Assembly (NCBI RefSeq): GCF_014200305.1
Contig: NZ_JACHBL010000001.1
Coordinates: forward strand, 2,356,001 to 2,420,000
Source: Neomicrococcus lactis
Lineage (GTDB): Bacteria; Actinomycetota; Actinomycetes; Actinomycetales; Micrococcaceae
Reading direction: 5' to 3'
Length of the DNA: 64,000 bases
In this document: piece after piece, positions 1 to 64,000 of the stretch
Position numbering within the stretch: the first letter of the stretch is position 1
How the letters are laid out: each line of letters opens with the position of its first letter
The notes under the pieces: model-generated
What the model was told of the DNA's origin: nothing
The model's input: only the letters and a program-made list of their open reading frames with translations
Database searches by the model: none
Program-made: the position numbers and the translations under genes

Positions 1-184
1 CGGCTGCGCTTAAGTGGCGCTAGTAGGCCCATGCGTGGCATCGTGGCAGTAGTTCGTCGAGGCAGTCTGGAGTCTCCATTGCTACGCGAATCCATAGAAA
101 TATTGCAGGATTCTGCGCACCAGATACTGATAGGCCGTATGGAATAAGAGCGATTGCGGCGCCTATTTATTAAGCGGGAGACCC

Positions 185-247
185 TTGACAAGCCTTGTGA
201 CTCTCAGCACACTGTTCAGTAGTCTGCAACATATATCAGACTAATAT
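185..247 (+). promoter_or_regulatory. fdhA upstream region: TTGACA box and inverted repeat
   Basis: A perfect TTGACA lies at 185-190. A 7-bp inverted repeat, TAGTCTG at 220-226 and CAGACTA at 237-243, has a 10-nt spacer and overlaps a TAATAT box at 242-247. The repeat resembles a GntR-type operator and may belong to the nearby FCD regulator, but this is inference. Bases 1-184 hold no recognisable gene. Confidence 0.4.
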
Positions 248-269
248 TTTAGAGTCCGGAGGTTTAGGC

Positions 270-1484
270 ATGGGCAATAAAGCCGTCAGCTACGCAGGCC
301 CGGGAAAAGTCGAAGTTATCGACACTCCATACCCTGACTTTGTGCTTCACGATGGTCCCGGTGTTCATCCGGCTAACGTAGGTCGCAAGGTCAATCACGG
401 CGTCATTCTCAAGACAATCGCCACCAATATTTGTGGTTCGGACCAGCACATGGTGCGAGGACGCACTACGGCGCCGGTAGGCCTGGTACTTGGTCACGAG
501 ATCACTGGTGAGGTGGTTGAGGTTGGCCCCGACGTTGAGTACTTGAAGGTCGGAGACATCGTTTCCGTTCCGTTCAACATCTCGTGCGGCCGTTGCCGTA
601 ACTGTAAAGAGGGGCAGACGGGCATTTGCTTGAACGTGAACCCTGACCGTCCAGGTTCTGCATACGGATACGTGGATATGGGTGGCTGGGTAGGCGGTCA
701 GGCTGAATACGTCTTGGTTCCTTACGCTGACTGGAACGCTCTCAAGTTCCCTGATCGCGATCAGGCACTTGAGAAGATCCTCGACCTCACCATGCTTTCG
801 GACATTTTCCCCACCGGCTTCCACGGTGCTGTTGGTGCCGGAGTGACGCTGGGATCCACGGTCTACGTTGCCGGTGCAGGACCTGTTGGCCTAGCGGCCG
901 CAACGTCCGCCCAATTGCTGGGCGCCGCCGTCGTTATTGTGGGAGACCTCAACAAGGACCGCTTGGCGCAAGCCCGCAGCTTCGGCTGTGAAACGGTAGA
1001 TGTCTCGCTGGGCAACCCAGCAGACCAAATCGAGCAACTTTTGGGAACGCCTGAAGTTGACTGCGGTATTGACGCAGTGGGCTTCGAAGCGCGCGGCCAC
1101 GGTAGCGCGGCCGGTACCGAGCAGCCGGCGACGGTCCTGAACTCGCTCATGGAAATCACTCGCGCCGGCGGCCGTTTGGGTATTCCGGGCCTCTACGTGA
1201 CGGGTGACCCAGGAGCAACGGATGAGGCCGCCAAGGTGGGCTCGCTGTCCATGCGCTTTGGCCTGGGCTTCGCCAAATCTCACACGTTCGTCACGGGTCA
1301 GTGCCCAGTGATGAAGTACAACCGCGGGTTGATGCACGCGATCTTGAGCGACAAGGTGTCTATCGCCAAGAACGTCAAGGCAACCCCGATCTCCTTGGAC
1401 AAGGCACCTGAAGGCTATGCAGCCTTCGACGAAGGCGCAGCACGCAAATTCGTCCTAGACCCCCACGGAATGATCAAAATCTAA
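270..1484 (+). CDS. fdhA: Glutathione-independent formaldehyde dehydrogenase (zinc ADH family)
   Basis: The 404-residue product is a zinc-dependent, NAD-linked medium-chain dehydrogenase of the FdhA type, which oxidises formaldehyde in the cytoplasm. Seen: catalytic zinc region NICGSDQHM (about residue 55) and GHEITGEVVEVG (about 75); structural zinc cysteines in CGRCRNCKEGQTGIC (about 108-122); Rossmann nucleotide motif VAGAGPVGLAAA (about 200). The length is normal for FdhA. The ATG follows a strong GGAGG at 257-263. The neighbours (BCCT transporter, dimethylglycine oxidase) give it a clear role: demethylation of betaine, dimethylglycine and sarcosine releases formaldehyde or methylene-THF. 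A dismutase-type FdhA cannot be excluded from sequence alone. Confidence 0.92.
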   Translation: MGNKAVSYAGPGKVEVIDTPYPDFVLHDGPGVHPANVGRKVNHGVILKTIATNICGSDQHMVRGRTTAPVGLVLGHEITGEVVEVGPDVEYLKVGDIVSVPFNISCGRCRNCKEGQTGICLNVNPDRPGSAYGYVDMGGWVGGQAEYVLVPYADWNALKFPDRDQALEKILDLTMLSDIFPTGFHGAVGAGVTLGSTVYVAGAGPVGLAAATSAQLLGAAVVIVGDLNKDRLAQARSFGCETVDVSLGNPADQIEQLLGTPEVDCGIDAVGFEARGHGSAAGTEQPATVLNSLMEITRAGGRLGIPGLYVTGDPGATDEAAKVGSLSMRFGLGFAKSHTFVTGQCPVMKYNRGLMHAILSDKVSIAKNVKATPISLDKAPEGYAAFDEGAARKFVLDPHGMIKI

Positions 1485-1494
1485 CGCGTGCTGC

Positions 1495-1527
1495 TCGGCC
1501 ATGAACGGATTACCGACTCATGGCCGA
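1495..1527 (+). terminator. Hairpin after fdhA
   Basis: A perfect 10-bp inverted repeat (TCGGCCATGA at 1495-1504, TCATGGCCGA at 1518-1527) with a 13-nt loop lies 11 nt after the fdhA stop. It has no T-tract, so intrinsic termination would be weak; processing or attenuation is possible. Confidence 0.5.
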
Positions 1528-1681
1528 GATGGCGCCATCACTCCACCATTCGGCGAACGCTGCGCGGAACTTCTCCGCGAAGCAAAGGTTGAGAGCCGTG
1601 AGTCTCAGCTGGTAGGAGGTGCCTAGCCTCAATCTTTCATCTTGCGCAATCAGTGTGCAACCCAAAATTCATCACTCAGGC

Positions 1682-1720
1682 GACGCGGCGTCGTCGTACT
1701 CAAGAAAACGACGCCGCGTC
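1682..1720 (+). promoter_or_regulatory. 13-bp perfect hairpin in BCCT gene leader
   Basis: GACGCGGCGTCGT (1682-1694) and its exact reverse complement (1708-1720) flank a 13-nt loop. The hairpin ends only a few bases before the ribosome site GGAGG at about 1727-1731, so it would sit in the 5' leader of the transporter mRNA. Its left arm also carries the dispersed TACGACGACGC motif (minus strand, 1685-1698). A role in translation or transcription control is inferred. Confidence 0.6.
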
Positions 1721-1738
1721 CCTAACGGAGGAAAAGCC

Positions 1739-3547
1739 GTGAATAAACCAGGCACAACCAAGATCGAGAGAAATCTCTTCGACGAATTCCGCAAGGCGAT
1801 TAGCCGCAAGCCAGAAAACTACTCACAATCTGGCACGGACAAATGGATTATAGGCATTGCCGGCGCCATTGCAATCTCATTCATCATTTGGGGCTTCGCA
1901 TCCCCAGAAGGTCTAGGCGTCGCCGCGAGCGCCGCTCTTGACTGGGTCATGACCAACACGGGCTGGCTGTTTGTCAGCGCCGCCGCGTTCTTCGCGACGT
2001 TCGTGGTGGTCGTAGCTTTCAATAGCTTCGGCCGCATCCCACTGGGCAAGGACGGCGAGAAGCCGCAGTTCAGCACCACTTCGTGGATTTCCATGATGTT
2101 CGCCACCGGTATGGGCATCGGCCTGGTGTTCTACGGTGTGGGTGAACCTCTGTTCTTCTACATGTCGCCTCCGCCAGGCACCGTGGACGGTTCCACGGAT
2201 GCCGCGCTGGGTACCGCCATGGGCACCACGCTCTTCCACTGGACCCTGTTCCCGTGGGCGATGTACGCCATTGTGGGGCTCGGAATGGCCTACAGCTGCT
2301 ACCGCATGGGACGCCCGCAGTTGTTCTCCGCAATGTTCGTGCCGATTTTCGGCGAGCGTGTTGTCCATGGTGCGGGCGGCCGTACCATCAACATCCTCGC
2401 CATCCTGGCGACGCTTTTCGGCTCCGCATGTTCGCTGGGTCTTGGCGCGCTGCAGATTGCCGGCGGTATTGAATCCGGCGGCTTCATGAGCAACGTCGGG
2501 TCATCTCTGGTGGTGGTCATCATCGCCATTCTGACGGCGCTGTTCGTAGCCTCCGCCGTGTCCGGCATTGAGCGCGGCATCCAGTGGCTCTCCAACGCCA
2601 ACATGGTGCTCGCCGTGATTCTTGCAGTTCTCGTGTTCATCGGCGGACCGACGCTCTTCATCCTGAACGTCATCCCGAACTCGATCGGTTCCTTCATCAG
2701 CGACCTCCCGGCCATGGCTTCCCGCACGGCGGCCTCCGGTGACGTTGCCACCTGGTTGTCCTCGTGGACCGTCTTCTACTGGGCCTGGTGGGTGTCATGG
2801 GCACCATTCGTGGGCTTGTTCATTGCACGTATTTCCCGTGGCCGCACCATCCGCCAGTTCGTGACCGGCGTGCTGTTGGTTCCATCGATCGTGACGCTGC
2901 TCTGGTTCGCCATCTTCGGTGGCGGCGCGATTGGTCTGCAAGAGCGTGCTGAGCGTGCGAAGGACATGGGAGGCGCGTTGGCCCAGATGGTGGACGGCGC
3001 TCCGAACATTGACTTCAACTCGGTGCTCTTCGACTACCTCGGCGCTCTCTCGCTTCCTGACTGGCTCAAGGCCACCATGCTGGTGGTCACCGTGATCCTC
3101 ATTGCGATCTTCTTCGTGACCGGCGCTGACTCAGCGTCGATCGTGATGGGCGCATTGTCTGAGAACGGTGCCGAGCACCCTTCCAAGAAGTCCATCATCT
3201 TCTGGGGCTCGTCCGTGGGTGCCGTGGCAGCAGTCATGCTGTTGGCCGGTGGTGATCATCCGGCGGCCGCGCTGAACGGCCTCAAGAACATCACGATTGT
3301 CTCGGCTCTGCCGTTCGTGATTGTCATGCTCCTGCTCTGTGCCGCCATTTGGAAGGATCTTAGTAGGGATCCGCTGGTGCTGAAGAACAAGGTGGCCCAG
3401 GAGGTTCTGGAGCAGTCCGTGGTTCAGGGCGTTGAGCGTCACGAGACGGGCGAGTTCAGCCTGCTGACTACCGAGATTGAAATTGTTCAGCCCGCTGGTT
3501 CCGCCGCGGATGACGATGATCTCTACGAGAAGGACGCTGTGCGTTAG
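1739..3547 (+). CDS. BCCT family transporter (betaine/choline/carnitine type)
   Basis: A 602-residue, 12-TM secondary transporter of the BCCT family, which takes up quaternary ammonium compounds with Na+ or H+. Family signatures are visible: GMGIGLVFYGVGEPLFF in the early TM region, WTVFYWAWWVSWAPFVGLFIARISRGRTIR (a conserved Trp-rich BCCT block, here described by its ends WTVFYW and GRTIR, about residues 340-370) and VTGADSASIVMG near TM10. The frame is open back to 1619, but GTG at 1739 is preferred because GGAGGAAAAGCC precedes it and an upstream start would code through the 13-bp hairpin. Its place between fdhA and the dimethylglycine oxidase suggests betaine or dimethylglycine as substrate. 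Confidence 0.9.
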   Translation: MNKPGTTKIERNLFDEFRKAISRKPENYSQSGTDKWIIGIAGAIAISFIIWGFASPEGLGVAASAALDWVMTNTGWLFVSAAAFFATFVVVVAFNSFGRIPLGKDGEKPQFSTTSWISMMFATGMGIGLVFYGVGEPLFFYMSPPPGTVDGSTDAALGTAMGTTLFHWTLFPWAMYAIVGLGMAYSCYRMGRPQLFSAMFVPIFGERVVHGAGGRTINILAILATLFGSACSLGLGALQIAGGIESGGFMSNVGSSLVVVIIAILTALFVASAVSGIERGIQWLSNANMVLAVILAVLVFIGGPTLFILNVIPNSIGSFISDLPAMASRTAASGDVATWLSSWTVFYWAWWVSWAPFVGLFIARISRGRTIRQFVTGVLLVPSIVTLLWFAIFGGGAIGLQERAERAKDMGGALAQMVDGAPNIDFNSVLFDYLGALSLPDWLKATMLVVTVILIAIFFVTGADSASIVMGALSENGAEHPSKKSIIFWGSSVGAVAAVMLLAGGDHPAAALNGLKNITIVSALPFVIVMLLLCAAIWKDLSRDPLVLKNKVAQEVLEQSVVQGVERHETGEFSLLTTEIEIVQPAGSAADDDDLYEKDAVR

Positions 3548-3576
3548 TTTTCTTGATTACGACGGCGAAGCCCTGA

Positions 3577-3619
3577 CTTTCAGTCCCTGCCCTGTAGAGG
3601 GTGGGGACTGAAAGTTTTT
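3577..3619 (+). terminator. Intrinsic terminator after BCCT gene
   Basis: CTTTCAGTCCC (3577-3587) pairs perfectly with GGGACTGAAAG (3604-3614) and is followed by TTTTT at 3615-3619. It ends the BCCT transcript and separates it from the convergent gntR gene. Confidence 0.9.
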
Positions 3620-3675
3620 AAGGGGCGATGTTGCGGAGAGCTTTAGCCCCCGGAGGTCACTTAGACAGTCGGAGC

Positions 3676-4353
3676 CTAGACGTTCAGGAGCGCTTCGCGG
3701 ACGGCCACTTCGAAGTCCTTGACGTGGTGCTCGGCGAGATCAGCGGCTTTGGCCTCGTCGCCATCGATGATGGCCTGCAGGAGCGCCAGGTGTTCTTTCA
3801 CATGGGTGCTCATGCGGGGGAGACGGTCAACCACCATGCACCAGATACGGGTGGCCAGGTTGCTTTGACGAATGAGGACGTCTTCGAGGTACGGGTTGCC
3901 GCACGCGCGGTAGATGGCGCGGTGGACACCGGCGTCAAAGGTGAGCAGCTCGGTAGTGGTGGCGTTTTGGACATCAAACTCTTCGATGTCGCGCTTGGTT
4001 TCGCGCAGCTCGTCACGCATGGCGGCGGTGGCCACGCGGGCGGCACGAGCCGCGGCGGCAGGTTCTAGCTGCTGGCGGATTTCGGAGACGAACGCGAGGT
4101 CGCTGACCTCAACGCGGGTCGCGAAGGTGCCACGCTTGGGGTAGGTCACCACGAGCTTGTCTACTTCAAGGCGCTTGAGTGCTTCGCGCACGGGGGTGCG
4201 CCCGATGCCCAATTCGCTGATGATCTGCTCATCGTGGATGGGGTCGCCGGGGTAAATGCGCAGAGTCACGAGCATCTGAAGAATTTGCTCGTACGCGATG
4301 TCCGCCATGGACGCGCCGTTCGACCTGGGCTGGGATGCCAGAGCCTGCGCCAC
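3676..4353 (-). CDS. GntR family regulator, FCD subfamily
   Basis: A 225-residue DNA-binding regulator. The N-terminal winged helix holds the GntR signature GIGRTPVREALKRLEVDKLV (about residues 50-69). The C-terminal all-helical FCD ligand domain (about 95-220) has the metal-binding pattern D..H..I near FDAGVHRAIYRACGNPYL and later histidines in STHVKEHLALLQAI. The start is GTG at 4353. It is divergent from the dimethylglycine oxidase gene, with a palindrome in the shared intergenic region, so local control of betaine or dimethylglycine catabolism is likely. The ligand is not readable from sequence. Confidence 0.88.
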   Translation of the reverse strand: MAQALASQPRSNGASMADIAYEQILQMLVTLRIYPGDPIHDEQIISELGIGRTPVREALKRLEVDKLVVTYPKRGTFATRVEVSDLAFVSEIRQQLEPAAAARAARVATAAMRDELRETKRDIEEFDVQNATTTELLTFDAGVHRAIYRACGNPYLEDVLIRQSNLATRIWCMVVDRLPRMSTHVKEHLALLQAIIDGDEAKAADLAEHHVKDFEVAVREALLNV

Positions 4354-4418
4354 TTTTTACCCTCTTTCAAAAATCAGTCCGGAGAAACTCTTGACCAAGA
4401 AATTGCTGTGACTTAGGC

Positions 4419-4435
4419 TACTAGAAACTCTAGTA
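4419..4435. promoter_or_regulatory. Palindromic operator between gntR and dimethylglycine oxidase
   Basis: TACTAGA-AAC-TCTAGTA is a perfect 7-bp inverted repeat with a 3-nt spacer. It lies between divergent genes and overlaps AT-rich -10-like sequence (TATATA at 4434-4439). Size and position fit an FCD-GntR dimer site; binding is inferred. Confidence 0.55.
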
Positions 4436-4440
4436 TATAA

Positions 4441-7035
<2,595 letters not shown>

Positions 7036-7040
7036 TTTCG

Positions 7041-7076
7041 CAGCTGGTACCTTCCACGTTTGGGGGCTACCAGCTG
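7041..7076. terminator. Bidirectional hairpin between convergent genes
   Basis: CAGCTGGTA (7041-7049) and TACCAGCTG (7068-7076) form a 9-bp perfect stem 6 nt after the oxidase stop; the right arm lies in the last codons of guaB1. It is a likely shared terminator without a clear T-run. Confidence 0.45.
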
Positions 7077-8524
7077 GACTCGCGTGGGCGGCCTTCGTCG
7101 TAGCCAGCAGCTGACTGGACTCCGACGATGGCCCGCTCGCGGAACTCCTCAATCGAGCGAGAACCTGCGTAGGTGAAGGACGAACGAACGCCGGAGATGA
7201 TTCCGTCGATCAAGTCCTCAACACCTGGGCGCTCCGGATCCAAAAACATCTTGGAGTGGGAGATGCCTTCTTCGAAGAGCGCCATGCGCGCACGGTCGAA
7301 GGCGGAGGCGTCCTTGGTGCGGTTCTTGACGGCACGAGCCGAAGCCATGCCGAAGGACTCCTTGTAGAGCTTGCCGTTGGAATCCTGCATGAGATCGCCA
7401 GCGGACTCGTGAGTTCCGGCGAACCAGGAACCGATCATCACGTTTGCGGCACCGGCGGCCAACGCCAGGGCGACGTCGCGAGGGTACTTCACGCCACCAT
7501 CAGCCCAGACGCTCGCTCCTAGATCCGTGGCAGTCTGCGCGCACTCGAGCACGGCCGAGAACTGCGGGCGGCCCACCCCGGTCATCATGCGAGTGGTGCA
7601 CATAGCGCCCGGGCCCACGCCGACCTTAATGATGTCTGCACCTGCGGAAACCAACTCATCCACGCCTCGCGCGGACACGATGTTTCCAGCAACAATCTGG
7701 ATACGACGGCCGGTCTTATCCGCGAATGCATCGCGAGCGGCCACCGAATGGCCCAGCGCCTCAATCATCTTTTCCTGGTGACCGTGAGCAGTGTCCACCA
7801 CCAGCACGTCGGTTCCAGCTTCCAAAAGAGCATCGGCCTTGGACCGCACATCACCATTGATGCCAATCGCGCCGCCCACCAAGAGCTTTCCGGACGGATC
7901 CAGCGCCGGCGTGTAAATCGCCGAGCGCAGTACGCCCTTGCGCGTCAAGACGCCTGCAAGCTGGTCACCGTCGAGCACAGGAACCATGTTCAAGTGGCGA
8001 GAGGTGAGCTTGTCGAAGACATCGCGCAGGTCGGCATCAGCAGAGACGGTCACCATCTTGGTGTGCATGACCTCGGAAATCCGCGTAAAGCGATCTACCT
8101 CGTGGAGGTCGCGCAGGTTCACCACGCCGACAGGCGTGCCGTTCTCTACGACTACCGCCGCGCCATGCGCCCGCTTTCCGATCAGCGCTAGAGCCGAGGC
8201 AACGGCGTCGTCCGGGGAAACCGTAATAGGGGTCTCGAAAACCGGGTGCGCAGCCTTGACCTTCGCGATCATGTCCGCCACCGCAGCCTGGCTGATGTCC
8301 TGCGGAATAATCGCGATTCCGCCTCGACGTGCCATGGTTTCGGCCATACGGCGGCCCGTCACCGCGGTCATGTTGGAGGCCACGAGCGGAATGGTGGTGC
8401 CAATGTTGTCCGGTGTCTTCAGATCAACATCCAGACGGGACGTCACGGAAGAACGCGAAGGCACCATGAAAACGTCGTTGAAAGTGAGGTCATGGGCGGG
8501 GGTGACATCGTTAAGAAATTTCAC
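7067..8524 (-). CDS. guaB1: GuaB1 family IMP dehydrogenase-related protein (probable GMP reductase)
   Basis: A 485-residue TIM-barrel protein with two CBS domains inserted at about residues 95-205 (FETPITVSPDD, MHTKMVTVSADADLRDVF). Barrel motifs: LTFNDVFMVP, PLVASNMTAV, VDTAHGHQEKM, and the catalytic-loop Cys in KVGVGPGAMCTTRMMTGVG (about 300-318). This is the GuaB1 architecture common in actinobacteria. Family work on the mycobacterial GuaB1 points to GMP reductase activity (GMP to IMP) rather than IMP dehydrogenase; that assignment is transferred knowledge. It is a single gene, divergent from glgX. Confidence 0.88.
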   Translation of the reverse strand: MKFLNDVTPAHDLTFNDVFMVPSRSSVTSRLDVDLKTPDNIGTTIPLVASNMTAVTGRRMAETMARRGGIAIIPQDISQAAVADMIAKVKAAHPVFETPITVSPDDAVASALALIGKRAHGAAVVVENGTPVGVVNLRDLHEVDRFTRISEVMHTKMVTVSADADLRDVFDKLTSRHLNMVPVLDGDQLAGVLTRKGVLRSAIYTPALDPSGKLLVGGAIGINGDVRSKADALLEAGTDVLVVDTAHGHQEKMIEALGHSVAARDAFADKTGRRIQIVAGNIVSARGVDELVSAGADIIKVGVGPGAMCTTRMMTGVGRPQFSAVLECAQTATDLGASVWADGGVKYPRDVALALAAGAANVMIGSWFAGTHESAGDLMQDSNGKLYKESFGMASARAVKNRTKDASAFDRARMALFEEGISHSKMFLDPERPGVEDLIDGIISGVRSSFTYAGSRSIEEFRERAIVGVQSAAGYDEGRPRESSW

Positions 8525-8618
8525 CGTTCAAGCCTAACTAATAGAGGGAAGCGCAAGACTCCCGGTATATCGCGATAGGTTAAGGGCAGAGTACTAACGA
8601 ATACCTTGAGGAGAATTC

Positions 8619-10811
8619 GTGGAAATCTGGCCTGGAGAAGCGTACCCATTAGGCGCTACCTATGATGGCAACGGAACTAATTTCGCGATCTACTCAGAAG
8701 TCGCGGAAAAAGTAGAACTGTGCTTGTTTGACGATCAGGGCACCGAGTCCCGCGTTGAACTGACGGAAGTCGATGGCTACGTGTGGCATGGCTATGTACC
8801 CCACGTGATTCCCGGCCATCGCTACGGCTACCGTGTCCACGGTCCGTACGATCCCGCCAACGGGCACCGCTGCAACCCCAACAAGCTCCTGTTGGACCCG
8901 TACGCGAAGGCCGTTGAAGGTGAAATCGATTGGGATCAGTCCCTCTTCAGCTACAACTGGGGCGACGAAAACTCCTTCAACGATCAGGATTCTGCCGGCC
9001 ATGCCATGAAGGGCATTGTGGTGAATCCGTTCTTCGACTGGTCCGGTGACCGCAAGCCACGCACGCCGTATCACCAGTCCGTGATTTACGAAGCCCACGT
9101 CAAGGGCCTCACCGAACTGCACCCGGACGTCCCGGAGGAACTCCGCGGCACTTACGCCGGTGTGGCTCACCCGGCCGTGATCGCGCACTTGCAGAAGCTG
9201 GGCATCACCGCGATTGAACTCATGCCCGTGCACCAGTTCGTCAACGACAGCACGCTGCAGGAAAAAGGCCTCTCAAACTACTGGGGCTACAACACCATTG
9301 GATTCTTCGCTCCCCACAATAAGTACAGCTCCACGGGGGACGCGGGCCAGCAGGTTCAAGAGTTCAAGGCCATGGTCAAGGCGCTGCACATTGCGGGCAT
9401 CGAAGTGATTCTGGACGTGGTGTACAACCACACGGCTGAGGGCAACCAGATGGGCCCCACGTTGTCCATGCGCGGCATCGACAACCAGGCGTACTACCGC
9501 CTGGAAGAGAGCGACAAGCGCTACTACACGGACTACACCGGCACCGGTAACTCGATCAACGTCCGCAACCCGCATGCCATCCAGTTGCTCATGGACAGCT
9601 TGCGCTATTGGGCGATCGAGATGCGTGTGGACGGTTTCCGCTTTGACCTCGCGTCCACCCTGGCTCGCGAGTTCTATGACGTAGACAAGCTCTCCACGTT
9701 CTTCGAACTCATTCAGCAGGACCCGGTGATCAGCCAGGTCAAGCTCATTGCCGAGCCGTGGGACATTGGTCCCGGCGGCTACCAAGTGGGTAACTTCCCG
9801 CCGCAATGGACGGAATGGAACGGCAAGTACCGCGATACCGTGCGTGATTTCTGGCGCGGAGAACGCTCGTCGCTCGGCGAATTCGCGTCCCGCATTTCGG
9901 GTTCCGCGGACCTCTACGAGCACTCCGGCCGCCGCCCAGTGGCGTCCATCAACTTCGTCACCGCTCACGATGGCTTCACGATGCGAGACCTCGTCTCCTA
10001 CAACGAGAAGCACAATGAGGCCAACGGCGAGAACAACAACGACGGCGAATCCCACAACCGTTCATGGAACAGTGGTGTGGAAGGACCCACGGATGATCCC
10101 GAGGTCCTCGCCATCCGCGCGCGGCAGCAGCGAAACTTCATTGCCACGCTGATGCTGAGCCAGGGCGTTCCGATGCTCTGCCACGGCGACGAATTGGGCC
10201 GCACCCAGAACGGCAACAACAACGGCTATGCGCAGGATTCTGAGCTGACGTGGATTGACTGGGAGAAGGCGGATACCCCGCTGCTCGAGTTCACTGCCGC
10301 GGTAGCCAAGCTGCGCGCTGAGCACCCGACCTTCCGGCGTCGTCGGTTCTTCGACGGCCGCCAAGTTGAAGTGGAAGACGGTGCGGATCTGCCGGATATC
10401 CTCTGGTTCGGCACGGACGGCAAGTCCATGTCCGCCGAGGCATGGAACGCCAACACCCCGGCCTCCGTGGGCATGTTCCTGAACGGTTACGGCATTCGGT
10501 CCACCGATTTCCGCGGTCAGCCCATATCGGACAAGAACTTCTTGCTCTACTTCAATGGGCATTTTGAGGACGTGGATATCACTATCCCGTCTGAGAAGTT
10601 CGCCAAGGGCTGGGACATTGTGGTGGACACGGCGGGAACCAGTGCGGATTCGCAGGTTCTTGCGGCGGGTTCAACGTTCAAAATCACTGCGCGCTCCATG
10701 ATTGTGCTGCGCGAGCATGAAGACGTAGAAGTTGATACGGACCACTCCGTCGCGGCTTCGCTCGCGGCGATGGCGGGATCGGTGAGCCAGAAATCGGAGA
10801 CCATGTCGTGA
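8619..10811 (+). CDS. glgX: Glycogen debranching enzyme GlgX/TreX
   Basis: A 730-residue GH13 enzyme hydrolysing alpha-1,6 branches of glycogen and releasing linear maltodextrins. An N-terminal CBM48 (about 10-110) precedes the catalytic barrel with conserved regions [10 protein letters not shown] (I), [12 protein letters not shown] with nucleophile Asp (II), LIAEPWD with the acid/base Glu (III) and FVTAHDGFT (IV). GAGGAG-like ribosome sequence precedes the first codon. It is first in the trehalose operon; its GTGA overlap with treY shows translational coupling. Confidence 0.95.
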
Positions 10812-13069
10812 GAATCCCCGCGAGCACGTACCGCCTCCAAATTCGTGAGAGCTTCACGCTCTTCGACGCCGCCGAGCTAGTTCCGTACCTGCGCGATCTG
10901 GGCAGCGATTGGGTCTATCTCTCACCTATCCTGACCGCCACGCAGGGCTCGGATCACGGCTACGACGTTGTTGATTTCACCACCGTGGATCCGTCTCGCG
11001 GGGGTCCCGAGGGCCTCAAAGCGCTCGCGGACGCCGCGCATGCGGCGGGTATGGGCGTGCTTGTGGACATCGTCCCCAACCACATGGGCGTCGCGGATCA
11101 TTCCGCGAACGCTTGGTGGTGGGACTTGCTTACGCATGGCAAGAATTCGCGGTACGCTGCGGCGTTTGACGTGGATTGGGCCGCTGGCAACGGCAAAATT
11201 CGGCTTCCCGTGCTGGGTGACAGTCCGGAGGAACTTCAGCATCTTGAGTACGACGACGCAGCTCGCCTGGTGCGGTACTTCGACAAGACATTCCCTCTTG
11301 CCCCCGGGACGGACGCCTCGGCTGCCGGACTGGCCGATCAGCACTACGAGCTCGTGTCATGGCGCGAGGCCGACGCCACGTTGAACTACCGCCGCTTCTT
11401 CGGCGTGACCACGCTTGCGGGCGTGCGCGTGGAAGAGCCGTGGGTCTTCGACGAAGCCCACGCCGAAATCAAGCGCTGGTTCAATGAAGGACTCGTAGAT
11501 GGACTGCGCGTGGATCATCCGGATGGCCTCGCGGATCCGCAAGGGTATTTGGACCGGCTGGCCGAGTTGACCGGTGGCGCCTACGTGCTGGTGGAGAAGA
11601 TCCTGGAGCCGGGAGAGAAGCTTCCCGAGTCCTGGAAGACCGCCGGCACCACCGGCTACGACGCCCTCGCGACCGTGGACCGGCTCTTCGTGGATCCCTC
11701 CGGACGCGAGATCCTCACGGACATGGTTCCCGTGGAGCGGTACGCCGAAATGACGCATGACACCAAGCGTGGCATCGCGGATGGACTCTTGAATTCCGAA
11801 GTGCGGCGCCTCGCTCGGCTGGCTACTTCGTCTTTGCCGGACGTCGAGTTTGAGCAGCTCGTGGATGCCATCGCAGAGATTCTGGCAAGCTTCCCGGTGT
11901 ACCGCTCCTACTTGCCGGACCACGGCTCCGAGTATGTGGAAGAGGCTGTGATTGCGGCCCGTGTGCACCGTCCCGATCTGTCCGAACTCTTGGGGCGCGT
12001 GCGTCCGCTCTTGAGCGATTGCTCGCTCGAGTTCTCGAAGCGATTCCAGCAGACCTCCGGCATGATCATGGCCAAGGGCGTGGAGGACACTGCGTTTTAC
12101 CGTTACACGCGTTTGACCTCGCTCAACGAGGTGGGCGCCGACCCTTCGGTGTTCTCGATCGACCCTTTCGACGTCCACACACAACTGACGCACCGTCAGT
12201 TCCAGACGCCGCATTCCATGACCACGTTGTCCACGCATGACACCAAGCGGTCCGAGGACACTCGTGCCCGCATTTCGGTGTTGGCCGAAGTTCCGGCGGA
12301 CTGGGCAGGAACGCTGGCTCAGCTCGATGCCTTGGCGCCTCTCGGGGACAAAGCCTTTGCGGATCTCTTGTGGCAAGCGCTCATTGGGGCCTGGCCGCTG
12401 AGCCGCGAGCGCGCATGGGCGTACGCCGAAAAGGCGGCTCGCGAGGCCGGTAACTCCACTACGTGGACGGACCCGGACTCGGAGTTCGAGGCCAGGCTTC
12501 GTCATGCCGTCAACGCAGCCTTTGATGATGAGCGCGTCCGCGCGGTGATCGAGGACTTTGTGCAGCGCATCCAAGCGGCTGGTGAGTCCAATGCGCTTTC
12601 CGCCAAGCTCGTGCAGTTGACCATGCCCGGCGTCCCGGATGTGTATCAAGGCACCGAGCTCTGGGATTCCTCTCTTGTGGACCCAGACAACCGCCGTCCC
12701 GTGGAGTACGCGGAGCGCAAGGATCTCCTGCAGAACCCGGACGGGCATCCAAAGTTCGCACTGGTCCGCGCGGCCTTGCGTCTCAAGCGCGACAACCCGG
12801 ATTTGTTCACCACCTACGACGCCGTGACCATCGACGGACCCACGAAGGATCACGCCTTCGCGTTCGATCGCGGCGGAGCCATCACCGTGGTCACTCGCTT
12901 GCCGCTGGGCCTCGAGCGCAACGGCGGCTGGCAGGACACCGTACTCAAGCTCGCGGCCGGAACGTACCGCGACGAAATCACGGGTGCCACGCACAGCAGC
13001 GACGGCGAGCTTCTCGTGGCCGAGGTTCTCAAGGATGCTCCGGCCACGTTGTTGCGCCGCTTGGCCTAA
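10808..13069 (+). CDS. treY: Malto-oligosyltrehalose synthase TreY
   Basis: A 753-residue GH13 isomerase that turns the reducing-end alpha-1,4 bond of maltodextrins into the alpha,alpha-1,1 bond of trehalose. Seen: N-terminal PASTYRLQ-type start ([10 protein letters not shown]), DIVPNHMGV (region I), [13 protein letters not shown] (region II with nucleophile), VEKILEPGE with catalytic Glu (region III), and [14 protein letters not shown] (region IV). The GTG start overlaps the glgX stop by 4 nt. It works with TreZ and GlgX to make trehalose from glycogen. Confidence 0.95.
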
Positions 13070-13107
13070 AGATCTGCATCACCAGCCTCATTCGATAGGA
13101 GACTGTC

Positions 13108-15033
13108 ATGACCCGGTTCAGCGTCTGGGCACCGAACGCCACGTCCGTGCAACTCGTCCTGCAAGGAACACCGGATGAGCAAGGGAACACCGAAAACACC
13201 GCACACGAGATGACCCGCCTTCCAGCGCCTCAGGTTGCTGAACGGGATATTCGCGACGACGGCTGGTGGGAGCTTGAGCTGGAAACCGGCGACGAGGCCG
13301 GAGGCGAAGTTGGCGCTGAGGCTAGCGCCGATTCCAATTCAGAACCGCTGAATTACGGCTTCATCCTGCAATCTCAGACCGGCACGCACGGCACGCTCGA
13401 AACGCCACTCCCAGACCCCCGTTCCCGCCGTCAGCCCTCGGGAGTGCACGGTGCCTCGCAGACGTGGGCGGCGTCGTCGTACTCCTGGAAAAGCGAGGCA
13501 TGGCAAAATCCGGGCCTGAACGGCGGTGCGATTTACGAGATGCACCTCGGCACGTTTACGCCCGAGGGCACGCTGGATGCGGCCGCTGACAAGCTCGAAT
13601 ATCTCAAGGAGCTCGGCGTCGCGTTCGTGGAGTTGCTGCCGGTCAACGGCTTCAACGGCACGCATAACTGGGGCTATGACGGTGTTGCGTGGTTCGCGGT
13701 GCATGAGCAGTACGGTGGGCCGGACGCGTATCAGCGCTTTGTGGACCGCGCGCATGAGCTGGGTCTCGGCGTCATTCAAGACGTGGTCTATAACCACTTG
13801 GGTCCCAGCGGAAACTATTTGCCGCAGTTCGGGCCGTATTTGAAACCCGGCGACGCCAACACGTGGGGTGACTCGCTCAATCTGGATGGCCCGCACTCGG
13901 ACGAAGTGCGCCGCTACATTCTGGATAACGTGCGTATGTGGCTCGTCGATTTCCGGGTGGACGGTTTGCGTCTCGACGCCGTGCACGCCCTGCGAGACGA
14001 GCGCGCGCTGCACATTCTCGAAGAGATCGCGATCGCCGTCGAGGAACTGCGCGAGCAGCATGGCGAGAAGTTCTTAGTCGCGGAGTCTGACCTGAACAAT
14101 GACCGGCTCATTCGGCCGCGTTCGGCCGGCGGTTTTGGGTTGGATGCCCAGTGGGATGATGACTACCACCATGCGATGCACGCGAACATCACCGGCGAAC
14201 TGGACGGATACTACGGGGACTTCGGTGGTGCGTCCGCGCTCGCCAAGACCCTCACGGAGGGGTACTTCCACAACGGTTCGTGGTCCAGTTTCCGCGAACG
14301 TCACCACGGCAAGGCCCTAGAGAAGAACCTGATTAGCCCACTCCAAATGGTGGTCTGCATCCAGGACCATGACCAGATTGGCAACCGTGCCGCAGGCGAC
14401 CGGTGGAGCCCTGCACTCGGTGCTGACCAGCTCATTCTCGGTGCTGCCCTCAACATTTTGAGCCCCTTCACTCCCATGCTGTTCATGGGGGAGGAGTTCG
14501 CGGCCTCCACACCGTGGCAGTTCTTCACGAGCCACCCGGAAGAGGACCTGGGCGAAGCCGTTCGCAACGGCCGCTTCGCCGAGTTTGAGCGCATGGGCTG
14601 GGATAGCGCGAAAGTTCCCGACCCGCAGGATGAGGCGACATACCGCAATTCCGTCTTGCGCTGGGAGGAGGCGGACGCGTCCGCCGATACCCCGCACGCG
14701 GTGGTCTTGGGCGCTTACCGTGAGCTGTTGAACCTTCGCAGTACGACGCCGCAGCTCACCCACCCGGACTTCGCTACCGTTGCGGTGGACTTCAGTGAGC
14801 AGGATCAGTGGCTGGTCCTGACGCGTGGCACCGCTTCTGCCAGAACCGTCCACGCGCTCTTCAATCTTTCCTCGCAACCGCAAGCCCTTGAGAAGGTGCG
14901 GGAGGCTGCTGGGCTGGGCGGCGGCGTCGTACTGACTCTGTGGACAAGCCCCAACTGTGGGGGAGAAGCGGACGAAACCATCCCCGCGTTGGGCGTAGTG
15001 GTCTGGGAGCAGTTCGAAGCAGTGGGAGACTAA
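13108..15033 (+). CDS. treZ: Malto-oligosyltrehalose trehalohydrolase TreZ
   Basis: A 641-residue GH13 enzyme releasing free trehalose from malto-oligosyltrehalose. Motifs: N-terminal FSVWAPNA (CBM48 like), [29 protein letters not shown] (I), [14 protein letters not shown] (II), VAESDLND-type ESDLNNDR (III) and [10 protein letters not shown] (IV). AGGAG precedes the ATG by 8 nt, 38 nt after treY. The N-terminal domain carries an acidic insertion (about 50-75, Glu/Ala/Gly rich). The gene carries three copies of the dispersed TACGACG motif. Confidence 0.95.
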
Positions 15034-15037
15034 GCAC

Positions 15038-15538
15038 GTGGATATTCAGATCATCGTCACGATCATTGCGGGACTGCTTCTGGCTGTTTCCGCACTCGGC
15101 ACCATTTACCCCGTCCTTCCCGGAAGCATCCTCGCGATCGGCACCTTGTTGGGCTGGGCATGGATTCTGGGAAGCTCGGCGTCCTGGACCATGGGCATCA
15201 TCGGAATGGCCTTTGCTGCCATCGGATGGAGTGCATCCGCGGTGCTGACCGGCAGGAATCTCAAGAAACAACAGATCCCAAGCCGCTCGATCATTGTGGC
15301 CGTGATCTGCGGAATCGTGGGCATGTTCTTGATCCCCGTAGTGGGACTGTTTGTGGGCTTCGGCGCCGGATTGTTGGGCATGGAGTTTGCTCGCCGTAAG
15401 GACTTTGGAGCGGCATTGCGCTCGTCCGGTTCCGCGCTGCGAGCTACCGGCCTGGGAATTCTGGTGGAGTTCGGCATGGTGGCGCTCGCGAGCTCCATGT
15501 GGGCCATTGGCGTGCTCTGGCACTTCTTCTGGCGCTGA
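15038..15538 (+). CDS. DUF456 family membrane protein
   Basis: A 166-residue integral membrane protein, GTG start 4 nt after treZ and so probably in the same transcript. Four to five hydrophobic segments are visible, with Gly-rich TM motifs such as GTIYPVLPGSILAIGTLL and FVGFGAGLLGMEFARR, typical of DUF456. The function of the family is not known. Position next to trehalose synthesis is suggestive only. Confidence 0.75.
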   Translation: MDIQIIVTIIAGLLLAVSALGTIYPVLPGSILAIGTLLGWAWILGSSASWTMGIIGMAFAAIGWSASAVLTGRNLKKQQIPSRSIIVAVICGIVGMFLIPVVGLFVGFGAGLLGMEFARRKDFGAALRSSGSALRATGLGILVEFGMVALASSMWAIGVLWHFFWR

Positions 15539-15598
15539 GATATCCACAAGTTTGATCTAGTGCTCGCAAACGGGCTCAAATGAGACCATAATTGGGGC

Positions 15599-15814
15599 AT
15601 GCCCCGTTTTTTGACCTTGCCTGATGTTGCCGAGATCCTCAATGTCAATGTGCCGCAGGTACGCGCCCTGGTGCGTAGCGGTGAGCTGAAAGGCGTCCAG
15701 ATCGGTGGACGCGGAATGTGGCGCGTGGAGGATGTCCAGCTTGAGGCTTACATCAAGCGCGCTTACGAAGAGACGGAAAAGCGCATCAGCGCAGGGGCGG
15801 ACGTCGAGGGCTAA
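15599..15814 (+). CDS. Small helix-turn-helix (excisionase-like) protein
   Basis: A 71-residue protein with a MerR/excisionase-type winged HTH: FLTLPDVAEILNVNVPQVRALVRSG then GGRGMWRVED. Such short HTH proteins are widespread single genes in actinobacteria; the target is unknown. A CATAAT box at 15587-15592 sits 7 nt before the ATG and no ribosome site is visible, so the gene is probably expressed from a leaderless mRNA. Confidence 0.75.
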   Translation: MPRFLTLPDVAEILNVNVPQVRALVRSGELKGVQIGGRGMWRVEDVQLEAYIKRAYEETEKRISAGADVEG

Positions 15815-15861
15815 CGCTCGACACTGGTGATGAGCGCGGGCAACGGCATCAGCGCTTGCTC

Positions 15862-16461
15862 TCAGTATTTTCCGGTAGTTGCCCAGTAAGTCATGCGCTG
15901 TTTAATAAGCTGAGCGAATTCAGGCGCACCCGCGTCAACAAGGGCTTGGTGAAGCGTCTTATTCGATGATTTTTTGGCCCAGTACTCAATTTGGCGTCGA
16001 GCCGCTTTACTAATAGCTTCGGGTCGACGCTGCGCGATGAGGCACAGCATCTCATCGGGTCGATAGATTTCGAACTCGACGTCTTCCACGGCAGGCTCAA
16101 AGTCAGAGTAGTTTGCCGTTACTAGATAATCGACTTTGCCATGTTCTGCAGCCGCAATAACGTGACCGTCTAGTGGATCGCGCACTGTGGTGAGGTGCGT
16201 TTTGGAGATCTCATAGCCTGTAATTAGTGCTGCGGGAAAAGCCTCGCACAGCCGACGACGCCACCCGCCTATTTGCTGTTCAGACCAGCCTGGGTTCGCC
16301 TTGCGCACGTGATATTGATACTCGGTCATCACATCTTCGCTCCATCTGGGCTCGATGCCGTCAACTCCGGATTCTTGACTGATGATGCAAAACCAGTCGC
16401 GAAGTGTCCTCGAGACGAGAATGTTGGCGTCCAGAAATACGAGCGTGGCCCCTTGCTGCAT
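15862..16461 (-). CDS. PIN-domain toxin (VapC-like)
   Basis: A 199-residue PIN-fold putative endoribonuclease. Acidic residues expected of the PIN active site are present: VFLDANILVSRTL (Asp near residue 10), DPLDGHVIAAAEHG and DYLVTANYSDF. The C-terminal third (about 140-199) is outside the core PIN fold. It lies 40 nt after the antitoxin gene and is probably cotranscribed. This longer PIN type with an excisionase-like antitoxin is a known toxin-antitoxin arrangement; the target RNA is not predictable. Confidence 0.8.
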   Translation of the reverse strand: MQQGATLVFLDANILVSRTLRDWFCIISQESGVDGIEPRWSEDVMTEYQYHVRKANPGWSEQQIGGWRRRLCEAFPAALITGYEISKTHLTTVRDPLDGHVIAAAEHGKVDYLVTANYSDFEPAVEDVEFEIYRPDEMLCLIAQRRPEAISKAARRQIEYWAKKSSNKTLHQALVDAGAPEFAQLIKQRMTYWATTGKY

Positions 16462-16500
16462 GCTTTCAGCTTAGGCAGTCAGGGGCCACGGATCTCGAAA

Positions 16501-16959
16501 TTACTCTTGAAAGTCCAACGAGTCTTCGAATGCGCGAAGTTCATCGAAAGACTTCCGCTGCTTCTGCGTCCGTTGTTCAGCGAAGGCCTGAAGATCGGTT
16601 CGATCGAAGCGGGTGTGTGATCCCACCTTGTGTGAAGGAATTTCGCCGCTAGAAGCCAGCTTCATGAGCGTCGGGCGAGACATTCCAAGGAACTTTGCTG
16701 CTTCCACACTAGTGAGGGACTTTGAGAGGCGAGTTATTCCTACTGTTTCTCCGGCGGCTGCTAGGCGAAGGACAGCTTGGAGAAGTTCGCTGAGCGATTC
16801 GGGCACAGTAATCGTGTCACCTGTTGGTGATTCAATGCGGATCCGCAAGTCGTCCGGAGAAGCCTTTTCAAAATGTCGCGTGACTTCTCGGGCTTCTGTG
16901 CTCTGCGATGACGAAACGTCTATTGTCTGAACGCTCTGGATGTTGGTAGAGGTGGACAT
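16501..16959 (-). CDS. Antitoxin with excisionase-type HTH
   Basis: A 152-residue protein whose central region (about 85-125) is a MerR/Xis-like HTH: LTSVEAAKFLGMSRPTLMKL followed by the wing PSHKVGSHTRFDRTDL. The acidic C-terminus (FDELRAFEDSLDFQE) probably wraps the PIN toxin. A strong AAGGAG precedes the ATG. Tandem 9-bp repeats upstream are a likely autoregulatory operator. Confidence 0.8.
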   Translation of the reverse strand: MSTSTNIQSVQTIDVSSSQSTEAREVTRHFEKASPDDLRIRIESPTGDTITVPESLSELLQAVLRLAAAGETVGITRLSKSLTSVEAAKFLGMSRPTLMKLASSGEIPSHKVGSHTRFDRTDLQAFAEQRTQKQRKSFDELRAFEDSLDFQE

Positions 16960-16969
16960 GGTCTACTCC

Positions 16970-17016
16970 TTATTGCTTGCCTCAATTGTGACACGTAACT
17001 GCAATAACTGCAATAA
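16970..17016 (-). promoter_or_regulatory. Repeat operator upstream of the toxin-antitoxin genes
   Basis: On + strand, two adjacent copies of CTGCAATAA occupy 16999-17007 and 17008-17016. An inverted GCAATAA half-site (TTATTGC on +) lies at 16970-16976 next to the antitoxin ribosome site. The arrangement suits cooperative binding by the HTH antitoxin. Confidence 0.5.
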
Positions 17017-17063
17017 GTGAAATCGGCAGATGCGCAAAAGTCAGAGATGTTTGGCTTGAACCC

Positions 17064-17318
17064 TTATTTGCGGCGCCGGAAGCTGAACGCGCCCACTACC
17101 CAGCCGAGTAGGAACACCACGCCCAGCGTGAGCCAGAGCGGTGAATACATTTGGCTGAAAAAGAGCTCGATGCGCACGCGCTCGCGGTTCTGCAAGATAA
17201 ACACGAACACCACGATGACCAGCGCCACCGCGAGCCACTGCTTGGCCGAAATGCGATGGAGCCACCCTGAAAAACCTGACCCCGAGTTGGGGTCCTGGAC
17301 GGGGTGCTGATCGCTCAT
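17064..17318 (-). CDS. LapA/DUF1049 family membrane protein
   Basis: An 84-residue protein with two TM helices (about 28-43 and 60-77) and a basic C-terminal tail FSFRRRK. The N-terminal part of the TM1 region and the motif VFILQNRERVRIELFF are typical of LapA/DUF1049. Overlap of 4 nt with the upstream marR gene implies coexpression. Family members help assemble envelope complexes in other bacteria; the role here is unknown. Confidence 0.75.
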   Translation of the reverse strand: MSDQHPVQDPNSGSGFSGWLHRISAKQWLAVALVIVVFVFILQNRERVRIELFFSQMYSPLWLTLGVVFLLGWVVGAFSFRRRK

Positions 17319-17845
17319 TCTTCTACTTTAGAAGCTTCCGCACTCTGGTGCACGGCGTCGACGGCTTCGTTAGTAAACTCCGTCAAGAGCGCTATCTGCT
17401 CGGGGGAGTAACGATCAATCACGGTCATGAGTGACATGGCGAGTGGCATAAACATGCGCCGACCATCCTCGGCCGCTTTAGGCGTAGCTTCCAAAACAAC
17501 ACGACGACGGTCGGTTTCGCTCGCGCGGCGCGTGACGTGCCCGCTCTTCACGAGGCGATCAATGAGGGCCGTAGTGGCTGGCGTCGAGAGGTTGACGGCC
17601 TTCGCGAGATCCGTGGGACTTAGTGACTCTCCTGCGAGTGACCCCTGCATGATGGCGCGCAGCGCATACATATCCCGCTGCATCATTTTATTGTTTCCGC
17701 CCACCAGATGCGCGTAGTGATCCGAAGCGATCGTGAAATTTTGGAGTGCGTTGATCAGAGCAAACGCCTGAGGATCCGGGCGGTAGGCGCTCGGATCTTT
17801 TGGCCCACTAGCAGATGCGGGTGTCACGCTGTAATCTACTTCCAT
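17315..17845 (-). CDS. MarR family regulator
   Basis: A 176-residue winged-helix repressor. The DNA-binding core reads LSPTDLAKAVNLSTPATTALIDRLVKSGHVTRRASETDRRRV (recognition helix and basic wing, about residues 80-120). It is divergent from the MMPL transporter with a 7-bp inverted repeat between them, so it probably represses that exporter and itself. The ligand is unknown. Confidence 0.85.
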   Translation of the reverse strand: MEVDYSVTPASASGPKDPSAYRPDPQAFALINALQNFTIASDHYAHLVGGNNKMMQRDMYALRAIMQGSLAGESLSPTDLAKAVNLSTPATTALIDRLVKSGHVTRRASETDRRRVVLEATPKAAEDGRRMFMPLAMSLMTVIDRYSPEQIALLTEFTNEAVDAVHQSAEASKVEE

Positions 17846-17851
17846 AGTGAA

Positions 17852-17872
17852 ACTATTCTACTATCGAATAGT
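17852..17872. promoter_or_regulatory. MarR-type operator
   Basis: ACTATTC (17852-17858) and GAATAGT (17866-17872) form a 7-bp perfect inverted repeat with a 7-nt spacer in the 62-bp marR/MMPL intergenic region. Size fits a MarR dimer site. Confidence 0.6.
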
Positions 17873-17907
17873 ATCTTTCAAGATATAACCTATGAGGCGG
17901 AAGAGCA

Positions 17908-20058
17908 ATGACTGGGAAGCACGAACTCGACCACACCAAGAGTGTGCGCGGAGATTCTCCGCAACAACACTCAACCAAGAAAGCGTACCCACGCTGGTTG
18001 AGAATTTTCATTCCGCTCATTTTGGTTCTTGTCTGGTTCGGCGTCACAGGCGTGGGTGGACCCACGTTCGGCAAGCTCGAGGAGGTCCAATCCAACGACC
18101 AATCCAGCTTCTTGCCCGCCACCGCCGAGGCCACCAAGGCGCTCGAAGCTCAAGAGAAGTTCCGCACCTCGGAAGCCATTCCGGCGATCATCGTTTTCGA
18201 ATCTGAATCTGCGCTCACCCCCGCCGATATCTCCAGCTTCATGACGGAGCTCAAAGACTCTGGTCTTGTGGAAGGCGAGCCCGTGGGCCCCATTCCTTCC
18301 GAAGACGGCAAGGCGCTGCAAATCGTTGCGCCGCTTACGCCCGACGGCGAGACGGATGAGCAGGTCAAGGAGATTCGCACCATGGCTGCCGAGGCCATCG
18401 AAGGGAACGGCCAGGCTTTTGTCACCGGACCTGCCGGCTTCACCACCGACCTCAAGGGCGCCTTCGCTGGCATCGACGGCTTGTTGTTAGGCGTAGCCCT
18501 CCTCGCGGTGTTGGTGATCTTGCTGGTGGTCTATCGCTCGGTGCTGTTGCCGTTCGCGGTGCTCTTCACCTCGGTGGCCGCGCTGTGCGCTGCGATTGTG
18601 GTGGTCTATTGGATGGCGAAGTGGGGCTGGATCCGCCTCGACGGACAAAGCCAAGGCATCCTCTCCATCCTGGTCATTGGTGCTGCCACGGACTACTCGC
18701 TGCTTTATGTTGCGCGCTTCAAAGAGGCGATCGCACACGGGAAGCAACGCTTCGACGCCGCGCTCGCGGCTTGGAAACGCTCGTTTGAACCGATCGTCGC
18801 CTCCGCAGGCACTGTCACGGTGGGCCTCTTGTGCTTGCTTTTCTCAGACCTGAATTCCAACAAGGCTCTCGGCCCCATCGCCGCCTCCGGCATCATCTTC
18901 TCCGTCTTCGCCTCGTTGACTCTTTTGCCCGCGATCCTCGCACTTCTTGGCCGCAAAGCGTTCTGGCCGTTCTTTCCGAAGCCACTCGCGGACGGTGAAG
19001 ACGCCCAAGGACTCTGGCTCAACATCGCCCGCTTCGTCCGCAAACATTCGCGCCCCGTCTGGATCGTCACGGCACTCGTTCTCGCGGTCGGCTGCCTCGG
19101 CATCACCCAGCTCAAGGCCGAAGGCGTCCCGCAATCAGAGCTCGTCCTCACCGCTACCGACTCCGCTGCGGGACAGAAAGCCATCGCCCGTCACTTTGAT
19201 GCCGGCGCTGGAAGCCCCGCTTTCGCGATAGTGGGGGCGGCGGCGTCGTCCTCTATTGCGGACAAAATTTCAGAGGACGACGGCGTAGCTTCAGTCACGC
19301 TGCTAGCCGCGGACGGTGGGCCCGTGCGACCGGGGACGGACGCGCACGAGGTGGACGGCAAGAATCAGCTGAGCATTACGCTCAAGGACGTGCCGGATTC
19401 GCTTGAAGCCGAGCGAACAATTGTGGCGATTCGAGAGGCTGCGCATGCGATCGATCCAGATGCGCTAGTGGGTGGAACCACCGCGACCGCACTGGACACG
19501 CAGGTCACCGCGCAAGAGGACATCGTCAAGATCATCCCGCTGGTGCTCGGTGCAATTCTGATCATTCTGATGCTGTTGCTGCGCTCCGTGGTGGCGCCGC
19601 TGGTGCTGATTCTGACCACCGTGCTGTCCTACGGTGCGGCGATGGGCGTGTCGGCGTGGGTGTTCAACGGGCTCTTCAATTTCCCGGGCGCCGATCCGGC
19701 CGTGCCGCTGTTCGGGTTTGTGTTCCTGGTGGCGCTCGGCGTGGACTACAACATCTTCCTCATGACGCGTGTGCGTGAAGAGGCGCTGCGAGTCGGCACT
19801 CACGATGGCATCACGCGTGGCTTGGCTGTCACCGGCGGCGTGATTACGTCTGCTGGCGTGGTGCTTGCCGCGACCTTCGCCGCCCTCGGCGTCATCCCGA
19901 TCATGTTCATGGTGCAGTTGGGATTCATCGTGGCGTTCGGTGTCCTGCTGGACACGTTCGTGGTGCGTTCGTTCCTTGTGCCCGCGCTGGGGCATGAGCT
20001 TGGACGGATCCTGTGGTGGCCGTCCAAGCTGTTCCGTGAATCCAAAACTCGCGACTAG
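17908..20058 (+). CDS. MMPL family transporter
   Basis: A 716-residue RND/MMPL-type membrane protein: TM1 at about 30-50, an extracytoplasmic loop, five TMs (about 190-350), a second loop and five more TMs (about 545-705). Paired motifs GAATDYSLLYVARFKE and GVDYNIFLMTRVREE are the TM4-region signatures with the proton-relay acidic residue. Substrates of the family are lipids or hydrophobic drugs. Control by the divergent MarR suggests an inducible efflux role. Its stop overlaps the convergent small multidrug gene by 4 nt. Confidence 0.88.
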   Translation: MTGKHELDHTKSVRGDSPQQHSTKKAYPRWLRIFIPLILVLVWFGVTGVGGPTFGKLEEVQSNDQSSFLPATAEATKALEAQEKFRTSEAIPAIIVFESESALTPADISSFMTELKDSGLVEGEPVGPIPSEDGKALQIVAPLTPDGETDEQVKEIRTMAAEAIEGNGQAFVTGPAGFTTDLKGAFAGIDGLLLGVALLAVLVILLVVYRSVLLPFAVLFTSVAALCAAIVVVYWMAKWGWIRLDGQSQGILSILVIGAATDYSLLYVARFKEAIAHGKQRFDAALAAWKRSFEPIVASAGTVTVGLLCLLFSDLNSNKALGPIAASGIIFSVFASLTLLPAILALLGRKAFWPFFPKPLADGEDAQGLWLNIARFVRKHSRPVWIVTALVLAVGCLGITQLKAEGVPQSELVLTATDSAAGQKAIARHFDAGAGSPAFAIVGAAASSSIADKISEDDGVASVTLLAADGGPVRPGTDAHEVDGKNQLSITLKDVPDSLEAERTIVAIREAAHAIDPDALVGGTTATALDTQVTAQEDIVKIIPLVLGAILIILMLLLRSVVAPLVLILTTVLSYGAAMGVSAWVFNGLFNFPGADPAVPLFGFVFLVALGVDYNIFLMTRVREEALRVGTHDGITRGLAVTGGVITSAGVVLAATFAALGVIPIMFMVQLGFIVAFGVLLDTFVVRSFLVPALGHELGRILWWPSKLFRESKTRD

Positions 20059-20522
20059 AACAGGACCGCCAACCCGGCCATCGCGAGGCTTCCAAACACG
20101 AGTCCCCAGATGACAATGGAGATGCTCTGCCAGAGGATCACTTGGCGCGGTGAGGCGCCGGCGCCAACCATCGCGGCGGACGTGATTTGCGAAGGCAACA
20201 CGGTCTGGCCGATCAGCGAGACGCCCGGCACACCCCAACGGTTGAACAGGCCCTCGAATCGTTCGCGCTTCTTCGTCTTCTCGGCGTATGGCTTGGCGAA
20301 GCGGCCGCGGGTCTTATCGGCGAGCAACACCAGAACGAACATGCTGATCCAGTTACCCACCACGGCGGCGGGGACCGCCAACCACAGCGGCATCCCAGCC
20401 ACGACTCCAATGGCGGATCCGAAGTAGGACTCGACGAACGGAATCGCCGAAACGAGCGAGACCGCGAGGACCTGAACCCATGAATCCCACTGGCTAACGA
20501 ACTGGAAAAGGTGCTCTTGCAT
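20055..20522 (-). CDS. Small multidrug export family protein
   Basis: A 155-residue membrane protein with about four TM helices and motifs SAIPFVESYFGSAIGVVAG and GVPGVSLIGQTVLPSQITSA, as in the putative small multi-drug export family (PF06695). The basic cytoplasmic loop (about 70-90, Lys/Arg rich) separates the two halves. Transport activity is poorly documented for the family. Confidence 0.75.
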   Translation of the reverse strand: MQEHLFQFVSQWDSWVQVLAVSLVSAIPFVESYFGSAIGVVAGMPLWLAVPAAVVGNWISMFVLVLLADKTRGRFAKPYAEKTKKRERFEGLFNRWGVPGVSLIGQTVLPSQITSAAMVGAGASPRQVILWQSISIVIWGLVFGSLAMAGLAVLF

Positions 20523-20633
20523 GATGACTCCTCAATGGTTGAGTTGATGTTGCTATCCACTCAATCGCGATCCCGGGCGCGCCAGTAGTGAGTTGCCGTC
20601 ACCTCTTTTTGGGAGGATTTCATCAGCTGTCCC

Positions 20634-20645
20634 TGACAAATGTCA
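20634..20645. promoter_or_regulatory. TGACA-AA-TGTCA palindrome before kinase gene
   Basis: A 5-bp inverted repeat with a 2-nt centre lies 19 nt upstream of the preferred kinase start. Short palindromes of this kind are typical for NarL/LuxR-type response regulators, so autoregulation is plausible. Confidence 0.4.
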
Positions 20646-20664
20646 TACGGATAGTGTGGAAGGC

Positions 20665-21945
20665 ATGAACCCCCAAGTCACTGCCACTAAAGGAATTGCC
20701 GTCCAGCGGGGAATCAGAGCCACCTGGTGGTACACGTACGGTTCCGTGGTGTTTGTGGCGATCACATCTTTGGCGATGGTGGTTTTCTATTCGTTTGCTA
20801 CCTCGGCGCCATCGTGGATTCGAATGACGGTGACTATCTCCACTGTGGTTCTTGTCATCACTCTGTGTTGGCTTTCAGCGCGGTTCAAGGCAGGTGCTTG
20901 GCAGGGCTTTCCGCCCTTTCGTGCGGGTGAGGGCGAACCTTTCACCACGGGACTCGTAGTCCTCACCTGGGCAGCAGCATTCATCACGTGGGTCGCTACG
21001 CTGTGGCACCCAGCGCTCATGGTGATGGGAAGCGTTCCTCTGCAGATGGTTTTGTGGACGTGGATGATGCTCGACCCCACCAAAACCTGGGGAGGGTGGG
21101 CATTTGGCGTCTTAGCCGCCGTAGTCGCGCATGCGCTTCTGAGCAGCTGGCTTTACGGCGCATCGTCGCTCACTGCTGTAGCAGAGCCGGCAATGGTTCT
21201 TTTCGTCATGGCGTTCTACCCCATCACACTGATTCTTAGTCTCTGGTTCTGGGACATCATGCGGCAGCTTGAAAAGGCGCGGCATACCGAGGGCGAGCTT
21301 GCGGTGACGCGCGAACGCCTCCGATTCGCAGCCGACCTCCACGACATTCAAGGCCACCATCTCCAAGTGATTGCCTTGAAGACTGAGCTCGCCGAGCGCA
21401 CTCTGGAAAAGAACCCTCACGTGGCTATGACCAATCTGCGCGAGGCCCGCGAACAGGCCAAGCTCGCCATGGAGGAGACTCGCGCGCTGGTCCACGGTTA
21501 CCGCGAAGTCACCCTCGAACAGGAACTTCGTAATGCCGCCCAGGTCCTCACGTCCGCGGGCGTTGATTGCTCGGTTGAGCTCCCGGCTGACGGTTCTGCT
21601 TTCGGTTCCGTTTCCCCCGAGTACGACGGCGCAGCTTCCGTCCCAGCTCCCTCTCACCGACTCTTGGGTCACGTAGTCAGAGAAGGAACCACCAATATTT
21701 TGCGGCACTCAAGTGCTACGAAAGCGAGCATTCGGATGGTGGTGAGCGGCGGCGTCGTACGCCTGGAAATCCGGAATAACAACCCCGCGGAAGCCCCGGC
21801 TGCCGCGCAAGTTTCAGCGCATTCGGGGAATGGTATTGCGGGTCTGCGGGAGCGGGTTGTTGCGGCCGGCGGTCAATTGGAGGCGCGGCACGAGGCAGAG
21901 GAATTTGTGATGAGCGTGGCTTTGCCACAGGAGGTTTCGGCGTGA
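20665..21945 (+). CDS. Sensor histidine kinase, DesK-like
   Basis: A 426-residue membrane kinase. Several TM helices occupy about 20-210. The HisKA_3 dimerisation helix carries the phosphoacceptor in DLHDIQGHHLQVIALK (about 233). The HATPase domain shows the N box VREGTTNILRHSSATKASI and G box HSGNGIAGLRERV. The frame is open to 20593, but ATG at 20665 follows GTGGAAGG and gives a conventional N-terminus. The GTGA overlap with the response regulator gene shows coupling. Signal is unknown; DesK relatives sense membrane state. Confidence 0.88.
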   Translation: MNPQVTATKGIAVQRGIRATWWYTYGSVVFVAITSLAMVVFYSFATSAPSWIRMTVTISTVVLVITLCWLSARFKAGAWQGFPPFRAGEGEPFTTGLVVLTWAAAFITWVATLWHPALMVMGSVPLQMVLWTWMMLDPTKTWGGWAFGVLAAVVAHALLSSWLYGASSLTAVAEPAMVLFVMAFYPITLILSLWFWDIMRQLEKARHTEGELAVTRERLRFAADLHDIQGHHLQVIALKTELAERTLEKNPHVAMTNLREAREQAKLAMEETRALVHGYREVTLEQELRNAAQVLTSAGVDCSVELPADGSAFGSVSPEYDGAASVPAPSHRLLGHVVREGTTNILRHSSATKASIRMVVSGGVVRLEIRNNNPAEAPAAAQVSAHSGNGIAGLRERVVAAGGQLEARHEAEEFVMSVALPQEVSA

Positions 21946-22544
21946 TTCGAGTGTTGTTGGCCGATGATGAGGACTTGATCCGCGGAGCGCTCGTGGCGCT
22001 CTTGGGGCTTGAGGACGATCTCGAAGTTGTCGCAGAAGCGCGTGACGGCGTGGAAGCGATAGCGTTGGCGCGCGAGTTTCAGCCGGATGTGTGTGTGCTG
22101 GATTTGGAAATGCCGAATGCCGACGGGATCGAGGCGGCCGCCCAGATTTCACGGTCCGTGCCCACGCGCATCGTCATGGTGACGCGGCATGCCCGGCCAG
22201 GTGTTTTGCGGCGGGCGCTGGAGAACAAGGTGTCCGGTTTCGTGCCGAAATCGACGCCCGCGCAGGAACTCGCCCGCGTTATTCGAGATGTGGCTGCCGG
22301 AAAGCGGTATGTGGATTCCGAGATTGCCGCGGCTGCTCTGGCGGCCAACGATTGCCCGCTGACCGCGCGTGAATTGGATGTTTTGCGACTGGGGCGTGGG
22401 GGAGAGTCCATCGCGCGTATCGCTTCATCGATGGGGCTTGCGCAGGGAACCGTACGCAATTATGTGTCCACGATCTTCGCGAAACTCAACGTGGATTCGC
22501 GCCAAGAAGCTGCCCAGCGCGCGTGGGAAAACGGGTGGATTTAG
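21942..22544 (+). CDS. NarL/FixJ-family response regulator
   Basis: A 200-residue regulator. The receiver domain has acidic DDED near residue 8, phosphoacceptor Asp in VCVLDLEMPNADG (about 53), and switch residues T and K (VMVTRHA, FVPKSTP). The LuxR-type HTH occupies about 135-195: LTARELDVLRL, GTVRNYVSTIFAKLNVDSR. It begins with GTG overlapping the kinase stop. Probable targets include its own operon via the TGACAAATGTCA palindrome. Confidence 0.9.
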   Translation: MIRVLLADDEDLIRGALVALLGLEDDLEVVAEARDGVEAIALAREFQPDVCVLDLEMPNADGIEAAAQISRSVPTRIVMVTRHARPGVLRRALENKVSGFVPKSTPAQELARVIRDVAAGKRYVDSEIAAAALAANDCPLTARELDVLRLGRGGESIARIASSMGLAQGTVRNYVSTIFAKLNVDSRQEAAQRAWENGWI

Positions 22545-22609
22545 CTTGTTTTTGGGGTTTTTGAAGTCTTTTCGGCGGAGGAGTAACGTATTTTCACGCC
22601 TAAAAGCGC

Positions 22610-22682
22610 GGGGCTTTAACTCAGTTGGTAGAGCGTTTCGTTCGCAATGAAAAGGTCACGGGTTCGATTTCCGTAAGCTCCA
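22610..22682 (+). tRNA. tRNA-Ala (anticodon CGC)
   Basis: A full 73-nt cloverleaf: 7-bp acceptor stem GGGGCTT/AAGCTCC including the alanine identity pair G3-U70, anticodon stem TTTCG/TGAAA, loop TTCGCAA with CGC at 22643-22645, T-arm with TTCGA, discriminator A, and no encoded CCA. Two unusual positions: D-stem pair 10-25 is A-C instead of G-C, and position 61 is T instead of the near-invariant C. The gene borders the defence island, so its 3' half may have been altered by recombination. It may be impaired. Confidence 0.85.
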
Positions 22683-23188
22683 CAGAATAAGAAGCCTAGC
22701 TTAATTGGCCACCTCGTGACCGTCCACCAGAAGCAGAGATAGGTCTGTCCGAACAGGAGCACTAGCGCCCCGAGTAAGAACCAGCCAACTGGCGTGCGGT
22801 ATGGCGTGAGGCGCGCTACGGACGAACTCCAGACTCTCCCTCGTGAGACGACGATGCGTGGAGTATTGGAGACGGTGCGGCGGAAAGCCAAGCGCATTTC
22901 CGCCCTGGCAAGCAGCACGAATTGCGTGCTGAGGCAATGTTGAATTTTTCTCTCATCAGGCAATTAGCGGAAACGTTGCGAAATTTCTATTCGTCAAAAA
23001 TGTGGATTATGAAAGAATCAGGGCTCGGATCGTAGCATCCCGGTCGAGCCGTCCGGCTCCCGCCTGCGACAGCACGACCCGCCCGAGCGGCGCGGCACCA
23101 AAGCAGTGTCTGAGCCTACCGGTAGCGTGGGGGATGGCACTTTGAACACAACACAAGACGCGCCCTTGGCGTGAAGGAGTACAACCCG
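22683..23188. other. Gene-poor left border of the defence island
   Basis: I see no convincing gene in these 506 bases. A minus-strand frame here (22616-22963) reads through the antisense of the tRNA. An AT-rich stretch at 22930-23025 is the best place for the promoter of the downstream operon, but I could not fit clear -35/-10 boxes. No integrase is present. Confidence 0.4.
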
Positions 23189-23272
23189 ATGAAGCGCAGG
23201 GAGGCACAATCACCCCGCCGCGGTAGCCACCAGGCGCTGCGGTCTCGTCGCTCTGCGCGGAGGGAGCGCTGA
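23189..23272 (+). CDS. 27-residue Arg-rich leader peptide
   Basis: A short ORF with AAGGAG at 23174-23178 and a 9-nt spacer before its ATG. It encodes 27 residues, ten of them Arg (starts MKRREAQSPRRG, ends RSARRER). Its TGA overlaps the ATG of the SNF2 helicase gene as TGATG, the same coupling seen inside the operon. Its function is unknown: it may only feed ribosomes to the helicase start, act as an attenuator, or make a nucleic-acid-binding peptide. Confidence 0.55.
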   Translation: MKRREAQSPRRGSHQALRSRRSARRER

Positions 23273-26172
23273 TGACCTCCCCTCTGACTGACTACCAAGC
23301 GAAGTATTACGCGCACGAGCTGCAGCGTAGTTACGCCAACGACCACGTCGGTAAGCTCGCTGGCCTGCTGTTCGACGCGCAGGTGGAGCCGAAGCCGCAC
23401 CAGATCGATGCGGCGCTATTCGCGTTGCAGACCCCGTTCCTGCCGGGCGTGATCCTGGCTGATGAGGTGGGCCTCGGGAAGACGATCGAGGCGGGCATCG
23501 TCATCTCGCAGTACTGGGCGGAGCGCCGTCGCAGCATCCTGATCGTTGCCCCGTCGAGTCTGCGGCAGCAGTGGCAGCAGGAGTTGTACGAGAAGTTCCT
23601 GATCCCGTCCGCCATCCTCGATCCGAAGTCGAAGGACTCGTTGCTTGCTGCAGCAGGCGGACGCTCGGCACAGGTGCTGATCTGTTCCTACGAGTTCGCG
23701 CTCCGCCACGAGACCTCGCTGCTCAAGGCGTGGGATCTCGTGGTCGCGGACGAGGCGCACCGGCTGCGCAACTTCTGGACGGGTAAGACCAAGGCCGCTG
23801 AGGCGGTGGCGCACATCGTCAAGGGTGCTTACAAGACGGTGCTGCTGACGGCGACGCCGCTGCAGAACAAGCTCGAGGAACTGTACGGGCTGGTGTCGAT
23901 CTTCGACCCGAACTACTTTTACTCGCTCGATGCGTTCCGCGAGCGGTACGTAAAGAACCGTGATCTGGGTGGCGATGACGACCTGGTGGAGCGTGTCGCG
24001 ACGGTCTCGAAGCGCACGCTGCGCCGCGACGCCGACAAGTACATTCACTTCACCAAGCGCCTGCCCCTGACGGTCGAGTTCACCCCATCACCCGATGAGG
24101 CGAGGCTCTACGAGCTGGTGAACGACTACCTGCAGCGTGATGAGTTGTTTGCCTTCGCGGGGAGTCAACGTCACCTCTCTGCTCTGATCATCCGTAAGCG
24201 CCTCGGCTCGTCGACCTATGCGGTCGCGAGCACGCTGGAGAACATCGCCAACCGTCTAGCGGACGAGGTTGCGGCCGGAAAGCGTCGTGATGGTCGTGGT
24301 GGTCTCGTGGCAGCTGACTTCGCGGTCGATGATGAGATCACCAGCGAGGAGTTGGAGGAAGCCGAGGAGATTGAGGGAACCGGCACCGGCTCGCGCCCCA
24401 AATCGTTGCCGATTGACGAATCGCTGCTCCAGGCGATGCGTGCTGAGGTTGCAGAGCTGCGTGAGTACGCCGCGCTTGCCCGCTCGATCACGGAGAACCA
24501 GAAGGCCGTCAAGCTCGGCGAGGCACTCGATCTTGGCTTCGAGCGGCTCCGCGAGCTAGGGGCTCCCCAAAAGGCCATCATCTTCACTGACTCGACCAAG
24601 ACGCAGGAGTACATCGCTCGATCGCTGCGTGAGGCTGGGCGCGGCGACGGACTCGTCTTGTTCAACGGCTCGAACAGCGGGCCTGAGCAGACTGCAATCT
24701 ACCAGGCATGGCTCAAGGCCAACCAGGACGGCGACCTGATCACCGGTATTGCTGCCGTGGATCGACGCAAGGCCCTCGTGGACTATTTCCGCGCCGAGGG
24801 CACGATCATGATCGCGACCGAGGCAGCGGCCGAAGGCATCAACCTGCAGTTCTGCTCCATGCTCGTCAACTACGACCTGCCTTGGAACCCCCAGCGCGTC
24901 GAGCAGCGCATCGGCCGCGTGCACCGCTTCGGACAGAAACACAACGTCGTCGTTGTGAACTTCTCGAACAAGGGCAACATCGCTGAGCAGCGCATCCTGG
25001 AACTGTTGACCAACAAGTTTCAGCTGTTCTCCAGCGTGTTCGGCGCAAGCGACGAAGTGCTCGGTGCGATCGAGGACGGGCTGGACTTCGAGAAGACGAT
25101 CAGCGACATCCTCACCCGCTGCCGAACCGCCGACGAGCTGGATGCCGCGTTCCGTGAACTCGAGGGGCAGTATGCGGGAGAGATCTCGCGGGAGATGGCC
25201 AGCGCCAAGGCGAAGGTCTTCGACAACCTCGACCCGCACGTCCAGGATCGTCTCAAGGCGTATGACACGCAGTCCGGCGAGGTGCTCAACAAGTTCGAAC
25301 GCCTGCTGCTCGCCGTAACCCGGCATGAGCTGAATAGATTCGCCACCTTCGAGGGCGACGGGCGCACCTTCGTTCTCAGCGAGTCACCCGTGCCGGATGT
25401 GCCGACCGGGCGCTACTTCTTCAAGTCGCTGCCGCTCGATAACGCTCACCAGTATCGCTACGCGAGCCCACTGGCCCAGTACGTCGTCGACGCTTCGAAG
25501 GCGCATGAGACACCAGCGCGGGAGCTGACCTTCTCGCTCGGGCAATCAGAGCGCGTCAGCAGCGCGATCCGGGCACTGGCGGGCACCAGCGGCGAGCTGA
25601 CCGTGAACCTCGCGACCTTCCGCATGAAGGCCCGTGACGAGGATGTCTCCGAGTCCTACATGCTGGCCGGTGCCCTGACCGATGACGGCCAGTGGCTCGA
25701 CGAGGAGTACGTCGCGGACGTCCTCGACCTGGCCTGTATCTCGGTCGGAGAGCAGCCCGTGGCGATCGACGAGTCCCGCTTCACGCCGCATCTTGATGCG
25801 CGACGGGCGGAGCTGGAGAAGGAAGTCCAGGGGCGCAACTCCCGCTACTACGACCAGCAGGAGGAGCTGCTCTATCGCAACCAGCAGGACCGCAAGGCCG
25901 AGCACGAGGGTGCCATCCGTGACTACCGGGCGAAGGAGAAGGGAGCCCGCAAGCTCTCTCGGCAGGCCGATGATCCGATGGAGCAGCTACGGCTCAAGAA
26001 GGAAGCCCGGAAGTGGGAGCAGCGTGCCGAGGAGGCTGACGAGGACTTCCGAGACGCGCGCAAGAAGCTCCGCGCGGAGGCCGACAAGTACCTTGAGCTG
26101 ATCGAGCAGTCGCTCCAGGGAACCCAGGAGACCGAGCACCTGTTCACGATTCGCTGGCGGATAGCCACATAG
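23272..26172 (+). CDS. SNF2/RapA-like DEAD-box helicase of the defence operon
   Basis: A 966-residue SF2 helicase-like ATPase. Motif I LADEVGLGKTIEAG (about 64-77), motif II VADEAHRLRN (about 158), motif III TATPLQN, and C-terminal motifs V/VI ATEAAAEGINLQ and RVEQRIGRVHRFGQ. The C-terminal third is not a known domain to me and ends in a charged coiled coil (about 870-960). Similar helicases accompany DISARM (DrmD) and other restriction-type defence loci. A GGAGGG ribosome site lies within the leader ORF. Mod follows 60 nt later. Confidence 0.88.
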   Translation: MTSPLTDYQAKYYAHELQRSYANDHVGKLAGLLFDAQVEPKPHQIDAALFALQTPFLPGVILADEVGLGKTIEAGIVISQYWAERRRSILIVAPSSLRQQWQQELYEKFLIPSAILDPKSKDSLLAAAGGRSAQVLICSYEFALRHETSLLKAWDLVVADEAHRLRNFWTGKTKAAEAVAHIVKGAYKTVLLTATPLQNKLEELYGLVSIFDPNYFYSLDAFRERYVKNRDLGGDDDLVERVATVSKRTLRRDADKYIHFTKRLPLTVEFTPSPDEARLYELVNDYLQRDELFAFAGSQRHLSALIIRKRLGSSTYAVASTLENIANRLADEVAAGKRRDGRGGLVAADFAVDDEITSEELEEAEEIEGTGTGSRPKSLPIDESLLQAMRAEVAELREYAALARSITENQKAVKLGEALDLGFERLRELGAPQKAIIFTDSTKTQEYIARSLREAGRGDGLVLFNGSNSGPEQTAIYQAWLKANQDGDLITGIAAVDRRKALVDYFRAEGTIMIATEAAAEGINLQFCSMLVNYDLPWNPQRVEQRIGRVHRFGQKHNVVVVNFSNKGNIAEQRILELLTNKFQLFSSVFGASDEVLGAIEDGLDFEKTISDILTRCRTADELDAAFRELEGQYAGEISREMASAKAKVFDNLDPHVQDRLKAYDTQSGEVLNKFERLLLAVTRHELNRFATFEGDGRTFVLSESPVPDVPTGRYFFKSLPLDNAHQYRYASPLAQYVVDASKAHETPARELTFSLGQSERVSSAIRALAGTSGELTVNLATFRMKARDEDVSESYMLAGALTDDGQWLDEEYVADVLDLACISVGEQPVAIDESRFTPHLDARRAELEKEVQGRNSRYYDQQEELLYRNQQDRKAEHEGAIRDYRAKEKGARKLSRQADDPMEQLRLKKEARKWEQRAEEADEDFRDARKKLRAEADKYLELIEQSLQGTQETEHLFTIRWRIAT

Positions 26173-26232
26173 ACCACGGGTCATTCACACACCCGACACA
26201 ACTTGTTGAAATCATGAAAGAGATTCACCCGA

Positions 26233-28152
26233 ATGACTGACGAGATCTACGAAACACCATCCACTACTCCGAACTTCCAGACCGAGCTGGCAGCGCAGCT
26301 TGCCGATCTGGTGCCCGAGGCCATCGCCGACGGCAAGGTGGATATCGAGAAGCTTGAAGAACTGCTCGACAGTGACGCCGCTGACGGCAGTGAGCGGTTC
26401 GGACTGTTCTGGCCCGGCAAGAAGCGTGCCCTCCGCGCTGCGCAGGAGCCGACCACGGCGACGCTGAAGCCCGACTTTGAGAACTCGAAGGACTGGGACA
26501 CGACACAGAACGTCTTCATCGAGGGCGACAACCTCGAAGTGCTCAAGATCCTACAAAAGCACTACCACGCCAAGATCAAGCTGATCTACATCGACCCTCC
26601 GTACAACACCGGCAAGGACTTCGTCTACCCAGACAACTACAAGGAGGGCCTCGACACTTACCTCGAGTGGACGCGCCAGGTCAACGAGGAAGGCAAGAAG
26701 GTCACGACCAATGCCGAGACCGAGGGACGCTACCACTCCAACTGGCTCAACATGATGTATCCGCGCCTCAAGCTGGCGCGGAACCTGCTCACCGATGACG
26801 GCGTCATCGCAGTATCGATTGACGAGAACGAAGTAGCCCAGTTGCGAAAACTGATGGACGAGGTCTTTGGCGAAAGCAGATTTCTGGGTCAACTTGCTGT
26901 CCAGAACAATCCGCGTGGGCGGGCGCAGGACAAGTACTTCGCTACCAACCATGAGTACGTCTTGCTCTACTCGCGGAGTGAGTTGGAACGAGGGGCCGTG
27001 TCGATCGCGAAGAGCCGCGAGCAATTGCAGGCCGAGTATGGCGAGGAGGATTCGAATGGGTTCTTCCGACTCCTCGGGCTGCGCAACTCCCACCGAGAGT
27101 TCGGACGCTTCAACCGGCCGAACCTTTTCTATCCGTTGTTCGTAGCGCCGGACGGTGAGGTATTCCTTGAAACTGCCCTTGGCCGCGAAGAGGTGCTTCC
27201 GCTCTGGAATGACGGCTTCGAAGGATGTTGGACTTGGGGCGCACCGAAGGCGGCTGCAGAACGCCACCTGCTTCACGGTCGCATGTCTGGCGGCAAGATG
27301 CAGATCTTTGTGAAGGATTATGCGGACGGTGCGAAGCGCAAGTTGAAGACGCTACTCGTCGAAAAAGAGTACTCCACGGACGCAGGCCAACGTGCATTCA
27401 GCTCGCTGTTCGACTCGAGTGACAAGCTCTTTCAGGCACCAAAGTCACCATACCTCCTGGCGGACTTGATCGAGGCATCGACCGCAGAAGGCGACATGGT
27501 ACTTGACTTCTTCGCCGGTTCGGGGAGTACGGCCCACGCGGCGTGGCTGCTCGCAGCGCGCGGTGGAGGCGAACGTCGCTGGATCGCCGTCCAACTCCCG
27601 GAGCCAACTCCGACGGATTCCGCCGCGAGAGCAGCGGGTTACAAGACTATCGCTGAGCTCAGTCGGGCTCGTATCGAGCGAGCGGGAACACAGATGGCTT
27701 TGGAAGCTGACGAGTCGATCGACTTGGGTTTCCGTTCCTACAAGTTGGCCGACACGAACTTCTCGAAGTGGCGCCTTTCAAGTGATGTTGAGGAAACCGT
27801 GCTCCAGCAGCACCTGCTTAGCCTTCGTGACAGTGCGACTGATGATGCGACTGCCGATGAGCTGCTCACTGAGATCCTCCTCAAGCAGGGTTACTCGTTG
27901 ACCGAGAACATCTCGGCTGCTGAGGTCGGTGGGCTTGACGTTCGCCTTGTGCGTGACCGTGATGGCGACGTTGCCGTGTTGGCGTACCTGAATGAGCATG
28001 TCAAGCCGACGCTTGAGCAGCTCCGCGCGCTTGTCGATGAGGAGCCGACGCGGATCATCGTGCTCGAGGATGCCTTCCAGGGCGATGACGAACTCAAGAC
28101 CAACCTGGCCCAGCTCGCGAAGAGCAAGGGTATTGAGATCTGGACGGCGTGA
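26233..28152 (+). CDS. mod: Type III restriction-modification DNA methyltransferase (Mod)
   Basis: A 639-residue beta-class N6-adenine methyltransferase. The catalytic motif IV is IDPPYNTGKDFVYPDNY (about 117), and the SAM-binding motif I is VLDFFAGSGSTAHAAW (about 423-438) located after it, which is the beta order. Between them lies the variable target-recognition region (about 215-370), which also differs in base usage from its surroundings, as expected of exchanged TRDs. The GTG start of res overlaps its stop. Mod sets the specificity and protects host DNA. Confidence 0.93.
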   Translation: MTDEIYETPSTTPNFQTELAAQLADLVPEAIADGKVDIEKLEELLDSDAADGSERFGLFWPGKKRALRAAQEPTTATLKPDFENSKDWDTTQNVFIEGDNLEVLKILQKHYHAKIKLIYIDPPYNTGKDFVYPDNYKEGLDTYLEWTRQVNEEGKKVTTNAETEGRYHSNWLNMMYPRLKLARNLLTDDGVIAVSIDENEVAQLRKLMDEVFGESRFLGQLAVQNNPRGRAQDKYFATNHEYVLLYSRSELERGAVSIAKSREQLQAEYGEEDSNGFFRLLGLRNSHREFGRFNRPNLFYPLFVAPDGEVFLETALGREEVLPLWNDGFEGCWTWGAPKAAAERHLLHGRMSGGKMQIFVKDYADGAKRKLKTLLVEKEYSTDAGQRAFSSLFDSSDKLFQAPKSPYLLADLIEASTAEGDMVLDFFAGSGSTAHAAWLLAARGGGERRWIAVQLPEPTPTDSAARAAGYKTIAELSRARIERAGTQMALEADESIDLGFRSYKLADTNFSKWRLSSDVEETVLQQHLLSLRDSATDDATADELLTEILLKQGYSLTENISAAEVGGLDVRLVRDRDGDVAVLAYLNEHVKPTLEQLRALVDEEPTRIIVLEDAFQGDDELKTNLAQLAKSKGIEIWTA

Positions 28153-31151
28153 GCATGAAAAACAACACAGCGAGCGGATCAGGGTTTCAGTTCGACGCCA
28201 GTCAGCCGTATCAGCTGGATGCAATCGCGTCCGTGGTCGACCTGTTCGATGGGCAGCCGAAGGATGCAGAGAAGCTGGTCACGACGTTGCGTGGTGCAGC
28301 GGTGCTGCCTGAGTCCGATCAGGCCGCGCTCGACATTGACCTCACCCAGGAGGTCGGAGCGGTCGGTAACAGCCTCGTGCTTGACCGCGACCTAATCCTC
28401 GCGAACCTACAGCGTGTGCAGGACCGGAACGGCCTCGAGGTCGGGCCGTCGCTTGCGGGCGACGCGCTCGATTTCGATATCGAGATGGAGACCGGTACGG
28501 GCAAGACGTATGTCTACCTGCGCACGATCTTCGATCTGGCCGTCCGGTACAACTTCACGAAGTTCGTGATTCTCGTGCCGAGCGTGGCGATTCGCGAGGG
28601 TGTCAGCACGAGCATCCGGCTCATGCGCGAGCACTTCGAGAACCTCTACAAGCCGCAGGGCATCACCTTCGACGCCTCGATCTACAGCGGCAAGAGCGCC
28701 GAGGAGGTGCAGTCGTTCGCGACCTCGACGAACGTGCAGATCCTCATCATGACGATCGACTCGATCCGTGGCAACGCGAACACCCGCATCATCCACCAGA
28801 CGCGCGACAAGCTGAACGGCCTGCGCCCGATTGACTACCTGAAGGCGACCCACCCGGTCGTGATCATGGACGAGCCGCAGAACATGGAGTCGCAGCTGTC
28901 GCAGTCGGCGGTCGGTGAACTCGATCCGGTCTTCACTCTGCGCTACAGCGCGACTCACAAGAAGCAGCGCAACGTCGTCTACCGGCTTGACCCCGTTGAC
29001 GCTCACGACCTCGGACTGGTGAAGCAGATTGTTGTGGCCGAGGTGGCCCAGCAGGGTGCCGACGCGACGCCCTATATCAAGCTGGTCGAGGTGCGGCGTG
29101 AACCATCGTGGTCGGCCCGCCTGGAGCTGTCCTGCCGTAAGGCCGATGGCTCGCTTGAACGGCGCATCGTGAGCGTGAAGCAGCATCAGGAGCTGTCGGA
29201 TGCGCGCTTGACGAACAACCCGATCTACGAGGGTTGGCGTATCAACGAGATGAGCATCGAGCCCGCGTACGTTGACCTCACCTCGCACGGCTTCCTTTAT
29301 GAGGGTGAGAGCATCGGTGCCTCGGCCGGCGCGATCTACAAGGAGATGATCCGCGAGACCGTTCGCGAGCACCTGCGTAAGGAGTCGATGCTGCGCGCCA
29401 AGGGCATCAAGGTGCTCAGCCTCTTCTTCGTCGACAAGGTCGCCAGCTACCTGGGCGACGGCACGAACAACGACGACGCGAACGGTGACTTCGTGCAGTG
29501 GTTCGATGAGGTCTTTGCCGAGGAACGCGCGAAGTCGGCGCGCTACCAGGAGTTGCTGCCGCAGGCGCCGAGCGAGCTTCGCCGGGCGTACTTCTCCCAG
29601 ATCAAGCGCGGCAAGACGATGACCTTTCAGGACTCGTCTGGCACGACGAAGGCCGATGACGACGCCTATGAGCTGATCATGCAGCAGAAGGAACGGCTGC
29701 TCGACGAGAACGAGCCTGTCCGGTTCATCTTCAGCCACTCTGCCCTGCGCGAGGGCTGGGACAACCCGAACGTCTTCCAGATTTGTACCCTGCGCGAGAT
29801 GGGCGCGGAGACAGAGCGCCGCCAGACCCTCGGCCGCGGACTCCGCCTCCCTGTTGCGAAGACGAAGGTGGGCTACGCCCGTGTCGCTGACCGGGGCATT
29901 GCGACGCTGACGGTCGTGGCGAACGAGTCGTATACGAAGTTCGCGGACGCGCTCCAGCGTGAGTACAAGGACGCTGGTGTCGAGATCGGTCGGGTGCGTA
30001 GGGCTGAGTTCTCGAAGATCCCGCTACAGGACGAGAACGGCGCGCTCACCGACGACCAGTTCGGCTACCAGCGCTCCGTCCTCGTGTGGGAGCACCTCAA
30101 GGACAAGGGCTTCATCGACAAGGACGGCGCGGTCACCCCGAAGTTTCAGCCGAAGCAGCTCGGCTTCGATCTCGCCCTTCCGGTCGACTTTGTCTGGGCC
30201 GAGCCGATCATCATCGAGCTGGTTGAGCGCGCCAACATCGGCAAGTACGTCAAACCCGTCAGCAAACGTCAACCGCGCGTGCTCAACAAGCAGCTCTACT
30301 CGAATCCGGAGTTCGAGGAGTTCTGGGAGACGATCAGTCAGAAGACCACCTACCGCGTCAAGGTTGGTCGCGACCAGCTGATCGAGAACGCTGTCCGTGC
30401 GATACGGGAAGCGCCGCAGATCGATGCGCTGCGTATCCAGGTGACCCGTGCCGGAGTCAGGGTGCTTCGAGGCGGCGCCAAGGGTGAAGAGCTCGGCACC
30501 CGCTCGGCGGATCTCAAGGGCAGCTACGACCTGCCCGACATCATCACGGAACTGCAGGAGGCCACTTCCCTTACCCGCAAGACCATTGTCGACATCCTGA
30601 TCGGCAGTGGCCGGCTGGGCGAGTTCATCGGCAACCCGAACGACTTCATCGCGATGACCAAGCGTGCCCTCCAGGACGAGCTGGCGAAGATCGTGGTCGA
30701 CGGTATCCAGTACGAGCGGATCGCAGGCTCGGTCTACGAGCTGCGCGAGTTGCAGCGGGACGGCGAGGAGGAGAAGGAGCGCTTCCTCGACCAGATGTAC
30801 AAGGTGCAGCACACCCAGAAGACCGACTTCGACTACGTCATCTTCGACTCGGATGTCGAGCGCCAATTCGCGGAGCTGCTCGACTCTCGCGAGGACATCA
30901 AACTGTTCATGAAGCTGCCCGCAAAGTTCAAGATCGACACCCCAGTCGGCCCGTACAACCCCGACTGGGCGATTATCAAGCAGGAGGACGGCGAAGACCG
31001 GATCTACATGATCCGTGAGACGAAGAGCACGCTCGACGACTCGAAACTCCGACCGACCGAGCTTGCGAAGATCAAGTCTGCCAAGCGCCACTTCGAGGCC
31101 ATCGGTATCGATGACTACGCACGAGCAGTCCCGGGAGCGTGGAAGCTATGA
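28149..31151 (+). CDS. res: Type III restriction enzyme helicase/nuclease subunit (Res)
   Basis: A 1000-residue Res subunit (998 if ATG 28155 is used). Walker A lies in EMETGTGKTYVYLRTIF (about 114), DEAD-like box in VVIMDEPQNME (about 240), C-terminal helicase motif near SALREGWDNPNVFQICTLRE and QTLGRGLRLPV. The C-terminal PD-(D/E)XK nuclease is intact: YNPDWAI then IRETKS (about 937-960). With Mod it would cut DNA after translocation between unmodified sites. It overlaps mod by 4 nt and qatA by 4 nt. Confidence 0.93.
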   Translation: MSMKNNTASGSGFQFDASQPYQLDAIASVVDLFDGQPKDAEKLVTTLRGAAVLPESDQAALDIDLTQEVGAVGNSLVLDRDLILANLQRVQDRNGLEVGPSLAGDALDFDIEMETGTGKTYVYLRTIFDLAVRYNFTKFVILVPSVAIREGVSTSIRLMREHFENLYKPQGITFDASIYSGKSAEEVQSFATSTNVQILIMTIDSIRGNANTRIIHQTRDKLNGLRPIDYLKATHPVVIMDEPQNMESQLSQSAVGELDPVFTLRYSATHKKQRNVVYRLDPVDAHDLGLVKQIVVAEVAQQGADATPYIKLVEVRREPSWSARLELSCRKADGSLERRIVSVKQHQELSDARLTNNPIYEGWRINEMSIEPAYVDLTSHGFLYEGESIGASAGAIYKEMIRETVREHLRKESMLRAKGIKVLSLFFVDKVASYLGDGTNNDDANGDFVQWFDEVFAEERAKSARYQELLPQAPSELRRAYFSQIKRGKTMTFQDSSGTTKADDDAYELIMQQKERLLDENEPVRFIFSHSALREGWDNPNVFQICTLREMGAETERRQTLGRGLRLPVAKTKVGYARVADRGIATLTVVANESYTKFADALQREYKDAGVEIGRVRRAEFSKIPLQDENGALTDDQFGYQRSVLVWEHLKDKGFIDKDGAVTPKFQPKQLGFDLALPVDFVWAEPIIIELVERANIGKYVKPVSKRQPRVLNKQLYSNPEFEEFWETISQKTTYRVKVGRDQLIENAVRAIREAPQIDALRIQVTRAGVRVLRGGAKGEELGTRSADLKGSYDLPDIITELQEATSLTRKTIVDILIGSGRLGEFIGNPNDFIAMTKRALQDELAKIVVDGIQYERIAGSVYELRELQRDGEEEKERFLDQMYKVQHTQKTDFDYVIFDSDVERQFAELLDSREDIKLFMKLPAKFKIDTPVGPYNPDWAIIKQEDGEDRIYMIRETKSTLDDSKLRPTELAKIKSAKRHFEAIGIDDYARAVPGAWKL

Positions 31152-33031
31152 CCTCCTCCTACCCGCTCTGGTCAGATGAGCCTGCAACCCAGGATCTGCT
31201 GGCCTTTCGCGCGGTCGCAGAGACGGCTGCGGATGCGATCTTCGATGACGGACTCGATCCCGTGGCGATCGGTCTCTCCGGTGCTTGGGGTAGCGGCAAG
31301 ACGAGCGTCCTCGAGCTGATCAAGTCCGAGATCAAGGAGCGCTCCTCGGGTAGCGAGCGTGAGGTGCTGGTCATCCCGACGCAGCCCTGGCTCTACGACC
31401 CGGCAGTTGGCCCCAAGGAGAGCCTCATCGCCGAGGTGCTGGGTGCGCTCAGCAAGGAGTTCAAAGAGACGGATCCGGTTGGCCAGGCTGGCCTCGAAGC
31501 ATTCAAGAAGCTCGTCCGCAAAGTGAACTGGTCGAAGGCGGTCAAGATGGCCGCCAAGACCGCTATCACGATGCAACTGCCGAACATCGATGACGTCTTC
31601 GGCCTAGTTAGCGACGAGCCCGACAGTCTCGACAGCGAGAAAGGCATGGCTGCCTTCCGCGAGGAGTTCGAGGCGTTGTTGGCCGATCCTGCACTGGCCC
31701 ACCTGTCACGTGTGGTTGTGCTCGTCGATGATCTCGATCGCTGCCTGCCGGACACCGTGGTCGAGACCCTTGAGGCGATCCGGCTGTTTCTTTCGGCCAG
31801 GGGAATGTCCTTCGTCATCGCAGCCGACGAGGATCGCGTGGCGGAAGCTATTCAGCAGAAGTTCAAGACGGCTGCACCAAAGAACGAGGACGAGGATCCA
31901 GCGAAGCTCTACCTGCATAAGATCGTCCAGACGACGATCCCGCTCCCTGCGCTGAGTCGATTCGACACCGAGGCATATCTCTTCCTGCTGCTTGCGAAAG
32001 CGGAGATGGATAACGATGAGGAGGTATATACAGCCTTTGTCGCCAAGTGCGACGAGCTCCGCATCGGTGGAGGCAGTCTGGACGATCTTGAGATCGAGGA
32101 CGGCACTCCACTGGCTGAGCATCTGGTCACAGCCACACGCCTGACACCGATCCTCTACGAGAAGTTCCACGGCAACCCGCGACGGATCAAACGGTTCCTA
32201 AACGATCTGAATGTGCGCCAGGCGGTTGCTCGGCGTCGTGGGTTCGAGCTGGAGGCGGACGAGGTTGCGAAGCTCATGGTGCTGGAGCGGATCCTCACCG
32301 ATGACTTCGAGACGGTACTCGGCTGGCTTGCGTCTAACCAGCTGCGCGACAAGCTCGACGCTCTCGATGTTGCCGCCAACGGCCGCGTTGAGGAGGTCGA
32401 AGAGACAACACCCGAGGCAACCGGGGATGATGGGCAGGACGAGGGGCGCGCTAAGAAGAAGGCGGTCACTCCGGTACCGGAACAGGAGTCAGCCCGCGAT
32501 GATGACTTCAGCGACACTCTTCGGCGCTGGGCGAAGCTCCCGCCCGCACTCGACGCCTCTGCTATCTCGGGGTACCTCTATCTGGCAGCGTCGTTCGCCA
32601 AGATCGAGGTCATTGACGCAGGGCTACCTGAGCGTCTCCGTGACCTGGCGGTCGCGCTGACGTCGAGCCTGAAGCTCGACCGAGCGGGTGTCACCGATGA
32701 GACTCTGAGACTGCTGCCCGAGAGCGACGCCCAGATTCTGGTTGGACATCTCGGACGCCGTACTCGCGACCAGCCCGCTCTGCAGAAGTTCACGATCGAG
32801 AGCCTGCTTCGCCTTGCGGCCCAGCAGCCGACAACCCAGCCGAACGTGGTGGCGGCGCTACGAGGTCTCCCTGCGGGAGACGTTGAGCCAGCAACGATTA
32901 TCAAGCTTCGACCCCTGGATCAGGCGATCTATCGGCCGGTGCTTGAGACCTGGCGGGCTGGGTCAGACGACCAGCAGCTCCAGCAGTCTGTGGGCATCGT
33001 CGAGACGGCGTGGAGCAGCAATGGGAACTAG
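31148..33031 (+). CDS. qatA: QatA: KAP-family P-loop ATPase
   Basis: A 627-residue KAP-type NTPase. Walker A GLSGAWGSGKTSVLELI (about 38-52) and Walker B VVVLVDDLDRCLPD (about 190) are intact. ATG at 31148 was chosen because it overlaps the res stop as ATGA; an upstream GTG at 31139 is possible. The KAP ATPase is the first of the four Qat genes (Gao et al. 2020 set: ATPase, QatB, QueC-like, TatD-like). Its stop lies 9 nt inside qatB. A linker rich in Glu/Asp/Lys occurs at about 415-455. Confidence 0.9.
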   Translation: MTSSYPLWSDEPATQDLLAFRAVAETAADAIFDDGLDPVAIGLSGAWGSGKTSVLELIKSEIKERSSGSEREVLVIPTQPWLYDPAVGPKESLIAEVLGALSKEFKETDPVGQAGLEAFKKLVRKVNWSKAVKMAAKTAITMQLPNIDDVFGLVSDEPDSLDSEKGMAAFREEFEALLADPALAHLSRVVVLVDDLDRCLPDTVVETLEAIRLFLSARGMSFVIAADEDRVAEAIQQKFKTAAPKNEDEDPAKLYLHKIVQTTIPLPALSRFDTEAYLFLLLAKAEMDNDEEVYTAFVAKCDELRIGGGSLDDLEIEDGTPLAEHLVTATRLTPILYEKFHGNPRRIKRFLNDLNVRQAVARRRGFELEADEVAKLMVLERILTDDFETVLGWLASNQLRDKLDALDVAANGRVEEVEETTPEATGDDGQDEGRAKKKAVTPVPEQESARDDDFSDTLRRWAKLPPALDASAISGYLYLAASFAKIEVIDAGLPERLRDLAVALTSSLKLDRAGVTDETLRLLPESDAQILVGHLGRRTRDQPALQKFTIESLLRLAAQQPTTQPNVVAALRGLPAGDVEPATIIKLRPLDQAIYRPVLETWRAGSDDQQLQQSVGIVETAWSSNGN

Positions 33032-33860
33032 CGGTTCATTCGGCGGCAGCGGTGGCAAGGACGCAGGTGACCTCCGCGACAACATTGCGGCGTGGCTTGA
33101 TACTGCAGGTGGGCCAGGTGGTGCCGATGGTGCTGACACGAGCGGCGCGGATGGAGCCGACCACTCTTCCGATCCGCCGCGTCCCGGAACGCCGGGGCAG
33201 CCGCGAGTAGACCTCGGGCCGGCGCTTCGCGTACTGCTCAACTCGCGCGGCCGCGGTGGGCGCAGCGACGGCCCGGGCGGTGGCGGCGGCGGTTCCCGAG
33301 GTGGAGGCGGTGGCCGCTCATCGGGTGGCGCCACGCGCTCCGTCGGCCGGGTCTCTCGGGCAGCTGGGCGAGCTGGGCGGCTTGCGCTTGCCTACTCGTC
33401 GGGCAACCGGGAGGCCCTGCGCGAAGCTGGCCTCAACTATGACGAGCTGCAGTCGCTTGGTGACCCTGTCGCTATCGGGCTCAAGATCATCGAGACTGCC
33501 TTCGAGGCCCAGGCCGACAGCACACTTGCGGATGCTGAGGAGCGCGACATCGTCGCGACCGTCGTTGAGTGGATCCTGGAGCAGCCTGCCGATCATCCGC
33601 CAACGCCGGAGGATGTCGTCAGGAAGTCGATCGAGACGACCATCGCGGAGACCGCGCTGACCGAGGTGTCAGCGACGATCTACGCCAAGGACGCCAGCTT
33701 CGAGAAGCGCCGTAGCCTGGAGCGTCAGATCCGTGATGTGGCAGCGGAATACGCGGTCCAGGCAACCCTGAACCCGGCAGGCGCGACCGAGCAGCAGATG
33801 GCGCAGGCCATCGAGAACGGCATCCGCGACATCGGGCAAATCTTCGGAGTCACGTCATGA
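33021..33860 (+). CDS. qatB: QatB
   Basis: A 279-residue protein. The N-terminal start MGTSGSFGGSGG and a Gly/Ser/Arg low-complexity stretch (about 75-105) are followed by a helical domain (about 110-279) with no catalytic motif I recognise. Its place between KAP ATPase and QueC-like genes identifies it as QatB, essential but biochemically obscure in known Qat systems. ATG 33021 overlaps the end of qatA by 11 nt; the stop overlaps qatC as ATGA. Confidence 0.85.
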   Translation: MGTSGSFGGSGGKDAGDLRDNIAAWLDTAGGPGGADGADTSGADGADHSSDPPRPGTPGQPRVDLGPALRVLLNSRGRGGRSDGPGGGGGGSRGGGGGRSSGGATRSVGRVSRAAGRAGRLALAYSSGNREALREAGLNYDELQSLGDPVAIGLKIIETAFEAQADSTLADAEERDIVATVVEWILEQPADHPPTPEDVVRKSIETTIAETALTEVSATIYAKDASFEKRRSLERQIRDVAAEYAVQATLNPAGATEQQMAQAIENGIRDIGQIFGVTS

Positions 33861-35155
33861 GTCGGCTCCTACTCACCCTCTCCGAGGCCACCGCTGACGC
33901 TGCCCTGCTGGACGGCAACTTCGACGAGGTGTTCCTCTGGACACACAACGGCCGGACGACCTTCACCGGAGGCGTTGATCCGCACCTGGCTGACCTTGGC
34001 GTGGTGAATGTGCGTAACGTCGACCTTGTCCGAATCGCTCTGGGAGTACTCGCCACCGATCGCTCCGTACTTCGAGAGGGCGGTGGCTCGAGCTGGAACG
34101 CGAGGGAGTTCGAGCTCACCGTGGAGGTGGGCGATCCCCACGTCTGGGCATCACACGCCGAGCAGCTGGCCAGCACAGTCGGCTTCCTATCGGGCGACCA
34201 CTGGTCGTTCAGTTTCACACAGGCGCCTGAAGCCGGTGAGGCCGGGCTTCCAATCGAGGAGCAGCACCACGACCGGACGGTACTCCTCAGCGGTGGTGCC
34301 GACTCGGCTGCCGGTGCACTCCTTTCAGCGGTTGATCTGGGCAAGGACCGCTCGCAATCGCTGGTGTCGCAGTACAGCTCAACGGCGATCTCCCCGGTAC
34401 AGCAGCGCATCGTTGGCGCCATCACTGAACTAGCGCCCGGCATCCGGCAGGTACACCGTCAGTTCCATCTTCATCGCGGCTCGAAGCGTCTGGGCGGCTC
34501 ATCGTTCCGCAGCGAGACATCGACTCGATCGCGCTCGCTGCTGTTCCTGGCGCTGGGACTCGCCGTCGCTGAACGCGCTGGCTCGACGCTCTGGATCCCC
34601 GAGAACGGCTTTGCATCGCTCAACCCGCCACTTGGCCCTGACCGTCGGGGCAGCTTGTCGACGCACACGACCCATCCGCGCTTCCTGCGCGAACTGTCCG
34701 CCTTGATGCAGAGCGTCGGCGGACATAGCATTATCGAGAATCCCTTCGAGGCCCTCACGAAGGGCGAGATGTTCCGCCGGGTAGCGGACGCGGTCGGAGT
34801 CGACGCCGCCTCGACCTACCTCAGTAACACCAACTCCTGCTCGCACACGGACGCGCGCTACAGCGGTGCTCCCGTGGGATCATCTTGCGGCGTGTGCTTC
34901 GGCTGCCTCGTTCGCCGTGCGGCCTTCGTAGCTTCTGGCGTTCCCGACATGACCACCTATCTCGTGAACGATCAGATCGGTGGCTACAACACGTTTGTCC
35001 GGCAAAAGTCGATCGTTGAGCCTCTCCGGGACTTCGTCGATCGAGGTATTCGTGCACGCGATGTGATGGCTATGTCGCTCCCCGAGGGCTACTCAGCGCA
35101 GGATGCCCTTGCCCTGTCTCAGCGGGGAGCCGACGAACTTCGAGGGCTCTTCTGA
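33857..35155 (+). CDS. qatC: QatC: QueC-like PP-loop protein
   Basis: A 432-residue protein. The ATP pyrophosphatase loop reads VLLSGGADSAAGALLS (about 140). Four C-terminal cysteines in CSHTDARYSG and SSCGVCFGCLVRR (about 325-353) form the QueC-like zinc site. QueC makes the 7-deazaguanine nitrile; in Qat the homologue is thought to modify a protein or nucleotide target instead. The N-terminal 130 residues are an extension not found in housekeeping QueC. TGATG overlap with qatD. Confidence 0.92.
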   Translation: MSRLLLTLSEATADAALLDGNFDEVFLWTHNGRTTFTGGVDPHLADLGVVNVRNVDLVRIALGVLATDRSVLREGGGSSWNAREFELTVEVGDPHVWASHAEQLASTVGFLSGDHWSFSFTQAPEAGEAGLPIEEQHHDRTVLLSGGADSAAGALLSAVDLGKDRSQSLVSQYSSTAISPVQQRIVGAITELAPGIRQVHRQFHLHRGSKRLGGSSFRSETSTRSRSLLFLALGLAVAERAGSTLWIPENGFASLNPPLGPDRRGSLSTHTTHPRFLRELSALMQSVGGHSIIENPFEALTKGEMFRRVADAVGVDAASTYLSNTNSCSHTDARYSGAPVGSSCGVCFGCLVRRAAFVASGVPDMTTYLVNDQIGGYNTFVRQKSIVEPLRDFVDRGIRARDVMAMSLPEGYSAQDALALSQRGADELRGLF

Positions 35156-35943
35156 TGACGCCCCAGCTTCCCCCACTTGATCTGCACGCGCATATCAGTC
35201 CAAAGACGCGCCCAGCCGATCTTGAGCGGCTCGGTGCGGTCGTGTTCGCGGCCACCAGGTCTCTGGATGAGTACGAGTCCGTCAGGGACCGTCATGACCA
35301 GGTCACGATCTGGGGTGTGGGCTGTCATCCGGGCGTGGTGCAGGCGCAGTGGGAGTTTGACGCCGAGAGGTTCGTCTCGCTGATCGCTTCGGCGGCCTTT
35401 GTGAGTGAGATCGGGCTGGATCGACGCTCCAAGCTGCCGCTCGACGAGCAGGAGCTAGTTCTCTCCTCGATCCTTGGCGCGCTGCAGCGCACGCCGCGCA
35501 TCGCTTCCATCCATAGCTCCGGCGCGCCAGGGCGCGTGCTCGATGCCCTGGAACGAACTCCAATCAGGGGGGCAGTTCTCCACTGGTGGCGCGGCGACAA
35601 GGCGCAAACGCGCCGAGCAATCGAGCTCGGCTGCTGGTTCTCAATCAACGCGGCGGGTATGAATTACCCGGACGATGTAGCGCTGATCCCGCCTGAACGG
35701 ATTCTCACTGAGACCGATCACCCTTCTGGCGACCGAACCTCGGCGGTGCCGCGACAGCCGGGAGCTGTCGCTGATGTTGAGAAGGCTCTTGGGGAGGTCT
35801 ACAAGATCGGTGTGCGAGCCGTGCGTGCACAGGTCTGGACGAACCTGGTTAGCCTTGTGGACGAGACAAACGTTGTCGGTCTTCTTCCGGCTGCCGTACA
35901 GCGGATGATCGCGTTCGCGCGGACGAACGAGGCGACGCGATGA
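35155..35943 (+). CDS. qatD: QatD: TatD-like metal-dependent hydrolase
   Basis: A 262-residue TatD-type TIM-barrel nuclease. Metal ligands are in place: LDLHAHIS (HxH), VSEIGLDRR (Glu), IASIHSSGA (His), AVLHWWRGD (His) and ILTETDHPSGDR (Asp). It completes the Qat quartet. Its stop overlaps the following HEPN gene by 4 nt (ATGA), so that gene belongs to the same translation chain. Confidence 0.92.
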   Translation: MTPQLPPLDLHAHISPKTRPADLERLGAVVFAATRSLDEYESVRDRHDQVTIWGVGCHPGVVQAQWEFDAERFVSLIASAAFVSEIGLDRRSKLPLDEQELVLSSILGALQRTPRIASIHSSGAPGRVLDALERTPIRGAVLHWWRGDKAQTRRAIELGCWFSINAAGMNYPDDVALIPPERILTETDHPSGDRTSAVPRQPGAVADVEKALGEVYKIGVRAVRAQVWTNLVSLVDETNVVGLLPAAVQRMIAFARTNEATR

Positions 35944-37397
35944 AACCTGCCAAGGAGACTAAGGCTGTCAAGCTCCCGTTCGAGACGGGCGAATACCTCA
36001 TCACGTGGCAAGTGCCGGATCGTAAGGGTGGACGCGCCGGGGTCCCGGGGCTCCTCACTGTCGAGCAAGGGAAATATCCGAGCGGCATTCTCTTCGGTGA
36101 CCTGCCGATCGAGTGGGTGTCCGAGGGTGCCACAGGCGTTGCCTCGTTCCCGCAGCGGCACCGCTTTGATACCCTCACGGGCCGACTCTCGAGTGGCGCT
36201 TACGTCGCCCTGATGAATGGAGAACTCAGCTACAGCTTCCCTGGAAACGGTCGGGCGATCGGTGCATTTGCCGTCCTGTCCCTCGATAGTTTCGACTCTT
36301 CAGAGCAACGGAAGTACGCCTCGATTGAGCTTCAGATCGAGGGGTTGGAGTCGGTTGCAGGAGTAGCCCCGATCTCGCACGTGAACATGCCGATGAAAGC
36401 CGGCGATGAGCCAGTCTGGACGGCCACAGTCGACAAGGAAGCGAAGCTCGTCTGGGATACGGGCGGACAGTCGATGACGTTCAGCTACGACTATTCCGTT
36501 CGTGCACTCGACGGCTACGAGTTTCGGATGGCCTTCGGCCCTGTCCTGCGCCTGACCTCGGGGGAACCTCTGACGGTTGCCGATTGGTGGCTTGAGCGGG
36601 TTCGACCCCTTCGACAGCTCATTTCGCTCCTGACAGGTTCCCCGCGCGAGATTCGGTACCTACTTGCGGTGGTCAATGAAGCCGCGCCCCGCTCGCACCG
36701 CGACCAGGTGTTCGGCTGGGATATCACCCACGCACCCGTGAACTCGACGCGCGCGGCAGTTGAGGAGATCCGTTCAGCGGTCAGTCTGGCGGGCGACAAT
36801 CTGAGCCTGCTCGACCTGTTGCACGCCTGGCAGCGCCAGGTAGCTGCCAGGCATCCGCTCTTTGAGACCTACGGTGCGATGGCGACGGCCAGTGACCAGC
36901 ACCCCCGCTCACGCTTCCTTCTTCTGTTGCAGGCACTCGAAGGATCGTATGGCTTTGAGAATCGAGCCAAACACGAAGCGGACAGGGAGAATTTCGGGGT
37001 AAAGCGAGAGGGCGTGATCGCACGAGTACAGGAATTGTTGGACAAGGCAGATCTCTCCTTCATCAACAAGCACCTCCGCAAGGAAGCGCAGCAGGGTCTC
37101 GATTCAGCGCTTGCCGATCTGCTGAAGCGGTTGCCCGATGAGATCCCCGACGGACTCGCGAAAAGCGAACTCGTCAAGATCGTCCGCGCGCAGCACAACG
37201 GCAAGGACACGCTGCCACTCCAAACTGCGCTCACGAGGGCACGAAACACGCTGTCCCATGGCTCAGGATCGTTCGATCCCGAGCACCTGGCAGTCGTGGC
37301 TGACATTCTCGAGCGGGCGGTGCGTTCTGAAGCCATCCGATTGCTTGGTGCTCCGCTCGGCGCGCAGGAACGCGCAGCCAAGAATCAGCCGGGCTGA
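35940..37397 (+). CDS. apeA: ApeA-like HEPN-domain protein (candidate RNase)
   Basis: A 485-residue protein. The N-terminal half resembles the ApeA N-terminal domain (beta-rich, about 10-210). The C-terminal helical HEPN domain (about 300-475) carries the RX4-6H active-site motif as RNTLSH (about 437-442). ApeA on its own is a known abortive-infection gene that halts phage-infected cells, probably through RNA cleavage. Here it is the last gene of the operon, overlapping qatD as ATGA. ApeA identity is from motif and memory, not alignment. Confidence 0.8.
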   Translation: MKPAKETKAVKLPFETGEYLITWQVPDRKGGRAGVPGLLTVEQGKYPSGILFGDLPIEWVSEGATGVASFPQRHRFDTLTGRLSSGAYVALMNGELSYSFPGNGRAIGAFAVLSLDSFDSSEQRKYASIELQIEGLESVAGVAPISHVNMPMKAGDEPVWTATVDKEAKLVWDTGGQSMTFSYDYSVRALDGYEFRMAFGPVLRLTSGEPLTVADWWLERVRPLRQLISLLTGSPREIRYLLAVVNEAAPRSHRDQVFGWDITHAPVNSTRAAVEEIRSAVSLAGDNLSLLDLLHAWQRQVAARHPLFETYGAMATASDQHPRSRFLLLLQALEGSYGFENRAKHEADRENFGVKREGVIARVQELLDKADLSFINKHLRKEAQQGLDSALADLLKRLPDEIPDGLAKSELVKIVRAQHNGKDTLPLQTALTRARNTLSHGSGSFDPEHLAVVADILERAVRSEAIRLLGAPLGAQERAAKNQPG

Positions 37398-37499
37398 GGT
37401 CCTGATGATGATGATGACTTATTGGAGGGCCATCTCCCGACTGCCCAGTTCCCTCACCTGCTCAGCGCACCGAACACTTCGCTTATGAACAATCGATCA

Positions 37500-37946
37500 T
37501 CATCGGCTGCATCCATGCCAATCTCTCGTGCGGACCCCTCGGCTCCTGAGCTTGTTGAGGACAGTCATGGCGTCGAAGCCGAGGCGGCCTCCGGCTTTTT
37601 GAAGCGAGAGGCTCTGGATGTAGAGGCGGATCATCTCCTTCACCTGGTCCGCCTACGGCGGATTGCGGCGCAAGGTTACGCCTGCCCGATTGAGAACTAC
37701 ACTCGCGGTGACTCGATGGATGCCGTGCTCGCCCGCGATTTCATAGGCGATCCGACCTGCGCGGTAGCCTTCAAGGATCTTTTCTTCGATATCAGCATGG
37801 AGCTTCTTCCCCAAACATGCGGCACGTGGCGGCTGGCTCGACCGCTTCAGTGCCATGCTTCCGATCTGGCCACGGGCTTCTGCTACTAGACTATCGACTT
37901 TGCGGACTGTCTCGTTTTGATTGCAGTAAGTCCGTAGGAGCCCCAC
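37500..37946 (-). pseudogene. Recombinase-type HTH protein, interrupted by TAG
   Basis: The minus strand encodes two tandem resolvase-like HTH modules: EGYRAGRIAYEIAGEHGIHR followed by VTASVVLNRAGVTLRR, then an in-frame TAG (37653-37655), then VKEMIRLYIQSLSLQKAGGR and GFDAMTVLNKLRSRGVRTRD. Reading continues in the same frame to a stop at 37500. The doublet architecture matches orphan HTH proteins derived from serine recombinases. The stop codon makes it a pseudogene, marking the right end of the defence island. No catalytic domain is seen. Confidence 0.7.
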
Positions 37947-38147
37947 TCAGGCACCTGTGTATCTGGGTCGGATTGGCTACCGCACTGCTGCCAGTGCAAT
38001 GCAACCGGAATCGCCTTAGTCTTCTGATCCCCGCATCGAAAGCTACTCCGAACCTAGTCAGCAAACTACGTAAGGGACCGACTCGGAACACCTGTACCGT
38101 TGAAGGTATGGGGACGCCACCGCGGCGTTCCCGACAGGACGTGAATA

Positions 38148-39299
38148 ATGGCTACGGCAACAACCCTTTCTATGGGTGTACTGGGAACTTCGAAGAAGAT
38201 CGACGAGCGCCGGGTGCCAATCCATCCAGCTCACTTTGAGCGTATCCACGAGGACTATCGACACCGCATCATGGTGGAATCCGGCTACGGCGAGCCCTTC
38301 GGCATGGACGATTCAGAAATCGCCAAATTTGTGGGTTCAATCGGCACGCGCACCGAGGTGATTGCGGCTTCTGACATTCTGCTGTTGCCCAAGCCGCAGC
38401 CTTCAGATCTTGAAGACATGAAAGATGGACAGATCTTGTGGGGCTGGCCGCACTGCGTGCAAGACGATGCCATCACGCAACTGGCCATCGATAAAAAGCT
38501 GACGCTGATCGCTTTCGAAGCGATGAATCACTGGGGCCCCGACGGCAGCTTCGGGCTGCACGTCTTCCACAAGAACAACGAGCTGGCCGGCTACGCCTCG
38601 GTCATCCACGCGCTGTCTTTGGCCGGCTCAACTGGCGATTACGGCCGCAGGCTCAGCGCCGCGGTGATCGGTTTCGGTGCGACGGCGCGTGGTGCAGTCA
38701 CTGCGCTTCTTGCGCACGGAATTAACGACGTTCACGTGCTGACCAGTCGGGCAGTCGCGGCGGTCGCTTCGCCCATCCACTCGGTGGACATGGTGCAGTT
38801 CGATCAGGTCGACGATTCCCTTGAGGCCATCACCGAAGAGGGCCGCTGGCCGCTCGCGAACTATTTGGCCAAGAGCGACATCGTCGTGAACTGCACGCTG
38901 CAGGACCCTAATGATCCGCTGATGTACGTGCGGAATTCGGATCTTGAAGTCTTCACTCCTGGCAGCATCATCATCGATGTCTCCTGCGACGAAGGCATGG
39001 GATTTGAATGGGCGAAGCCAACCACTTTCGCAGACCCGATGTTCAAGATCGGCCACAACATCAACTACTACGCGGTTGACCACAGCCCGTCCTACCTCTG
39101 GAACTCGGCGAGCTGGGAAATCAGCGAGGCGCTTCTGCCATTCATCAGCGTGGTGCTCGATGGCGAAGAAGCCTGGGATAAGAGCGAGCCGATTCGTCGC
39201 GCGATCGAGATCCGAAATGGCATGATCCAGAACCGTGCCATCCTCGCTTTCCAGAAGCGTGATGAAGATTATCCATACGCTCGGAGCGGCAAGAAATAG
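38148..39299 (+). CDS. N5-(carboxyethyl)ornithine synthase-like dehydrogenase (AlaDH/PNT family)
   Basis: A 383-residue protein of the alanine dehydrogenase/PNT fold. N-terminal substrate domain with KKIDERRVPIHPAHFER; Rossmann motif AAVIGFGATARGAVTALLAHG (about 172). It resembles N5-(1-carboxyethyl)ornithine synthases, which reductively condense an amino acid side-chain amine with pyruvate. True substrate uncertain. It is a single gene on the core side of the island. A decayed duplicate of codons about 274-312 lies at 42.7 kb. Confidence 0.7.
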   Translation: MATATTLSMGVLGTSKKIDERRVPIHPAHFERIHEDYRHRIMVESGYGEPFGMDDSEIAKFVGSIGTRTEVIAASDILLLPKPQPSDLEDMKDGQILWGWPHCVQDDAITQLAIDKKLTLIAFEAMNHWGPDGSFGLHVFHKNNELAGYASVIHALSLAGSTGDYGRRLSAAVIGFGATARGAVTALLAHGINDVHVLTSRAVAAVASPIHSVDMVQFDQVDDSLEAITEEGRWPLANYLAKSDIVVNCTLQDPNDPLMYVRNSDLEVFTPGSIIIDVSCDEGMGFEWAKPTTFADPMFKIGHNINYYAVDHSPSYLWNSASWEISEALLPFISVVLDGEEAWDKSEPIRRAIEIRNGMIQNRAILAFQKRDEDYPYARSGKK

Positions 39300-39340
39300 C
39301 AGATCTGAGGCCGATAAAACTCCGCCTAGGGCGTTAGGGC

Positions 39341-39384
39341 AGAAAGTGTACAAGCAACTTACACAAGTAGCTTGTACACTTTCT
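39341..39384. promoter_or_regulatory. 15-bp perfect inverted repeat operator of marR/MFS operon
   Basis: AGAAAGTGTACAAGC (39341-39355) and GCTTGTACACTTTCT (39370-39384) are perfect reverse complements with a 14-nt spacer. A -10-like TACACT at 39375-39380 lies inside the right arm, seven nt before the GTG start, which suggests a leaderless, autorepressed mRNA. Confidence 0.7.
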
Positions 39385-39386
39385 GA

Positions 39387-39827
39387 GTGCCTCATGACTC
39401 TTCACCTGACGAACTGACGACGCGCTCGTTCTACGAAGCGCTGTACCCGTTCTCCCTCCGCTTCAATTCCCGGCGGACACTTTCGCCCGGAAAATTGGGC
39501 GTTCTGCGCCATCTCGCGGAGCACGGTCGTGCATCAACCACGGAACTCGCGGCCGTGGTTCAAGTCAGCCAGCAAGCAATTTCGCTCGCTACAAAAGAGC
39601 TCGAACACTTGGGATTTACTGCCCGCATCCCGGACGACGACGATCGCCGTCGTACCTGGATAACGCTCACCAAAGCGGGCCAACAGAAATTGACGGAAGA
39701 ATTGGACGCCGGCGTCACTTGGCTGCAAACGGCCATCCAGGAACGTCTCTCTAACGACGAGCGCGCCATTCTTCGCGCTGCCATTCCTGTCCTTCAGAAG
39801 TTGGGATCAGAGGCGGCCGATGACTGA
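39387..39827 (+). CDS. MarR family regulator
   Basis: A 146-residue winged-helix repressor: recognition region ASTTELAAVVQVSQQAISLATKEL (given by its ends ASTTEL and TKEL, about 50-73) and wing RIPDDDDRRRTWITLT. GTG at 39387 is the only sensible start; no ribosome site is seen and the operator ends 2 nt upstream. The stop overlaps the MFS gene by 8 nt, so both are cotranscribed and probably controlled by this protein. Confidence 0.86.
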   Translation: MPHDSSPDELTTRSFYEALYPFSLRFNSRRTLSPGKLGVLRHLAEHGRASTTELAAVVQVSQQAISLATKELEHLGFTARIPDDDDRRRTWITLTKAGQQKLTEELDAGVTWLQTAIQERLSNDERAILRAAIPVLQKLGSEAADD

Positions 39828-41220
39828 AGCGCGATCTAAACTCGGGCCGGCGCTTATTTACGCGGCTCTGTCGACGGCTATCGTCAGCTCTTTGGGCATG
39901 CTCTTGGTGCCCACTATTTCGCGGGAAATGAATGTTTCCGTGAGTGCGGCGCAGTGGATGCTGACGGCGAACCTTCTGGTGGGCGCCGTGGCGACGCCGG
40001 TCATGGGGCGTATCAGCGATGGGCCGCATAAGAAGCGGCTGTTGTTGTGGTCTCTCACCATCATCTTTGTTGGATCCGTGATCGCAGCGACGGCGCCGAA
40101 CTTCTCCATCTTCTTGGTCGGTCGTCTATTGCAGGGTCTGACGTATGGAATTGTGCCGGTGACGATTGCTTTGGCTCGCCGTTATGTAACGCCTGACAAG
40201 GTGCGTTCTGCCATCTCGAGTCTGTCCGTCACGGTGGCGACGGGTATCGGCATTGGTTATCCGCTGACAGGCATCATCGCGGGACTCTTCGATTTCCGAT
40301 TCGCTTTCTGGTTCGCAGCGCTCTTTGTTGTCAGTGCCATCATTGTGGTGCTTCGCGTGGTTCCCGCGGGCCCAGATGAGATGGCTCCACGGACTCCCTT
40401 CGACTTTGCTGGCGCGGTCTTGCTGGGTCTCGGCCTGGGGTTGCTCTTGCTCGGCATCAGTGAAGGCCCCAACTGGGGCTGGGGATCGCTGCTGACCATC
40501 GGCACGTTCTTGGTTTCCGTCATCACTTTGTGGGCGTGGGTCAAGGTTGAATTGGCGTCTGAACACCCGCTCATCAACTTGCGCGTCCTGGGAAACGGCG
40601 AGGTGCTGCTGGCTAACAGCACGGCCATCGGCCTAGGTGCCGTGATGTATCTGGGGCTTTCGATCTCCAGCTTGATTGCTCAGGCACCGGCGGCCACTGG
40701 CTACGGCATCGCGCTTCCGGTGTTCTGGGCAGGTTGGGTGATGTTCCCGCTCTCGGTGGGTAGCTTCACGGCAAACCGCTTGGTTCGCAAGGTGTCCCAC
40801 CGCATCCCTCTGGCAACGCTTCTTCCGGTGGGCTCATGCATCATGGCCGCATCCGCATTTCTTATGTGGCTGTCCCATGCGCATCTCTGGGAGATCCTCC
40901 TTGGCATGTTGGTGCTTGGTCTGGGAATGGGCACGAGCTATGCCGCAATGCCTGGCCTGATTGCACGCAGTGTCGCAGCGGAAGAACTTGGTAGCTCGGT
41001 CAGCTTCAATCAGGTTCTCCGAACTGTGGGTAGCTCCTTCGGAACCGCCGTCTCGGGTGCGGTGCTCGCGGCACACATGGCGCCGGACGCTCACCCGACT
41101 GCCGAAGGCATCAATCTGACTCTCGCCATTAGTGCGGGCCTTGCTGCTGTCGTGTTTATTGCGCTGCTCATTCACGCACTGATTTCGCGTCCCAAGCAGT
41201 CTCCTATTCACCGGAAATAG
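39820..41220 (+). CDS. MFS drug transporter, 14-TM (DHA2) type
   Basis: A 466-residue major facilitator with 14 predicted TM helices. The loop 2-3 motif GRISDGPHKKRLLLW (about 62-76) and motif GRLLQGLTYGIVPVTIALA (TM4, about 103) are conserved. Paralogues export drugs or dyes using the proton gradient. It follows marR with an 8-nt overlap, the usual arrangement for ligand-induced efflux. Confidence 0.88.
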   Translation: MTEARSKLGPALIYAALSTAIVSSLGMLLVPTISREMNVSVSAAQWMLTANLLVGAVATPVMGRISDGPHKKRLLLWSLTIIFVGSVIAATAPNFSIFLVGRLLQGLTYGIVPVTIALARRYVTPDKVRSAISSLSVTVATGIGIGYPLTGIIAGLFDFRFAFWFAALFVVSAIIVVLRVVPAGPDEMAPRTPFDFAGAVLLGLGLGLLLLGISEGPNWGWGSLLTIGTFLVSVITLWAWVKVELASEHPLINLRVLGNGEVLLANSTAIGLGAVMYLGLSISSLIAQAPAATGYGIALPVFWAGWVMFPLSVGSFTANRLVRKVSHRIPLATLLPVGSCIMAASAFLMWLSHAHLWEILLGMLVLGLGMGTSYAAMPGLIARSVAAEELGSSVSFNQVLRTVGSSFGTAVSGAVLAAHMAPDAHPTAEGINLTLAISAGLAAVVFIALLIHALISRPKQSPIHRK

Positions 41221-41354
41221 TTTCTGCGGATTAGACAAAAGGGGAAGATCGCACCAACCGCTGATGGTTGATGCGCGGGTCATGTTGACCACGCCGCGCT
41301 CTCCACCTACGCGGGTAGTCCGAATGACCCATAGTTATTATGCTGGAGGCTCGC

Positions 41355-42683
41355 TCAGTGCCTTATTGACTCATAGGCGGCCAGAGCCTCGCCGCGAGAG
41401 TCGGACAGATCCACAACGGGTTCGAGGTTGGCGCTTTCAGGAGCCCAGTAGTTGACGTAGAGGCCGTCTTGATCGAACTTCTTTTGCTGCGTTTGTGGGT
41501 TGAAGATGCGAAAGTACGGTGAGGCATCGCGCCCGCAACCTGCTACCCATTGCCAGTTAAAGGGATTGCTGGCTTCATCCGCGTCGACGAGCGTGTCCCA
41601 AAACCACTCTTCACCCACCCTCCAGTCCACCAGCAGATTCTTCGTCAAGAAGGATGCCGCCACCATGCGGACTCGGTTATGCATGAAGCCGGTTTGCCAC
41701 AGCTCTCGCATGCCTGCGTCTACTATCCCGTACCCGGTGTTGCCTTGTTGCCAAGCTTGAACCTCGTCGCCGACCCCCTTGCTCCATGGGAAGTCTTGAT
41801 ACTTCTGGTTGAGCGATCGTTGGTGAAGGTCTGGGAATGCGTAAGCCGTGTGCCAAGCAAACTCGCGCCATCCAAGTTCGGAAAGGAATACTTCAACTTC
41901 TTGATTCGCTGCGCGGCTGATATGCCAGATCGTTCGTGGGCTGATTTCTCCAAAGCGTAGGTGGGGAGATAGCTCAGAAGTAGCGCTTCGCGCTGGAAAA
42001 TCACGCTCTTCGTGATACCTAGTCACGGCTCTCTCCAGGAAATGGGTGAGCTTTTCGAGTGCCTTCGCTTCGCCGGGTACCCAGCGGTCGTGAAATCCGC
42101 TCCACCAACGAGGAGTTGCGGGCTGAAGATTCCATGCCGTGAGGTCTTCGCTATACGGTTGCTGGCCACCTGGGATCAGTGTGGTGGGAATGGGAAGCGG
42201 ATGGTCGGGTTCGGGCGACCTCAAGCATGCTCGCCAAAACGCTGAATACACAGCATAGGGATCCCCGCTGGAATTAGCGACTGTCCACGGTTCGAACAAT
42301 AGATTGCCGGGGTAGGAGTGGGCAGTGATTCCACGAGCGGTGAGCGACTCTTTAAGTCGAGCATCGAGAGCCCGGGCCGCTCCGTACCTGCGGTTCCAGT
42401 GCACAGCGGTGGCTCCGACCTCTGACACCACCTCGGTGAGCACCTGTTCTGCGGGGCCGCGACGCAGAATCAATGGAATGGAATAGGTGGCCAGGGAACG
42501 CTCAAGTTGTTGGAGTGACTCGTGAAGCCACCATCGAGTGGCACTTCCAAGGGGACGGACTTCGGCAGTTTCGTCATCGAGTACGTAAAGCGCCACGATT
42601 CCGTCCGGATCTTTCGCCGCCGCACTGAGAGCCGCGTTATCTGCAAGCCTTAAATCGTCTCGGAACCACGTGATAGCGACCAT
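41355..42683 (-). CDS. phrB: Deoxyribodipyrimidine photolyase
   Basis: A 442-residue class I CPD photolyase: N-terminal Rossmann domain (ITWFRDDLRLADNAALSAA) and FAD domain with GYGIVDAGMREL, MHNRVRMVAASFLTK and DADEASNPFNWQWVAGCG (given in part), ending IFNPQTQQKKFDQDG. Conserved Trp residues of the electron-transfer chain are plausible in WQWVAG. Repairs UV-induced cyclobutane dimers using blue light. Stands alone. Confidence 0.92.
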   Translation of the reverse strand: MVAITWFRDDLRLADNAALSAAAKDPDGIVALYVLDDETAEVRPLGSATRWWLHESLQQLERSLATYSIPLILRRGPAEQVLTEVVSEVGATAVHWNRRYGAARALDARLKESLTARGITAHSYPGNLLFEPWTVANSSGDPYAVYSAFWRACLRSPEPDHPLPIPTTLIPGGQQPYSEDLTAWNLQPATPRWWSGFHDRWVPGEAKALEKLTHFLERAVTRYHEERDFPARSATSELSPHLRFGEISPRTIWHISRAANQEVEVFLSELGWREFAWHTAYAFPDLHQRSLNQKYQDFPWSKGVGDEVQAWQQGNTGYGIVDAGMRELWQTGFMHNRVRMVAASFLTKNLLVDWRVGEEWFWDTLVDADEASNPFNWQWVAGCGRDASPYFRIFNPQTQQKKFDQDGLYVNYWAPESANLEPVVDLSDSRGEALAAYESIRH

Positions 42684-42703
42684 GAGCTGATTCTATCGTT
42701 GCG

Positions 42704-42825
42704 CTCATCATCGATATCGCCTGGGACGAAGGCACGGGCTGTGAATGGGTCAAGCCAACGGCCTTCGCTGACCTGATGTTCAAGATCGGTCACAACATCA
42801 ACTATTAAGCCGTGGACCTCTGGCC
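42704..42825 (+). pseudogene. Decayed partial copy of the carboxyethylornithine synthase gene
   Basis: Translation reads IIDIAWDEGTGCEWVKPTAF, then MFKIGHNINY and a TAA stop. It matches codons about 274-312 of the intact gene (38968-39085: IIDVSCDEGMGFEWAKPTTF, MFKIGHNINYYAVD). Both copies are on +. Sequence from 42826 to 42970 shows nothing further I recognise. Confidence 0.8.
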
Positions 42826-42970
42826 ATGCCTGGATTGATTTCGCCTCCAAAGCAGCTTGCGAAGCATCGGAAGGAGCAGTCGGAGTTCCGAAAGACGAGG
42901 CTCGCGAAGCTGAGCCTGCCCGCAGGGCCGAGCTGCGCCGTCGTCCTCAAGAAGTGCGCACAAGAATGTG

Positions 42971-43033
42971 TTGCAACTCACTATCTCCATAGGTACTATT
43001 GAACCAATCAACTAACTATGCACATAGTTAGTT
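42971..43033 (+). promoter_or_regulatory. vanAB promoter and VanR-type operator
   Basis: TTGCAA (42971-42976) and TACTAT (42994-42999) are spaced 17 nt apart. Immediately downstream AACTAACTAT-N4-ATAGTTAGTT (43010-43033) is a near-perfect 10-4-10 palindrome. I recall the Corynebacterium glutamicum VanR site as AACTAACTAA-N4-TTAGGTATTT, the same layout and left half. No vanR gene is in the window. Confidence 0.7.
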
Positions 43034-43048
43034 TCGAAAGGACAACCC

Positions 43049-44128
43049 ATGAGCACGAATACCGTGACCGCCAAGATTCTGCCCCACCCGTTGAACGCCT
43101 GGTACGTCGCGGCGTGGGATCACGAAGTGACCAGAAAGCCCATGTCACGCCAAATTGCCAACCGTCCGGTGGCGTTTTATCGCACGGAAGACGGGCGCGC
43201 TGTGGCGCTCGCCGACGCGTGCTGGCACCGCCTCGCTCCGCTGTCTCAGGGCAAAACCGTGGGCAAGGACGGGTTGCAGTGCCCCTATCACGGCATCGTC
43301 TACAACTCGGCGGGCCGCTGCGTCTCCATGCCCGCTCAGGAAACCATCAACCCGAGCGCCACGGTTCCGAGCTTCCCTGTGGTGGAGCGCTACCGCTACG
43401 TGTGGATTTGGTTGGGTGATCCAACGCTCGCGGACCCTGAACTGGTGCCGGATATGTTCCAGATGACTTCGGACGAATGGGCCGGCGACGGCCTCACCAT
43501 TCACGCGGACTGCAACTACCAGCTCATCCTGGACAACCTCATGGATCTCACGCACGAGGAATTCGTGCACTCGTCCTCGATTGGGCAAGAAGAGCTCAGC
43601 GAATCCGAGTTTGTGGTGACGCACGAAGGTAACCGCGTCACTGTCACGCGCTGGATGCACAACATCGATGCGCCGCCATTCTGGCTCAAGAACATGCGGG
43701 ACAAGTTCCCTGGTTTCGAGGGCAAGGTGGATCGCTGGCAGATCATCCACTTCGAAGCGCCCGGCACCATCCGCATTGATGTGGGTGTTGCGAAGGCTGG
43801 AACTGGTGCACCGGAGGGGGACCGCAGCCAGGGTGTCAACGGCTTTGTCATGAATACCATCACCCCGGAAACAGACCGCTCGAGCCACTATTTCTGGGCC
43901 TTCATGCGCAACTACCGCTTGGACAGCCAGCTCATCACCACGCAATTGCGCGATGGCGTGCACGGCGTTTTCGCCGAAGACGAGGCCATGTTGCAAGCGC
44001 AGCAAGCCGCGATCGACGCGAACCCTGACTACCAGTTCTACAACCTCAACATCGACTCCGGTGGCATGTGGGTGCGCCGCATCCTCACCGCAATGCTGGA
44101 GGCCGAAGGCCGGTTGGTGGCGTCCTAA
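43049..44128 (+). CDS. vanA: Vanillate O-demethylase oxygenase subunit (Rieske)
   Basis: A 359-residue Rieske non-haem iron oxygenase. The [2Fe-2S] ligands are CWHRLAPLSQG and CPYHGIVYN (about 51-77). The mononuclear iron site lies in DNLMDLTHEEFVHSSSIG (about 163-180; Asp, two His). This architecture is typical of VanA, which demethylates vanillate to protocatechuate and releases formaldehyde. Vanillate is inferred from VanB as neighbour and the VanR-like operator. TAATG overlap with vanB. Confidence 0.85.
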   Translation: MSTNTVTAKILPHPLNAWYVAAWDHEVTRKPMSRQIANRPVAFYRTEDGRAVALADACWHRLAPLSQGKTVGKDGLQCPYHGIVYNSAGRCVSMPAQETINPSATVPSFPVVERYRYVWIWLGDPTLADPELVPDMFQMTSDEWAGDGLTIHADCNYQLILDNLMDLTHEEFVHSSSIGQEELSESEFVVTHEGNRVTVTRWMHNIDAPPFWLKNMRDKFPGFEGKVDRWQIIHFEAPGTIRIDVGVAKAGTGAPEGDRSQGVNGFVMNTITPETDRSSHYFWAFMRNYRLDSQLITTQLRDGVHGVFAEDEAMLQAQQAAIDANPDYQFYNLNIDSGGMWVRRILTAMLEAEGRLVAS

Positions 44129-45135
44129 TGGCGGTTTCACAAACGCAGGTGTGGCAATCGGCGATCGTTGTTGAGGTCTCCGAGATTGCGCGCGACATCA
44201 AGCGCATCGTTTTTGCTCCGGAATTGCCGGTGAAGGCGGAGCCTGGCTCCCACATTGATCTGCTGGTGCAGATTGATGGCGAGGACGTTCAGCGCTCTTA
44301 CTCGGTGGTGGATTCGTCCGAGGATGGTTCGCGGATTGCCATCAGCGTGTTCAAGGCGCCGCTGTCTCGCGGTGGTTCCGAGTTCATGCATACGGTTTCC
44401 GTGGGGGATTCGATGCGGATCACGCAGCCGCTCCAGAACTTCCCCCTGCGGGTTGGCGCGCAGAAGTACGTGCTGCTTGCGGGTGGCATTGGCGTGACGG
44501 CGATTGCGAATATGGCTCGGGTCTTGAAGCGACTCAAGGCGGATTACAATCTGGTTTTCGTGGGTCGTAGCCGTGAGGCGATGGCGTATTTCGCGGAGCT
44601 CGAGGCTGAGCATGGCGAGCGACTCCAAGCCCACATTGACGACGAGGGCACGTCGCTGAAGATCCCCGAACTGCTATCTGACGTGGACCAAGACACCGAG
44701 CTGTACATGTGCGGACCCATCCGACTCATGGATGCCGTCCGACGCACCTGGATTGAGCGCGAGCTCGATCTGCCGAACCTTCGCTACGAAACTTTCGGCA
44801 ACAGCGGCTGGTTTGATCCGCAAGAATTCTTGGTCCGCGTGCCGAAGCTGGGCTTGGAAGTGGTGGTCCCGCCGGATCGCTCCATGCTCGAGGCGCTGGA
44901 AGATGCCGGCGCGGACATGATGTTCGATTGCCGCAAGGGCGAATGCGGGCTCTGCGAAGTGCGCATCACCGAGCTCACCGGCGTGATCGACCATCGCGAC
45001 GTGTTCTATAGCGAACGCCAGCAGCGACTGAATCAGAAGATGAACTGCTGCGTTTCGCGGGTGGTGGGGGTTGCTGGCAAGGCTTCTGAAGGTGCCAGCG
45101 CGCAGCGCGCCGTGGTCACTATTGAGGCTCACTAA
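44128..45135 (+). CDS. vanB: Vanillate O-demethylase reductase subunit
   Basis: A 335-residue class IA-type reductase: FMN/FAD-binding barrel (RSYSVVDSSEDG), NAD(P) domain (LAGGIGVTAIANM; YMCGPIRLMDAVR), and C-terminal plant-type [2Fe-2S] ferredoxin with CRKGECGLCEVRI and a distal Cys (about 285-325). It transfers electrons from NADH to VanA. The frame is open further upstream, but ATG at 44128 overlapping the vanA stop is the natural start. No vanK transporter follows. Confidence 0.88.
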   Translation: MAVSQTQVWQSAIVVEVSEIARDIKRIVFAPELPVKAEPGSHIDLLVQIDGEDVQRSYSVVDSSEDGSRIAISVFKAPLSRGGSEFMHTVSVGDSMRITQPLQNFPLRVGAQKYVLLAGGIGVTAIANMARVLKRLKADYNLVFVGRSREAMAYFAELEAEHGERLQAHIDDEGTSLKIPELLSDVDQDTELYMCGPIRLMDAVRRTWIERELDLPNLRYETFGNSGWFDPQEFLVRVPKLGLEVVVPPDRSMLEALEDAGADMMFDCRKGECGLCEVRITELTGVIDHRDVFYSERQQRLNQKMNCCVSRVVGVAGKASEGASAQRAVVTIEAH

Positions 45136-45161
45136 GCCCGGATTCTTCGGAAATTACGACG

Positions 45162-45197
45162 ACGCCGCTCGGGGACATTGTTCCCTTGCGGTGGCGT
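45162..45197 (+). terminator. Imperfect hairpin after vanAB
   Basis: ACGCC at 45162-45166 can pair with GGCGT at 45193-45197 and GGGGA with TCCC around a short loop, 26 nt after vanB. It also holds a copy of the dispersed TACGACGACGC motif. No T-run. Confidence 0.35.
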
Positions 45198-45270
45198 GAC
45201 GATTTGGCTCGAGATCTAACTGTCATACCTTGACCGTAGAGTCGTAACTATCAATCACTTCGAGAGTTAG

Positions 45271-45468
45271 GTGGGGCAAGTGGGAATTGTGCGTTACACA
45301 AACTGGGTGGATTTTTACAAGGATGTCATTGCCGTATCCAACGCCACCAAGGTGCATCCGGACACCGTCACTCTAAACATGTATACCGATGGCGTTCGGC
45401 AAGACCTAGGCGAACTCCCAACTCCGCCGTGGTACATCAATCAGGACGGAAGCCTCAAAGAGGACTAG
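45271..45468 (+). CDS. Small hypothetical protein (65 aa)
   Basis: An ORF with alternative GTG starts at 45271 and 45280. The product is mildly acidic with VRYTNWVDFYKDVIAVSNAT and an ending LPTPPWYINQDGSLKED. No domain recognised. A 9-bp hairpin (ACTTGGCGT 45470-45478, ACGCCAAGT 45488-45496) follows the stop. Composition looks coding. Confidence 0.45.
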   Translation: MGQVGIVRYTNWVDFYKDVIAVSNATKVHPDTVTLNMYTDGVRQDLGELPTPPWYINQDGSLKED

Positions 45469-45657
45469 GACTTGGCGTTTAGGACAGACGCCAAGTGACG
45501 GCGAACTATCTCGATGTCTCGCTCGTGATCCTGCTGGATCTTCCTCTTCTTTACACAGAAGTCTGACATGCGGATGATGACGAGATTCTTTCCCGTCTTG
45601 GGTGAGATAACTCCCAGTACTTCGTCGAAGTGTTGCTCGTGGATACGATGAGCAAGT
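45465..45657 (-). pseudogene. Unidentified C-terminal gene fragment
   Basis: The minus strand holds a 64-codon open stretch, protein-like in composition, ending in TAG: HEQHFDEVLGVISPKTGK and SDFCVKKRKIQQDHERDIE are examples. No plausible start exists before it runs antisense into the NERD-helicase gene. It looks like the remnant of a gene truncated by an earlier rearrangement. Family not recognised; chance cannot be ruled out. Confidence 0.35.
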
Positions 45658-47329
45658 GACTGCGAAGCTACTTCCTGGCAACCCGCACTTCGAATCCGCT
45701 GCGGAGGAAATCGTATGCTCCGCGCTCGCGGAGCAGCTGCCGGATGACGCGGTGATCATCGTAGGTCAACGCATCACGCACAGCGGCCATGAAGCGGAGA
45801 TCGATCTGCTGGTGATGTGGCCGGGTGTGGGTGTCGCCGCCATCGAGGTCAAGGGCGGCATCGTTGAAGTCAAGAACGGAAAGTGGATACAGAGCGGCCG
45901 CAATCTGGTCGCCTCGCCCATCGAGCAAGTGCGTCTGGCGAAGCACGCCCTGATCAACTACCTGAAATCAGTCTCGAGCTTCCACATCCCGCGGATTGGT
46001 CACTTCGTCGCCGTTCCTTATACGGAGTTGCCGTCTAGCTGGAATGTCCCTGACGCGCCGCGCGAGATCATGATCGACGCGAACGATCTCCCTAGAGCGG
46101 CCCGAATTATCGAGAATGGTCTCACTCAGCTCAATGCCTACGTGGCGCCTCAACGGGATCAGCTGGAGCATCTGTGCAAGGCGCTTCGAACCACGCATCG
46201 GGCCGTCGAAAACGCCCAGCTCTTGGCGCAAGAGATCGAAGACGAAGGAAATCGCCTCACTCGCGAGCAGGAACGCATCCTCGCACTGCTTCGGCTGCAA
46301 CCCCGGGCGCAGCTTGTGGGCGGAGCGGGCTCTGGGAAAACGCACTTGGCGCTCATGAAAGCGCGCCAGCTTGCCGCAAACGGGCAACGGGTCGCGCTGA
46401 TGTGTTATTCGCGCGGTTTGGCGCGGCACCTCGAACTCATGACGCAGACCTGGCACGAGCACGAACGGCCGGTTTACGTGGGGCTATTTCACCGGTTGGG
46501 CGAATACTTCGGCGGCCCGAACGTCGAAGAAGCAGCAAGGACGACGACGCTGCCCGCGGATCAGTTCTACGCTGAAGAACTCCCCAAGAACCTTCTGGAA
46601 AGCGCGGCGAAGGCCGCGCCAGAACAGAAATTTGACGCCATCGTTGTTGACGAAGCTCAGGACTTCGAGAACCTTTGGTGGGACGCCGTGACCACCTGTC
46701 TCGCTGAGGGTGATGAAGGTGTCCTGTACGCATTCGCGGATAGCCGTCAGACAGTCTTCGACCGGAACGGTGCTGCTCCCATTGAGCTCAACCCCTTCCC
46801 GCTGGATGACAATCTCCGCAATTCCCGCGCGATCGCGGAGTGCTTCGCGCCCTTGACCGCGCTGCCGCAAGATGTCAGGAGTGAGTCTGGCGAGCGCGTC
46901 GAGTGGGTGTCGGTTGATGTCGCAGGAGATCGTAACGCCATCTCCGACGCCGTGCTCGACGTAGCGGATGACCAGATCGAAAAACTTCTGGGCGCCGGTT
47001 GGGAGCCTGGAGACGTAGCCCTGCTGACCACCGGCCGGCGTCACCCGGAACACGATGCACAAGTGAAACGGGACGGGTTCGACGTCTACTGGGACTCCTA
47101 CTTCAGCGCCGAGGATGTCTTCTACGGGCACGTCCTCGGATTCAAGGGACTCGAGAAACGTGCTGTCGTCTTGGCGCTCAACAGTTTTCAGAACCCCGAG
47201 CGCGCGCGTCAGATCTTATACGTAGGTCTGTCACGCGCTCGCAGCAAACTGGTGGTTGTGGGAACGCCGGATCTGTTGCGCCAAGCTGGGGGAGACGACG
47301 TCTTCAAGCGAGTGACTCGATCACGCTGA
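45656..47329 (+). CDS. NERD-domain nuclease/helicase protein
   Basis: A 557-residue protein. The N-terminal NERD domain (about 10-115) keeps nuclease-like residues in EAEIDLLVMWPGVGVAAIEVKGG (Asp and E-x-K; given here as its ends EAEID and EVKGG). The rest is an SF1 helicase/ATPase: Walker A GGAGSGKTHLAL (about 222), Walker B VVDEAQDFE (about 330), C-terminal motif YVGLSRARSKLVVVG. NERD-helicase fusions are seen near defence genes and in DNA processing. The GTG start at 45656 is the most upstream workable codon. Confidence 0.8.
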   Translation: MTAKLLPGNPHFESAAEEIVCSALAEQLPDDAVIIVGQRITHSGHEAEIDLLVMWPGVGVAAIEVKGGIVEVKNGKWIQSGRNLVASPIEQVRLAKHALINYLKSVSSFHIPRIGHFVAVPYTELPSSWNVPDAPREIMIDANDLPRAARIIENGLTQLNAYVAPQRDQLEHLCKALRTTHRAVENAQLLAQEIEDEGNRLTREQERILALLRLQPRAQLVGGAGSGKTHLALMKARQLAANGQRVALMCYSRGLARHLELMTQTWHEHERPVYVGLFHRLGEYFGGPNVEEAARTTTLPADQFYAEELPKNLLESAAKAAPEQKFDAIVVDEAQDFENLWWDAVTTCLAEGDEGVLYAFADSRQTVFDRNGAAPIELNPFPLDDNLRNSRAIAECFAPLTALPQDVRSESGERVEWVSVDVAGDRNAISDAVLDVADDQIEKLLGAGWEPGDVALLTTGRRHPEHDAQVKRDGFDVYWDSYFSAEDVFYGHVLGFKGLEKRAVVLALNSFQNPERARQILYVGLSRARSKLVVVGTPDLLRQAGGDDVFKRVTRSR

Positions 47330-47341
47330 CCGGCGGAGGGC

Positions 47342-47719
47342 TTAGGCTTTCTTCTTGAATCGCACCGCAGACCAGTAATCGTCTATGGACACGTTGGAGT
47401 TCAGCGTCCAGTCGATCTCTTCCATGTATCGCCAGATGCTGTCGCGGTTGATGTCCGACTTATTGCCCTTCGGATACAGCACCCAGCCCGCGCGAGTGCC
47501 CGAAAGATGATCGCGGACAGGCAGGAAAAGTTCATCCAGTTGCGCCTTGTCGCGCGCGGAAATGAGGGCCGAATCGGCGACGCTTTCCTCGATCCCCTCA
47601 ACAAAGCTCGCGCCCTCCGGCAGGGGTTCCAACAGGGCGAGTTTTTCGGCGCTGGCACCCACCACGTGCACTGAATTTCCGGGCTTGATCTGAAGCTTTT
47701 CGGCGATGGTCTTGGTCAT
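47342..47719 (-). CDS. DUF3052-like hypothetical protein
   Basis: A 125-residue protein without TM segments. Motif YPKGNKSDINRDSIWRYME plus a final basic VRFKKKA are typical of small actinobacterial DUF3052-type proteins; the family role is unknown. Convergent with the NERD-helicase gene, with 12 nt between their stops. Confidence 0.6.
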   Translation of the reverse strand: MTKTIAEKLQIKPGNSVHVVGASAEKLALLEPLPEGASFVEGIEESVADSALISARDKAQLDELFLPVRDHLSGTRAGWVLYPKGNKSDINRDSIWRYMEEIDWTLNSNVSIDDYWSAVRFKKKA

Positions 47720-47748
47720 GGCACTAGTGTGCCATTTCGAAATTGAAT

Positions 47749-47763
47749 TACGACGACGCAGCT
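47749..47763 (+). repeat. Dispersed motif TACGACGNCGC(A/C)GC, representative copy
   Basis: This copy lies between genes at 47720-47799. Other copies starting TACGACG[AC]CGC, read on either strand: 1685-1698(-), 11249(+), 13468-13481(-), 14742(+), 14921-14931(-), 21749-21759(-), 45155(+), 57683-57697(-), 59825(+); near variants TACGACGGCGC at about 6799 and 21621. None seen in 22.7-38.1 or 49.8-57.3 kb. Confidence 0.6.
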
Positions 47764-47799
47764 CACTTTTCGTGGGCAGTGGTGTAGCAGAATGAGCGC

Positions 47800-48978
47800 A
47801 TGGATGACTACGACCTCATTACCGAGCTCTTGCCCGTGCTGGGCCGGTCGAGTCATGAGGCGTTCAATGTTTTCAACGTGATGCACCATGGGACGCATGA
47901 GAAACAGCTGTCGAACATCTTTCGATGGATTCTGGATATCGGAGGCTCGCACCGCTTCGAAACGCTTGGCCAGAGAGTCTTTCTCAGCCTGATCCGCGAG
48001 CGGCTGGGACCTTCGGCTGATCTGCCAGACGGGCCTTATTCCGTCCGTCAGGAAGTCAATACTGCCGAGTCAGGACATCGCCTAGACATCGCCGACCTCG
48101 TTTTAGAGAATGACTCGACCGTCGTCGTAGTGGAAAACTACGAAACCTCCGACGGCCACGGGCATAGCTACAACTCCTACCTCAAATACGGTCAGCGAGA
48201 CGGTAAGTTCGGCGTCGTCGTTCTGCTCTGCGCATCCGAGTACACCTACCTCCAATCCGACGGTTGGGAACGTGCGACGGTGATTACGTATGAGAGCTTC
48301 CTTGATCGCCTTGTGGATGAGCTGAACAAGGAGAGGAACTACGCACAGTTACACGCCGAGCAGTACTCGTTCCTCATCCAGATGCACAGGAAATTTGCCG
48401 CTAAGGGGGATGAAGTGAGTGATTCGGAGTTTTTGGCTTTCATCGACGCAATGTGTGTTTCGGGCGAAGCCAGACGCTACAGAGAGCGCCCAAGTGATGT
48501 GGCCGCTGAGAAGTTTGCAAGCGACGTTGCCGAGCGTGCAAGGGAGCGCTTTGAAGGCGGCCGAGAGGTTCTCAAGAGGGTTAAGGATCGACTCAAGATC
48601 TATGCGCGCTCAACCCTGCACAGCCAGCTGGACGGCAAGCTTCGAGCGGGCTCTGTCCGCGAGATTCGAGCCAACTACGTGGGTATTTATCAATGGATCG
48701 TTGAGCTGGTTGTCACCGCTGACGATGGCGCCACGTCCGCTCAAAATTTTGAGATTCGATTCGGTCCAACAGCATGGAACTATGTCGAAAACGAGAGCGA
48801 CAGTCTGAGCCTAGGTGACGGTGAAACTGTTGACTATTCGAAGCTTTTCATCGCAAGCACTGGCAACCGCAGGATTATGCGCCAGTCCCAAGTTTCGTTG
48901 CTGGAAGTTTTGCACGGCCTGTCCGCCGACGACTATCGCTTGCGGGACGAAATCCTGGCTCTCGATGCCACGAGGTGA
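47800..48978 (+). CDS. PD-(D/E)XK nuclease superfamily protein
   Basis: A 392-residue protein. The N-terminal region follows the PDDEXK_4 pattern (TLGQRVFLSLIRERLG, RLDIADLVLEND, then VVVVENYETSDGHGHSY, about residues 97-122). The usual E-x-K lysine is replaced by Tyr (ENY), so catalysis may be lost or use another residue. The C-terminal half (about 215-392) is unassigned. It stands alone; such proteins are often accessory or defence-related. Confidence 0.65.
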   Translation: MDDYDLITELLPVLGRSSHEAFNVFNVMHHGTHEKQLSNIFRWILDIGGSHRFETLGQRVFLSLIRERLGPSADLPDGPYSVRQEVNTAESGHRLDIADLVLENDSTVVVVENYETSDGHGHSYNSYLKYGQRDGKFGVVVLLCASEYTYLQSDGWERATVITYESFLDRLVDELNKERNYAQLHAEQYSFLIQMHRKFAAKGDEVSDSEFLAFIDAMCVSGEARRYRERPSDVAAEKFASDVAERARERFEGGREVLKRVKDRLKIYARSTLHSQLDGKLRAGSVREIRANYVGIYQWIVELVVTADDGATSAQNFEIRFGPTAWNYVENESDSLSLGDGETVDYSKLFIASTGNRRIMRQSQVSLLEVLHGLSADDYRLRDEILALDATR

Positions 48979-49032
48979 TGGCAAAGCAAAGCGGCGGCCA
49001 CCCGAAGGTAACCGCCGCCTGCACCCGAAGGC

Positions 49033-49812
49033 TTAGCGCCAGCCGAGGGCTGGGGCTACGTGCGTCAGAATCGACTCGATGACGTGAGCGTTGTATTCGA
49101 CGCCGAGCTGGTTCGGCACCGTGAGCAACAGTGTGTCTGCGGCCGCGATGGCCTCGTCCTGCTTGAGCGTCTCGATGAGTTCGTCCGGCTCACCCGCGTA
49201 GGAACGGCCAAAGACGGCGCGAGTCTTCGCGTCGATCTGGCCCACCTGGTCCGAGCTGTAGCGGTCGCGGCCGAAGTACTGCCAGTCGCGGTCGTCGGTC
49301 AGGGCGAAGATGCTTCGGCTGACAGAGACGCGAGGTGTGCGCTCGTGGCCGGCTTCCTTCCATGCCTGACGGTAGATCTCGATCTGCTCCGCTTGCTGAA
49401 CGTGGAACGGCTTGCCGTTCTCGTCGTTCTTCAAGGTGGAGCTTTGCAAGTTCATGCCGAGCTTGGCTGCCCAGACCGCGGTGTCGTTGGAGCCGGAGCT
49501 CCACCAAATGCGGTCGCGAAGTCCCTCGGAGTGTGGCTCAACGCGGAGCAGCCCCGGAGGATTCGGGAACATCGGACGAGGGTTCGGCTGTGCAAAGCCT
49601 TCGCCTGTCAGTACCTCGAGCAATCGCTCGGTGTGGCGACGTCCCATGTCAGCATCGGATTCGCCCTCAGCGGGGGAGAAGCCGAAGTGGCGCCAGCCGT
49701 CGATCACCTGTTCTGGTGAACCACGGCTAATGCCGAGCTGCAGTCTGCCGCCCGAAATCAGGTCCGCGGCACCGGCGTCTTCTGCCATGTACAGCGGGTT
49801 TTCGTACCGCAT
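49033..49812 (-). pseudogene. Luciferase-like (LLM) monooxygenase, 3' part, split by element
   Basis: From the CGCAT junction the reading continues YENPLYMAEDAGAADLISGG, then LQLGISRGSPEQVIDG and IWWSSGSNDTAVWAAKLG, ending LTHVAPALGWR: about 257 residues of a flavin-dependent LLM class oxidoreductase. Upstream of the junction the frame runs into element DNA. The missing first 82-83 codons are at 57335-57582. Together they would be about 340 residues, the usual family length. Confidence 0.9.
49808..49812. other. Left attachment junction (CGCAT core)
   Basis: Gene-side sequence TTTTCGTAC lies left of CGCAT and element sequence GTCAGCGTTGTGAC lies right. In the circle, CTAGTGC near 49837 would face GCACTAG near 57328 as inverted arms of attP. 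Confidence 0.75.
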
Positions 49813-49883
49813 GTCAGCGTTGTGACACTTGATCTCTAGTGCGCGGTCGGGCGGCAGCAGGTGAATTCTTGTGGCCCGACGAG

Positions 49884-50438
49884 CTACACAACCAGGTTTA
49901 CCGCGTCGTCGAACGCCCGGCGAAGCAGGGCAGAGGTCGAACTGGGCGTCGCCCCAGGCGATGCCCAGTTCATCTGGAACAGTCCGATCGCCATAGCCGC
50001 GGCGGCCTCGCACTGTCTGTCGTCACCGGCGAAGTACTCACCCGCCACGAGTGATTCCGTGAGCTGTCCCCGCCAGGTTCGAGTGAGTTCGAGCGCTGAC
50101 GAACGGATCCCGGGCGAGGACTGCAGGATTCGGAACGCCATCCCTTCGCGCGAGCCCGGATCGAGCATCTCGACAGCGTCACACATGGCTTCGCGCAGCG
50201 CGACCCAGGCCGACGCCTCGACCCGTTCGCGCACCATCGCTGCCACGCCTTGGCCGAACTGTGCGATGTGGTCGAGCACGAGGGAGTCGCGGGAGGCCAC
50301 GTAGCGGAAGAACGTCGGCCGAGAGACTCCGCATGCCTGGATCAGCTCGTCGGTCGTGACCTCGGCGTAGCCGTGAGCAAGGAAGAGTTCGAGAGCGATT
50401 CGGTCGATCTGGTCTCGACTGGTAACCCGCGGTCTCAT
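49884..50438 (-). CDS. TetR family regulator
   Basis: A 184-residue regulator with an N-terminal TetR HTH: FLAHGYAEVTTDELIQACGV and SRPTFFRYVASRDSLVLDH (about 20-58). The C-terminal ligand domain is of the MftR-like type. ATG at 50438 overlaps the deacetylase stop as ATGA, so it is cotranscribed with it. It is the first gene inside the left att site and is probably regulator of this cargo pair. Confidence 0.85.
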   Translation of the reverse strand: MRPRVTSRDQIDRIALELFLAHGYAEVTTDELIQACGVSRPTFFRYVASRDSLVLDHIAQFGQGVAAMVRERVEASAWVALREAMCDAVEMLDPGSREGMAFRILQSSPGIRSSALELTRTWRGQLTESLVAGEYFAGDDRQCEAAAAMAIGLFQMNWASPGATPSSTSALLRRAFDDAVNLVV

Positions 50439-51190
50439 CCGATGAGCTCCGAGACGGTAACGAACCGGTAGCCCTGCTCCTTCAGCTGATCGATGACGGG
50501 GCCGATAGCCTCCTGTGTTGCCGTCCGGCCGAACCAGGGATGGAGCAGGATGATCGACCCCGGGCGCGTGTTCTCGACCGTGGCACTGACGAGATCCCCG
50601 GTGCTCTGCGGATCGCCAGACCAGTCTTCGTAGGCGACGTCCCATGTGACGGTGAGGCGACCGTGCTCTGCCAGATAGAGCGGCAGGGTCAGGAGCTTCT
50701 TGCCGTGCGGGGGTCGGAAGGTCAGCGGGCCGTCGTACCCAGTGGCGCGGATCGCCTCGTCGGTCGGCTCGATCTCTTCGGCGACCGTCTCCGGCGAGAC
50801 GAAGGCCATGGACCGATGGCTCCACGTGTGATTGCCGATCTCGTGCCCGTCGTCGATGATGCGCTGCATGGTCGTTGGGTTGCCCTCGACGTCCTTGCCG
50901 TTGACGTAGAAGGTCGCTGGCACGTCGCGGTCCTCGAGCACGTCGAGAACGGCGTCGGCGTCTGCATCCGTGGGGCCGTCGTCGAAGGTGAGCGCCACGA
51001 CCTTCTCGTCCGTCTCCACTCGACTGACGAGTTCGCCGGCGATCTGCCATGAGCGCGTCTGGATGACACGCTTGGTGCCGTAGCTGATTACCAGCAGGAG
51101 GACCACGATGACTGCGACGGCGACTACGAGTTTCTTGCGGCGTCGTTTTCGTCGGCTCGGATACTGCGTGCCACTAGAGTTTTGAGACAT
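50435..51190 (-). CDS. Membrane-anchored polysaccharide deacetylase (CE4/NodB)
   Basis: A 251-residue enzyme: a basic N-terminus (RRKRRRKK), one TM anchor (about 21-40), then a NodB domain outside the cell. Catalytic motifs: LTFDDGPTDAD (catalytic Asp and metal Asp), HEIGNHTWSHRSM (metal H-x3-H as HTWSH), RPPHGKK (motif 3) and IILLHPWF (motif 5). These fit de-N-acetylation of peptidoglycan or chitin-type sugar. Peptidoglycan deacetylation can give lysozyme resistance, a plausible cargo benefit. Confidence 0.88.
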   Translation of the reverse strand: MSQNSSGTQYPSRRKRRRKKLVVAVAVIVVLLLVISYGTKRVIQTRSWQIAGELVSRVETDEKVVALTFDDGPTDADADAVLDVLEDRDVPATFYVNGKDVEGNPTTMQRIIDDGHEIGNHTWSHRSMAFVSPETVAEEIEPTDEAIRATGYDGPLTFRPPHGKKLLTLPLYLAEHGRLTVTWDVAYEDWSGDPQSTGDLVSATVENTRPGSIILLHPWFGRTATQEAIGPVIDQLKEQGYRFVTVSELIG

Positions 51191-51290
51191 AGTATCTATT
51201 GAAAGGTTCGTTGCACCCTCAAGTCAAACCTCAACCCTTTAGGACCACCGACGACGTGGACCGATTGGCTTCAGCCCTCAGTGACATGGC

Positions 51291-52151
51291 TCAGCTCCGC
51301 CACTTCGGCATCCCGCGGCCCTTCCATGCCTCCACCAGGCCGGAGACCCAACGGACGGACGAGAAGAGGGCGTAGCCGGTACCGGCGAGGCCCACGCAAA
51401 CCACGAGCCAGCGCCCGATGCCGAGCCAGACGCCTCCGTCCACGTCGAGTGCCCACTGAGTGCCCGTGATGAGCCCGGCGACGGCCATCCAGGCCCCGGC
51501 GATGACCACTGCCACCGGCAGGAGGGCCAGGCACATCGCGGCGGCTGCCGACCAGAGCTGACGGGCCTCCAGCTTCGCCGTGGCGGCGATGATCCGGTCG
51601 GCACGCTCATTCGAGGCATCAAAGTTTGCAGTCATCGTGGCCGAGGCTTCTCCGACGACCTGCTCGACTGCTTTCTCGACGCGCTCTTCGGTGCGCTTCT
51701 CGATCCGCTGCACCGCTCCTCCCACCCGGCTCACGAGCTTCTGGTTGTCCTCAGCCATGGCCTGGAGGTTCTCAGTCGCCGAGGCCGTAGCCACGTGACT
51801 TTTCTGCGCTTCGGCGATCAAGCTCTGCGAGGCGCTCTGCAGCCGCTTCCCGTCGAGACTCTGCGCGAACTCGCTGAGCGTGCTTTCGATCTCGCTCAGC
51901 CTGCTCTCGACGCTCTCGATCTGCGGCGACGTGCTGGCGGACTGCTGCGAGGTCGACGGCAGGGCCTTCAATTCCTCCTTGACGGTCTCCTCCATCGCGA
52001 TCCGCAGGTACCCCTTCAGTCCGTTCACGGCTTTCGTCTGCCTGTTGATCGCCGCGATGACCTCGGCGTTCGTAGGTTCCGACGGACTCGAGCCCGTCGA
52101 GTTCGACCCGGACTCCTGCTGTTCGTTTCGCATCTCGTCGAGAATGCTCAT
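51291..52151 (-). CDS. MobB-like coiled-coil membrane protein
   Basis: A 286-residue protein with a hydrophilic, Ser/Thr-rich and coiled-coil N-terminal part (about 30-190, ESVESRLSEIESTLSEFA) and two to three TM helices at about 195-275. Its first 380 nt overlap the 3' end of the relaxase gene in another frame. A strong AAGGAG with 8-nt spacing precedes the ATG. Position and shape resemble MobB, the accessory that stabilises the relaxase at the membrane in mobilizable plasmids. Confidence 0.7.
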   Translation of the reverse strand: MSILDEMRNEQQESGSNSTGSSPSEPTNAEVIAAINRQTKAVNGLKGYLRIAMEETVKEELKALPSTSQQSASTSPQIESVESRLSEIESTLSEFAQSLDGKRLQSASQSLIAEAQKSHVATASATENLQAMAEDNQKLVSRVGGAVQRIEKRTEERVEKAVEQVVGEASATMTANFDASNERADRIIAATAKLEARQLWSAAAAMCLALLPVAVVIAGAWMAVAGLITGTQWALDVDGGVWLGIGRWLVVCVGLAGTGYALFSSVRWVSGLVEAWKGRGMPKWRS

Positions 52152-52971
52152 TGTTCTGCTCCTTCTGTCGGTAGTTCTCGTGGAACTCGAAGATCTGCTG
52201 TGCGCCCTCGGCGGTGAACTCCGGCGTCAGCGTCGATGCCTTCTTGCGGCCGAGCTTGCCGTTGTCAGCCCGACGCATCTTGTACGTCCAGCCGTCTCGC
52301 TGGGTCTCTGCGAGGGTGACGCCGTGCTCTTCGAGCACCTCGGTGAAACCCGCCCGGTCCACTGACCGCTTGTCCCGCAACGAAGAGGCCACCTTGTCAC
52401 CGAGCGTGCGCTCGAACCCGTCGACTGCGAACTCTTCTCGGCGTTGTGACCAGTCCGGCCTGGCCTGCTCTGGCGACGGGAGGACTCGGCAATTTTCGGC
52501 ACGCATCAGTTGGTCATTGACCTGGTGCAGGCCGTTCTTCCACGATGTGTTCCGCTGCAGCGACTTTCCGGTGAGGTTGTCGTGGTTGATGACGTAGATA
52601 TGGTTATGCAGGTGACCGCCGGCCGAGTCGGCATGGGTGACCACGAGGTGATCGGCCGAGTGCATCCGGCCAGCGAGCTTCTCGCCCAGCTCATTGACCC
52701 GCCGCACGTGCCCCTGGTCGTCCTTGTCGAACTCCTCGGGCGAGAAGTTCTGCGTGTACGAGTACAGCTCGTTCTTCCGACCGCGAGATTTCGCCAGCGC
52801 CTCAGCGCGGGCGACGAAGCCCTCCGGCGACTCCACTGAGCACGACATCGCCGCGACGCGATCGGTGCCGTTCGTAACGTGCTCCGCGCGCTTGTCCTTG
52901 TCGTTGCCGTAGAGGGCGTACCCGACAGAGTCCCTGGCGGACCGGGACGGCTTCACATTGACCGTACTCAC
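51772..52971 (-). CDS. mobA: Relaxase/mobilization nuclease
   Basis: A 399-residue relaxase. The HUH metal motif lies in VVTHADSAGGHLHNHIYVIN (about 108-128: THAD, GGHLHNH). A catalytic Tyr is likely within the N-terminal SVGYALYGNDKDKR. The C-terminal 130 residues are charged low-complexity sequence that shares its DNA with the mobB gene. GTGA overlap with mobC. It would nick oriT and pilot the strand to a recipient using a helper conjugation system. Confidence 0.85.
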   Translation of the reverse strand: MSTVNVKPSRSARDSVGYALYGNDKDKRAEHVTNGTDRVAAMSCSVESPEGFVARAEALAKSRGRKNELYSYTQNFSPEEFDKDDQGHVRRVNELGEKLAGRMHSADHLVVTHADSAGGHLHNHIYVINHDNLTGKSLQRNTSWKNGLHQVNDQLMRAENCRVLPSPEQARPDWSQRREEFAVDGFERTLGDKVASSLRDKRSVDRAGFTEVLEEHGVTLAETQRDGWTYKMRRADNGKLGRKKASTLTPEFTAEGAQQIFEFHENYRQKEQNNEHSRRDAKRTAGVRVELDGLESVGTYERRGHRGDQQADESRERTEGVPADRDGGDRQGGIEGPAVDLAAVRQHVAADRERREQAERDRKHAQRVRAESRREAAAERLAELDRRSAEKSRGYGLGD

Positions 52972-53498
52972 AGCGCCGTCCGATCCCCGAGCTGGGCCCG
53001 CACGTCATCCATCGAGTCCATGACCTCGCGCAGCAGCTCGGCGTCGAGGGCACCGCCGCGACGAAGAACCTGGTTGAGGTTGACCCCAACCCGGCGCACC
53101 TGCTCGACCGCCTGACTCAACTCCGGCGATGGAGTGGAGGCTGCCATGACCTCCATCTGCCCGAGACCGTCCCTGCGAGAGTCCAAGGCATCGAGAATGA
53201 CCGTGCGCGCCCACTTGCTCGGCTTCACGCCGAGCCTGCGAGCACGTCGCCGAACCGCTTCGCGCTCCGCCTTCGTGACCCGCACGTCGATGCTCACGTC
53301 GCGATTCGCCTGGGGCTCATCGACTCCGTGACCATCATCGGTGTTAGTAGCCGTACGGTCAGGGCCAGCAGGGTACTTGTCCGACAAATCGCTGGCGCTC
53401 TTGTCGTCCAAGTACCGCTGGCCTCCGTCCTCGGTCGCTTCGCTCCCTGCGGGCGGAGGGGAGAGTCGACCCTCATCGAGGACATGCATCGTGTTCAT
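52968..53498 (-). CDS. mobC: MobC-like relaxosome accessory protein
   Basis: A 176-residue protein. Residues about 65-110 resemble a ribbon-helix-helix (DVSIDVRVTKAEREAVRRRA, then PSKWARTVILDAL), followed by the MobC-type helix VEQVRRVGVNLNQVLRRGG (about 130-148). The N-terminal 60 residues are disordered and acidic. Overlaps rep by 4 nt and mobA by 4 nt. It would bind oriT and recruit the relaxase. Confidence 0.75.
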   Translation of the reverse strand: MNTMHVLDEGRLSPPPAGSEATEDGGQRYLDDKSASDLSDKYPAGPDRTATNTDDGHGVDEPQANRDVSIDVRVTKAEREAVRRRARRLGVKPSKWARTVILDALDSRRDGLGQMEVMAASTPSPELSQAVEQVRRVGVNLNQVLRRGGALDAELLREVMDSMDDVRAQLGDRTAL

Positions 53499-54910
53499 GA
53501 CGCACCTCCCGCGGCCATCGCCAACGGCACGTCAGGGCTTCGGACCGCGAGCCCGCTAAGCAGCTCGACGACCGCGCTCTCGGCGTCATGCTCGGCCGAA
53601 GTCTCAGGGCCGTAGGTCAGCTCGCGCGAGCCGACTCTCTGGTGGTACACGTTGCCGCTCACGCCCGGCGTGTGCTCGGCGGCCGGGAGGCTGCACTGAT
53701 GCCACTCGTACGGTTCGATCCTCCCGATGTGCTGCACGAGGTAGCGGTTGATGTCATCGGCGCGGAAGACCTTCACAACCGAGGCCAAACGGCGGATGAA
53801 CTGGTCCAGCGCCTCGTCCACGTTGCCCTTCTGGCGAGCGTAGTAGAAGAACTCGACCGGCTCGATCGTGGCCGTGATGACGATCAGGCGCGGTGCCACC
53901 TCGCCCTTGTTCCTGTAACGCGCCTTTGCGGGTGAGGCGTTGTACGGATCGAGCAGCAGCAACCAGTCGTTCGCGTCCATAGCCGAAGCGCGCAGATCGT
54001 CGAGCAGCAGGACCTCCTCCCCACGCCAGTCATCGAGCGGGTTTCCGGTCGCGGCGCGGTAGACCTGCCACCGCTCGCCGTGGGCGTTCGCGGCATTGAT
54101 CGAGGCCGTGATGAAGTCCGTAGCGAACCGGGTCTTGCCGATCCCGGCGTCCCCGTGAACGAACACCACGTGCGTCGAGAAGGCACCGGCCCGAAGATTC
54201 GCGGCCGCCCGGTACGCCCGGCGCTGGCCGTAGGCCGAGAGGGCATCGTCGATCTCTCGCTGATGTCGCGAGTAGATGTCGAACAGCTCATCGGTGAGCA
54301 TGATCTGATCACGCGTGATCTCGCCCTGGAGCACCCGATCGCGCATGTCCTCGAAGTCCTCGGCCACCCGCTTCTTCTTCAGGTGGGCACGGCCCTTCAG
54401 CCATGTCTCACGGCGCTGGGCGTCGATCCCGAGGTAGTCGGGCCCGCGAACAGTGGCGACCTCGGCGGGCGCGTACTGGTGCTTGTCCGAGTACTTCGCA
54501 TGCGTGAGGTAGCTCAGCATGTTGTCATGCGCGTACCGCCCGGCCTTCGGCTTCTCGACGTACTGCGGCTCGACTCCGAGCAGATCGGCAAGCCTTGCGA
54601 TCGGCGCACTCTTCGAGCGGTTCTTGAACTTGATGACTGCATGCAGGTGCGCGGGTTTCGGCTCCATCACGAGTGCCTGCTGGGCTTCGCTCCAGACCTC
54701 GCGCTCGTCCTTGTCGTGGATGATCCCGTAGGCCTCGACGACCTCGCCACCGCTAGCCTCCAGCCGCTGCACGAGGTAGGCGAGGATCGCCTCGGCATCC
54801 TGCTGGAGCAATGCAGCGCCGTTCGGATCGATCACCGCCCAGGTCCAGTACTCCCGATCGAGGTACTGGGTGACGCCGATGCTCGTGGGATTGTTCTCCT
54901 GCTTAGCCAT
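53495..54910 (-). CDS. rep: Rolling-circle Rep: HUH endonuclease with SF3-type helicase
   Basis: A 471-residue replication initiator. N-terminal HUH endonuclease: metal motif HLHAVIKFKN (about 96) and catalytic Tyr in MLSYLTHAKYSDKHQYAP (about 137-155), as in the Rep_2/plasmid Rep family. The C-terminal P-loop domain has Walker A VHGDAGIGKTRFATDF (about 260) and Walker B EVLLLDDLRASAMD, with a motif C-like LIVITATIEP. This domain pair resembles the Reps of CRESS-DNA virus-related bacterial plasmids. ATG at 54910 is inside orf112. Confidence 0.85.
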   Translation of the reverse strand: MAKQENNPTSIGVTQYLDREYWTWAVIDPNGAALLQQDAEAILAYLVQRLEASGGEVVEAYGIIHDKDEREVWSEAQQALVMEPKPAHLHAVIKFKNRSKSAPIARLADLLGVEPQYVEKPKAGRYAHDNMLSYLTHAKYSDKHQYAPAEVATVRGPDYLGIDAQRRETWLKGRAHLKKKRVAEDFEDMRDRVLQGEITRDQIMLTDELFDIYSRHQREIDDALSAYGQRRAYRAAANLRAGAFSTHVVFVHGDAGIGKTRFATDFITASINAANAHGERWQVYRAATGNPLDDWRGEEVLLLDDLRASAMDANDWLLLLDPYNASPAKARYRNKGEVAPRLIVITATIEPVEFFYYARQKGNVDEALDQFIRRLASVVKVFRADDINRYLVQHIGRIEPYEWHQCSLPAAEHTPGVSGNVYHQRVGSRELTYGPETSAEHDAESAVVELLSGLAVRSPDVPLAMAAGGAS

Positions 54911-55241
54911 GGTGACCACCCCCGGCCAGGGCTGCACGGAAGGGTACGTAGAGAGTCAGGCGCCTAATTGACCCCCTATTGACCCCCAAATGAGACCCCA
55001 AATGACCCCGCGTATTCTCGGTGAGTCGGAACGCGGGAACAGCCTTCTGACCAGGCATTTCGTTGCAAAGCGCGGCAATCGACAAGCCCTTGCCGCGCCC
55101 GTAGGAACAAGTAGAGCTCCCGAAACTCTTGGAGACTGACACATCAGCGGGCAGCCCGCCTGCGGCGGGTGCCAGGTCAGGCCCTCCGGGCGAGGTCAGG
55201 TCGGCGAGAGCGATGGAACGGGGGTGGGGGTCGGTGCTCAT
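54903..55241 (-). CDS. Small hypothetical protein upstream of rep (112 aa)
   Basis: Pro/Gly-rich N-terminus (DLTSPGGPDLAPAAGGLPADV), no domain recognised, C-terminus with the repeat-encoded stretch HLGSHLGVNRGSIRR. Overlaps the preceding HTH gene as ATGA and covers the rep start by 8 nt, which supports translation. The iteron-like GGGGTCA repeats lie in its 3' coding part, so the frame could be constrained DNA of an origin rather than a protein gene. Confidence 0.5.
   Translation of the reverse strand: MSTDPHPRSIALADLTSPGGPDLAPAAGGLPADVSVSKSFGSSTCSYGRGKGLSIAALCNEMPGQKAVPAFRLTENTRGHLGSHLGVNRGSIRRLTLYVPFRAALAGGGHHG
54966..55011 (-). repeat. Iteron-like GGGG(G)TCA direct repeats before rep
   Basis: On the minus strand four copies of GGGGTCA/GGGGGTCA/GGGGTCTCA follow each other at 11-12-nt spacing (on +: TTGACCCCC twice, TGAGACCCC, TGACCCCGC). 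Such spaced repeats just before a rep gene are typical Rep-binding iterons or part of an origin. Confidence 0.55.
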
Positions 55242-55495
55242 CGGCGATCACCCCCAGAACGCTTCCCGTAACGCTTGATGACGGCCTGGTGGGTAACGTC
55301 CAGGGCATCACCGATCCTCGCCCAGGTGACCCCGTCTGCACGGGCGTCAGCGACCGACAGCTCTACGACTTCTTCGAGGACGGAGCGGAGCACTCCGAGG
55401 TCGTGGAGTCGAGCCTCACTTTCGGCAAGGGACGAATCGCCCTGACGCCAACGGAAACCAAGGACGTGGTCGAATGCGGAGGCGTTGGCGCTCAT
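55238..55495 (-). CDS. Small HTH protein (85 aa)
   Basis: An 85-residue protein with a C-terminal HTH: TWARIGDALDVTHQAVIKRYG (about 57-76, shown in part), as in actinobacterial plasmid and prophage regulators. Overlaps both neighbours by 4 nt (ATGA). It probably regulates the rep-mob transcript. Confidence 0.65.
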   Translation of the reverse strand: MSANASAFDHVLGFRWRQGDSSLAESEARLHDLGVLRSVLEEVVELSVADARADGVTWARIGDALDVTHQAVIKRYGKRSGGDRR

Positions 55496-55713
55496 GCCCG
55501 ACCACCCCCGACCAGGGAGGCGATGACAGCCCTCTGTCGAGGGGTCAATGGGGTCTTAGCCAGGCGCTTACCGGCACGATGACCAGCGGCGCGGGCAGCG
55601 GCGATGACGGGATCGTCACCATCATCGCGGGAAGGGAACCCCTTAGACCACACTGGGGTCAGGGGAGGAAGCAGATCGCTGGTGGAAGCGTCGTCGAGAA
55701 CGACAGAAGACAT
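55492..55713 (-). CDS. Small hypothetical protein (73 aa)
   Basis: First gene of the rep-mob chain. ATG 55713 preferred; a GTG at 55728 is also open. The C-terminus RAAGHRAGKRLAKTPLTPRQ is basic. Overlaps the HTH gene by 4 nt. No family recognised. The 164 bp between it and the recombinase gene hold an AT-richer stretch (55775-55800) that is the probable promoter. Confidence 0.45.
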   Translation of the reverse strand: MSSVVLDDASTSDLLPPLTPVWSKGFPSRDDGDDPVIAAARAAGHRAGKRLAKTPLTPRQRAVIASLVGGGRA

Positions 55714-55892
55714 GACGGAAAACCTCACGAATGAGTTCTTCCGGATCCCGTCGAGCGCTTACGACTGTGTTTACCGGCTAATTATCGGGGGCTCGTGCCG
55801 AGTTACTACCTCGGACCCCGGGGGATTCTCTATGTCTGCAACCATTCTCCCACGACTCGACTCACCATTGCAATGACGAGTCGACTCGTGAG

Positions 55893-57302
55893 TCAGTTGC
55901 GACTCGGATCGATCCGAATGAGGTCAGGGTCGAACTTCACGTGACCTGGGCGGATCGGCTCGATGGTCACCATCACCAGCTCGTCCACGAGTAGCCGACG
56001 ACGGTCCATGTCCCACGCATCCCACTTCCGCTCTACAGCTTCGCGGCGCTGCACGGTGCCAACGGGATCGTCGATGTCGACCATGAAGTCCGCCGTCTGC
56101 GACACTGACCGATCATGCAGTTCGGCGTCGATCTCGACGATGCGGGCCTTCACATCGTTGATCGCTTGCGTGATCTCGATAACGGGCTGACTGACGTCGC
56201 TCAGCATGGGGCTCAGCTCGTTCACGCGTTCGACCAGGGCGTTGCGCTCCGTCAGTAGTGCCTCGCGGTCGACCCCGACGTCCTCCTTGGGTACGACCAG
56301 GTCGTGCACGTCCCCCGCGGATAGTCTGGTGAGGACGGCTTCGGTCACCATCGCATCGACGGGCGCGCGCTGGCGCGAGAGGTGGAAATGGTCGCCGCAC
56401 CGGTAGGTACCTACACCTTGACTGTTGGTCCCAGAGACGAGCGTCGCGCCACACTTCCCGCACCGCCCGACCGACGACAGCAGGTACTTCGGCTGATTGC
56501 CCTGCCTGGCCGCCCGCCTCACGTTGTCCTCCAGCTTCGCCACCGCTGCCCGCCATGTCTGTTCGGCGACGATAGGCGGGAACCGTTCATCCGTAACAGG
56601 GTGCAGCTCGCCCGTGGAATACTTCTTGATGAAGCCCGCGTAGAGCGGGTTCCCGAGCAGGTAACGGACAGCGTCGGTGGAAAACTCGGATCCTCGGGCA
56701 GTGCGGTGACCGGCTGCGTTGAGGTCCTCGCGAATGCGGCGGATGGACAGCGACGGCTCGCCGAGAAAGGCGTCGAACGCCCTGCGGACCGCCTCCGCCT
56801 GATCAGGGACGACCTCGCCGCCCTTCGTCCAGCCGAACGGTGTCCAGGCCGAGGCAGGCAGGCCCTCTGCCCGTCGACGGGCATTCGACCTGAGCTGGCG
56901 CTCGGACTTCCGCCTTGTCTCGAACCTCGCGATGGACGCCAGCATCGTCGCCCTGAACTCGCCGTCAGCCGTGGACAGGTCGATTTCGCCGTCCAGTGTG
57001 ACGATCTTGAGCCCATGGTCGATCAGGGTGTTGAGATCCTTCGTGCTCCGAAGCAGTCGATCCACGTCCACTGCCACGACCATGTCGATGTGGCCCGCAT
57101 CGGCGTCGCGAAGCAGTCTCGCCCAGTCAGTCTTGGGACCGCGCGCCTTGGATGCCGACACTCCACTGTCCTCATAGACGTCGACGATCTTCCAACCGCG
57201 TTCCTCGGCTCGACGTGCAATGACCTCCTTCTGAGTGCCGACCGACCAGCGCTCACCGGTGAAATCGACGGATGCTCGGACGTACGCCGCAACTTTAGTC
57301 AT
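55893..57302 (-). CDS. Serine recombinase (integrase of the element)
   Basis: A 469-residue recombinase. Resolvase catalytic domain at 1-150: YVRAS with the nucleophilic Ser (residue 11), VAVDVDRLLRSTKDL, MLASIARFETRRKSER. Then the recombinase domain (about 155-265), a zinc ribbon CGKCGATLVSG and YRCGDH (about 300-325) and a C-terminal coiled coil (about 375-440). ATG 57302 was chosen (upstream frame is att/host DNA). Its start lies 33 nt from the right CGCAT junction, as is usual for attP next to int. Confidence 0.92.
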   Translation of the reverse strand: MTKVAAYVRASVDFTGERWSVGTQKEVIARRAEERGWKIVDVYEDSGVSASKARGPKTDWARLLRDADAGHIDMVVAVDVDRLLRSTKDLNTLIDHGLKIVTLDGEIDLSTADGEFRATMLASIARFETRRKSERQLRSNARRRAEGLPASAWTPFGWTKGGEVVPDQAEAVRRAFDAFLGEPSLSIRRIREDLNAAGHRTARGSEFSTDAVRYLLGNPLYAGFIKKYSTGELHPVTDERFPPIVAEQTWRAAVAKLEDNVRRAARQGNQPKYLLSSVGRCGKCGATLVSGTNSQGVGTYRCGDHFHLSRQRAPVDAMVTEAVLTRLSAGDVHDLVVPKEDVGVDREALLTERNALVERVNELSPMLSDVSQPVIEITQAINDVKARIVEIDAELHDRSVSQTADFMVDIDDPVGTVQRREAVERKWDAWDMDRRRLLVDELVMVTIEPIRPGHVKFDPDLIRIDPSRN

Positions 57303-57333
57303 AACTCCAAGGCTACAACTGCGAGATGCACTA

Positions 57334-57582
57334 GCGCATATCGATGACGCCCGTACCGATTTCAATCTTTTTGGTGCGCGCGCCAATGGCCGCCAAGAGT
57401 GGAAACGGAGACGCGTATTGCTGAGCGAAGTGGTGGACGCGGAAATATGCTCCATCAGCGCCCAGCTCTTCTGCAGCGACGGCTAGGTCAATTGCCTGCA
57501 ACAACGCATCGGACGCACTGCGCGTCCCCGACTGCGGGTGGTCTGTCCAGTGACCGAATGACAGAAAACCTATGTTCTTCAT
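57334..57582 (-). pseudogene. Luciferase-like (LLM) monooxygenase, 5' part
   Basis: Begins MKNIGFLSFGHWTDHPQSG and runs AEELGADGAYFRVHHFAQQY to IEIGTGVIDMR, then a TAG belonging to the element. The N-terminal TIM-barrel region fits LLM class flavin-dependent oxidoreductases and joins exactly with the 3' part (YENPLYMAED) across the CGCAT core. Confidence 0.9.
57335..57339. other. Right attachment junction (CGCAT core)
   Basis: Element sequence GAGATGCACTAG precedes CGCAT and host gene ATCGATGACGCC follows. It matches the left core in sequence and orientation. Confidence 0.75.
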
Positions 57583-57728
57583 ACTTCCCTCAACTTATAT
57601 GCGTCTGAATCTATTCCAACACGCACAATTACGCTGCGTCACCTTAGTGTCCACAGAGTTCGCACCGGTATCGGGTAACTGAAGCTGCGGCGTCGTACGC
57701 TAAAGAAAAGAAAGCGAAAGGAACCCGC

Positions 57729-58220
57729 ATGTCTGAGCGCAAAAAGGTGATTGAGTGGGCGGATCCGCGGCCGGGTCCGGCGGCGATGCCGAAACTGACC
57801 GGCCTTGAATATATGCAGCAGATGATGTCCGGAGACCTGCCAGCGCCGCCGATCGCAAGCCTCATGGATTTCACGTTGTCCGAGGTCAGCGCGGGAACTG
57901 TTTCGTTTGTGTGCACGCCGGACGAGTCGCACTATAATCCGCTCGGCATTGTTCACGGAGGGCTGGTGTGTACGCTGCTGGACTCGGCGCTGGGATGCGC
58001 TGTGCAGACCACTCTTCCGCAAGGCAGCGGCTATACCTCGATCGAAATCAAGGTCAGTTACTTGCGCGGCGTGACCGCGGAAAGCGGCGAGCTGACCGTG
58101 ACCGGTGTGGTGACGAAGCCCGGAAGCCGAGTCGCGTTCGCAGAGGGTCACGTGACGGACGGTGCGGGCAAGGTCGTGGCGACCGCAACCGGGTCCTGCC
58201 TGGTCTTCCCGATCGGTTAG
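57729..58220 (+). CDS. PaaI-type hotdog thioesterase
   Basis: A 163-residue acyl-CoA thioesterase: motif NPLGIVHGGLVCTLLDSALG (about 77-96) with catalytic-type Asp/Gly region, and SIEIKVSYLRGVTAESGELT. Probably hydrolyses an aromatic or medium-chain acyl-CoA. The 5' region carries a dispersed TACGACGCCGC copy at 57683-57697. Confidence 0.85.
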   Translation: MSERKKVIEWADPRPGPAAMPKLTGLEYMQQMMSGDLPAPPIASLMDFTLSEVSAGTVSFVCTPDESHYNPLGIVHGGLVCTLLDSALGCAVQTTLPQGSGYTSIEIKVSYLRGVTAESGELTVTGVVTKPGSRVAFAEGHVTDGAGKVVATATGSCLVFPIG

Positions 58221-58529
58221 TCGGCTGGCGCGTAATCGGCAGGCTCCAGCAGACGCGAAATCGCGTAACAGATGACGAGACCCCAGAACGCCGGGTGAAT
58301 GTTCCAGATGCTGAGCCCGGAGATCGTCACGACGAACGTGGTGAGCGCGCCGAGCGTGAAGCGCGTGGAGAACGCGGTGACGAAGGCTTGCAGGAGCGCC
58401 CGGAGCATTTCGAGGCCTCCGAACGATCAGCATGGCTTTCATGACACGGCGCACCTGGCCGGACAACTCGCGCAGCAAAATCAGGATGCCGGACGTGAAG
58501 AACGCACCGACGATTTCCGGGAAGCTCAA
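58217..58529 (-). pseudogene. BenE-like benzoate transporter remnant
   Basis: Two frames on the minus strand hold pieces of a BenE-type TM protein: SFPEIVGAFFTSGILILL (58529 downward) then, after a frameshift and apparent deletion, MLRALLQAFVTAFSTRF and GALTTFVVTISGLSIWNIHP, FWGLVICYAISRLLEP to 58217. Most of the about 400-residue family is missing. Family call is from memory. Confidence 0.5.
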
Positions 58530-58780
58530 GTGCTGGACTGGCCTTCCTTGGCGAGTACGTAGTTGTAGACAGCCTCTTCGCCTGCGCCACCATCGGTGCG
58601 TGGCTTCGGGTCAAGCATGAGCTCAGGCTTCACGGTGCCGCGCAAGAGCCACTCGGGCATGTTTGGCGCGTACTGCGAGTACAAGCGCGGTTGGCCGCAC
58701 TGCCCACCGCGAACCTCGTGACGCGACTCGGAGAATCCATCGCCAACTTCTCTCAGCGGGCTGAGCGCTTGGCGGGGGAA
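58526..58780 (-). pseudogene. Unidentified 3' gene fragment
   Basis: An 84-codon open stretch that lacks a start, with protein-like sequence (LREVGDGFSESRHEVRGG; PNMPEWLLRGTVKPELM; AVYNYVLAKEGQSST then TGA). It overlaps the BenE remnant by 4 nt at its stop. Upstream is a stop in frame at 58781. Not recognised; decayed 3' end of a lost gene. Confidence 0.45.
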
Positions 58781-58904
58781 TCACCTTTGATGAGGTCAAA
58801 CTCGGAAACCGCTCCATTTCCTCGACCTCGATTATGGTTGTCCCGCGGCGATGCTGAGCACGTGGAATCTGAGCAGCCTCTGCCCACTCCGCCTAGCTGG
58901 TAAA

Positions 58905-58920
58905 ATACTCCCGGGGGTAT
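58905..58920. promoter_or_regulatory. CsoR/CstR-type operator upstream of TauE gene
   Basis: ATACTCCCGGGGGTAT, a near-perfect palindrome, overlaps a TAAAAT box (58901-58906). It matches the three sites before the persulfide dioxygenase gene, 2.3 kb away. Confidence 0.8.
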
Positions 58921-58962
58921 ATTTCACGCCGTTAACGTACCCCCTCTAAAGAGGGAGAAGCC

Positions 58963-59763
58963 GTGTTCATTGCCATTGTTGGCGGGCTATTCGTTGGTCT
59001 CTTGATGGGGGCCTTGGGCGGTGGTGGCGCCATTCTTGCCATCCCGCTGTTGACGTTTGGTTTGGGCATGCCAGTGCACGACGCCGCCGTGGCCTCCCTC
59101 GTGATTGTGGGCTTAGGCGCGCTCTCTGGAGTCTTTACCCATGCCCGCTACAAGCACGTGTGGTTCCAAGAAGGAATCCTGTTTGGCGTCTTCGGCATTG
59201 GCGGTGCGTTCCTCGGGACCTTGATGGCAAAAGGCATTGATAGCGCGCTCTTGCTCTCGCTGTTCTCCATCTTGCTAGTGGTGGTTGCGGGAACCATGAT
59301 CCGCAAAGCCCTCAAGCCATCCACCAAACCGCCTACCCTCAACCGTTTGTTCGCGCGCGTGGACGGCAAGCTGGTCATCAATTTCCGAGGGGTTATTTAC
59401 CTTGTCATCACCGCCACCATTGTGGGTTTCTTGACCGGATTCTTCGGAGTGGGCGGCGGCTTTGCGATTGTTCCGGCGCTCATGTTGGTCTTCGGCCTCG
59501 CAATGCCGGTGGCCGTGGGTACCTCGCTGCTGGTCATCTTCCTCAACAGCGTCACGGCGTTCATACTGCACGGCGAAGCGGCTATGCACCTGGACTGGGT
59601 TGTCGTGAGTGTCTTCACGCTGCTCGCGATGAGCGGCTCCGTGGTCGGCGGCAAGTTCGCGCACCACATTCCGAAGAAGGTTCTTCAGCTCAGCTTCGCG
59701 AGCCTGCTGATTGTTATCTCGATCTACACGGCTATTCAGAGCGTTCCGCAGCTTCTTTCGTGA
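58963..59763 (+). CDS. Sulfite exporter TauE/SafE family protein
   Basis: A 266-residue membrane protein with about eight TM helices in two halves, each with the TauE pattern (GLLMGALGGGGAILAIPLL; FLTGFFGVGGGFAIVPALM). GTG start preceded by GGGAGAAG. With the CstR-type operator upstream and the nearby persulfide dioxygenase, export of sulfite or thiosulfate made from sulfide is the likely role. Confidence 0.88.
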   Translation: MFIAIVGGLFVGLLMGALGGGGAILAIPLLTFGLGMPVHDAAVASLVIVGLGALSGVFTHARYKHVWFQEGILFGVFGIGGAFLGTLMAKGIDSALLLSLFSILLVVVAGTMIRKALKPSTKPPTLNRLFARVDGKLVINFRGVIYLVITATIVGFLTGFFGVGGGFAIVPALMLVFGLAMPVAVGTSLLVIFLNSVTAFILHGEAAMHLDWVVVSVFTLLAMSGSVVGGKFAHHIPKKVLQLSFASLLIVISIYTAIQSVPQLLS

Positions 59764-60024
59764 CGCTGGGATTGCTGGCGGCGCCAGGATCGATAGGGCA
59801 CGTTGCCGCCCACGGCAGATACAGTACGACGACGCTGGGCCCGGCCCTCCCGCTCAGCACGTTCCATACGAAGCACCTTGGAGAACGAGGCCATCACGAG
59901 GTACGCAACAATCGTCACGGGCAGCGCGAAGATCAGGGTGGCGTATTCCATGGTGGTCACGCCGCCAGCCACGAGCAGGGCTATAACTTGAGTGTTTGCG
60001 ACGCCTTTTGAGGTTGCTTGGAGC
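59736..60024 (-). pseudogene. BCCT-like transporter C-terminal remnant
   Basis: The minus strand reads TTMEYATLIFALPVTIVAYL, VMASFSKVLRMERAEREGRAQ, RRRTVSAVGGNVPYRSWRR to a stop at 59736. This resembles the last TM and basic tail of a BCCT transporter. Everything 5' of it is absent, and the upstream frame is non-coding. From 60025 to 60122 nothing is recognised. Confidence 0.5.
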
Positions 60025-60122
60025 CGGTGAAACCGCCCCTCCGTCCACCGTCTTCCACCCCACTGTGCGGCCAATTTTCTACAACTTTTTCGAGATTCCT
60101 CGTCGAAAAGTGTTCTCACATG

Positions 60123-60181
60123 GGGGCGGAGCTGTGGTGAAATGGCCTCACTTCGGGGCGGAGCTGTGGTGAAATGGCCTC
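60123..60181 (+). repeat. Tandem 32-bp repeat
   Basis: Two copies of a 27-nt block (GGGGCGGAGCTGTGGTGAAA then TGGCCTC) at 60123-60149 and 60155-60181, separated by ACTTC. It lies just upstream of the FMN reductase promoter region and could be an operator pair or a recent slippage product. Confidence 0.8.
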
Positions 60182-60237
60182 GCATCATTCACTAGGCTGG
60201 GACGAGTTGTTATTGGCGTCACATCCAGGAGGAAACC

Positions 60238-60828
60238 ATGACGGAAACTCAGGCCACCACCGTCCGCGTCATCATCGCGAGTACGCGCCCTGTGCGCGTG
60301 GGTCCGCAGATCGCGGAAGAGGTCGTGAAGATCATCGGCGAAAACCGGCAGGTCAACGTGGAAGTGACGGACCTCAAGGAGCTGAATCTGCCGTTCTTGG
60401 ACGAGCCTGAGATGCCGGCGCTCGGCAACTACGTGCACGAGCATACGAAAAATTGGAGCGGCCTCATAAAGGCGAGCGACGCCGTCGTCATTGTCACCGC
60501 CGAATATAACTGGGGCTACCCCGCAAGCCTCAAAAATGCCATCGACTATCTCTATTCAGAATGGCGCAAGAAGCCAATTCTGCTGGTGAGCTACGGTGCG
60601 AAGGGCGGCGCGAAGGCTGCCGAGCAGTTGCGTCAGGTGCTGGGCCGCATTCGGGCGAACGTGCTGGAGGTGGGAATTCAGATTCCGCTCAATAGCGAGG
60701 TTGACTACGGCAAAGATCATTTACTGAACGACGCCGCAGCTGTTGTCGGCGCGCACGCTCAGGACATTACGGCCGCCGTGGGCGAGCTGGTAGCTGCTGC
60801 TCAAGGGCAGGCTGAAGACAAAGCCTAA
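60238..60828 (+). CDS. NADPH-dependent FMN reductase family protein
   Basis: A 196-residue flavodoxin-fold oxidoreductase: VRVIIASTRPVRVGPQIAEE (phosphate loop, about 10), VIVTAEYNWGYPASLKNAID (about 83-102) and GAKGGAKAAEQLRQVL. AGGAGG precedes the ATG. Reduces FMN or quinones with NAD(P)H; family members are azoreductase or chromate reductase like. Confidence 0.85.
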   Translation: MTETQATTVRVIIASTRPVRVGPQIAEEVVKIIGENRQVNVEVTDLKELNLPFLDEPEMPALGNYVHEHTKNWSGLIKASDAVVIVTAEYNWGYPASLKNAIDYLYSEWRKKPILLVSYGAKGGAKAAEQLRQVLGRIRANVLEVGIQIPLNSEVDYGKDHLLNDAAAVVGAHAQDITAAVGELVAAAQGQAEDKA

Positions 60829-60860
60829 GTTCAGGCATGACGCCTGGTCGGGCGCGAAGC

Positions 60861-61118
60861 CTAGGCCAGGCTCATGAACATCTTTTCGAGATCCTTAGGG
60901 TCTACATCCGAATTCTCATCCGTCAAGCATTGCTGAAGTCCGCTGGCAATAATCGCAAAGCCGGCGCGATCCACGGCCTTCGATACGGCGGATAGCTGCG
61001 TAATGACGTCTTGGCATTCGCGGCCCTCTTCGAGCATGCGAATCACTGCGCCCATTTGACCTTGTGCGCGCTTGAGTCGGTTGATGATCGGCTTCATGTC
61101 TTCGGTATTGAGTTCCAT
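60861..61118 (-). CDS. cstR: CstR-like persulfide-sensing repressor (CsoR family)
   Basis: An 85-residue helical CsoR-family protein: IINRLKRAQGQMGAVIRML, then ECQDVITQLSAVSKAVDRAG and IASGLQQCL. Two Cys (about 31 and 60) are kept, but the His that CsoR uses with the second Cys for copper is absent (Gly at C minus 4), which points to a persulfide (CstR) sensor. ATG 61118 follows AAGGAG. Divergent from the persulfide dioxygenase gene with three operators between them. Confidence 0.8.
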   Translation of the reverse strand: MELNTEDMKPIINRLKRAQGQMGAVIRMLEEGRECQDVITQLSAVSKAVDRAGFAIIASGLQQCLTDENSDVDPKDLEKMFMSLA

Positions 61119-61180
61119 GACTCTCCTTTGTTGCGCACGCTGTTGCGTTGCGCGGTAGTGCGCTGATTCAAGATTCAACT

Positions 61181-61254
61181 ATACCCCCCGGGGTAACTTG
61201 ACGTATACCCATGGGGGTATTTACTATGGAATCAACGGATACCCCCTCAGGTAT
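61181..61254. promoter_or_regulatory. Three tandem CstR-type operators
   Basis: ATACCCCCCGGGGTAA (61181-61196), ATACCCATGGGGGTAT (61205-61220) and ATACCCCCTCAGGTAT (61239-61254). All are 16-bp near-palindromes with G/C-rich centres and AT ends, the CsoR/CstR pattern. They occupy the divergent region between cstR and the dioxygenase gene, the spacing suggesting cooperative repression of both genes. Confidence 0.85.
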
Positions 61255-61281
61255 TTCAACGACAGAGAACGGGGACAAGGA

Positions 61282-62718
61282 ATGCTTCTTGAACGAATCT
61301 ACGAAGAAGGCCTAGCTCAGGCCAGCTACCTTGTGGGCTGTCAGCGCCAAGGCAAAGCATTGGTAGTTGACCCACGACGCGACATCCAGGTCTATCTGGA
61401 CCTCGCCGCCAAGCACGGCCTGACCATCACTCACGTGACGGAAACTCACATTCACGCGGACTTCTTGTCCGGATCTCGCGAACTCGCGGCAGCTACCGGA
61501 GCTGAGCTCTTGGTCTCCGGCGAAGGCGGAGCGGACTGGCAGTACGGCTTCGACGCTACGCGCTTAATGCACCAGGACACCTTCGCGCTGGGCAACATCA
61601 CCGTCCAAGCACTGCACACCCCGGGGCACACGCCCGAGCACTTGTCCTACTTGATCACAGACGGCGCCGTCACGGATCAGCCAGGCTACTTGCTCTCGGG
61701 TGACTTCGTCTTCGCTGGCGATGTGGGACGCCCCGACCTCCTCGATGAGGCCGCTGGGGGAGTGAACACACGCTTCGGCGGCGCACAGGCCCTCTTCCAG
61801 AGCCTCAAGAACGTCTTCTTGGCGCTACCGGATCACGTCCAGGTTCACCCGGGCCACGGCGCCGGCAGCCCGTGCGGCAAGGCGCTTGGCGCTATCCCGT
61901 CCAGCACGGTTGGCTACGAACGCTTGTATGCGTGGTGGGCACCGTTCATGAAGGACGACGACGCCGCAGCCTTCACCGACGCTCTGCTTGCGGGGCAGCC
62001 GGATGCACACGCGTACTTTGCTCGCATGAAGCGCCAGAACAAGCAGGGTCCTGCGATCCTCGGTGAGCTTGCCGAAATGCGCGAGCTCACGGATACGCAA
62101 GTGACCGATGAACTGGCTGCTGATCAGGCGATCTTCATCGACACGCGTTCGCAGGCCGAAGTGCATGAGGGAACCGTTGTTGGTTCGCTCAACGTGCCAG
62201 CCGGAAACTCAGCAAGCAACTATGCCGCGTGGGTGATTGATCCTGACGAAGAGGATCGTGACCTCATTGTCCTGGCTCCGTCGCAAGTGGCGGCCGAGAC
62301 CTTCCGGGACGCACTGCTTCGTGTAGGAATCGACGGCGCGAATGCATGGACCACGAGCATTGACGGGCTCGAGCAGTACATCCCGGAAATGATCACTCCA
62401 GAAGAGTTCATTGAAGCCCGCGAGTCCGGAGGCGGCGAGCTCGCTGAGTTGCCGTTGATCGATGTGCGCTCCAAGAACGAGTTTGCTGAAGGCACCATCC
62501 CAGGAGCTCAACAGCTCTCGGGCGGATCCGCCATGTGGCGACTCGACGAATTGCCAGCAAAGCGCATCATCACCTTCTGCCAGTCCGGAGTGCGTAACTC
62601 CGTGGTGGCAAGTGGATTGCGCCGGGCCGGCTACAGCGTGGTGGAACTTGAAGGCAGCTATGCCGGATGGTTCGCCGCTCAACAGCGAATTCAGCAACGC
62701 ACTCCGCATCACGCGTAG
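61282..62718 (+). CDS. Persulfide dioxygenase-rhodanese fusion (CstB-like)
   Basis: A 478-residue protein. The N-terminal metallo-beta-lactamase fold (ETHE1-type, about 1-240) binds iron: THIHADFLSG, HTPGHTPEHLS, DFVFAGDVG, HPGHGAGS. Two rhodanese domains follow: the first lacks the Cys (FIDTRSQAEVHEG, then LAPS), the second has the active loop TFCQSGVRNS (about 430). It should oxidise persulfide to sulfite and transfer sulfur. ATG 61282 is preferred over upstream codons in the operators. Together with TauE it forms sulfide detoxification. Confidence 0.9.
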   Translation: MLLERIYEEGLAQASYLVGCQRQGKALVVDPRRDIQVYLDLAAKHGLTITHVTETHIHADFLSGSRELAAATGAELLVSGEGGADWQYGFDATRLMHQDTFALGNITVQALHTPGHTPEHLSYLITDGAVTDQPGYLLSGDFVFAGDVGRPDLLDEAAGGVNTRFGGAQALFQSLKNVFLALPDHVQVHPGHGAGSPCGKALGAIPSSTVGYERLYAWWAPFMKDDDAAAFTDALLAGQPDAHAYFARMKRQNKQGPAILGELAEMRELTDTQVTDELAADQAIFIDTRSQAEVHEGTVVGSLNVPAGNSASNYAAWVIDPDEEDRDLIVLAPSQVAAETFRDALLRVGIDGANAWTTSIDGLEQYIPEMITPEEFIEARESGGGELAELPLIDVRSKNEFAEGTIPGAQQLSGGSAMWRLDELPAKRIITFCQSGVRNSVVASGLRRAGYSVVELEGSYAGWFAAQQRIQQRTPHHA

Positions 62719-62773
62719 TCATCACCAAATTTCCTCATTACCACAACAAAAATCATCGTAGGGAGAAACCAAT

Positions 62774-62947
62774 ATGTGCAGAGCAGTATCTTGCAAGAAG
62801 TGCGGAAAGACCACTTGGGCTGGCTGTGGCCAGCACGTGGATGACGTCATGCGCCACATCCCCAAGAGCGACCGTTGCCCAGGGCACGACAACGACCCGA
62901 AGGAACCTTCGCAGGGCGGCTTCTTCTCGAAGCTCTTTGGCCGCTAA
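62774..62947 (+). CDS. Small Cys-rich protein (57 aa)
   Basis: Starts MCRAVSCKKCGKTTWAGCGQ and has C-x4-C-x2-C-x7-C plus a further Cys in SDRCPGHD; tail GGFFSKLFGR. GGGAG precedes the ATG by 9 nt. The layout suggests a zinc-binding or thiol-reactive mini-protein. It is 55 nt after the dioxygenase gene and before a terminator, so probably part of the sulfide operon. Similar small proteins occur in other actinobacteria, to my memory. Confidence 0.75.
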   Translation: MCRAVSCKKCGKTTWAGCGQHVDDVMRHIPKSDRCPGHDNDPKEPSQGGFFSKLFGR

Positions 62948-62988
62948 ACCAAGCGGAGCACTTCAACTACATCGCCACTAAGTGGCCA

Positions 62989-63027
62989 GTGAGGCCGGGA
63001 GAGATTAGTCACCTCTCCCGGCCTCAC
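62989..63027 (+). terminator. Strong hairpin ending the sulfide operon
   Basis: GTGAGGCCGGGAGAG (62989-63003) and CTCTCCCGGCCTCAC (63013-63027) are perfectly complementary, with a 9-nt loop. A short TGTGTT follows. Confidence 0.8.
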
Positions 63028-63062
63028 TGTGTTCATTAGCGCTGAAAAATTCTAGGATGGCG

Positions 63063-64000
63063 CGTGACCCAAAATCCTGAGCCTTCCTCCAGCACGCCTC
63101 TCACCAACACCGCTAGCCATGCCGTGGTGGAGCCGAAGCTCTATGGTTCGAAACTGTTCTGGGCTGTAGTAGCCCTCGCGATGGGTGGCTTCGGAATCGG
63201 CGCCACGGAATTCACCATCATGGGTCTGGTGCAAGAAGGCTCGAAGGACCTCGGCGTCTCACTGCCGGCTATGGGTGTTTTGATTAGTGCGTATGCGCTC
63301 GGCGTCGTCGTCGGCGCACCCATCCTGACCGCCATGCTCGCGAAAGCCCCGCGCAAAACCGCAGTCATCTGGCTCATGGTGGCCTTCACAGTCTTCAACT
63401 CTCTTTCCTTCTTCGCTCCCACCTACGAACTCATCGTGGCCGCGCGCTTCCTTTCCGGTCTTCCGCACGGCGCCTACTTCGGGCTAGCTGCAATCCTGGC
63501 TGCATCCTTCGTGGCTCCCACTAAGCGTGGCTCGGCCATCGCGTGGGTCATGATGGGGCTGTCCGTCGCGAACGTGGTGGGCGTCCCGTTCATCACGTGG
63601 CTGGGACAGAACTTTGGATGGCGCTGGATGTTTGCCTCCGTTGCTTTCGTGGGTGCGCTGACGTTGCTCTTGATCATCCTCTTGGTGCCGAACGTACCGG
63701 CTTTGAAGAACGCTTCCGTTCGTACCGAACTCTCCGCGCTCAAGAACGGCCAGGTCTGGATGGCGATCGCCACCGGAGTGGTGGGCTTCGGCGGCTTCTT
63801 CGCGATGTACTCCTACATCTCGCCGATTGCTACGGATGTCGCCGGGATCTCGCTCAAGACCGTTCCTGTTCTGCTGGCGCTCTACGGCGTGGGCATGGTT
63901 ATTGGTAACTGGGTGGGCGGCAAGCTCTCCGATATCTCGGTCATCCGCACCATCGTGTGGTGCTGCATCGTGATGATTGCGTTGCAGCTCGGGTTTGGAC
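63063..64000 (+). CDS. MFS transporter (DHA1 type), partial
   Basis: Reading from GTG 63063 runs open to the window end (312 codons and more). Begins MTQNPEPSSS, then TM1 at about residue 33 (FWAVVALAMGGFGIGATEFT), loop AKAPRKTAVIW, and FLSGLPHGAYFGLAAILAAS in TM4. Nine TM helices are visible. The pattern fits DHA1 AraJ/YdhP-like efflux proteins. The start could be the GTG at 63063 or later; the C-terminus is outside the window. Confidence 0.85.

What the first reader, a model, noticed from the sequence alone, without database searches (positions are those of the whole stretch)
23189..37397. One 14-kb operon joins a SNF2-type III RM module, a complete Qat system and ApeA
All genes are on + and linked by TGATG, GTGA or ATGA overlaps (leader-SNF2, mod-res, res-qatA, qatB-qatC, qatC-qatD, qatD-apeA); only SNF2-mod has a 60-bp gap. 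Qat and ApeA are known as separate defences; translational coupling of both with a type III enzyme suggests staged control: restriction first, Qat, then RNase-mediated arrest. I do not know of this set described as one unit.
Basis: partly seen in the sequence, partly recalled or inferred. Interest (0 to 1): 0.9.

Follow-up and report, generated by a model that had tools for sequence, protein, structure and literature searches.

The report
Layered restriction–Qat–ApeA phage-defence operon
Eight tightly packed bacterial genes combine a DNA-cutting defence, the Qat antiviral system and a probable RNA-cutting "suicide" enzyme; in relatives the same parts are swapped in and out, with restriction genes in front and suicide genes behind, which suggests that Qat often serves as a backup to restriction enzymes.

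Summary
Window 23189-37397 holds a 27-aa leader ORF and snf2-mod-res-qatA-qatB-qatC-qatD-apeA on one strand. Six of seven gene junctions overlap by 1-11 nt; snf2-mod has 60 nt.

The whole set recurs in Agromyces (1 of 57 external Qat loci), with homology starting at snf2 and ending at apeA. dN/dS is 0.05-0.15 for every gene except mod, whose recognition region is swapped.

It is not a fixed system. snf2-mod-res, qatABCD, qatABCD-apeA and apeA each occur without the rest. One 5' head (ribosome-binding site, usually a short leader ORF) precedes three different restriction modules in five operons, and one 87-bp tail follows four.

Across 82 Qat loci, restriction-type genes lie within 3.3 kb upstream on the same strand in 22 of 75 and downstream in 1 of 75. 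A Pfam repeat without the window agrees. In two Bacteroidota loci qatABCD appears nested inside type I hsd genes, as PrrC is.

I read it as a modular restriction-first, suicide-last operon. Staged control is plausible but untested. New variant of a known kind.

The parts
22719..23188 (+). conserved 5' head of the operon, ending in a GGAG ribosome-binding-like site
   Evidence: 72-73% identical over 22719-23182 in front of other restriction modules in L087 and L018; shorter matches in L016 (23089-23193) and G421 (23119-23275)
23189..23272 (+). arginine-rich 27-aa leader ORF (MKRREAQSPRRGSHQALRSRRSARRER), stop overlapping the snf2 start
   Evidence: leader ORFs of 31, 28 and 28 aa, also overlapping the first restriction gene, in G421, L016 and L087; in L018 mod itself starts there; no such leader seen in Agromyces L115
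23272..26172 (+). snf2: SNF2-family helicase/translocase (DrmD-like)
   Evidence: PF00176, PF00271; PADLOC DrmD 591 bits; below the NCBIfam DrmD cut-off, 589 of 950; GLGKT, DEAH, QRIGRVHR
26233..28152 (+). mod: type III DNA methyltransferase
   Evidence: MTase_III 551 bits, PF01555; DPPY before FAGSG; central part diverged against L020
28149..31151 (+). res: type III restriction subunit
   Evidence: REase_III 895 bits, RE_endonuc and ResIII; GTGKT, DEPQ, ETK
31148..33031 (+). qatA: KAP-family NTPase; start ATG overlaps the res stop
   Evidence: PF07693 161 bits, PADLOC QatA 274, NCBIfam QatA 317 (cut-off 600)
33021..33860 (+). qatB: MGTS start, glycine-rich tail, helical domain
   Evidence: position; MGTS; glycine at position 2 in the 58 of 62 loci whose QatB N-terminus could be read, MGTS in 44 of them; no profile match; AF2 helical, pLDDT 64.5
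33857..35155 (+). qatC: QueC-like protein
   Evidence: PADLOC QatC 224 bits, PF06508; PDB QatC 9zee E 2.1e-43; SGGADS, CGVCFGC, STHTTH
35155..35943 (+). qatD: TatD-family nuclease
   Evidence: PF01026 85.6 bits, PADLOC QatD 118; HAH, SEIG, TDHP
35940..37397 (+). apeA: ApeA N-terminal domain plus HEPN-type RNTLSH motif
   Evidence: PF18862 45.6 bits over cut-off; R435/H440/G441 invariant in 8 aligned sequences, window included
37860..37946 (.). conserved 87-bp tail element, 463 nt after apeA
   Evidence: 86% in L017, 83% in L087, 77% over 71 bp in L016, each behind its qat or apeA genes; not related to the head

Best explanation
This is a compound, modular anti-phage operon: a fixed 5' head, a restriction module (SNF2 translocase + type III Mod/Res), a Qat module and a 3' abortive RNase (ApeA), written as overlapping genes and passed on as a cassette whose inner modules are exchanged between conserved ends. 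Proposed action: Mod/Res, with the SNF2 protein as a DNA translocase or remodeller (inferred), recognises and cuts unmethylated phage DNA. [quoted passage not shown] ApeA cuts RNA and stops the cell when the earlier layers fail. Shown here: architecture, intact motifs, purifying selection, recurrence of the whole set, exchange of modules at the junctions, and a repeated restriction-in-front / toxin-behind polarity around Qat. Inferred: a single transcript, translational coupling, QatB modification, ApeA RNase activity. Least certain: that failure of restriction releases the later layers, as in PrrC-EcoprrI.
For: Junction geometry and motifs. Whole set in Agromyces: snf2, res, qatA and qatB 86-93% nt identical while the rpoB region is 75%. 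dN/dS 0.05-0.15 for snf2, res and qatABCD-apeA where compared with L020, L017 and L039. Mod recognition region (alignment columns about 201-520) 15-63% identical in 40-column blocks against 85-100% on either side. Homology edges at module junctions: L017 and L039 share qatABCD-apeA, L016 and L018 qatABCD, G010 apeA. The same head precedes snf2-mod-res (window, G421), one type III pair (L016, L087) and another type III-like pair (L018); 4 of these 5 have a coupled 27-31-aa leader ORF; the same tail follows 4 operons. Restriction-type genes same-strand upstream of qat 22 of 75, downstream 1 of 75; Pfam repeat without the window: ResIII in 10 of 85 upstream genes; among 70 downstream genes the families hit more than once are Fic 3, ApeA_NTD1 3, HTH_17 2, AAA_19 2. 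Qat apparently nested in hsd genes (L181, L186), behind BREX genes (L189) and behind a IIG-like enzyme (L183). Published: QatBC and the MGTS glycine are essential for Qat defence (PMC13279940); PrrC precedent and HEPN genes in R-M operons (PMC3710099, passages); cultures with QatABCD collapse at high phage load (PMC10889362, passages), consistent with a late-acting layer.
Against: A cloned qatABCD works on its own (PMC13279940), and 53 of 75 Qat loci here show no restriction gene upstream by these queries. apeA occurs alone, 78% identical, in G010 with no qat hit nearby. The full set is seen in only two genomes; the second copy has its res in two frames (mutation or sequencing error), and its qatC, qatD and apeA are 76-79% nt identical, hardly above the rpoB region. 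apeA of L017 is in three frames. L039 keeps qatABCD-apeA without restriction hits in front. All three ApeA_NTD1 counts downstream are probably from the window's own clade (L017, L020, L039). No expression, binding or phage data. ApeA rests on its N-terminal domain and motif; the HEPN_Apea profile did not match and the fold search was uninformative.
Confidence: 0.6

Rival explanations
1. Ordinary defence-island packing: three independent systems share a promoter because they were captured together at a hot spot with conserved ends, with no functional dependence. Overlaps are the normal compact style of these genomes.
For: Each module occurs without the others; 53 of 75 Qat loci lack restriction genes upstream by these queries; shared head and tail around different contents also fit a capture hot spot; defence genes cluster in general (PMC10121019, passages seen).
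Against: Packing alone predicts no side bias, yet restriction-type genes lie upstream on the same strand in 22 loci and downstream in 1. Within 100 nt upstream of snf2 only 1 of 13 loci has a same-strand ORF of 80 aa or more (82 aa), while 7 of 11 have a same-strand gene within 100 nt after res.
Confidence: 0.33
2. PrrC-like guard: Res/SNF2 or the Qat proteins physically hold ApeA (or QatBC) inactive, and phage anti-restriction proteins release it.
For: Arrangement like that of PrrC in an hsd operon (PMC3710099, passages); Qat apparently nested within hsd genes in two Bacteroidota.
Against: The restriction partner differs in type between close Qat relatives, which argues against one specific protein contact; ApeA and Qat also occur without it.
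Confidence: 0.22
3. Selfish stabilisation: the restriction module plus toxin make the cassette hard to lose, and phage defence is secondary.
For: Restriction-modification and HEPN toxins are known addiction modules (recalled); the set occurs in distant hosts.
Against: No antitoxin-like partner gene was recognised beside apeA in the window, and apeA without qat persists in G010, L009 and L010.
Confidence: 0.05

Closest known systems
QatABCD (Qat anti-phage system)
   Same: Gene order, KAP ATPase, MGTS-starting QatB, QueC-like QatC with SGGxDS and CxxCxxC, TatD nuclease; PDB QatC 9zee and 9vlk matched.
   Different: Below NCBIfam equivalog cut-offs; here joined by overlap to restriction genes in front and apeA behind.
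Type III restriction-modification (Mod/Res)
   Same: Profiles, motif order and diverged recognition region.
   Different: Preceded by a DrmD-like SNF2 gene as a snf2-mod-res module (complete in this order in 11 of 18 fetched loci).
PrrC-EcoprrI and HEPN genes in R-M operons (Anantharaman et al. 2013, PMC3710099; passages seen)
   Same: Restriction operon carrying a suicidal RNase; the paper lists ApeA as embedded in R-M operons in epsilonproteobacteria and proposes multi-pronged defence.
   Different: Here Qat lies between restriction and HEPN; a search of that main text found no QueC, TatD or KAP.
BREX/BR operons with backup suicidal effectors (PMC12839542; passages seen)
   Same: Modification-based system with appended OLD, HEPN and similar effectors.
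   Different: The word Qat is not in that main text; type III rather than BREX in the window.
DISARM class 1
   Same: The SNF2 protein resembles DrmD.
   Different: Below the DrmD cut-offs; no separate drmA/B/C gene among the ten proteins scanned.

Membership tests
Qat | qatA KAP ATPase, qatC QueC-like and qatD TatD in order | tested here: met
   scores under NCBIfam equivalog cut-offs
Qat | QatB with an N-terminal glycine motif (MGTS) | tested here: met
   MGTS in the window. Of 62 loci, 43 have MGTS by pattern, 1 more by tblastn, 14 have another glycine start (MGTK, MGHK, MGSK, VGTK), 4 could not be read. MGTS in 21 of 21 rows is not independent: those rows were picked by that pattern
Qat | QatB sequence profile or fold match | tested here: inconclusive
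   no profile hit, no PDB QatB hit; AF2 pLDDT 64.5, no Foldseek match at E<=0.001
Qat | anti-phage activity | not testable with these tools
   needs plaque assays
Type III RM | Mod with DPPY, recognition region, FxGxG; Res with helicase and endonuclease domains | tested here: met
ApeA | ApeA N-terminal domain | tested here: met
   PF18862 45.6 bits, cut-off 25.5
ApeA | HEPN catalytic RxxxxH near the C-terminus | tested here: met
   RNTLSH; R435 and H440 invariant in 8 aligned sequences
ApeA | HEPN_Apea profile (PF18739) or HEPN fold | tested here: inconclusive
   no PF18739 hit at 0.01; PADLOC Cas13-ApeA weak, E 0.0023; model pLDDT 60, beta N-terminus and helical C-terminus, no fold match
DISARM | DrmD above curated cut-off | tested here: not met
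   589 and 254 bits against 950 and 610
DISARM | drmA, drmB, drmC present | tested here: not met
   no separate gene among ten proteins of 23272-41217; a DrmA-profile hit (121 bits) falls on the SNF2 protein itself; genes left of 23272 were not scanned
PrrC-like guarded restriction operon | toxin gene in or overlapping the restriction operon | tested here: met
   continuous run of overlapping genes res to apeA
PrrC-like guarded restriction operon | toxin held silent by, and released from, the restriction complex | not testable with these tools
   needs binding and anti-restriction assays

The most novel reading that the evidence does not exclude
Qat is, in much of its range, a restriction-linked sentinel. 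It sits just 3' of, or inside, modification-based systems of several kinds (types I and III, a IIG-like enzyme, BREX, and an unclassified restriction pair) in Actinomycetota, Bacteroidota and Alphaproteobacteria because its unknown trigger is phage interference with restriction, and 3' toxins such as ApeA, LA2681-HEPN or Fic are its terminal effectors. In actinobacteria it travels in a cassette with constant head and tail into which restriction modules are swapped.
Probability: 0.25. Interest if true: 0.85.

Novelty: new variant of a known kind. Interest (0 to 1): 0.63.

Why it matters
[quoted passage not shown] If Qat is repeatedly joined behind restriction enzymes, the first triggers to test are anti-restriction proteins and restriction products, and the right test context is the whole operon rather than Qat alone. 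The snf2-mod-res module with exchangeable 3' cargo, and the constant head and tail, are also search handles: unknown genes lying between them are candidates for new backup defences.

Tried and rejected
Leader peptide as an essential control element of all such operons: present in 4 of 5 operons that share the head, but no leader was seen in front of snf2 in Agromyces.

DISARM: rejected on the DrmD cut-offs and missing drmABC.

Fold evidence: two AlphaFold jobs gave low-confidence models (pLDDT 60 and 64.5), and Foldseek gave no match at E<=0.001; not used.

ApeA-Qat as an obligate pair: rejected. ApeA homologues in G010, G404, G561 and plasmid loci L009 and L010 have no qat hit nearby.

McrBC label: I first named the pair in front of Qat on the Sulfitobacter and Roseivivax plasmids McrBC. 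The records say only 'ATP-binding protein' and 'restriction endonuclease', and neither protein of the Sulfitobacter pair matched a PDB sequence convincingly, so it is reported as an unclassified restriction pair. The query labels IV/McrB carry that guess.

The first tallies of restriction genes used queries partly taken from genes upstream of qat, which biases them; loci are also related and some are near-duplicates. I repeated the test with Pfam on both sides without the window. That repeat used 63 of 81 loci: 11 near-duplicate or short loci were dropped by name, 5 had a short flank and 2 had no qatD hit. It lists only the first 25 families (of 64 upstream, 48 downstream), so single hits may be hidden. 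Against the polarity, outside the 3.3-kb limit: a hit to the restriction-pair ATPase 4.3 kb downstream in L031 and hsdR downstream in L186; opposite strand: L012 upstream, L100 downstream.

Promoter scan: uninformative. The Bacteroidota survey matched 12 of 395 genomes; 11 were fetched and the 12th was already held as L066.

Novelty searches (open PMC papers only). No title or abstract start listed there joins Qat with restriction genes. Nine papers hold both 'qatABCD' and 'restriction-modification': in two of them I saw the Qat passages; the other seven were seen only in the listing. The original Qat discovery paper was not read. PMC13279940: abstract, Results part 1 of 2, Discussion and passages; PMC13329287, PMC3710099, PMC12839542, PMC10121019, PMC10889362, PMC12824646: passages.

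Full report
What is there. The window is G000:C1:2356001-2420000 of a 2.70-Mb genome. Its family also contains G126, whose contig has the same length (3,309,128) as the named Glutamicibacter creatinolyticus record, so the host is very probably a member of the Micrococcaceae (inference). Eight + strand genes run from 23272 to 37397 behind a 27-aa leader ORF at 23189. Six of the seven gene-gene junctions overlap (-4, -4, -11, -4, -1, -4) and snf2-mod has 60 nt. The likely starts of qatA (31148) and qatB (33021) differ from the longest ORFs. Profile searches support the names. Motifs are intact: SNF2 Walker A, DEAH and motif VI; Mod DPPY and FxGxG; Res GTGKT, DEPQ and ETK; QatA Walker A and DDLDR; QatB MGTS; QatC SGGADS, CxxCxxC and STHTTH; QatD HxH; ApeA RNTLSH. 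That the QatC residues correspond to those tested in PMC13279940 is my reading by spacing, not an alignment.

Edges. A same-genus genome (G027) is 98% identical to the window over 38086-39859, the end of the stretch fetched, and has no match to the window before 38086 at that place. A tRNA-Ala gene with CGC anticodon (22610-22683) lies about 500 nt before the leader; an 88%-identical tRNA-Ala(CGC) lies beside the Qat operon of L016, on the other side. No direct repeat was found within 22400-23200.

Is the whole unit conserved? A scan of one genome per species with a QatC alignment gave 57 loci. Searching them with the eight proteins: 1 of 57 (L020, Agromyces agglutinans) has all eight genes in order; 4 of 57 (L017, L020, L032, L039) have apeA directly after qatD; in the others no apeA was found after qatD at E 1e-5. 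The Agromyces snf2 start was recovered through its own genome. DNA homology runs from window 23281 to 37381, with a gap in mod (about 26801-27719), and ends at both sides of the gene block. The rpoB region of the two genomes is 75% identical over its best 3.1 kb; snf2, res, qatA and qatB are 86-93% and qatC, qatD and apeA 76-79%, which points to horizontal transfer with later piecewise recombination (dS 0.22 for qatB, 1.03 for qatC). dN/dS is 0.05-0.15 for every gene but mod (0.38), where compared with L020 (all genes; res over 834 codons), L017 and L039 (qat and apeA; L017 apeA over 372 codons). The mod exception is its recognition region: alignment blocks from about column 201 to 520 are 15-63% identical and the blocks on either side 85-100%, as expected of a type III enzyme changing specificity.

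Modules. Homology edges fall at junctions: L017 and L039 share from the qatA start to the apeA end (31149/31153 to 37384/37404); L016 and L018 share qatABCD; G010 shares apeA (35964-37411). In the window's QatC clade of six (support 100/98) the genes in front of qatA are snf2-mod-res (window, L020), a second type III pair at about 34-36% identity (L016, with a res remnant in L017), a third, type III-like pair (L018), and no restriction hit (L039). ApeA of L032 is 37% identical and its Qat lies elsewhere in the tree, so the Qat-ApeA link is old or arose twice. ApeA homologues without a qat hit nearby: G010 at 78%, G404, G561, and plasmids of Mycobacterium and Rhodococcus. apeA matches were found in 3 of 295 genomes of the family, the window's own included and one of them only 51 residues long, and in 8 of 396 of the order.

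Constant ends. The 5' region 22719-23182 is 72-73% identical in front of the mod-res genes of L087 and L018; shorter parts match in front of mod in L016 and in front of snf2 in G421. The aligned region ends in a GGAG site followed by a start codon. In four of these five operons that start codon opens a leader ORF of 27, 31, 28 and 28 aa whose stop overlaps the first restriction gene; in L018 it opens mod itself. An 87-bp tail (37860-37946) recurs behind the operons of L017 (86%), L087 (83%) and L016 (77% over 71 bp), 0.5-1.5 kb after the last defence gene. Among all loci held, the Agromyces ones gave no hit to head or tail at E 1e-5. So in five operons, the window's among them, one head serves three kinds of restriction module, and L087 carries a very divergent Qat (QatA 43%) between the same ends.

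The restriction module by itself. SNF2 at E<=1e-120 is in 19 of 396 genomes of the order, the window's included. Of the 18 others fetched, 11 have snf2, mod and res complete in that order (in L136 about 3.2 kb lies between snf2 and mod), 2 are cut off after mod by a contig end, 2 have res in front of snf2, and 3 are distant (about 40%). No qat hit was found in any of the 18 stretches. Downstream of res in the 11: OLD in L133 and L139 and an AAA_13/PDC-S06 protein in L144, all overlapping res; Tmn in L140 (19 nt); DRT4 in L145 (40 nt); an unknown gene then SIR2 in L134 (76 nt); unscanned genes in L143 (75 nt); PDC-S06 and a TrwC/RecD-like helicase in L141 (151 nt); a Hhe/PDC-S37 helicase-nuclease further on in L135; opposite-strand genes in L136 and L138. 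Upstream of snf2, 1 of 13 loci has a same-strand ORF within 100 nt, of 82 aa. The end of res is thus repeatedly followed by different second-line defences, and qatABCD-apeA is one of them.

Qat by itself. With 82 Qat loci (57 from the scan, the window and two family genomes, 11 plasmid loci, 11 Bacteroidota), restriction or modification genes lie on the same strand within 3.3 kb upstream in 22 of the 75 loci with at least 1 kb of upstream sequence (three are remnants: L017, L030, L059) and downstream in 1 of 75 (L181, probably the same hsd operon); opposite strand 1 and 1. A sign test on 22 against 1 gives 6e-6, but loci are related and the queries were partly drawn from upstream genes. The repeat without that bias (Pfam on up to two nearest same-strand genes on each side, 63 loci, window left out): ResIII in 10 of 85 upstream genes, HSDR_N in 5, Methylase_S in 3; among 70 downstream genes the families hit more than once are Fic (3), ApeA_NTD1 (3, probably all from the window's own clade), HTH_17 (2) and AAA_19 (2), with single hits to LA2681-HEPN, Abi_C and RhuM (first 25 families shown). 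Systems involved: type III; type I (L021, L022, L025, L026, L037, L042, L068); an annotated ATPase/restriction-endonuclease pair on Sulfitobacter and Roseivivax plasmids, the first followed by an LA2681-HEPN gene; a IIG-like enzyme (L183); BREX PglZ-BrxL (L189). In L186 the order is hsdM, 289 aa, hsdS, qatABCD, Fic, RhuM, an AAA_15 ATPase, 161 aa, hsdR; in L181 hsdR, 227 aa, hsdS, qatABCD, unknown genes, hsdM, all on one strand; that each set is one system is inferred. On the QatC tree, counting only rows with a restriction label, type I needs at least 4 and type III at least 3 changes. Qat loci without restriction hits nearby are common (for example L011, L097, L101, L102, L103).

Reading. 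The evidence supports a design rule rather than a private three-part system: restriction in front, Qat in the middle, toxin last, with exchange at the joints between constant ends. HEPN genes, ApeA included, in R-M operons and the PrrC precedent were described in 2013 (PMC3710099, passages), and backup suicidal effectors in BREX operons in 2026 (PMC12839542, passages). What I did not find in print, within the searches named, is Qat as part of such operons. The Qat mechanism (QatBC sufficient against some phages; QatA and QatD affect the range) comes from PMC13279940; cultures carrying QatABCD collapse at high phage load (PMC10889362, passages). The staged-control model fits the order but is untested; a plain capture hot spot with one promoter remains a serious rival.

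Noticed in passing
L181 and L186 (Bacteroidota): qatABCD lies between type I hsd genes; in L186 it is followed by Fic/DOC, RhuM and an AAA_15 ATPase gene before hsdR.
   Followed up: partly
window 37860-37946; L017 14398-14484; L016 13595-13665; L087: An 87-bp element of unknown nature recurs 0.5-1.5 kb behind Qat operons; it could be an attachment site, a terminator or a mobile-element end.
   Followed up: partly
window 22610-22683; L016 14834-14907: Similar tRNA-Ala(CGC) genes stand beside two of these operons, on opposite sides; possible integration site.
   Followed up: no
L021 6448-7176, L037 6633-7352, L068 6588-7295: A YgjP-like metallopeptidase gene (Pfam for L021; by similarity for the others) sits between hsdR and qatA in three type I operons; role unknown.
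   Followed up: no
L031 2-7252: An 836-aa protein without Pfam match, an ApeA (ApeA_NTD1 + HEPN_Apea) and a DUF499-HEPN_Swt1 protein lie in one run in front of qatA: a different ApeA-carrying system upstream of Qat.
   Followed up: no
L058 12093-13118, L068 12117-13142: 341-aa proteins overlapping the end of qatD have no Pfam match at 0.001: candidate unknown effectors in the apeA position.
   Followed up: no
window 37422-37889, minus strand: Broken reading frames in the variable strip between apeA and the conserved flank at 38086; one reads like a helix-turn-helix/recombinase remnant (recalled resemblance, not searched).
   Followed up: no
L027: Record titled Stenotrophomonas maltophilia, but the assembly is 2.7 Mb and its QatC groups with Microbacteriaceae: probably a mislabelled assembly.
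   Followed up: no
L038: A Patescibacteria MAG contig carries a QatC next to that of Agromyces L037 in the tree; contamination or recent transfer.
   Followed up: no
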